From IMG/VR virus record IMGVR_UViG_3300004369_000573, positions 1 to 24,898 of that record: a stretch of DNA of 24,898 nucleotides, one strand, 5' to 3'. This DNA comes from a virus. The notes below the pieces were generated by a model. It was not told the origin of the DNA and did no database searches. It worked only from the letters and a program-made list of their open reading frames with translations. Every line of letters begins with the position of its first letter. The first letter of the stretch is position 1. Shown here in pieces: positions 1 through 24,898 of the stretch. The position numbers were made by a program, and so were the translations under genes.

Positions 1-127
1 CTTCTACAACACGACGTTGTTCAGCATCTAATCCTTCGCACATGCTATCGAGAAGTTTACGACCGCGAAGGAATTTAGCTTCGATAAGTTTTAGTTGTTC
101 TGTTTGCTTAAAATCATTAATTTTCAT
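1..127 (-). CDS. Hypothetical protein, N-terminal part (cut by window edge)
   Basis: The first 42 codons of a minus-strand gene run off the left edge of the window. The ATG at 125-127 lies one base after the TAA of the gene at 129-1352, and AAGG sits upstream as a possible ribosome site. The peptide is charged and helical, rich in K, E, L and R. It opens with MKIND, the same five residues that open its upstream neighbour, so the two genes may be distant paralogues or share a targeting N-terminus. It should be co-transcribed with the two genes upstream from the late promoter at 1628-1635. No family is recognised. The reading frame is clear but the function is unknown. Confidence 0.7.
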   Translation of the reverse strand, partial: MKINDFKQTEQLKLIEAKFLRGRKLLDSMCEGLDAEQRRVVE

Positions 128-128
128 G

Positions 129-1352
129 TTATGCGGCCTTCTCTATTTTTAGTAGTCTTGCTAGCTCATCTATTGCGGCTTTGTTTGCTGTGCCAATGCT
201 TGTCTTAGCACCGTCGAGACGTTTCGGGTCAACTGCACCGGCTTGTGCTTGTGCATCACCTTGTGCTTGTGCATCACCCTGGGCTTTTGCACCATCTGTG
301 GGTTTCATTGGTTCACCAGTAGTATCGTCTTTGCCATCTTTGTTAGCATCAACTTGCTTTATTGGTTCACCGGTGTTGTCATCTTTACCATCTTTGTTAG
401 CATCAACTTGAGGAGTTGTACTACCTGTTGTACCTGCTTGTGCTTGTGCTTGTCCAGCTGGCGCAGGAGTAGCTGGTGCATCAGGATCTACTTTTTTACC
501 AGATTTTGGATCAACAAACGCCGCACCTGCGTTGGGGTCTCCTGGAATTGGAGCCATTGCTGTACCTTGCTTAACAGCGGCCAGATAGAGTTTAAATGCT
601 AGATCATTTTTGATCTGACCTGACTGCCATTTACCAGTATCGGATAGCTTTGACCAAGTGCCGCCATCCCAACGATACATTGCTTCACCGCCGCCTGACT
701 GTTTAATTGTAAACATTGTGCCTTTTGCGACTTTTGTTGCATCAGTATTTTGGGTTGTTTGCATACCAGCTGGTGCTTCGCCGCCGCCCTGCTGTTGCTT
801 TGGTTGTTCTTTTTCTGGAGTAGAGCTAACATCCAATCGAATCATCTTTTCGATATAGTCTTTTGCGACTTTAACATTGCCGCCAGCACCTTTAGGAGGT
901 GTAGCATTTGCTTCCCATTTATCTTTGGGTGTACGTTTATGGTATTGATCCATCCATTTCCTAAGTTGAGCATCTTTCTGTTCATCAGGAATATTTTTGT
1001 CTTTTAAAGATGGATCGCTATTAAATTGGCTCACCCATGATTGATAAGCCTGGGCAACGACAGGCTTAATTGCTTTGTCAAAGTTGCCTTGAGCAACTCC
1101 GGCGTCAACTCCTTGCCCACTTACTGCACCTTTAATACCAGATCCAATCTTTTGCATCCAGTTCTGGGTGCCGGCGGCAACTTCAGCCTCGTCAGTTTTT
1201 TGCTTATTTTTGCCCGTATCACCCCAACCAGGAGTTAGTTTAATAAGTGACTTTACGTTGGCATCTTTGTTAGGACCCATTGCTTTTCTAATACGAGCTT
1301 TGTCATCGTCGCTGATTTTCTCGTCTAATCTAATTACATCATTAATTTTCAT
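129..1352 (-). CDS. Low-complexity, Ca-loop-repeat protein, probably virion associated
   Basis: A 407-aa protein. I chose the ATG at 1350-1352 (MKINDV), which has GGAG about 8 nt upstream, over the TTG nine codons earlier. Residues 1 to about 150 look folded and charged, with W-rich helices. A second compact segment around 200-270 contains several W and G. The rest is linker rich in A, P, Q, G and T. Near the C-terminus an 18-residue unit is repeated twice, each copy holding DANKDGKDD. This matches the DxNxDGxxD calcium-binding loop of EF-hand, dockerin and thrombospondin-3 type repeats. After it come AQGDAQ repeats. The start overlaps the end of the upstream gene by 11 nt. A late-type promoter upstream of that gene suggests late expression and a virion or assembly role, which is inference. 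No named family is recognised. Confidence 0.75.
   Translation of the reverse strand: MKINDVIRLDEKISDDDKARIRKAMGPNKDANVKSLIKLTPGWGDTGKNKQKTDEAEVAAGTQNWMQKIGSGIKGAVSGQGVDAGVAQGNFDKAIKPVVAQAYQSWVSQFNSDPSLKDKNIPDEQKDAQLRKWMDQYHKRTPKDKWEANATPPKGAGGNVKVAKDYIEKMIRLDVSSTPEKEQPKQQQGGGEAPAGMQTTQNTDATKVAKGTMFTIKQSGGGEAMYRWDGGTWSKLSDTGKWQSGQIKNDLAFKLYLAAVKQGTAMAPIPGDPNAGAAFVDPKSGKKVDPDAPATPAPAGQAQAQAGTTGSTTPQVDANKDGKDDNTGEPIKQVDANKDGKDDTTGEPMKPTDGAKAQGDAQAQGDAQAQAGAVDPKRLDGAKTSIGTANKAAIDELARLLKIEKAA
243..278. repeat. Two perfect 18-bp tandem copies
   Basis: The 18-bp unit ttgtgcttgtgcatcacc occurs at 243-260 and again at 261-278 without mismatch. It lies in frame in the Q/A-rich tail of the gene at 129-1352 and encodes repeated AQGDAQ. 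A perfect copy suggests recent slippage or duplication. Confidence 0.9.
310..417. repeat. Two 54-bp tandem copies encoding calcium-loop motifs
   Basis: Copies at 310-363 and 364-417 share ggttcacc at one end and the block catctttgttagcatcaact at the other, with a few third-position differences between. Each encodes 18 residues with the core DANKDGKDD. Because the differences are mostly silent, the protein repeat appears to be kept by selection and not to be just newly copied. Confidence 0.9.
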
Positions 1353-1599
1353 TGTTAGTTCTCCGAATACCTCTTGCAAACTTTGAGGAATCCTGAGAAC
1401 GTATACTATTGAGTAGGCGGCGCTCTAAATCAAGTGCAGTTTCTTCGTCATATGCTTCACGAATACTATTAATTAGATTAATGGCACCGGTAATCACATG
1501 AGTTGCACGAGATTCGATGACTAAACTACGCTGACGTGAACTTTTCGTGATTGAAATTTCACTAAGTTCGTCTAATAGGCTACGAGTACGTTGTTGCAA
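1342..1599 (-). CDS. Small helical hypothetical protein, TTG start
   Basis: An 85-aa protein, helical and rich in S, R, E and L, with no cysteine and no membrane segment. The only usable start is TTG at 1597-1599, with GAGGA about 8 nt upstream. There is no internal ATG in frame, and the upstream ATG is in another frame that closes after ten codons. It is the first gene after the T4-type late octamer at 1628-1635, and its end overlaps the start of the Ca-loop protein. It was probably made late together with that protein. I do not recognise the family. Confidence 0.65.
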   Translation of the reverse strand: MQQRTRSLLDELSEISITKSSRQRSLVIESRATHVITGAINLINSIREAYDEETALDLERRLLNSIRSQDSSKFARGIRRTNNEN

Positions 1600-1627
1600 G
1601 GGATATCCTCATACTTGTTAATAGTTG

Positions 1628-1635
1628 TATTTATT
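1628..1635 (-). promoter_or_regulatory. T4-type late promoter octamer AATAAATA
   Basis: Reading on the minus strand gives AATAAATA. This fits the T4 late consensus TATAAATA and the NATAAATA form reported for cyanomyoviruses. It lies about 29 nt upstream of the TTG start at 1599, so transcription would begin near 1622 and leave a short leader containing GAGGA. It overlaps the last codon of the radical SAM gene by a base or two and would make the next three genes an independent late unit. Confidence 0.55.
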
Positions 1636-2662
1636 ACGATTCATTATTACAACGTCCACAAAATTCGTCGCAAACAAACATTCTACCGTCTTTATATGAG
1701 CGTTTATCCCATGATTTATTAATAGGCTGGAACCATTCGATGGCTTTCTTAATTCCGTGTTGCATTGCATTATGGTCTTGCATCATTGGGCCGAGCTGAC
1801 TATTAACAACTTCCATGTACTGATTTTTACCAAACGTTTTAGGATAAAATCCAGTAAAACAACAAGGGGCTACATCGCCATTGGCGGCAATATAAATTCT
1901 GCTATTATCTAACGTATCACAACTAATCTCAATATTATCAGACTCTGGATTGAAGCGACTGGCTGTATTGTCTAGTGTACGCTGTTCTGAACGCATTTCA
2001 ACAAACACTGTTTGCCAATCTGTGGGTCCATTATAATCACCCAATACATGTGTCAGTTCTTGTTGTTCGTTGTAAACTGGGCCAATGTCTCTGCCGTGGT
2101 CGATTAGCTCAAAGCCTGAAAAGCCAAAGTCTTTGGCTAACTGGCGCATTTCTTCAATTTGATGTTCATTATGCTTAAACTTAATGCACTTCCAAGTGGC
2201 ATTGCCGCCGGCACCAATAAATGTCATTGCATTTTTAATTACTGTATTATAACGAGTGTTTTGTCTGTATAAATGGTGCGTGTCTTCGAGACCGTCAAGA
2301 CAAAATAACACCTTTGTGTTTGCTTTTGCCAATCGTTCCCAAAATTCTTTATCTCTTGCTCCGCCATTGGTGCTGATAATAATATGCATACCTCGATTTA
2401 CTGAACGAAAGTATTCAACAATATCTGCCGATTCGGGGTTCATAACAATATCGCCAAAGTTGCCATTAATTAAAACTTTACGCAACTGCCTTAAAAATGA
2501 AGAATCAAATATTTCTTTAGCCTGACTTAATGTCATGTATGTTTCTGGGTATCCATCATTGAATGTATATCCATTAAAATTACGCGGACACTGAGGACAC
2601 TTTGCATTACATAATGAACTAATTTCTAAATGTACTTCCTTAATATCTTCATATGCTATCAT
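1634..2662 (-). CDS. Radical SAM protein with SPASM-like C-terminus
   Basis: A 342-aa protein. C18-x3-C22-x2-C25 is the radical SAM 4Fe-4S motif, followed by PRNF. The usual glycine-rich GGEP motif appears as the variant NGNFGD near residue 67. The C-terminal third carries extra cysteines: one in SCDTL, a CC pair in VAPCCF near 268, and C331-x3-C335-x2-C338. These resemble a SPASM/twitch domain that binds auxiliary clusters. SPASM enzymes usually modify peptides, sugars or small molecules. No precursor peptide is obvious beside it. The start ATG overlaps the gp41 helicase stop as ATGA, so the two are translationally coupled. The substrate is unknown. Family assignment is firm; the RiPP-like role is only one possibility. 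Confidence 0.88.
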   Translation of the reverse strand: MIAYEDIKEVHLEISSLCNAKCPQCPRNFNGYTFNDGYPETYMTLSQAKEIFDSSFLRQLRKVLINGNFGDIVMNPESADIVEYFRSVNRGMHIIISTNGGARDKEFWERLAKANTKVLFCLDGLEDTHHLYRQNTRYNTVIKNAMTFIGAGGNATWKCIKFKHNEHQIEEMRQLAKDFGFSGFELIDHGRDIGPVYNEQQELTHVLGDYNGPTDWQTVFVEMRSEQRTLDNTASRFNPESDNIEISCDTLDNSRIYIAANGDVAPCCFTGFYPKTFGKNQYMEVVNSQLGPMMQDHNAMQHGIKKAIEWFQPINKSWDKRSYKDGRMFVCDEFCGRCNNES

Positions 2663-4044
2663 GATTTTAATCCAGCTAGCATGTTTTTTAGTTTACTACT
2701 ATCAACCTGCCCGCCTACCTTAGGAGTGTCGTCTACTTTTGTAACCGACGAAGTTGTTTTAATTTTATCCAATAATCCACTACTGACGCCTTCTGCTGGT
2801 CCTCGATCTTGTCCTTCTTCGCCAGGATCAGTAATACGCAAACTTTCTAAGTTAAACTCCAAGTCTACCTTTTGTCCAACACCACTTGAACTACGTGTTT
2901 TCATTAGCTGTATCTGATAACGTCCACGCTCACGCATTGCACGACTTGTAAAGATACCAAACACGTTGTCAGCAGTATTAATCTTACTGATACCACCCGA
3001 AATATGACTGTGGTCAAATTCAATTTCTTCTACTGCGCTACGATTTAACTGCGATGCTGTAATCATTAACACGTTAAATTCTTTTGCTAGGTTGCGTAAT
3101 TCTTCTGACACATACTTGTCTTTAACAAACAAATCATTAGGCGATACTTTAGCACTTACTGGCATAACCAAGTCCAAATAGTCAACCATAACAAAGTCAA
3201 CCTTCATACCTGTCTGTACTTGTAGCTCTTTTAAATAACTGCGAAGTTGATTGACATTGCTTTGTGCTGGCATATATTTGATTCTAAACTTGCCACTTTT
3301 CTTGCCTGCAAGTTTGATCTTCATTTCCAGTGTGTCCATGTCTTTGAAGATTTCTTTAGTGCTAGTATTTGCTACCATTGCATCCATACGCATTGCACAG
3401 AGTCCTTCACTGAGTTCTAGTGTAATAAACACACCATTCAATCCTTGTTGTACCCAGTTAATGCTGATGTTCTGCATAAACAAACTCTTACCACTACCAG
3501 AACCACCTGCAAAGATGTTGAGCTCGCCTCTGTTCATGCCACCGAACAAACGCTTGTCTAGTGTGGGCCACCCTGTGCTTACTTGTCCGTTGTTTGACCT
3601 AATTGCTTCCAATCTTGCACGAGGATCTTCAAAATAGTCTGTGCCCATGTCTTTGGTTAAACTGATCTGTACTGCATCTTTGATTAGTTTTTCTACAGGA
3701 TCATATTCACCTTTCTCGAGTAGGTCTGCACTTTTTAAAATCGCACGTTCTAGTTCCTGTCTGCGTGTAAAAAATTCAAACTCCTGCATAAACCAGTCAT
3801 AGTGTTCTTCGTGTAGGTCTGTGTGCGACTTTAGATCCACACCCGTTGTTGCACGGATCTGATCTGCGGTGGGCATTGCTTTGTGTTCGTCTGTGTGCTT
3901 TTGCATGAACTCTGCCGCTTCACGCAGACTACGATCAAAGTTTGCGGCATTGAAAATGTTCTGTATCCGTACAAATGTCTGAGCGTCACCCAACATCATT
4001 TCCAAAAATAACTTTTGCAGTTCTGGTGTGTATTCTTTATTCAT
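2659..4044 (-). CDS. 41: Replicative DNA helicase, T4 gp41-like (DnaB family)
   Basis: A 461-aa protein, close to T4 gp41 in length. An N-terminal helical domain (about 1-140) is followed by a RecA-like ATPase. Walker A is GGSGSGKS at 180-187, preceded by GELNIFAG. A Walker B-type DFVMVDYLDL lies near 285-295, then TASQLNRS (the DnaB-family Q/sensor element) and, further on, the arginine-rich LMKTRSS segment. It should form the hexameric 5'-3' helicase that works with the gp61 primase encoded about 1.5 kb upstream in the same operon. It overlaps both neighbours: 8 nt with the gene at 4037-4900, and ATGA with the radical SAM gene. The start ATG at 4042-4044 is clear. Confidence 0.93.
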   Translation of the reverse strand: MNKEYTPELQKLFLEMMLGDAQTFVRIQNIFNAANFDRSLREAAEFMQKHTDEHKAMPTADQIRATTGVDLKSHTDLHEEHYDWFMQEFEFFTRRQELERAILKSADLLEKGEYDPVEKLIKDAVQISLTKDMGTDYFEDPRARLEAIRSNNGQVSTGWPTLDKRLFGGMNRGELNIFAGGSGSGKSLFMQNISINWVQQGLNGVFITLELSEGLCAMRMDAMVANTSTKEIFKDMDTLEMKIKLAGKKSGKFRIKYMPAQSNVNQLRSYLKELQVQTGMKVDFVMVDYLDLVMPVSAKVSPNDLFVKDKYVSEELRNLAKEFNVLMITASQLNRSAVEEIEFDHSHISGGISKINTADNVFGIFTSRAMRERGRYQIQLMKTRSSSGVGQKVDLEFNLESLRITDPGEEGQDRGPAEGVSSGLLDKIKTTSSVTKVDDTPKVGGQVDSSKLKNMLAGLKS

Positions 4045-4900
4045 AGTATTCCTTTAGTTCTTCTACTCTTCGCGGAAACTTATTTAAACCGTAGCATTTT
4101 AAATCAATACCTTTGTTCTTTAGGTGTCTTTGTATTATAGCTTCATACACTACACTACGCAAATAGAAACTTGACCCAATGTTGTCATTATCAATACTTT
4201 GAATATAATCGTGTATTTTTAAATAATCTCTTGTCAAAACTACATGATTAGTATTCCATTCGTTGACTAAAAAATTATATGCGTTAAAATCTGTTATTTC
4301 TAAGTCCAACGAATCGAAGATATGTCTAGCTTGACTTACGGTATTTGTCATTAACTGATATGCATCAAAACAAGATATATGCCCAGTTAATTGTTTAAGT
4401 TGTGCTACTGTTTCTGTGAAAAAATATTCGATATGTTCGCTTAGGTATTCTCGTTTCTGCCACACTTCCAAATCATCAAAGTTTTCTGCAAGTTGATTCC
4501 AACGCTTGATATCTTTTGTTGGGCTAAAGATAGCCTTAGAATTTCTATCAGTGACACTATTAATAATAGTGAACACTGGATCGTAAGCTGAAACATATAT
4601 ACAAGTTTCATTCTGTAATAGTTTGTAGACATCAGTGATGTTTGCATCTAACATCGGGCAGATAACTTGTATAACTGCAGGTCCAGTTTTGGTTAAAGAT
4701 TGCTTAACTTCGTCTAATGTAGTACATGAAAATTGTGGACTCATTGATATCCGCAATCCACCTCGTTTGCTTTTATAAAACGCATCCATGTAAAATTGTT
4801 CGCCGTAGTCAATGCCAAAGTTTGAAGCATAACGTATTAGTCCTTCTACTAATAGTAGCGAAGAACTAGGGAACCCAATTACATAGATGCGTTCCTTCAT
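4037..4900 (-). CDS. Unknown protein, possibly a degenerate sulfotransferase-like fold
   Basis: A 287-aa protein. The N-terminus reads IYVIGFPSSSLLLVEGLIRY, a beta-strand, loop, helix pattern that loosely recalls the PAPS-binding loop of sulfotransferases, though the usual arginine and lysine are absent. A later stretch, CIYVSAYDPVFTIINSV, loosely recalls the second nucleotide-binding motif (RDP..v..S) with the arginine lost. The rest is helical and rich in aromatic residues. The gene is coupled by ATGA to the SGNH-like gene upstream and by an 8-nt overlap to gp41 downstream, so it may act with the SGNH-like protein. The sulfotransferase resemblance is weak and by eye only. Treat it as a hypothetical protein. 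Confidence 0.8.
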   Translation of the reverse strand: MKERIYVIGFPSSSLLLVEGLIRYASNFGIDYGEQFYMDAFYKSKRGGLRISMSPQFSCTTLDEVKQSLTKTGPAVIQVICPMLDANITDVYKLLQNETCIYVSAYDPVFTIINSVTDRNSKAIFSPTKDIKRWNQLAENFDDLEVWQKREYLSEHIEYFFTETVAQLKQLTGHISCFDAYQLMTNTVSQARHIFDSLDLEITDFNAYNFLVNEWNTNHVVLTRDYLKIHDYIQSIDNDNIGSSFYLRSVVYEAIIQRHLKNKGIDLKCYGLNKFPRRVEELKEYYE

Positions 4901-5565
4901 TTAGCAATTATTTCCTTAACCTTGTCTGCAACCCAACGGTGTGCTTCTTTTGACACCATATTGTCTCCAAACTGTTGTTTTAAGTTAGTGGTCAGATTTA
5001 GCCAATCGCTCTGGCGTATGGTCAACAATAGTGTGCGAATACTATTAAGACATGCACGAGCTTCGGTAAGTGTAGTTTCTTTAGTTGGCCAGATCACTGC
5101 TTTGGCGGCGGCACTGAGTCCTGAAATATCTTCTGCGTTGTTTGGTGGCAAAGGAATTTGTAAGAACGCAGGATCAATAAACAGATCGCTGGTCAAGTGA
5201 ATAACACGCTTACGCATATGAAATGCCATGCTGTCCAGCAAAGGCAAAAACTGACTTAGTTTGTAGTACTGATTAAACAGCGTGTCTTGAACGTTAGTCT
5301 CTGTTACAACTTTGGTGTGATCTGGATAGTAGCGTTGGTTACCTGCGCCACACCATTCAACAACAATTAAGTCTGCGTCTGCATCTAGTAGACTAACTGC
5401 CGCACGTAAAAATGTGTCTTCATTCGAGCTTCTATGAAAGCCTTGGTTAACTCCAGGAATGCCCAAGTCCAAATGCAATAGCCATCCGTAGTTGTCAACA
5501 TTCTGATCTGGTAGATAACGTCCACAGGTAAAGGTGCTGCCGTGAGCGTGAATCTTTTTATACAT
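4897..5565 (-). CDS. SGNH-like protein with altered catalytic block V
   Basis: A 222-aa protein. It begins with a short beta-strand and HGSTFTCG, with S10 at the nucleophile position of SGNH/GDSL hydrolases. It continues with SSN (N48) and VEWCGAGNQ (69-77) where blocks II/III are expected. At the C-terminus the expected D-x-x-H reads D201-N-M-V204, so the catalytic histidine seems replaced by valine. The following AHRWVADKV matches the family's final helix. It may therefore bind an acylated or sugar ligand without normal hydrolysis, or use another histidine. It is one of three SGNH-type genes in this window; the others are at 13261-14076 and 14976-15641. It overlaps gp61 by 8 nt and the next gene by ATGA. 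Confidence 0.65.
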   Translation of the reverse strand: MYKKIHAHGSTFTCGRYLPDQNVDNYGWLLHLDLGIPGVNQGFHRSSNEDTFLRAAVSLLDADADLIVVEWCGAGNQRYYPDHTKVVTETNVQDTLFNQYYKLSQFLPLLDSMAFHMRKRVIHLTSDLFIDPAFLQIPLPPNNAEDISGLSAAAKAVIWPTKETTLTEARACLNSIRTLLLTIRQSDWLNLTTNLKQQFGDNMVSKEAHRWVADKVKEIIAK

Positions 5566-6568
5566 TGATTTTTCTCCTCAGTTTTATCTTCAGTGGATTA
5601 GACTCTACGCCACTAATAATACTTCGTAGTACAAATAGTTTTCCTAGATTACAAACTGCATCGTTGATATCTTTATAGTCTTTTTGCCACACAGGAAAAC
5701 TAACATTCCAACCATAGTTGAGTGCGGCACGTACTAGCCCTTGTCCTGCATCGTCCTGATCAGGCACTACAATGACTTGCTTGTCTAAACTTTCTATTAG
5801 ATCTGCTTGTACGTCACTGACATTATTGCCTAGTGTAGCAACTCCGTCGATAGCAATAGCATCGAATGGTCCTTCACATACAATAACAATACGACTGGTT
5901 TGTAATTGTTTATCTAAGTTAAACACCAGCTTGTTTTCATAGTTGTTATGGTATCTGGGTTTGACCACAGGATCAAATGCACGAGCTGTATAGCCCATTG
6001 TGCGATTTTGCCATGTGATGGGAACTATAACACGACGATGTAGATTATATGCTTCATCTGGTGACCACAATATTTCATATGAATCCAGATCGACTCCTCG
6101 ATCTCGTACATAGTCTATTGCATGTTGCATTTCTTTAGGAAGCTCGTTATATAAACTCACAGCTTCATTCAAGCTAATTGTGTCCCTGGGAAGATCCCGT
6201 GCTTTAATAACAATTTCTTCTTTGGGCTCTTCTGCAATGTCTTCAGGTGCAATAAGATCCTTAATACGCATGGCTTCGATAACTAAACGTTTAACAGTGT
6301 TTTCATCTGCGCCCATCCAAGACAGTAACTTTTTAAATTTGTAGTTTAGATGCCGTCCTGGAGTGTAGTTTGATTTGAATGAACAGTTAAAACAGTGATA
6401 GTTTACTACGCCTTGCCCATTGAATATTAAGCCACCACGACCTCTAGTGTCGGGTGTTTCGCCGTTGTGTACACAACAGGGTGCGTTAAAACTGATCCAG
6501 CCAGTACCAGATGTTTTGCGTTTTGCAGGCAATAGGCTGGTTACTGCGTCTTGTACTTCTGTCCACAT
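5558..6568 (-). CDS. 61: DNA primase, T4 gp61-like
   Basis: A 336-aa protein, close to T4 gp61 in size. The N-terminal zinc-binding domain shows C31/C32, H34 and C59-x2-C62. A TOPRIM domain follows with VCEGPFDAIAI (E232) and VVPDQDDAG (acidic residues at 270-273). It should synthesise RNA primers for lagging-strand replication with the gp41 helicase encoded downstream. The ATG at 6566-6568 follows a 24-nt gap, the only break between this gene and the radical SAM gene upstream. That gap is AT-rich and contains TAGGT as a weak ribosome site. A sigma70-like TTGCTC-N16-TTATAT can be drawn there but is weak. The stop overlaps the SGNH-like gene. Confidence 0.92.
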   Translation of the reverse strand: MWTEVQDAVTSLLPAKRKTSGTGWISFNAPCCVHNGETPDTRGRGGLIFNGQGVVNYHCFNCSFKSNYTPGRHLNYKFKKLLSWMGADENTVKRLVIEAMRIKDLIAPEDIAEEPKEEIVIKARDLPRDTISLNEAVSLYNELPKEMQHAIDYVRDRGVDLDSYEILWSPDEAYNLHRRVIVPITWQNRTMGYTARAFDPVVKPRYHNNYENKLVFNLDKQLQTSRIVIVCEGPFDAIAIDGVATLGNNVSDVQADLIESLDKQVIVVPDQDDAGQGLVRAALNYGWNVSFPVWQKDYKDINDAVCNLGKLFVLRSIISGVESNPLKIKLRRKINV

Positions 6569-6592
6569 TACAATAATATAACATACCTATAA

Positions 6593-8053
6593 TCAAAGAG
6601 CAAGTAATTTTTTGAAATACTCGTCCAATCTTTGGCGACGTGCTTCTTGAATTCGAACTTGATCAGCATCAACATTGCGAGTAAAATTATGCTTTCTAGG
6701 GTCTAGGTTGCAGTAGTTTACTTCTTCAATTAAACTAAATGATGTTGGCACTTGGTATGGTGTTTTCAACGCTTCTAGCTCAGTGTAGTATTCTAGTGCG
6801 TCGCGCCAGGTCAGGCCCGATTCGGTATTTTTCCAAATTGGCATTCCATTTTCAGTGATCCATGTGTAGCCAAATTTTTCAGCATCTTGATCAATATCAC
6901 TGTTATAAGCCGCACGCCGATCTCTTTGTAACAGCAAAGGATGCCAACTCCAGTTTGGAATATTGTTATCCACGTACCACCTATGCCAGTTCAAATAGTC
7001 TTTTCTTGTGTCGCCGGGTAATCCACAAATCATACTGCATCTAAAACTAACACGATCTTTCCAAATATCATGCCTTAACTTTGCAAGATAGTTTTGTGCA
7101 TGTTTGAAACTCCAAGGCTTACCTACAAACATTGCCGCACGTTCATTGAATGATTCGATTCCAAAATAGGTAGCAACAAATCCTGATTCAGCCATTAGCT
7201 CTGGTGTTTCGGGATGGGCCCATAATAGATCTGCTCTTGCAAATGAAGTTACATTAACTTGAAAAGGTAAACGTTGCGTCATTTCATAAAAGGCACGTAC
7301 CTTGTCGGGATCATCATTGAATGTATCGTCTGTGAGATAGTAGTTGACTGTCTTGTAGTGCTCGTAGTTGTAGAGCATTTCTTCTTCTACTAATTCCATT
7401 CCACGAACATATTCATTTTTCTTTTTACCTACATTTGGAAATGCACAGAACTTGCATTTAAAAATACAACCTCTAGCAATCTCAATAGGTAAACTTTCGT
7501 GTGGTAATATACAATCGCGTTCGTGCCAACGATGATGATTCTTTTTAATGTCGTATTCTTGTTGTGTTTTTTCTCTAATTATTAGATTGCCATTCCGTTT
7601 TTCGATAACAGGAGGCGAACCTTTTCTAAAGATAAAGTTTACAAAGTTTGCAAACGTGTTCTCAGAATATCCGTAAAAGATATAGTCAAATGCAGTTTTA
7701 TTAGGATAGCGTTGTGTTACGTAACCACTGGCAGCACCGCCGCATACAACAAGTATATTAGGAGCCAGTTTGCGGATGTAGGGAAGTATAACTTCAACAA
7801 AACGTTTTGTTTCGCCAGCAGTAGGACCTTCCTTACCCATGGTAGAATAGCCAACTACTTTGGTAGACTTGGAAATAAACTTGTCTAGGAGTTGGAATAC
7901 CTGTTGGTCCGTCATCTGCGGAACAAAATCAACGACTTGTACCTGATAGTCTAGTGTTCTAATATGCCCCGCAAGTTGTCCTAGGCTCATTGACCTAAAC
8001 AAACGTTTGGTGCCAGACAAGCTACCTAAGAATAAGATTTCAGTTTCTATCAA
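6593..8053 (-). CDS. B12-binding-type radical SAM protein
   Basis: A 486-aa protein. Residues 1 to about 150 form a Rossmann-like domain of the cobalamin-binding type (VVGYSTMG near 66-73, VVCGGAASG near 102-110) but show no DxHxxG motif. Many relatives bind B12 without that histidine. The radical SAM motif is C196-x3-C200-x2-C203 in ARGCIFKCKFCAF. The barrel continues with YYLTDDTFN and CGLPGDTRKDY. Such enzymes often methylate or rearrange unreactive carbons. The likely start is TTG at 8051-8053, overlapping the DUF3050 stop as TTGA. The next in-frame ATG is at residue 22 and would cut the first strand. It is coupled to the DUF3050 gene and lies just before the primase. The substrate is unknown. 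Confidence 0.88.
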   Translation of the reverse strand: MIETEILFLGSLSGTKRLFRSMSLGQLAGHIRTLDYQVQVVDFVPQMTDQQVFQLLDKFISKSTKVVGYSTMGKEGPTAGETKRFVEVILPYIRKLAPNILVVCGGAASGYVTQRYPNKTAFDYIFYGYSENTFANFVNFIFRKGSPPVIEKRNGNLIIREKTQQEYDIKKNHHRWHERDCILPHESLPIEIARGCIFKCKFCAFPNVGKKKNEYVRGMELVEEEMLYNYEHYKTVNYYLTDDTFNDDPDKVRAFYEMTQRLPFQVNVTSFARADLLWAHPETPELMAESGFVATYFGIESFNERAAMFVGKPWSFKHAQNYLAKLRHDIWKDRVSFRCSMICGLPGDTRKDYLNWHRWYVDNNIPNWSWHPLLLQRDRRAAYNSDIDQDAEKFGYTWITENGMPIWKNTESGLTWRDALEYYTELEALKTPYQVPTSFSLIEEVNYCNLDPRKHNFTRNVDADQVRIQEARRQRLDEYFKKLLAL

Positions 8054-8871
8054 CCTTCAATTCCTGTTTGAACAAATAGTTCAGAATAGATCTGCATTTC
8101 TTCGGGATCATTGATAATATCGTAAACACGATCCCACAATCTAATACGTGCGTCCAGTGCCATGAGCGCGGCTTGTTCAGCTTCATGGATCTTTACAGGA
8201 TCATGTTCGCACAGTGTTTCTACCATATATTCTGCCGCAGGGCCGTGCTCGTCTCCGTCTAGGTCAATATGACGTTTAAGGTAATAGTGAAACTTGGGTG
8301 CATCGTGTGCAGTGATATTCATTTGACTGAGTAGACTTTTAAACATTGGAGGGATCAGTGTTTCACGCCCAAACGCAAATGCACCTGCAATCTTCCACGG
8401 ATCTCGAGTATCGATTATCTTAAATGTTGTACGCATAAAGCTAGCACTAGCAGGAGGAACATGCGAGTTTTCTAGTGCATCGTCAAACCCAGACTCTCTT
8501 ACCAGTTCAATAAACGCTTCAAAGTTGCGTCCGTTTGCACCAATTTCAAGCATTGCTTGTGCATACAAATCGTGATGTGTGATGGATCCGTGTCCGCCCA
8601 TATCAATGTCGCTTTCTTCGCCTAGTACAATTTCATTGATGATACGAGCAAGTCCTGCTCTTGCCCAACGTGTTGGTACCCAACATTCTGTGCTTGGACA
8701 AATATGATGCTGTAAAGATTTTAGCAAACTCATAAAATCCCAAACAGCATACACATGGTGTTCCATAAAAACATGTAGATCGTCCAATGTCTTTAAACAG
8801 TCTCCCGCAAACAATGGGTGAGAACTAAGACGAGCTTGACGCTCGTGAATACGATCAAGATTTAATTTCAT
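8050..8871 (-). CDS. DUF3050 haem-oxygenase-like (putative diiron) protein
   Basis: A 273-aa protein from the ATG at 8869-8871, which has AGGTAT about 7 nt upstream; the alternative TTG at 8907 lacks a ribosome site. The sequence has the DUF3050 look: FMEHHVYAVWDFMSLL (36-50), INEIVLGEESD (78-88), FGRETLIPPMF (167-177) and the histidine/acid-rich H201-I-D-L-D205-G-D-E-H209. The fold is that of haem-oxygenase-like proteins. The placement of E, H and D residues suggests a non-haem di-iron oxidase, with E37, H39, E170, H201, D205 and H209 as candidate ligands. This is inferred from pattern. Its stop overlaps the start of the B12 radical SAM gene (TTGA), implying the two act on one pathway. The leader holds a 9-bp inverted repeat that covers the ribosome site. 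Confidence 0.8.
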   Translation of the reverse strand: MKLNLDRIHERQARLSSHPLFAGDCLKTLDDLHVFMEHHVYAVWDFMSLLKSLQHHICPSTECWVPTRWARAGLARIINEIVLGEESDIDMGGHGSITHHDLYAQAMLEIGANGRNFEAFIELVRESGFDDALENSHVPPASASFMRTTFKIIDTRDPWKIAGAFAFGRETLIPPMFKSLLSQMNITAHDAPKFHYYLKRHIDLDGDEHGPAAEYMVETLCEHDPVKIHEAEQAALMALDARIRLWDRVYDIINDPEEMQIYSELFVQTGIEG

Positions 8872-8875
8872 TGGG

Positions 8876-8897
8876 ATACCTATAGCTATATAGGTAT
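8876..8897 (-). promoter_or_regulatory. 9-bp inverted repeat covering the ribosome site of the DUF3050 gene
   Basis: The plus-strand sequence atacctata (8876-8884), four loop bases gcta, then tataggtat (8889-8897) form a perfect inverted repeat. In the minus-strand transcript the 3' arm contains the AGGTAT ribosome site, 5 nt before the ATG. The hairpin could hold back translation, or the dyad could be a protein operator. It sits in the 55-nt gap after the structural gene at 8927-9367. Confidence 0.45.
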
Positions 8898-8926
8898 TTA
8901 AGTGCAAATTTTAATGCTTTAAAATT

Positions 8927-9367
8927 TTACGCTGGTGGTAAGAAACCTTCATTAACATGTAGGTCCACGCTCATATTAAAGTTGTCGTCGCTGTAAACAG
9001 GAGCCTCTACACCGTTGACTGTGCCTTTGATAGCCAGCGTATAACGCATTGCATCTAGGTTATTCATTTGTTCTTCGGTAAATGTAACAGTTCCTTGCCC
9101 TGCGGCAGCATCAGTTACTGTTAGTGTAGGATAAAAAATTGTTTGTCCTTGATCAGTATTCATAACAGCAACAACAAACGTGTAGTTGGTTACGTCTTTT
9201 TTCTTTTGGTCTTGGTTTAAAAATCTAACCTGCACAGGATTATCCGTACCCTTGTACAGCTGAATTACGTGATTATACACTTGTTGCTCCTGTATGTTTG
9301 TTACACCCATATCCGAAATAATAACTCGAATTTTTGGCGTATATAAATAACTATGAATTATTTGCAT
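8927..9367 (-). CDS. Putative virion protein, Ig-like/BppU-N-like
   Basis: A 146-aa protein from the ATG at 9365-9367. A second ATG at codon 20 (9310) lacks a ribosome site, while the first has AGAGGGAT and AAGAAG upstream. It is beta-rich: VQVRFLNQDQKKKDVTNYTF, then TLTVTDAAAGQGTVTF and LDAMRYTLAI. This order of strands (a property that may vary, 'dvt.ytf', then a G-T-V-T-F strand and a Y-T-L-I strand) resembles the N-terminal domain of phage baseplate upper proteins and similar Ig-like virion modules. A perfect T4 late octamer 29 nt upstream (9396-9403) supports late expression. The exact place in the virion cannot be told. Confidence 0.72.
   Translation of the reverse strand: MQIIHSYLYTPKIRVIISDMGVTNIQEQQVYNHVIQLYKGTDNPVQVRFLNQDQKKKDVTNYTFVVAVMNTDQGQTIFYPTLTVTDAAAGQGTVTFTEEQMNNLDAMRYTLAIKGTVNGVEAPVYSDDNFNMSVDLHVNEGFLPPA
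9342..9349 (+). promoter_or_regulatory. T4-type late octamer TATAAATA, rightward
   Basis: A perfect TATAAATA on the plus strand about 60 nt before the TTG of the only plus-strand gene (9410). It lies inside the first codons of the minus-strand gene at 8927-9367. A transcript would start near 9356 and be antisense to that gene's 5' end for a dozen bases. Confidence 0.5.
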
Positions 9368-9395
9368 GGGCTTCTTTATCCCTCTATGTTTTAAC

Positions 9396-9403
9396 TATTT
9401 ATA
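9396..9403 (-). promoter_or_regulatory. T4-type late octamer TATAAATA, leftward
   Basis: A perfect TATAAATA on the minus strand, 29 nt upstream of the ATG at 9367. Initiation near 9390 would leave a leader of about 22 nt carrying AGAGGGAT. It fits late expression of the virion-like gene. Confidence 0.6.
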
Positions 9404-9409
9404 AGAAAA

Positions 9410-9790
9410 TTGTATACACAAGAAGACATAACCGCGCTCTTAGAGCAGTATCCATTCTTAACATACCTGGTCTACGGAGGGGTTGAGTATATCGGTGTGA
9501 TTCAAAACTCAGACGAACAAATTACTACCATGTATGACTATGGTAGACTGAGAACACGCGAAGATAAAATGAATTTCCTAGACCTAGCAGAAGTTTGGTG
9601 GTGGGAATCAAATCGTATGATTCCGATTAATATTTTTCTAAAGCAGGATTGGGAACAGTTTAAACCTGTTATTCAAACCATGAACAGCAAAGATGTAGAC
9701 ATACGCTTTGGTCCTGCAACTAACATGAAGTCTATGGGACAGAAACGTAGTAAACGTCGCAGTATTACGCTAGTTCGCAAGACTGATTAG
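9410..9790 (+). CDS. Conserved-looking hypothetical protein, only plus-strand gene
   Basis: A 126-aa protein. The frame opens at 9395 after a TAA and has no ATG before the core, so TTG at 9410 (TTG TAT ACA) is the likely start, with a weak TAAGAA upstream. It contains a small beta-rich part (YGGVEYIGVIQNSD, TTMYDYGRLR), then EVWWWESNRMIPINIFLK. The strongly basic tail GQKRSKRRS suggests nucleic-acid binding. I remember similar small proteins (WWWESNR.IPINIFL) from T4-like marine phages but cannot name a function. A late octamer lies 60 nt upstream. Its last 21 nt overlap the end of the convergent DnaE-like gene. Confidence 0.7.
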   Translation: MYTQEDITALLEQYPFLTYLVYGGVEYIGVIQNSDEQITTMYDYGRLRTREDKMNFLDLAEVWWWESNRMIPINIFLKQDWEQFKPVIQTMNSKDVDIRFGPATNMKSMGQKRSKRRSITLVRKTD

Positions 9791-10351
9791 ATTCATATTC
9801 ACCACAACCAGATTAGCATATGCTACACTGTGCGACTTTTTAAAATAATACCCATCATCTGTAGGCTTGTTCCAAACGGTTTCAGCAACTTCACACCAAC
9901 GTTTGCCTATTAAATGTCGTTTGCTTGGGCGTATCACTGCCAGCAACATTGCTAGACGTGGAACAGTATCTACCATCTCAGGCATACGTATCATTGTATC
10001 ATAATGATCCCCAATGTGAATTAACTGCTCACAGAATTCACGTTCGTAAAGGCGTTCCCAATTTGGGGGAGTGTTTAATAGTTCAGTTAAATGTGCTTCG
10101 CTTTTAACTTGGTTATAAATGTGAACATTAAGTAAGTCCAGTTTAATATAACCGCGGTCTTCGCTGGCTTTATGATCTATAGAGCAAAGTCCGTTAAACG
10201 GATCCACAGGAACGGTTTGAAAGTAAACACCGGTGTTATGTTTTACAACCTCACCGTTCCTGTGTATGCTGGCTGGTGTATGCTCAAATAGTTCTAGTAC
10301 TCGAGCACGATCACCAAAATCTATATCAATATCACTTTTAAACTTATTCAT
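9770..10351 (-). CDS. Miniature DnaE/PolC-like (C-family polymerase core) protein
   Basis: A 193-aa protein from the ATG at 10349-10351, which overlaps the stop of the upstream gene (ATGAATAA); a GTG seven codons earlier is also possible. Four segments follow the order seen in bacterial DNA polymerase III alpha. SDIDIDF (6-12) matches PDIDIDF, with D9 and D11 at the places of catalytic D401 and D403 of E. coli DnaE. KHNTGVYF resembles the HA.GVV element. YIKLDLLN (69-75) resembles KFDFLG, with D72 at the place of D555. LLAVIRPSK (137-144) resembles ALYRPGP. KKSHSVAYA (171-179) resembles the fingers motif NKSHS.AYA. DnaE has over 1100 residues, so PHP, beta-clamp and OB domains are missing. 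It may be a tiny polymerase, a nucleotidyltransferase or a regulator. Activity is unproven. Confidence 0.68.
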   Translation of the reverse strand: MNKFKSDIDIDFGDRARVLELFEHTPASIHRNGEVVKHNTGVYFQTVPVDPFNGLCSIDHKASEDRGYIKLDLLNVHIYNQVKSEAHLTELLNTPPNWERLYEREFCEQLIHIGDHYDTMIRMPEMVDTVPRLAMLLAVIRPSKRHLIGKRWCEVAETVWNKPTDDGYYFKKSHSVAYANLVVVNMNLISLAN

Positions 10352-10535
10352 TCGTATATAACGTTTCGTCACCGGTTGCTGTAATTGGTTTGCCTTCTTT
10401 TACAGTTTCAACATATTCTTGCATCCACGTCAATGCAATTTTTGTATTATCAGTCTGAGGGAATACCCAATTTTTTATTATATTTTCTAGTACTGCAATA
10501 GTTATCAGTTCGGCACTGTTTAATTGATGAGACAT
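10344..10535 (-). CDS. Small hypothetical protein, 63 aa
   Basis: The ATG at 10533-10535 has AGGTGGA about 10 nt upstream, and the longer frame upstream offers no better start. The peptide is helical (SAELITIAVLENIIKNWV, then IALTWMQEYVETVKEG) and ends in an acidic ETLYTNE. It lies 2 nt after the zinc-finger gene, and its stop overlaps the ATG of the DnaE-like gene. It is probably a coupled partner or accessory of one of them. No family is recognised. Confidence 0.65.
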   Translation of the reverse strand: MSHQLNSAELITIAVLENIIKNWVFPQTDNTKIALTWMQEYVETVKEGKPITATGDETLYTNE

Positions 10536-10537
10536 TT

Positions 10538-11233
10538 TTAAAATCCACCTTGCTTTAGAATCTCTCTGACCCACTCTCGGTCAGCGAGATAGTCTTGAAA
10601 TTTGCGTTGCCAAAACTCGGGATCAATCCAAGGAAGTACAACGTTGAGTTGGTCTTCATTGAGCCGTTCTAAAAACTCAATGCCTGAGTCACAATTGAAT
10701 ACTACCCATGCACTGACTCTACCATTACTTATATGATAACATATTTTATTAGCGTTGCCATATCTAAAATAGTCTACATCTTGGAGACTATCAGTTTCAT
10801 CTGCATAACGCTGTATTTCCCGGATGCTACGTTCTAGCGCATCCTGGACACTTTCATTATGCAAGTACTGGCTTAACCATTCTACATAATGATCCTCCTT
10901 GCACCAATGATCCAACTTTTTGTTGTTTTTGAGAAGCCAATCGGTATAACTCTTAAAGTTAACACACCGGATAGCTTGGCAGTGTCTACCATACTTGACG
11001 AATGCATTATAGTATGGACTTTCTACTAAGTTTGTATACGTCTTGAGGCTTGCGCTGCCTTGTGTAAGTTCAAAGAACCTGAGATATGCTTGGAAACCCA
11101 TTTGCACACCCTGTTCTTTTTCCTGCTGATACCTACGTTTTAGCTCGCAGAGATGTGCCGCAAGAGTACTTTCCTTGCGAAATGCTTTCTCACAGTACTT
11201 GCACTTAAAACGCGGACTTGATTCGCTTGTCAT
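10538..11233 (-). CDS. Zinc-finger protein of unknown function
   Basis: A 231-aa protein from the ATG at 11231-11233. An ATG at 11278 would add 15 residues but would lie 74 nt inside the clamp-loader gene. The N-terminus holds FKCKYCEKAFRKESTLAAHLC, a single C2H2-type finger with C11-x2-C14-x12-H27 and C29 as the probable fourth ligand. The remaining part is helical, with many aromatic residues, and ends in WREILKQGGF-like basic sequence. In T4-like phages single-finger proteins often act on DNA ends or on host complexes, but no homologue is recognised. The position between the gp62-like gene and the DnaE-like gene suggests a role in replication or recombination, which is inference. Confidence 0.75.
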   Translation of the reverse strand: MTSESSPRFKCKYCEKAFRKESTLAAHLCELKRRYQQEKEQGVQMGFQAYLRFFELTQGSASLKTYTNLVESPYYNAFVKYGRHCQAIRCVNFKSYTDWLLKNNKKLDHWCKEDHYVEWLSQYLHNESVQDALERSIREIQRYADETDSLQDVDYFRYGNANKICYHISNGRVSAWVVFNCDSGIEFLERLNEDQLNVVLPWIDPEFWQRKFQDYLADREWVREILKQGGF

Positions 11234-11675
11234 CCCATCCGTGTTCTCTTGCCAAGTCTTTAAGATCTCTTGTATCATTTACTTTCGCCAATAGTTCTAG
11301 GTCTTCGTCTGTGCGCTCTGGAAAGATTTCACGTAAAAATTTAACTGCTTTATTGTTGTTGACTTTCTTTTTAGGACTAATCCATTTATGATAACAGTTA
11401 CCCATTCCTGGACTTACTGTTGTACTCAGCAACCATAAAAACTTTTTGTGCTTACTAGAACTGATGTCAAAGAAGTTCTTATTCAGACGTTCATTACAAC
11501 TCGCCAAATAATACTGTTGCAATACAGTATCGCCGGTAACTGCACTACCCCAACGAATCATAAGAAACGGAGCAAACTTTTTCTTCTCCTCATCAGTCAT
11601 TTCATCAAAGTACTCACGCCGCTTTGAATCAAATGCACTCATTTCATTTCGTATGTTTAATCGATCCATGGTCAT
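11205..11675 (-). CDS. 62: Clamp-loader small subunit, T4 gp62-like
   Basis: A 156-aa protein, slightly shorter than T4 gp62 (187 aa). The middle reads KFAPFLMIRWGS, then YYLASCNERLNKNFFDI, HKKFLWLL and SPGMGNCYHKWISPKKK. Order and spacing follow T4 gp62 (F-M-x-x-x-x-S, then a MN-containing helix, a Y-L segment, PRGKRYGKW and a K-rich turn). The C-terminus (LREIFPERTDEDLELLAKV) resembles the same region. It would join gp44 (not in this window) to load the gp45 clamp. The ATG at 11673-11675 is poor in ribosome site. It is preceded by an extended -10 promoter at 11696. Overlaps with both neighbours are 29-32 nt. The family call is by memory of motifs. Confidence 0.6.
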   Translation of the reverse strand: MTMDRLNIRNEMSAFDSKRREYFDEMTDEEKKKFAPFLMIRWGSAVTGDTVLQQYYLASCNERLNKNFFDISSSKHKKFLWLLSTTVSPGMGNCYHKWISPKKKVNNNKAVKFLREIFPERTDEDLELLAKVNDTRDLKDLAREHGWDDKRIKSAF

Positions 11676-11943
11676 TCTTTATCAAGTTATAAATCATTAT
11701 AGCATGATCCAATGCTTCACGCAAGCTCTCATTTGAGCGAGCTAACTCAAACATACCACGTGCTAGTTTTTGTTCATTTCGCAATCTGATCATCTCTCTT
11801 TGGTACGGAGTGTTAGGCAGTGTCCGGCCATCTCCGTTAGGTACAACAAAACGATCTGCTGGATCTGCTCCAATGGGTCTTGCATACACAGTTGTGCCGC
11901 CGTCGGGTGATTCATAGATATACGTGGGCTTGTTCTGAGACAT
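11644..11943 (-). CDS. Hypothetical protein (YESPDGG family-like)
   Basis: A 99-aa protein from the ATG at 11941-11943, with GGAAG about 8 nt upstream; the TTG four codons earlier is less likely. It begins YIYESPDGGTTVYARP, a beta-hairpin. An RFVVPNGDGRTL turn follows, then a long charged helix (about 50-85). I have an impression of similar short proteins in T4-like phages of aquatic bacteria but no function. Its 3' part carries the -10/-35 elements of a promoter that would serve the clamp-loader gene. The overlaps (32 nt each side) mark it as part of the same operon. Confidence 0.7.
   Translation of the reverse strand: MSQNKPTYIYESPDGGTTVYARPIGADPADRFVVPNGDGRTLPNTPYQREMIRLRNEQKLARGMFELARSNESLREALDHAIMIYNLIKNDHGSIKHTK
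11696..11724 (-). promoter_or_regulatory. Extended -10 sigma70-like promoter inside a gene
   Basis: The minus strand reads TTGCGT (11719-11724), 17 nt spacer, TATAAT (11696-11701), with TGC directly before the -10. Start would be near 11689, leaving about 14 nt before the gp62-like ATG. A perfect extended -10 makes up for a 3/6 match at -35. It would let clamp-loader expression rise independently of the accessory operon upstream. Confidence 0.4.
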
Positions 11944-12439
11944 AATATCTTCCAATGTTGCAATTTTGAAAGCCTTCGATTACTTCTCTGTGTATGGGCC
12001 AGTGTGCTAGGTCTACAGGTTCTGCAACCAACTCATAGTTGTTGTTAAATGTACTAGCAAAATATACTTTAGGCACTTTGGTTTTGTTAGCACACTCATT
12101 AACAAACTTGTGGTGTATGTGTCCGTAATCTCCGTCTTCGTTGTGTGTTAATATGAGATCCGCTGAACGTAGGTTGCGTATTAACGTTTCTCCAGCTAGA
12201 CCTGCGTCAAATGTGATCAACTCATTTGCTTCTAAATCTTGATAGTGATCCGTGAATCCTAAAAACTTGGTTTTAATATTGTAGAGATTCCAAAATTTGG
12301 CGGCTTCTTGTGCTCGGTCGTCTTTAAGGTCATAGGTCAAATAAACAATAGACCAATCCCAATCTTTAAACTTTTGTATAAAGGGCCATGCGAATATCAC
12401 ACAGTCATCTGGATGCGCTACTGCCGCTATTGCCTTCAA
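11912..12439 (-). CDS. PIG-L/LmbE-type deacetylase
   Basis: A 175-aa protein. AHPDD (8-12) is the metal and catalytic motif of the GlcNAc-PI de-N-acetylase (PIG-L/LmbE) fold, with H9 and D12 as zinc ligands and D11 as the general base. H107-x-x-H110 in YGHIHH supplies the third ligand. The residue after the DD pair is C, where E is usual. Members remove acetyl groups from GlcNAc-type sugars or related compounds. The start is TTG at 12437-12439 with GGAG 7-8 nt upstream, overlapping the cupin stop as TTGA. There is no ATG near the conserved N-terminus. With the sugar dehydratase, glycosyltransferase-like and SGNH genes upstream, it most likely trims a glycan or nucleotide sugar. Confidence 0.83.
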   Translation of the reverse strand: MKAIAAVAHPDDCVIFAWPFIQKFKDWDWSIVYLTYDLKDDRAQEAAKFWNLYNIKTKFLGFTDHYQDLEANELITFDAGLAGETLIRNLRSADLILTHNEDGDYGHIHHKFVNECANKTKVPKVYFASTFNNNYELVAEPVDLAHWPIHREVIEGFQNCNIGRYYVSEQAHVYL

Positions 12440-12780
12440 TGGTTTCTCCTACCATCAAACACACAAATAAACTCTAACCAAAAATCGCCCGTATTGTGTA
12501 CTTTATGAAATACGTTGTCCTCTACTAGAACAACATCTCCCGCTTTTACATCAAACATACGATAGTCTAGTTCCATTTTACCTTTGCCGCTAATAAAATA
12601 ATAAACCCCTTCCTGCCCAGCATGTCGATGTCCGTTAGTGCTTTTATTTGCTCTCAATTTTGTTTTACTGAGAACTAAGTTTTTTAAAAGTTTATTATCG
12701 TATAGCTCATACTTGTCATCAGACTTGATAAGATCGCCACCGATGTCCTCGATGTTTACTAAATTACCAAATTTTTCCAT
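12436..12780 (-). CDS. Single-domain cupin
   Basis: A 114-aa protein from the ATG at 12778-12780. Cupin motif 1 is H51-R-H53 followed by E57 and FISGKG. Motif 2 is GDVVLVEDNVFHKVHN, with H92 as the last metal ligand and the H-x3-N pattern. All four ligands are present, so it should bind Fe, Mn or Zn. Single-domain cupins act as sugar isomerases/epimerases, dioxygenases or lyases, or as small-molecule sensors. It overlaps the upstream gene by 17 nt and is coupled as TTGA to the PIG-L gene. A role in the sugar pathway of this operon is likely but unproven. Confidence 0.88.
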   Translation of the reverse strand: MEKFGNLVNIEDIGGDLIKSDDKYELYDNKLLKNLVLSKTKLRANKSTNGHRHAGQEGVYYFISGKGKMELDYRMFDVKAGDVVLVEDNVFHKVHNTGDFWLEFICVFDGRRNH

Positions 12781-13264
12781 AGTCAACTACCTCACTTTGT
12801 CTGCTGATTTCACTGACAAAATATATGCAACGCGGTTTGTTGCCCTCATCAATTGGCACTGCTAAAAGTTGTCCGGGTCTCAGTTTAGGAAAATACCATT
12901 TTACGTCCTGAAAAATATCCTCAATCTCGATATCGAAAAACTCTGTTCTAAAGCTAGACAATGGATTAAAAGTAAATGCTTTAAATCCTCGGTCATTAAT
13001 ACTAGTCAAAGGAATAACTTCAAGGTCACCCATCTCAGGCTCACCAATCAGTATGTGCCAATCTAACGGCATACGAATCTGTTTACCATCAATACGTAGA
13101 ACCAATGCACTGCTATTAAAACTTTCTAAAAAGATTAAAGGTATAAAAAAGAAGTCAGGGTTTTTAGGGTCGCCGTTGTCTAGTACTGCAAACCGAAGAT
13201 CTTCAATTTCTTCGGGTAATTCAGTCATGTCAAATGACTGATTTTCTAATGTTAATATTCTCAT
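12764..13264 (-). CDS. Hypothetical protein, 166 aa
   Basis: The ATG at 13262-13264 overlaps the upstream stop as ATGA and is chosen over the TTG at 13273. The protein is beta-rich and acidic: DLRFAVLDNG, FFFIPLIFLES, MPLDWHILIG, then EVIPLTSIND and PKLRPGQLLAVPI near the end. The alternation of hydrophobic strands and the DVKWYFP turn suggest a compact small barrel. No signal peptide or membrane segment was seen. I do not recognise the family. Its place between the second SGNH gene and the cupin makes it part of the accessory operon, but it may equally be a core phage gene of unknown role. Confidence 0.75.
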   Translation of the reverse strand: MRILTLENQSFDMTELPEEIEDLRFAVLDNGDPKNPDFFFIPLIFLESFNSSALVLRIDGKQIRMPLDWHILIGEPEMGDLEVIPLTSINDRGFKAFTFNPLSSFRTEFFDIEIEDIFQDVKWYFPKLRPGQLLAVPIDEGNKPRCIYFVSEISRQSEVVDYGKIW

Positions 13265-14076
13265 AGTTTCCAATGCTCCCTGATTATGTTATAATATACG
13301 TCTGCAACATACTCCTGACTTTTTGGGTCTCCGTGATACCCAGGATCGAATCCTAGGGTATTTTCAAAACCCCATTCATTAGTAGCATATGCAGGTGTTT
13401 CTTTATAGTCAAGTGTAAAACAACGATCAGGCACAACGTCAGGAAAATAACTTCTAACATCTTCACTGGTCCATATATTACAAGCAACAACAAGAAAAGG
13501 AATTTTAGCATAGTGCAGTTGCATAATGCCGTCGCGAATAATCCAACGGTCCATTTGCAGTTTCCATTCACTGTCATATATGTGATTTACATACTGCTTT
13601 ACTGCTTGCTGAGTGTATTTGTCTATCTTACTAGCACGATAAGGATGGTCATAGTTTTCTGCAAGACTAAAAATAGTTTCACAGATCATTGTGTAGGGAT
13701 TATTGCCGTAGTTGACATTGTTGATCCCTGCTTCAATGTTATAACCATTAAGGTGCGCTTTTTGTAGGTGTTGTTGTAGATCGCTGTTCCAACCTTTGTT
13801 TTCATTCTTAGGCGGAACATAAGGGGCCGCACTAGCTGGAATTTCCATGCGATCATGAAACGTGGGCGCAATAATAGCAAATGTTGGACGCTGACGAAGC
13901 ACTTCATCAATTTGAATTCTAATGCCCCCGTTGGAACATCCTTGCCTTGCTAGAATTTCTACATCCCATCCTAGTTTCTTAGCCAGCACTTCACCATATG
14001 CAGTGCCTGCTAGCTCTGTGTATTCTGCGTTAGCTGGAGCACTAAAACTGCATCCACATACTATTAGTTTACTCAT
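13261..14076 (-). CDS. SGNH-like hydrolase
   Basis: A 271-aa protein. Block I is VCGCSFSAP with S10 as nucleophile. ARQGCSNGG carries the block II/III glycine and N49. IAPTFHDRME follows. Block V is D-P-G-Y-H248, followed by G-D250-x-x-S-Q-x-x-V-A. The same H-x-D-x-x-[ST]-Q-x-x-V-A spacing occurs in the sister protein at 14976-15641, showing the two are related. SGNH proteins remove or transfer acetyl and other acyl groups on glycans and lipids. There is no signal peptide, so it acts in the cytoplasm or on the virion. It overlaps the PRMT-like gene by 8 nt. Confidence 0.78.
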   Translation of the reverse strand: MSKLIVCGCSFSAPANAEYTELAGTAYGEVLAKKLGWDVEILARQGCSNGGIRIQIDEVLRQRPTFAIIAPTFHDRMEIPASAAPYVPPKNENKGWNSDLQQHLQKAHLNGYNIEAGINNVNYGNNPYTMICETIFSLAENYDHPYRASKIDKYTQQAVKQYVNHIYDSEWKLQMDRWIIRDGIMQLHYAKIPFLVVACNIWTSEDVRSYFPDVVPDRCFTLDYKETPAYATNEWGFENTLGFDPGYHGDPKSQEYVADVYYNIIREHWKL

Positions 14077-14986
14077 AGGCGAAATACCAATTCCTGTTTG
14101 CTGTATTATACGATGTTGTCACTTTTGTTGTGCCTTCTGGCATTATTTTACACATTGTTCCAAAGATCGTATCATGTACGTGCAGTTGTATATTGTCTGT
14201 AACTGCTCGCCATATTAGTACTATACAATAACCATGCGTTTTTTGCAAGTCTTTTAGGTTAAATTGATGATTAAATTGTTTATAATTTATATGCTGAGGT
14301 TTATTGAGATCTACAGTATACCAATCGCTTTCGTATAATGTTTTAAAGTGTTCAGCAATAAGTTTCATTTCAGGAAGTTGATGACATCCTTGAAACAAAT
14401 TAAAAATTGTATTCTGCTTAAATTGTTCCCTATCTTCTCGTTGACCAACAACAGCATCATTTACTGCACTAAAAAATCTTGGATCAATATCTATCTCAGG
14501 TTCGAAGCCATGTGCTTCGCTGGCACTTTGACAAATAGCAAATAACGGATGGTTTTCGTATATCCTAAACTGATATTCGATGCGCCCAGGGATATATTCC
14601 CCACCGTTGCGTATAGCATGCTCACTAAGTTCTAGTATATTTTCATTCCATATGTTTGTACACAATGTTTCACTGACATAGACATCACCTGTAATGTCTA
14701 TGTCTAGCCAGTTTGCATTTAGCACTGTAGCACGATCACTGAGCTCGCATAGTTCTAGATTCTTGCGTGTTAGTTCAGCACGGTCCGGATCCATTTCAAC
14801 TGCGGTAACATGTGATGCACCTGCCTGCAATGCCAGTATACTGAGAATGCCAGTACCCGAGCCAATGTCTACCACATGCTTGCCGGGTGCTTTTAGTTCT
14901 AGTACATTTTTGTAGAACCTATTACGCCCGCCGTCGTTGATCATTGGCAAGAATACGCCATTATCACTTCGCCATTCAATTGACAT
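14069..14986 (-). CDS. PRMT-like class I methyltransferase
   Basis: A 305-aa protein. Motif I is VVDIGSGTGILS (38-49), with acidic post-I E64 in AVEMDP. The loop VYVSETLCTNIWNEN (102-116) has the S-E start and a second E at 115. It resembles the double-E loop that holds the guanidine group in protein arginine methyltransferases, closest in feel to the PRMT7 'SE...T.L..E' form. A beta-rich C-terminal half follows, as in PRMTs. The start ATG has GGGAG at good spacing. It lies between two SGNH genes with 8-11 nt overlaps. Target candidates are host proteins, or an amino or hydroxyl group of the operon's product. Arginine methylation is inference. Confidence 0.78.
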   Translation of the reverse strand: MSIEWRSDNGVFLPMINDGGRNRFYKNVLELKAPGKHVVDIGSGTGILSILALQAGASHVTAVEMDPDRAELTRKNLELCELSDRATVLNANWLDIDITGDVYVSETLCTNIWNENILELSEHAIRNGGEYIPGRIEYQFRIYENHPLFAICQSASEAHGFEPEIDIDPRFFSAVNDAVVGQREDREQFKQNTIFNLFQGCHQLPEMKLIAEHFKTLYESDWYTVDLNKPQHINYKQFNHQFNLKDLQKTHGYCIVLIWRAVTDNIQLHVHDTIFGTMCKIMPEGTTKVTTSYNTANRNWYFAYE

Positions 14987-15641
14987 TGATTACTCCCTGT
15001 AAGACTTGTGCTACCCGTTGTTGTGTTTCAGCATCGGTATGAAAGCTACCGGAAAATTCCCCTTGATAGGTTAATGATACTTCGTATACAAAAGGACATG
15101 CTTCTTGTAGAGATATTGTTTTTATGTTTTTTAGTTCTGCTCTGGCGCAATAGCCGTGATACATTTCTCTGTCGAACCAATCCTGCATGTTATGATCAAA
15201 CAAATAAGCATGATAATATTTTATTGCATCGATAACTTCACGTGGCCCTGCCAGGACCTGCTTGTTAGTTACCAGTGTATCTATAGTATGACTAATAAAC
15301 GGAGCACGTTCACCTCCTGCCATCAGCACCTGTTCGTGCGTTGGGTATCCATCATGATGTCCATAGCGTATATTTTTTAATACCGCCGGAGTTGACCAGC
15401 TAGGCTTATCGGGGTCTCTGGTAGGATTTGGTGCCAACATACGACTAGGGTCAGTCATACCATACACAATGACATCCGGTTGCATCTGTAATGCTTCGTT
15501 GAATTGGCAAAAAATTGCACTGTTGCTAGCACCTTGTCTAGCCAAATTTAACACACTACCGTTTAACAGTTCACTAAAATGTACCCCAGGATGGTCCATG
15601 TCGGAAGCGCAATAACTATCTCCACACACTACAATTTTCAT
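14976..15641 (-). CDS. SGNH-like hydrolase, second paralogue
   Basis: A 221-aa protein. It opens with MKIVVCGDSYCAS, a classical GDS block with S9. LARQGASNSA (N40) and VIVYGMTDPSRM follow. The C-terminal F-H201-T-D203-x-x-T-Q-x-x-V-A repeats the motif of the gene at 13261-14076. A likely catalytic histidine is therefore present. It starts at ATG 15639-15641, coupled as ATGA to the glycosyltransferase-like gene, and overlaps the PRMT-like gene at its end. It probably acts on acyl groups of a glycan or other small product. Cytoplasmic, without signal peptide. Confidence 0.78.
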   Translation of the reverse strand: MKIVVCGDSYCASDMDHPGVHFSELLNGSVLNLARQGASNSAIFCQFNEALQMQPDVIVYGMTDPSRMLAPNPTRDPDKPSWSTPAVLKNIRYGHHDGYPTHEQVLMAGGERAPFISHTIDTLVTNKQVLAGPREVIDAIKYYHAYLFDHNMQDWFDREMYHGYCARAELKNIKTISLQEACPFVYEVSLTYQGEFSGSFHTDAETQQRVAQVLQGVINVN

Positions 15642-17080
15642 TGCTTGCCCTTTAATGCCAGTCCAATTGCTTGATCCATTTTGGATTCAAAACTAGCAGA
15701 CTTCAAACGCTGGAAGTTTTCTTCAATTTTATCCATTACACGAATATAGTCTTGACTAATATCATGCAGTGGACGTTTTACAAAATTTTGTACACTTTTA
15801 GTAAATGCTAGTATGCGTTCTTGTGGATTGCCTATACTATCGTAGTTGAGATCAAACAGTTCCTCAAATATATGATATCCTTTTTCTTTAAGAATACGCA
15901 AACTGTTTGGCGCGGCTGTGTATATAAACAACTGCCGATGTGCAATAGCATTAAAAACTTTTTCACTAAAAAAAGGTCTAGGTTCTAATCCTCGGTATTG
16001 GGTGTCAACAATTACGTTTAAAAAACTGTCGTTTAGTAACTCATGCGGCAATGCATCAAAGTCTATTCTATTCCCAACTGTTTCTGTAGGGATACCAGGC
16101 AAGTTAGCAACATTATCTAAGAAGTCATCTGTATAATAATCAAAAACTTCAGCACCTCGATCACCGCCTCTTTTCCACGAGTAATCAAAGTTAGTAGCTA
16201 AACAAGAATAGTAAAGCACTGCATCGCCTGGATACCGACATGTTTCTTGTAGCATCTTATACACATGCCTACGCCAAGGATAGTCTTTGGTACTGGTATA
16301 AATTACTTTGTGGTGCCTATTAGGACGTACTAATTCCTCAAAATGTGCATTATCAAATGTCCAAAAATGTGTAGCATGTTCTTGAAACAGATCATTATAA
16401 ACAGGAAACCGCACCCCGTCTTTTTCAGTATTCCAACGACTGGTTAAAAATACAAAAGGATTAGGAGATGTTCGAGCAAAGTGATTTAGATATTCAACCA
16501 ATGGTCGTTGTAAATGAGAATCCATATATGGATTTTCGAGAACTAAAATGTCATTAGGACTGTAATTTTTCTTATTGTTTAAAAAATTAATATACTGGTA
16601 TTCGAAGTTAGGAGAACCATCAATGTCAGAATCATTAGAAAAATCAATGTATCTTATATAGCGGTCTTTCCAAGGTTTGGTATGATAGTAATATGTGTTA
16701 TGGAAATCAGGAACAGAAAAAGACTTTTCTCCAGCGTAGCTTTTCTTTTCTATTAAAGTATCACCTAAGGTTAAAGCTAAATTGTTTTTTAGTTTTACCC
16801 TAACGGCATTAAGGTCTCTAACTTCTAATGCTCTACGCCCGATGATTTCTAGAGGCTCGTTGTCTATGCGTCCTTTTTTGAAGTCATCTTCCATGCTCCA
16901 AATTTCTCTATGTACTTTTATTAAGTCTTGAATTTTATGTTTTACTAATTCGATATCGTAATCTTGCTTTAGTTGCTGTTCGTAAAACTCAACTTCTTCT
17001 CTATTGCCTTCTGTAAACTTCTCGTCTTTGAGCAAAGCAATAGAATAACGATCCACTAATTCGTACACAGGAAACTTCAA
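15638..17080 (-). CDS. Putative glycosyltransferase (exostosin/GT-like) with helical N-terminal domain
   Basis: A 480-aa protein. Residues 1 to about 115 form a charged helical domain (VYELVDRYSIALLKDEKF, then IGRRALEVRDLNAVRVKL). The rest looks like a two-domain glycosyltransferase. SEKVFNAIAHRQLFIYTAA (372-390) resembles the E-K-x-x-x-A-x-x segment that binds the nucleotide sugar in exostosin and fucosyltransferase families, and a run with FVFLTSRWNTEK lies before it. No DxD motif is evident. The TTG at 17078-17080 is the likely start, with GGAG 8 nt upstream and TTGA overlap. The gene follows the C-methyltransferase and dehydratase, so it would be the natural user of their product. The class is a medium-confidence reading. 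Confidence 0.62.
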   Translation of the reverse strand: MKFPVYELVDRYSIALLKDEKFTEGNREEVEFYEQQLKQDYDIELVKHKIQDLIKVHREIWSMEDDFKKGRIDNEPLEIIGRRALEVRDLNAVRVKLKNNLALTLGDTLIEKKSYAGEKSFSVPDFHNTYYYHTKPWKDRYIRYIDFSNDSDIDGSPNFEYQYINFLNNKKNYSPNDILVLENPYMDSHLQRPLVEYLNHFARTSPNPFVFLTSRWNTEKDGVRFPVYNDLFQEHATHFWTFDNAHFEELVRPNRHHKVIYTSTKDYPWRRHVYKMLQETCRYPGDAVLYYSCLATNFDYSWKRGGDRGAEVFDYYTDDFLDNVANLPGIPTETVGNRIDFDALPHELLNDSFLNVIVDTQYRGLEPRPFFSEKVFNAIAHRQLFIYTAAPNSLRILKEKGYHIFEELFDLNYDSIGNPQERILAFTKSVQNFVKRPLHDISQDYIRVMDKIEENFQRLKSASFESKMDQAIGLALKGKQ

Positions 17081-18285
17081 TTAACTACTCCAACTTTAGG
17101 AAAATAACGAATAAACTCTACTGGAGTATTTAAATGTGTTTGCAGACGTGTCCTAATTTCTTCAAAGAAGTTCCACGCTAGCGGCATGTACACACACTGG
17201 GCTGGGTCCACATAATCTGCAAGTTGGTCTGCGCTAATAATAGGTATATGCCTTCCTGGGGTATACAATCCTTGCTTTAGAGGACTGTCGTCGATGATAC
17301 ATGCTAGTGGCACTTGCGTGTAGTTTAACAGCGTGTTTCCTTTAGCCGCGGCACCATAACCAACAACTTTTATGCCCTCATATGCCTTAAGATTAATAAG
17401 GGCTACTAGTTCCTTACAAAGTGCTTGTACGTTCTCACTCCATGTAAAATACGTGTCTTTTGTTTGCAATCCGTGTGCGGCTTCTACTGCAAGTATATTA
17501 TTAACATGCTCTTGGTTGACTGCTTCGTGCCGTAGCTCAAATACATAGCTAGTACCGTGTATGGGTGTTTTAACAACGTCTGTTAGATGCAAGCCTGCAC
17601 GGCGAGCTAGCTTGTACATACTGTAAGCATTGTAGAAGCTAATATGCTCGTGATAAATGGTATCAAACTCGTTGTTTAGAACCATGTTGGCTTGGCTAGT
17701 ACTGAGGTATATGCGTCCTTCTGGAATCAAATGCCGACGAGCAATACGCAGAAAGTCCATTGGGTCTGCTAAATGACTGAATGCATTTTGATTGTTGATA
17801 ACATCGAAACTCAACACGCCCAATTCTTGTATTGCATTTTCGCTGAAGAAACCAGTAACACACTGATGCTTGCTGTTTCTAAACTCTGCTAGGTTAGCGG
17901 CTGGGTCAATACCGTATGTGGTTTGTTTGTTAAAGCTGTCTAACTGTGTGCCGTCATTACAGCCTACGTCTAACACACTGTATTCTTCCTTGCCTATACG
18001 TTCAGTCACCCACCGGGCAAACCACTCACTGTAGTTTTTGATTGTTTGGTTGGTACCTGTACGGTACAAATAGTCTGTGTAGATAATGCCGGGATCGACT
18101 GTGTGCGTTAACTGTAGATGATAACAGTTAGTGCATAGGTTAACAGCTAGCGGGTACTCTGTGCTGGCTGTGTGTTCAGTCTCATAGTTGTTGGCAAGTG
18201 GCTGTTTGCCTAGGTCTAAGATTCTTTCTAGTTCTTCACTGCCGCATGCTAAACATTTTGTGTTTTCTGTCAGAGCTTCAGCCAT
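17077..18285 (-). CDS. Zn-finger class I methyltransferase, NDP-sugar C-methyltransferase type
   Basis: A 402-aa protein. The N-terminal zinc-binding part has C11-x2-C14 and C51-x2-C54. The SAM-binding motif is VLDVGCNDGTQ (104-114), followed by YGIDPA. A C-terminal Rossmann-like domain (VVGYGAAAKGNTLLNY) completes the three-part architecture of the TylCIII/NovU family, which adds a methyl group to carbon 3 or 5 of 4-keto nucleotide sugars. This fits the 4,6-dehydratase gene directly upstream, which overlaps it by 16 nt. Homologues in phages and bacteria also serve other substrates, so the sugar role is inferred from context. Confidence 0.83.
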   Translation of the reverse strand: MAEALTENTKCLACGSEELERILDLGKQPLANNYETEHTASTEYPLAVNLCTNCYHLQLTHTVDPGIIYTDYLYRTGTNQTIKNYSEWFARWVTERIGKEEYSVLDVGCNDGTQLDSFNKQTTYGIDPAANLAEFRNSKHQCVTGFFSENAIQELGVLSFDVINNQNAFSHLADPMDFLRIARRHLIPEGRIYLSTSQANMVLNNEFDTIYHEHISFYNAYSMYKLARRAGLHLTDVVKTPIHGTSYVFELRHEAVNQEHVNNILAVEAAHGLQTKDTYFTWSENVQALCKELVALINLKAYEGIKVVGYGAAAKGNTLLNYTQVPLACIIDDSPLKQGLYTPGRHIPIISADQLADYVDPAQCVYMPLAWNFFEEIRTRLQTHLNTPVEFIRYFPKVGVVN

Positions 18286-19313
18286 CTTGAGTTCTTCAAT
18301 GTCCAGTTAACCATTTGTGTTAACCTTGTTTCAAAGTCTTGACTAGGAATCCATCCAAGACTTTTCATATAGGCTCCACTAAGTGCGTATCTAAAATCGT
18401 GACCAGGACGTTGTAGGTCATAGCTTACCATTTCAGTTTTGAGTTTGCGGCCCATGATCATGGCAACATGTTCTGCTACTTCTAGATTGCTGTATTCACG
18501 ATCACCAACAATATTAAACTTAGGACAAGTGCCACCACCTTCATCGGGTGCGATAGGAAACTCGCCGTGTGGCAAGTTGATAATAAACATGGTAGCGTCT
18601 GCTACGTCTGCCGCATGGATCCAATGACGCAAACCTGAACGTGTACCTGTTTCTGCATCGCAGTGTATTACCACAGGCTTATCATCTAATAGCTGGCGCA
18701 TAATAATGCCCAAGAACTTTTCTGGTAGTTGACGTTCACCAAACACGTTCATGGTATGCGTAACATAGATAGGCATCTTGTAGGTATTTTCATACGCAAT
18801 ACAGAGCTCTTCTGCTCCTGCTTTGGTAGCTGAATATGGACTACGACTATTGTAGCGTGACCATTCGTGATACTCTACATTGTCTGGAGCATCACCAAAG
18901 ACTTCATCGGTGCCAAAATTAATAAACTTCTTTAAGTTAGGTTGATGGTGTCGTGCAAACTCTAATAAGTGGGCTGTACCTACTACGTTGTCTTGTACAA
19001 ACTGTAGAGGGTTGGCAATGCTACGATTAACATGACTGCCTGCCGCCATGTGTACGATGTAGTCTAGGTCGCCAATCTGTTTGGCTATTTGACCATTAAT
19101 CTCTGCACGTAGGTCGTGGAATATAACACGTAGCCTACGCATTTCTTCTGGGCCAAACTCTTGTGCTAGTTCCGCAATGCGATTTAGGTTACCCGAAAAG
19201 TCTAGCCTATCTAGACTGATAATTTCATATTCAGGATGCTTAAGCAACCTTCGTAAAAAATGGTGACCAATAAACCCAGCACCTCCGGTTACTAGAATTC
19301 TTTTTACTTCCAT
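18270..19313 (-). CDS. dTDP-glucose 4,6-dehydratase-like SDR
   Basis: A 347-aa extended short-chain dehydrogenase, normal in length for RmlB/RfbB. GGAGFIG (10-16) binds NAD. T135-D136-E137 in FGTDEVFG gives the active-site threonine plus the acid pair typical of 4,6-dehydratases, where epimerases lack this pair. Y160-x3-K164 in YSATK is the catalytic pair. LRHWIHAADVADA corresponds to the substrate-binding RdW..v.D segment. The product would be a 4-keto-6-deoxy nucleotide sugar, the substrate class of the next gene's methyltransferase. It overlaps UvsW by 10 nt. No matching thymidylyltransferase, epimerase or reductase lies in the window, so the sugar nucleotide must come from host or elsewhere in the genome. 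Confidence 0.88.
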   Translation of the reverse strand: MEVKRILVTGGAGFIGHHFLRRLLKHPEYEIISLDRLDFSGNLNRIAELAQEFGPEEMRRLRVIFHDLRAEINGQIAKQIGDLDYIVHMAAGSHVNRSIANPLQFVQDNVVGTAHLLEFARHHQPNLKKFINFGTDEVFGDAPDNVEYHEWSRYNSRSPYSATKAGAEELCIAYENTYKMPIYVTHTMNVFGERQLPEKFLGIIMRQLLDDKPVVIHCDAETGTRSGLRHWIHAADVADATMFIINLPHGEFPIAPDEGGGTCPKFNIVGDREYSNLEVAEHVAMIMGRKLKTEMVSYDLQRPGHDFRYALSGAYMKSLGWIPSQDFETRLTQMVNWTLKNSRWLKL

Positions 19314-20761
19314 TCCACCTTTTCCAATTCAAACGGATAGTTTGCTTCTCGGTAAAACTGTTTCCTTTTTGTAAGGTGACGTTTTGCAAACTTGCATGTA
19401 GATGTAATATCCCATATCTCTACATGATCTTTATCTTCTGCTTTACGAATGCCTCGCCCTATAGATTGTATAACTCTAACGAAGCTCTTACCAGGCTCCA
19501 GAAGAACGAGATTGAAAATCCTAGGGATATTAATACCCACAGCGGCAACACCATAAGTGGCCACAATAACCTTATCGCTAGAATCTGCGACTTCGTCATA
19601 TTCTTGTTTACGAGCTTGTGCCTTCGTTCCGCCGCTAACAAAAACGGCGCCCTGAATCCTCTCTGTGAGTTTTGTTCCTGCATTTATCCTATCCACCAAT
19701 ATTAATGTATTCCCGCTAGTTCTAATCTGTTCAATCATGCTAGCGATGTAATCCAACCTATCAGGTTGCTCTAACAAGTATTTAAGCTCGCTTTGATAGT
19801 TGGCATATTCTGAATGATCGACGAGCTGTGCAATGTTCACTTTACACTGTGCAAGGTGTCCTGCTTCTTGCAGTTCACTGGCACTGAGTTTACCCATCAC
19901 GTTCCCAATACTACAATACAAACTTACTTGTTCGTATTCTTCTTTGGGAATGGTTCCAGTTAGTCCCCAACGGATAGGAACATGAGCGAACACTGTGGTC
20001 AGCAGAGTTTTTAATGCATCTGCTTTAGCCATGTGTACTTCGTCTACCATTATACACACAACGTCCTCAATAAACTCGCCAATGGAAATTTCAGCGACTT
20101 GATTGCGTGTGTTCTTTAGAAGTATATTCAAACTCTGCCATGTGCAGATGGTGTGCTGTCTGCCAAACTCTTTACGGTCACCAAAGAATACACCTACGTC
20201 TAACCCCATGTTAATGTAGTCCGCTTCTGTTTGTGTAACCAGACTCTTGTTAGGCACAATAACAATGCTACGTCCATAGGCTTCTACGCTTTTGCTCAGT
20301 GCCGCAGTCATAATAGTTTTGCCTGCGCCTGTTGCCACTTCTTGTATAGACTGTGGGTTGTCCAAGAAGTTGTTGATGATCTCAACTTGATAGTCACGTA
20401 GCTGTATGGGTTGCCCTGCGGCTGGATGACCTTTAGGCCAAGCAATGTTGCTGTATGAATCTTCTTCTACCTTTGTGAACTCAAACTTGGTAGAATATTC
20501 TCGAGTGTCATTAAGCTCAATTTTGTACCCTGCTTTTTCTATCTCAGGTAATATTTTAGGCAGTAGATTAATATATGTCGATCCGCCCATCTGGAAAAAG
20601 CTAACAGTACCATCCCAACGTCCTAGTCGTACCGCCGGCATGTACCGTGCGCCAGGTATCTCATACTTGAACAAGTTTGCAAGACGTCGACGCATGTTAA
20701 GGTCCAATCCTTCGACCTTAACATTTACTTCGTCCTTGATGTGTAACATACATGTACTCAT
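19304..20761 (-). CDS. uvsW: DNA/RNA helicase, T4 UvsW-like
   Basis: A 485-aa protein, near T4 UvsW (503 aa). The N-terminal region (about 1-110) is the small UvsW DNA-binding domain, with RLGRWDGT. Walker A ATGAGKT is at 143-149, DEVH at 240-243, GLTGT at 266-270 and QSIGRGIR at the end of the second RecA domain. UvsW unwinds branched recombination intermediates and R-loops and switches T4 replication from origin- to recombination-dependent mode. Its ATG overlaps the stop of the HARP-like gene (ATGA). It precedes the sugar operon with a 10-nt overlap to the dehydratase, so the accessory genes ride on its transcript unless an internal promoter exists. Confidence 0.93.
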   Translation of the reverse strand: MSTCMLHIKDEVNVKVEGLDLNMRRRLANLFKYEIPGARYMPAVRLGRWDGTVSFFQMGGSTYINLLPKILPEIEKAGYKIELNDTREYSTKFEFTKVEEDSYSNIAWPKGHPAAGQPIQLRDYQVEIINNFLDNPQSIQEVATGAGKTIMTAALSKSVEAYGRSIVIVPNKSLVTQTEADYINMGLDVGVFFGDRKEFGRQHTICTWQSLNILLKNTRNQVAEISIGEFIEDVVCIMVDEVHMAKADALKTLLTTVFAHVPIRWGLTGTIPKEEYEQVSLYCSIGNVMGKLSASELQEAGHLAQCKVNIAQLVDHSEYANYQSELKYLLEQPDRLDYIASMIEQIRTSGNTLILVDRINAGTKLTERIQGAVFVSGGTKAQARKQEYDEVADSSDKVIVATYGVAAVGINIPRIFNLVLLEPGKSFVRVIQSIGRGIRKAEDKDHVEIWDITSTCKFAKRHLTKRKQFYREANYPFELEKVEWK

Positions 20762-21951
20762 GCTTCAGCTTTTTCTCTAATTGCCATACGTAGAATATCT
20801 CCAAGCCTGGTGGTTGGCAGTACACTGTTAGCTGTACTAATAAAGATAGTTTTCTCAGCCTTTTGAAATATGTTCTGGCGGTGTGTCCCTGCTCTTATCA
20901 ATCCATTGGTCGTAAGTAAGATAGGATACGAATCTAACTCGTCTACATTCTTATCATCAAGCTCTAGGATATACCGTTGGTTATTTTCTTGGGCAGTTTT
21001 GTAAACTTGCATTGCCATTACTTCCGATAACCAAGGTACGATAAAATCAATTGAGCCGTAGACTACAACAGGATACCGACACACATAATCAATATACCTT
21101 GGAATATGCATCATATCATCTTGGCTGTTAACTTCTATCCAAGACTTCAACATAAAGTCTCTAGCAACATAAGATGGGATGCATGTCCTTGTAATAGTTT
21201 CATCGACTGCATATTTACATATACTACTGTGGTCAATCAGCTTTGTGATATTACTTATATCCAAATGACTGACCTTCTCAGAAACATAAGACTTCAATGA
21301 ATCACTAGCATGCGCTAAAACTAGCTCGTCATTTATCAAAGTCAATGTCGGTAAGTTATAGTTAGCTGACTTACAAAGTTCTAGATAGTTGTTGAATGAT
21401 TTATCCATAGAGAACTTAGACTGCTTAACTAAGTTAGTATATACCCATATAATGTTATACTCAGTAAGTGCAAACATCCAATAACGTTCTTTTTGGTTCC
21501 ATTCCACTATACCATGACTTTCATCTCTGGCATAATGCCTCAAGGATTCGATAATAGATTGCTCAAATGGAAAGTATGCACGGATCTCATCATTCTCGAC
21601 ACTGACTCTACGACGATAATCAATATCACGCAATGGGTATTTAAATGTTACGAAACCTGATTCAATTGGCTCAACACTGATCTCATTGTTGGCCAACTGT
21701 CTTTTATATTTGGTTGTAATTTTAGAAGCTAACTCTGCTTGCTTAGGTGTAAACCCTATTCCACTTTTGATCTGATTTACAAAGTTTTCGATTACACTAA
21801 TATCGTATCGTGCTAGTTTTACAATAGGATGATTAAGTCCGTAAAACGGACTCACAGGAGACTTCCCTACTATCCAACGACCTTTGTTATCTTCAACGTA
21901 GCCTGCAATAACTAGTATATAATCTTCAAGATGTTTGAATGTTTTCATCAT
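20758..21951 (-). CDS. HARP-like, UvsW-coupled protein of unknown function
   Basis: A 397-aa protein. Two in-frame ATG codons stand at 21951 and 21948, without a ribosome site; the promoter at 21957-21985 would start transcription at or next to them. Residues 60-75 (GFTPKQAELASKITTKYK) recall the helical element found before phage helicase domains. Residues 115-175 hold IRAYFPFEQSIIESLRHY followed by W-x3-E-R-Y-W-M-F-A-L. This fits the HARP pattern (fpyd..li..i....W....k.W.f.l) known from SMARCAL1-like annealing helicases. No Walker A or helicase motifs are present. It probably helps UvsW recognise branched DNA. It is coupled to UvsW by ATGA. Recognition is by pattern only. Confidence 0.7.
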   Translation of the reverse strand: MMKTFKHLEDYILVIAGYVEDNKGRWIVGKSPVSPFYGLNHPIVKLARYDISVIENFVNQIKSGIGFTPKQAELASKITTKYKRQLANNEISVEPIESGFVTFKYPLRDIDYRRRVSVENDEIRAYFPFEQSIIESLRHYARDESHGIVEWNQKERYWMFALTEYNIIWVYTNLVKQSKFSMDKSFNNYLELCKSANYNLPTLTLINDELVLAHASDSLKSYVSEKVSHLDISNITKLIDHSSICKYAVDETITRTCIPSYVARDFMLKSWIEVNSQDDMMHIPRYIDYVCRYPVVVYGSIDFIVPWLSEVMAMQVYKTAQENNQRYILELDDKNVDELDSYPILLTTNGLIRAGTHRQNIFQKAEKTIFISTANSVLPTTRLGDILRMAIREKAEA

Positions 21952-21956
21952 AGTAC

Positions 21957-21985
21957 ACTATAGCACCTTAGTTAGAAATTGTCTA
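21957..21985 (-). promoter_or_regulatory. Extended -10 promoter before the HARP-like gene
   Basis: Minus strand: TAGACA (21980-21985), 17 nt, TATAGT (21957-21962), with the shared GGTGC immediately before the -10. Start is expected about 21950, directly at the ATG codons, so the message may be leaderless. Confidence 0.6.
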
Positions 21986-21987
21986 GC

Positions 21988-22025
21988 AAAAAAAAGAGCT
22001 TGTGAGTCCGAAAACTCACAAGCTC
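21988..22025 (-). terminator. Strong intrinsic terminator of the AAA+ ATPase unit
   Basis: A perfect 12-bp stem (gagcttgtgagt at 21996-22007 with actcacaagctc at 22014-22025), 6-nt loop, followed on the minus strand by eight T. It closes the transcript of the ATPase gene and isolates it from the HARP-like gene promoter. Confidence 0.9.
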
Positions 22026-22030
22026 AAACA

Positions 22031-22068
22031 GTTAACAGCCTTAGGAGCTAGGAGGAATGGCTGTTAAC
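22031..22068 (-). repeat. Second stem-loop after the ATPase stop
   Basis: gttaacagcc (22031-22040) and ggctgttaac (22059-22068) form a perfect 10-bp stem with an 18-nt loop. It has no T-run and stands 6 nt upstream of the terminator stem. Its role could be mRNA 3'-end protection or a protein site. The loop holds two AGGAG copies on the plus strand (CTCCT in the transcript), which could pair with ribosome sites. Confidence 0.6.
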
Positions 22069-22073
22069 CACCT

Positions 22074-23105
22074 TTAACTACCTGCTTTAGCGCAGGTAAC
22101 CAAAGCCATCGCTTCCCAACGATCTGGGAAACTCTTTACCAAGTCTGCGATCTTGAGCGCCATACGCAGACTCATTTCACGCAAATTATTCTTATTCTTT
22201 TCCATAAATTTCAGGATTGATTCCTGCTGTTCTTGATTGAAGTCATAGTTTTCAAATAACGCACCGTCGCCGGCAATCTGTCGGATACGAAGAAGTTTAT
22301 CACGCATCGTGTCCAACGTCAGATCCAAGTAGTGGCAACGTGACTGAAGTGCATCCAAGTGGTCCCGCAACTTCTGCGAACGCACGTTCTCAAACTTAAG
22401 GTTGGTGATAAACACCACCGAACCTTTGAACTCAAAACTGTCTGGCACACCTTCACGACGCAACAGGTTGCTATCTGCGAGCCAGCTGATCTTACGTTTC
22501 TTGCCAGAGTCCAATGCACCTTTGAGAAGGTTCAAACAAACATCGTCTACCAGCACACTGTCGCAATCATCAAACACCAGCATGCAGTTTGCATCGCTGT
22601 ACTTGTAGAGCGTGGTGTAGAGACCAATAGCACTGGTACTACCTTTAACAACTTCTGCCTTGAGAGGACGACCTGCAATCTGATCAAACAGTACAGCCTT
22701 CTCAACTTCCTTCTCAACGCCGTAGCTCTTACCAACACCTGGAGGGCCACTAACAATCATTGCGCGGATATCGCCGCCCACGCAAGCCTTGGTCATGTCG
22801 GTTAAGATGTCGAAACGCTCACGAATCTCTTCGATCCGCTCTGCATCGGATTTGGTTGAGTTATCTTCTGCAACCGGATCCAATTCAATATCGTGCTGGT
22901 CCGCACTAACAAATTCGTAATGCTTCATGCTTTCAATTTTAATACGAAGTTTATCGGGACAACCGCGAAACTTGTTGTCATTGTAAACAGTAACTTGACC
23001 ACCTTTAGAGGTGTGCTTGTACTGCTCTGCGAGACGAAACACCTGACCGCTAACATCTGCGTTACGGTAAGTGCCCTCATTGATACGGATAAAACTGTTT
23101 GACAT
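22074..23105 (-). CDS. AAA+ ATPase, phage type
   Basis: A 343-aa protein. Walker A GPPGVGKS (120-127), Walker B LVFDDCD (176-182), a sensor-1 type VFITNLKF and an R-rich RSQKLRDHLDAL segment indicate one AAA+ module. Residues 1-110 form a separate domain with YNDNKFRGCPDKLRIKI, which has an OB or DNA-binding look but is unassigned. It is not gp44, which has a different Walker motif and order. It might remodel proteins or DNA. ATG at 23103-23105 with AGGAG upstream. It stands alone, with a strong sigma70-type promoter (23146-23173) and a strong terminator, so it is probably early and abundant. Confidence 0.85.
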   Translation of the reverse strand: MSNSFIRINEGTYRNADVSGQVFRLAEQYKHTSKGGQVTVYNDNKFRGCPDKLRIKIESMKHYEFVSADQHDIELDPVAEDNSTKSDAERIEEIRERFDILTDMTKACVGGDIRAMIVSGPPGVGKSYGVEKEVEKAVLFDQIAGRPLKAEVVKGSTSAIGLYTTLYKYSDANCMLVFDDCDSVLVDDVCLNLLKGALDSGKKRKISWLADSNLLRREGVPDSFEFKGSVVFITNLKFENVRSQKLRDHLDALQSRCHYLDLTLDTMRDKLLRIRQIAGDGALFENYDFNQEQQESILKFMEKNKNNLREMSLRMALKIADLVKSFPDRWEAMALVTCAKAGS

Positions 23106-23145
23106 TCCTTTGCTCCTATGTCATTTTGTTTAACTTACAAATATT

Positions 23146-23173
23146 AGTATAGCACCTTTTTTGGGTTTGTCAA
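23146..23173 (-). promoter_or_regulatory. Strong sigma70-type promoter of the ATPase gene
   Basis: TTGACA (23168-23173), 16 nt, TATACT (23146-23151), with extended TGC before the -10. A start near 23140 gives a 34-nt leader with AGGAG before the ATG. It shares GGTGCTATA with the two other promoters in the region. Confidence 0.8.
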
Positions 23174-23177
23174 CCTC

Positions 23178-23378
23178 TTATTTGGACCATACATGGTTAT
23201 ATTTAACGGGTATGTTCTCGCAGGAGTACACCTCAGAATCAGTGTAATTTACTACTTTTACACACTGATTGGTACTATAGCTAACATGCACATCGGGGAT
23301 TTTCAGTGCATTAGTAACGCCATAAAGCAATACTCCAGCACAAAGACCTACACCTACGAAACCTAGGATTTTTGACAT
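23178..23378 (-). CDS. Small single-pass membrane protein
   Basis: A 66-aa protein from the ATG at 23376-23378, which has a full AGGAG at good spacing; upstream residues in the longer frame are not supported. An N-terminal membrane segment (ILGFVGVGLCAGVLLYGV, about 4-21) is followed by an outward-facing domain with two cysteines (C36, C50) that could pair: NQCVKVVNY and SCENIPVKYNHVW. The signature C..VVN......C..IP.KY.HVW looks familiar from small phage proteins but has no known function. It has its own strong promoter, so it may act early at the membrane (for example superinfection exclusion), which is only a guess. Confidence 0.75.
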   Translation of the reverse strand: MSKILGFVGVGLCAGVLLYGVTNALKIPDVHVSYSTNQCVKVVNYTDSEVYSCENIPVKYNHVWSK

Positions 23379-23401
23379 CTTTTGCTCCTTAATATGTATA
23401 T

Positions 23402-23429
23402 AGTATAGCACCATTATCCAAAATGTCAA
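23402..23429 (-). promoter_or_regulatory. Strong sigma70-type promoter of the small membrane protein
   Basis: TTGACA (23424-23429), 16 nt, TATACT (23402-23407), extended by TGC. The spacing is identical to the promoter at 23146-23173, and the shared GGTGCTATACTA is the longest common run. Start near 23396, leader of about 17 nt with AGGAG. Confidence 0.8.
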
Positions 23430-23472
23430 CCATTTTCTTCATGAAAATAGTGTTGTATTTTAACAACATAGC

Positions 23473-23489
23473 AAAAAGTACTACTTTTT
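23473..23489 (-). terminator. Weak hairpin at the end of the small-gene block
   Basis: AAAAAGT, 3-nt loop, ACTTTTT, flanked by AGC/GCT that can extend the stem with one bulge. It is AT-rich and weak, but placed just after the stop of the gene at 23507-23692 and before the next promoter. Possibly a poor terminator. Confidence 0.3.
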
Positions 23490-23506
23490 AGCTTTCTTCT
23501 GGGAAT

Positions 23507-23692
23507 TCACCCATCGACTATTTCCTTTTGATTAGCGATATACTTAATACGCCCTACACGGGAGTCATCCACAGATATAAAATAATCTGAAGAATACTGT
23601 TGGTGGAAGTCAAACACCCGGCGCAGAAACAGATCAAAGTGTTCCTTGATCCATTCTTGAGTGAATTCTATTTCAATTCTCGCTTCTTGCAC
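23507..23692 (-). CDS. Small hypothetical protein, 61 aa, GTG start
   Basis: GTG at 23690-23692 has GGAG 8 nt upstream, the same spacing as the neighbouring genes; the ATG frames further upstream lie inside the next gene and read as its shadow. The peptide is acidic and aromatic: EFTQEWIKEHFDLFLRRVF, FHQQYSSDYFISVDD and a basic end. The helix-turn-sheet pattern suggests a compact domain. Function unknown. It overlaps the upstream gene by 20 nt. Confidence 0.6.
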   Translation of the reverse strand: MQEARIEIEFTQEWIKEHFDLFLRRVFDFHQQYSSDYFISVDDSRVGRIKYIANQKEIVDG

Positions 23693-24023
23693 GTTTCTGC
23701 TCCAATATATAATCCTGAACAACGTGGAAGGTATTGTGGCTAAAGCCTCCGATGTGCCATTCGTAGTTATCCATTGGGATTTCTGGTTCTTTCCAATCAT
23801 AGATTGTTGCAACATAGATGTCATCTGTTTCAAGTTCATCGTCGTGAACACGGAATTCCAAATGCCATTCTACGTTTACCTTACCGTCTCCACCAGGTCC
23901 GAAAGGAGGTTCGCCAAACATTTCTACTATTTCTGCGTAGGTAGCTTTAACATATCCTAATAGGCTGGATCCAGAATTCAGACCGACGGCTTCTCCTGTA
24001 TTCATTAGCGTGATGTGTTTCAT
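23673..24023 (-). CDS. Conserved-type phage protein, 116 aa
   Basis: ATG at 24021-24023 with GGAG 7 nt upstream. The sequence YAEIVEMFGEPPFGPGGDGKVNVEW, then ATIYDWKEP and WHIGG follows a pattern I recall in many phage and some bacterial proteins of unknown function: a helix ending in FG.P, a DGK..EW strand, an IYD.K strand and a W.IGG turn. An acidic segment ELETDD lies in the middle. It probably adopts one alpha/beta domain. No catalytic residues are evident. It sits in the run of small coupled genes. Confidence 0.75.
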   Translation of the reverse strand: MKHITLMNTGEAVGLNSGSSLLGYVKATYAEIVEMFGEPPFGPGGDGKVNVEWHLEFRVHDDELETDDIYVATIYDWKEPEIPMDNYEWHIGGFSHNTFHVVQDYILEQKRARSEN

Positions 24024-24024
24024 A

Positions 24025-24090
24025 CTAGTCTCCGGTAGAAATTGCCAACATGATTCCGCGTAACCAAACTATAATTAATAATTCAATCAT
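24025..24090 (-). CDS. Possible 21-aa hydrophobic peptide
   Basis: ATG at 24088-24090, two nt after the upstream stop, with GGGGAA as a weak ribosome site; it ends just before the ATG at 24023. The peptide MIELLIIVWLRGIMLAISTGD has one short hydrophobic segment. It fills the gap between two genes exactly, which favours translation, but such a short ORF could be chance. Confidence 0.35.
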   Translation of the reverse strand: MIELLIIVWLRGIMLAISTGD

Positions 24091-24092
24091 TT

Positions 24093-24278
24093 TTATTCCC
24101 CGTTTCCCAAACAAAATCCTTTGCCTATGATATTTACTTCTCGATAGTTGGACTCAATGTATGCCAGTGTGGTTTCACATTGTTGTCTAGTGGTAAAACT
24201 GTCCATTATCACAGGTTGATTGAAATTTGAATTGTTGGGTACACTAAATGCAAAAAATAAAATCCAACCAGTCATCAT
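24093..24278 (-). CDS. Small membrane-associated hypothetical protein, 61 aa
   Basis: ATG at 24276-24278 (a GTG at 24287 is also possible), one base after the upstream TGA, so probably re-initiated. An N-terminal hydrophobic segment TGWILFFAFSVP (2-13) is followed by a domain with two cysteines in QQCETTLAYIES and GKGFCLGNGE. This suggests an inner-membrane protein with a periplasmic disulfide. I recall small proteins with this order in T4-like aquatic phages. Function unknown. Confidence 0.65.
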   Translation of the reverse strand: MMTGWILFFAFSVPNNSNFNQPVIMDSFTTRQQCETTLAYIESNYREVNIIGKGFCLGNGE

Positions 24279-24279
24279 G

Positions 24280-24480
24280 TCACACACTCACATCAATGTT
24301 ATTGCCTTTGGTAGGATCATTACGATTCCTAGCAATATGCTCTGTACGGATTCGCTCAGCCTTAATACGTTCTGCTTCGAGCTGTTCCTTTTTAATCATA
24401 GTATCCAACTGCTGTTGTTTCTCAATCTGTTGAGTTTTGAGCTGATAGTCATTTAACAACTTGTTGTTGTCTACTCGCAT
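24280..24480 (-). CDS. Small coiled-coil protein, 66 aa
   Basis: ATG at 24478-24480 overlaps the upstream TGA as TGATG. Residues 8-52 form one long charged helix with heptad character (QLKTQQIEKQQQLDTMIKK, then EAERIKAERIRTEHIA). The tail is polar. There is no membrane segment. It is probably a dimeric or trimeric coiled coil of unknown function. Confidence 0.65.
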   Translation of the reverse strand: MRVDNNKLLNDYQLKTQQIEKQQQLDTMIKKEQLEAERIKAERIRTEHIARNRNDPTKGNNIDVSV

Positions 24481-24728
24481 CACTCAACTCCAAAATGTTG
24501 TCTGATCGGTTTATTCCAATCTGGATCACCCATATGCTTTCGCATATAGTTTATCTCATAGAGGCTGTGTGGGTAGTGTTCATACATATATTGAGCACAT
24601 TCCCGAACAATCAACTCGGCGAACTTATACAAATGGTCCATGTGATGACCTGGATCCAATTCATTGGGCTCAGTTTTATATTTGAAACTAAACACTTCCA
24701 GAGCAAGTTCTTTAATTCGTTCGTTCAT
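24480..24728 (-). CDS. Small conserved-type phage protein (MNERIKEL family)
   Basis: An 82-aa protein. ATG at 24726-24728 overlaps the upstream stop as ATGA. It begins NERIKELALEVF and contains KFAELIVRECAQYM, a combination frequent in small phage proteins of unknown function. The rest is rich in H, Y and D (HHMDHLY, HYPHSLY), which might bind metal. No catalytic pattern is evident. Confidence 0.78.
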   Translation of the reverse strand: MNERIKELALEVFSFKYKTEPNELDPGHHMDHLYKFAELIVRECAQYMYEHYPHSLYEINYMRKHMGDPDWNKPIRQHFGVE

Positions 24729-24898
24729 TTCTCAATCCAATTATAAAAATTTACAACTTCATCTACACTGTTTGCCCAACGGTCAAATTCCGACAAAGGG
24801 CAGCTAACATCCACCTCACCTGTATCATCACCATACCCATCACCCCACCAACGGAAACGATATGCTCTGCCTTTGTAATGCGATACAGAACCCCTCTT
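24725..24898 (-). CDS. Hypothetical protein, C-terminal part (cut by window edge)
   Basis: The last 57 residues of a minus-strand gene that enters from the right edge. It reads YKGRAYRFRWWGDGYGDDTGE, then CPLSEFDRWANSVDEVVNFYNWIEK. The stop overlaps the next ATG (ATGA). The W/G/D-rich strand and helical end suggest a small alpha/beta domain. The start is not in the window and the family is not recognised. Confidence 0.6.
   Translation of the reverse strand, partial: KRGSVSHYKGRAYRFRWWGDGYGDDTGEVDVSCPLSEFDRWANSVDEVVNFYNWIEK

Follow-up and report, generated by a model that had tools for sequence, protein, structure and literature searches.

The putative C-terminal half of a split DNA polymerase III alpha subunit in an environmental fragment of a T4-superfamily phage genome

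What is a protein of 193 amino acids, bearing the motifs of bacterial DNA polymerase III (PolIII) alpha, doing in a phage replication gene cluster? The question is raised by an IMG/VR virus record (IMGVR_UViG_3300004369_000573), the 24,898 bases of which were analysed in full and are referred to below as the window. The open reading frame concerned, hereafter the C unit, lies on the minus strand, with its ATG at position 10351 and its stop codon at 9770-9772, and its product begins MNKFKSDIDIDF. An earlier note on this DNA had recognised five segments in the order found in DnaE (DIDIDF, residues 7-12; HNTGV, 38-42; KLDLLN, 70-75; LLAVIRPSK, 136-144; KKSHSVAYA, 171-179), and had proposed that the protein is a condensed DnaE/PolC core carried by a T4-like phage. 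All five segments are present, and the relationship is borne out by PHROG, profile-profile and fold matches beyond chance, while the proposal of a condensed core in a T4-like phage agrees with a predicted palm and fingers fold and with the genes found nearby. Indeed, helicases resembling gp41 and UvsW and a primase resembling gp61, all in the same run of replication and recombination genes, identify the window as part of the genome of a T4-superfamily phage (Table 1).

The protein had been treated as new, yet its family has already been described. A split minimal PolIII alpha was reported computationally in group 2.2 jumbo phages that possess a family B polymerase, and the split form was proposed as a model of ancestral PolIII (Iyer et al. 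2021, PMC7824862). To this family the window protein adds a new member, from the environment: the C unit and phage group are like those of Iyer et al., as are the N partner and family B polymerase of its relatives, whereas the window, a fragment of environmental DNA from IMG/VR, does not contain the partner gene. The subunit was also noted in the genome paper of Atu_ph07 and called 'truncated' in that of CBB (PMC5259590), and no experimental test or biochemistry of the split enzyme was found in the literature searched. Added here are a corrected metal triad, a steric-gate residue, the exact split point, a co-occurrence control and a list of conserved neighbours.

Table 1 Position, strand and assignment of the C unit, its motifs and the neighbouring genes in the window
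Feature	Position	Strand	Remarks
UvsW-like helicase	19304..20761	-	PHROG 16, 1e-74; upstream of C unit
156-aa protein, called 'gp62-like' in the earlier note	11205..11675	-	PHROG 11758, without assigned function
C2H2-like zinc-finger protein, 246 aa	10538..11278	-	PHROG 11058; weak Pfam zf-C2H2 match, 4e-4, below cut-off
63-aa ORF	10344..10535	-	8-nt overlap with C-unit start
C unit, putative half of split minimal DNA polymerase III alpha	9770..10351	-	PHROG 11778, AlphaFold2 model, PDB alignments, hhalign
DIDIDF, residues 7-12	10316..10333	-	D7, D9 align with catalytic E. coli D401, D403; D11 with D405
HNTGV, residues 38-42	10226..10240	-	aligns with DnaE HAAGV; H38, G41 invariant here and in DnaE
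KLDLLN, residues 70-75	10127..10144	-	K70 aligns with E. coli K553, D72 with catalytic D555; both invariant
LAVIRPSK, residues 137-144	9920..9943	-	R141-P142 align with DnaE RP motif; K144 is an invariant phage residue
KSHSVAYA, residues 172-179, O-helix equivalent	9815..9838	-	H174 aligns with E. coli steric gate H760
Convergent gene, 126 aa	9410..9790	+	PHROG 11637, without assigned function; 21-nt overlap with C-unit 3' end
gp61-like DNA primase	5558..6568	-	PHROG 47, 7e-41; downstream of C unit
gp41/DnaB-like replicative helicase	2659..4044	-	PHROG 19, 5e-71; downstream of C unit

Family membership and predicted fold

In a PHROG profile search, PHROG 11778 ('DNA polymerase') matches residues 3-190 of the 193 at 3e-59, and the KSH segment also matches three full-length DNA polymerase PHROGs (7e-5 to 3e-3). 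The Pfam model DNA_pol3_finger is matched by 7 of 12 diverged relatives of the C unit (best 3.3e-5) and not by the window protein itself, which neither Pfam nor NCBIfam names. Moreover, phmmer returned no match between the window protein and the PDB, and a profile of the diverged family reached an E-value of 0.3 at best, to E. coli alpha, so that structural and profile-profile comparisons were needed. Aligned by hhalign to eight DnaE proteins, the C-unit profile gives an E-value of 7e-10.

An AlphaFold2 model of the C unit, built from an alignment of 41 sequences, has a mean pLDDT of 92.6. PolIII alpha chains take ranks 1-12 when this model is compared to the PDB with Foldseek, at modest E-values (best 4e-3), and after realignment ranks 1-14 are all PolIII alpha (E. 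coli, Taq and Mycobacterium) or PolC, with Z-scores of 6.3-9.6 and 171-189 of the 193 residues aligned; the first unrelated fold follows at Z 3.9. The best structural match is 3e0d (Z 9.6, rmsd 3.8, 189 residues), and the core fold is likewise shared with PolC of Geobacillus kaustophilus (3f2b; Z 9.5, 188 residues). The C unit is predicted from this model to possess the DnaE palm and O-helix fold; structure prediction against DnaE/PolC, a check suggested in the earlier note, thus found a palm-like domain rather than none. It spans residues 396-779 of E. coli alpha, with the thumb and a large part of the fingers left out. Like DnaE of E. coli, Taq and M. tuberculosis, it has equivalents of the palm residues D401, D403, D405 and D555, the HxxG motif, K553, the RP motif and KSH with H760, but unlike DnaE it is without the PHP, thumb, HhH, OB and C-terminal domains, and most of the fingers are missing. 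The PHP, thumb, HhH/OB and C-terminal domains had no Pfam or PHROG match in the 193 residues and appear as gaps in the profile alignment.

The C unit is under purifying selection, with a dN/dS of approximately 0.07 against its two closest relatives. At least 596 related stretches occur in IMG/VR viral contigs, and 63 phage records carry a C unit, the listed ones all deriving from jumbo phages, either as jumbo-phage records proper or as shorter ones (RaK2, 121Q, GAP32, CBB, Munch, PA5oct/Paride, Atu_ph07, Phosso, XacN1, SCTP-2 and relatives); the nearest isolate relatives of the window protein, Atu_ph07 and Phosso, are approximately 50% identical to it. C units also occur on 11 contigs of bacterial or archaeal assemblies, two of them 283 and 335 kb long. 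All 11 matches derive from metagenome bins or uncultured assemblies and are most likely jumbo-phage contigs that have been wrongly binned, and an origin in cells was rejected for the split form. Membership of the C unit in the PolIII alpha family is near certain.

Active-site residues

The catalytic triad had previously been placed at D9, D11 and D72. These acidic residues are indeed invariant, D7, D9 and D11 being kept in 81 sequences of close relatives and 12 of highly diverged ones, but the placement was one step off and is rejected: SDIDIDF aligns with PDIDxDF, of which the first two aspartates are catalytic, so that by alignment the metal triad of the C unit is D7, D9 and D72, with D11 corresponding to D405. 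In E. coli the metal ligands are D401, D403 and D555, while D405 is kept in DnaE and replaced by Asn in PolC (Timinskas et al., PMC3919608). The aspartate that the C unit shares with DnaE at this position, unlike PolC, makes it DnaE-like at that site.

Across twelve sequences, down to 35% identity, D7, D9, D11, H38, G41, K70, D72, R141, P142, K144 and H174 are invariant; the acidic and KSH residues are kept in relatives, with none of the free variation that had been raised as a counter-indication. Furthermore, 10 of the 18 invariant C-unit columns are also invariant in DnaE, compared with 1.5 expected (hypergeometric p ~2e-8), where DnaE columns were mapped to those of the C unit by motif, by ourselves. 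The region of KLDLLN aligns by HMMER to residues 540-559 of 2hnh, and that of KSHSVAYA to residues 738-767 of E. coli alpha. H760 of E. coli has been proposed, from modelling, as a steric gate that excludes ribonucleotides (PMC8485763), and its equivalence to H174 would point to a DNA rather than an RNA polymerase. The GRGSAAGS motif, which DnaE requires, is absent from the C-unit chain, which begins just after the place that the motif would occupy.

A partner gene and the split point

In relatives, the GRGSS nucleotide-binding part missing from the C unit is encoded by a second gene of approximately 175 amino acids, the N unit. Pfam PF07733 detected it in longer relatives, with scores exceeding the curated cut-off for 4 of 6 records (Phosso, RaK2 and two records designated G001 and G004); the two records lacking a match are from IMG/VR and may be incomplete. 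All 16 of 16 N-unit genes match PHROG 11127 ('DNA polymerase'), an hhalign comparison of the N-unit profile with DnaE gives an E-value of 2e-8, and dN/dS is approximately 0.04. Neither half shows a difference of note from its PHROG (11778 for the C unit, 11127 for the N unit). The N unit closes with ..GVGRGSSVASF..DLDISEFLR, and this GRGSS..EFL(N/R/K) ending is conserved. It halts at the FERFLN of DnaE, right before the PDxDxDF with which the C unit starts, so that, unlike in DnaE, the chain is broken between these two motifs. Similarly, the N-unit model (pLDDT 70.8, with the GS loop below 50) aligns to residues 271-379 of E. coli alpha, a range complementary to the 396-779 of the C unit and without overlap. 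Read in this way from sequence, the C unit is half an enzyme, the C-terminal half of a split PolIII alpha, and the suggestion that it is a minimal C-family enzyme by itself falls away, given the GRGS segment in the second gene of its relatives.

The case for pairing of the N and C units is made by their complementary sequences, shared split point and complementary structural ranges. Among the listed phage records, 60 carry a C unit and 59 of these have the N unit as well, the sole listed exception being a record of 109 kb that is apparently a partial genome. However, phyletic co-occurrence was rejected as proof of pairing, because a control gene without known link to the polymerase (12764-13273) is distributed almost identically (61 records), and a shared distribution consequently marks the phage clade rather than a specific partnership. 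The N unit was not found within the 24.9-kb window, which is itself a genome fragment. In XacN1 and in Stenotrophomonas phage CM1 the N and C genes share a strand and are separated by approximately 15 kb, which indicates that they are not always far apart; in RaK2 the distance is 34 kb.

Gene neighbourhood and proposed function

The gene order of UvsW, small genes, C unit, convergent gene, primase and helicase is kept in RaK2, 121Q, Paride and Phosso. The convergent gene adjoins the C unit in 94 of 95 loci, the two being on opposite strands in 102 of 103, and it is represented in 58 isolate phage records, the listed ones of which carry a C unit; in relatives, the 126-aa gene often overlaps the 3' end of the polymerase gene by a few bases. 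On the upstream side, the C unit is flanked by the zinc-finger gene in 104 of 105 loci, and in relatives the two frequently abut; the zinc-finger gene occurs in 61 isolate phage records (40 listed, all of the same clade). The 63-aa ORF, to which the C unit was said to be coupled, does exist and does overlap its start, but a homologue is detectable in only 2 of 107 related loci. It was rejected as a partner of the C unit for this want of conservation, and is probably incidental. The 156-aa gene is kept in 94 of 103 loci, and no gp62 match was obtained for its product in a PDB profile search or in Pfam, so that its identity as gp62 is not confirmed.

A family B polymerase was found in the relatives G001, Phosso and RaK2, and was not seen among the scanned genes of the window, which covers part of a genome; this T4 gp43 type is thus encoded in the same phage genomes as the split enzyme and belongs to an unrelated polymerase family. 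Just upstream of UvsW, within the same cluster, RaK2 possesses a gene annotated as a DNA polymerase exonuclease subunit (2736-3557 of the stretch compared) and 121Q one annotated as DNA polymerase III (2814-3632). It is possible that this gene encodes a proofreading partner of the split polymerase; no such gene was identified among the window genes scanned.

In jumbo phages related to RaK2, 121Q, PA5oct and Atu_ph07, the C unit is probably the C-terminal half, binding metal and template, of a minimal C-family polymerase that is split in two and acts as an accessory polymerase beside gp43. Under this hypothesis, the N and C chains would assemble via a completed palm sheet, giving a two-metal, dNTP-selecting polymerase of approximately 365 amino acids that would do without the PHP, thumb and clamp- and tau-binding domains and most of the fingers. 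Such an enzyme could serve in gap filling, in repair or on one strand, beside the family B polymerase of the phage, and its setting would be the replication cluster with UvsW, primase and helicase. That the two chains would form an active polymerase is likely, although activity is made uncertain by the loss of the thumb and most of the index and middle fingers, among them the finger region through which DnaE contacts the dNTP, and by the lack of the invariant DnaE arginine of the RRAxxKK region. A functional enzyme made of the two halves would rank as the smallest C-family DNA polymerase and would reveal the parts of the bacterial replicase that catalysis cannot do without; phages that possess a family B polymerase would then be seen to retain a second one of bacterial type. 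While the idea of a split polymerase is a prediction, it can be tested directly in laboratory phages of E. coli such as 121Q, thanks to the conserved residues and exact split point. A bolder version appears distinctly unlikely to us, namely that the active enzyme of approximately 365 amino acids, the smallest C-family polymerase known, takes the zinc-finger and 126-aa proteins as subunits that replace thumb and clamp contacts, in a hybrid B+C replisome.

Several alternative hypotheses may explain a protein of this kind. It is conceivable, if rather unlikely, that the C unit is half of a two-chain protein that is no longer a polymerase, and which serves as a binding or regulatory subunit holding DNA or dNTP in the gp43 replisome. 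Such a role would accord with the loss of the thumb and a large part of the fingers, as well as with the family B polymerase already present in these genomes. However, polymerase homologues that have become inactive usually lose their metal ligands, whereas the three metal aspartates, the lysine of KxD, the RP motif and the steric-gate histidine are here invariant down to 35% identity, and dN/dS is low. We consider it very unlikely that the C unit works without a partner as a single-chain, template-independent nucleotidyltransferase of the Pol beta superfamily: its acidic triad and the Pol beta-like nature of the C-family palm might suggest as much, but the glycine-serine nucleotide-binding segment of that superfamily sits in the separate N gene of the same genomes, and the O-helix equivalent of DNA polymerases is retained together with the steric-gate histidine.

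Phages are known to target host replication, and the resemblance of the C unit to host alpha raises the potential for a decoy, a mimic that titrates the clamp, clamp loader or exonuclease contacts of host PolIII. Yet the active site is retained while the domains that contact the clamp, tau and exonuclease are missing, and a decoy has no need for invariant metal ligands or for a GRGSS partner gene, which renders this explanation highly improbable. Both the decoy and the domesticated fragment envisaged in the earlier note fit poorly, as it is catalytic and not partner-binding residues that are conserved. A host dnaE fragment that is decaying or has been kept by accident deserves practically no credence: the C unit is far shorter than DnaE, and the label 'truncated' (PMC5259590) is in keeping with such an origin, but it is refuted by purifying selection and by conservation across at least 596 related IMG/VR stretches, along with a fixed gene position and a complete, confidently predicted fold.

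The control gene used for co-occurrence encodes a 169-aa protein (minus strand; PHROG 11279, without assigned function) and is a core gene of the split-polymerase clade. Between UvsW and the zinc-finger gene lies a sugar/metabolite island (11912-19313, minus strand), which comprises a PIG-L deacetylase, a cupin, a PrmA-like methyltransferase, a C-methyltransferase of Methyltransf_13/14 type and a GDP-mannose dehydratase/epimerase-like protein; in most relatives some of these genes, the cupin and PIG-L genes among them, do not occur near the C unit. Finally, two radical SAM proteins, one of them with a B12-binding domain, are encoded among the primase and helicase genes (1634-2662 and 6593-8053, minus strand).
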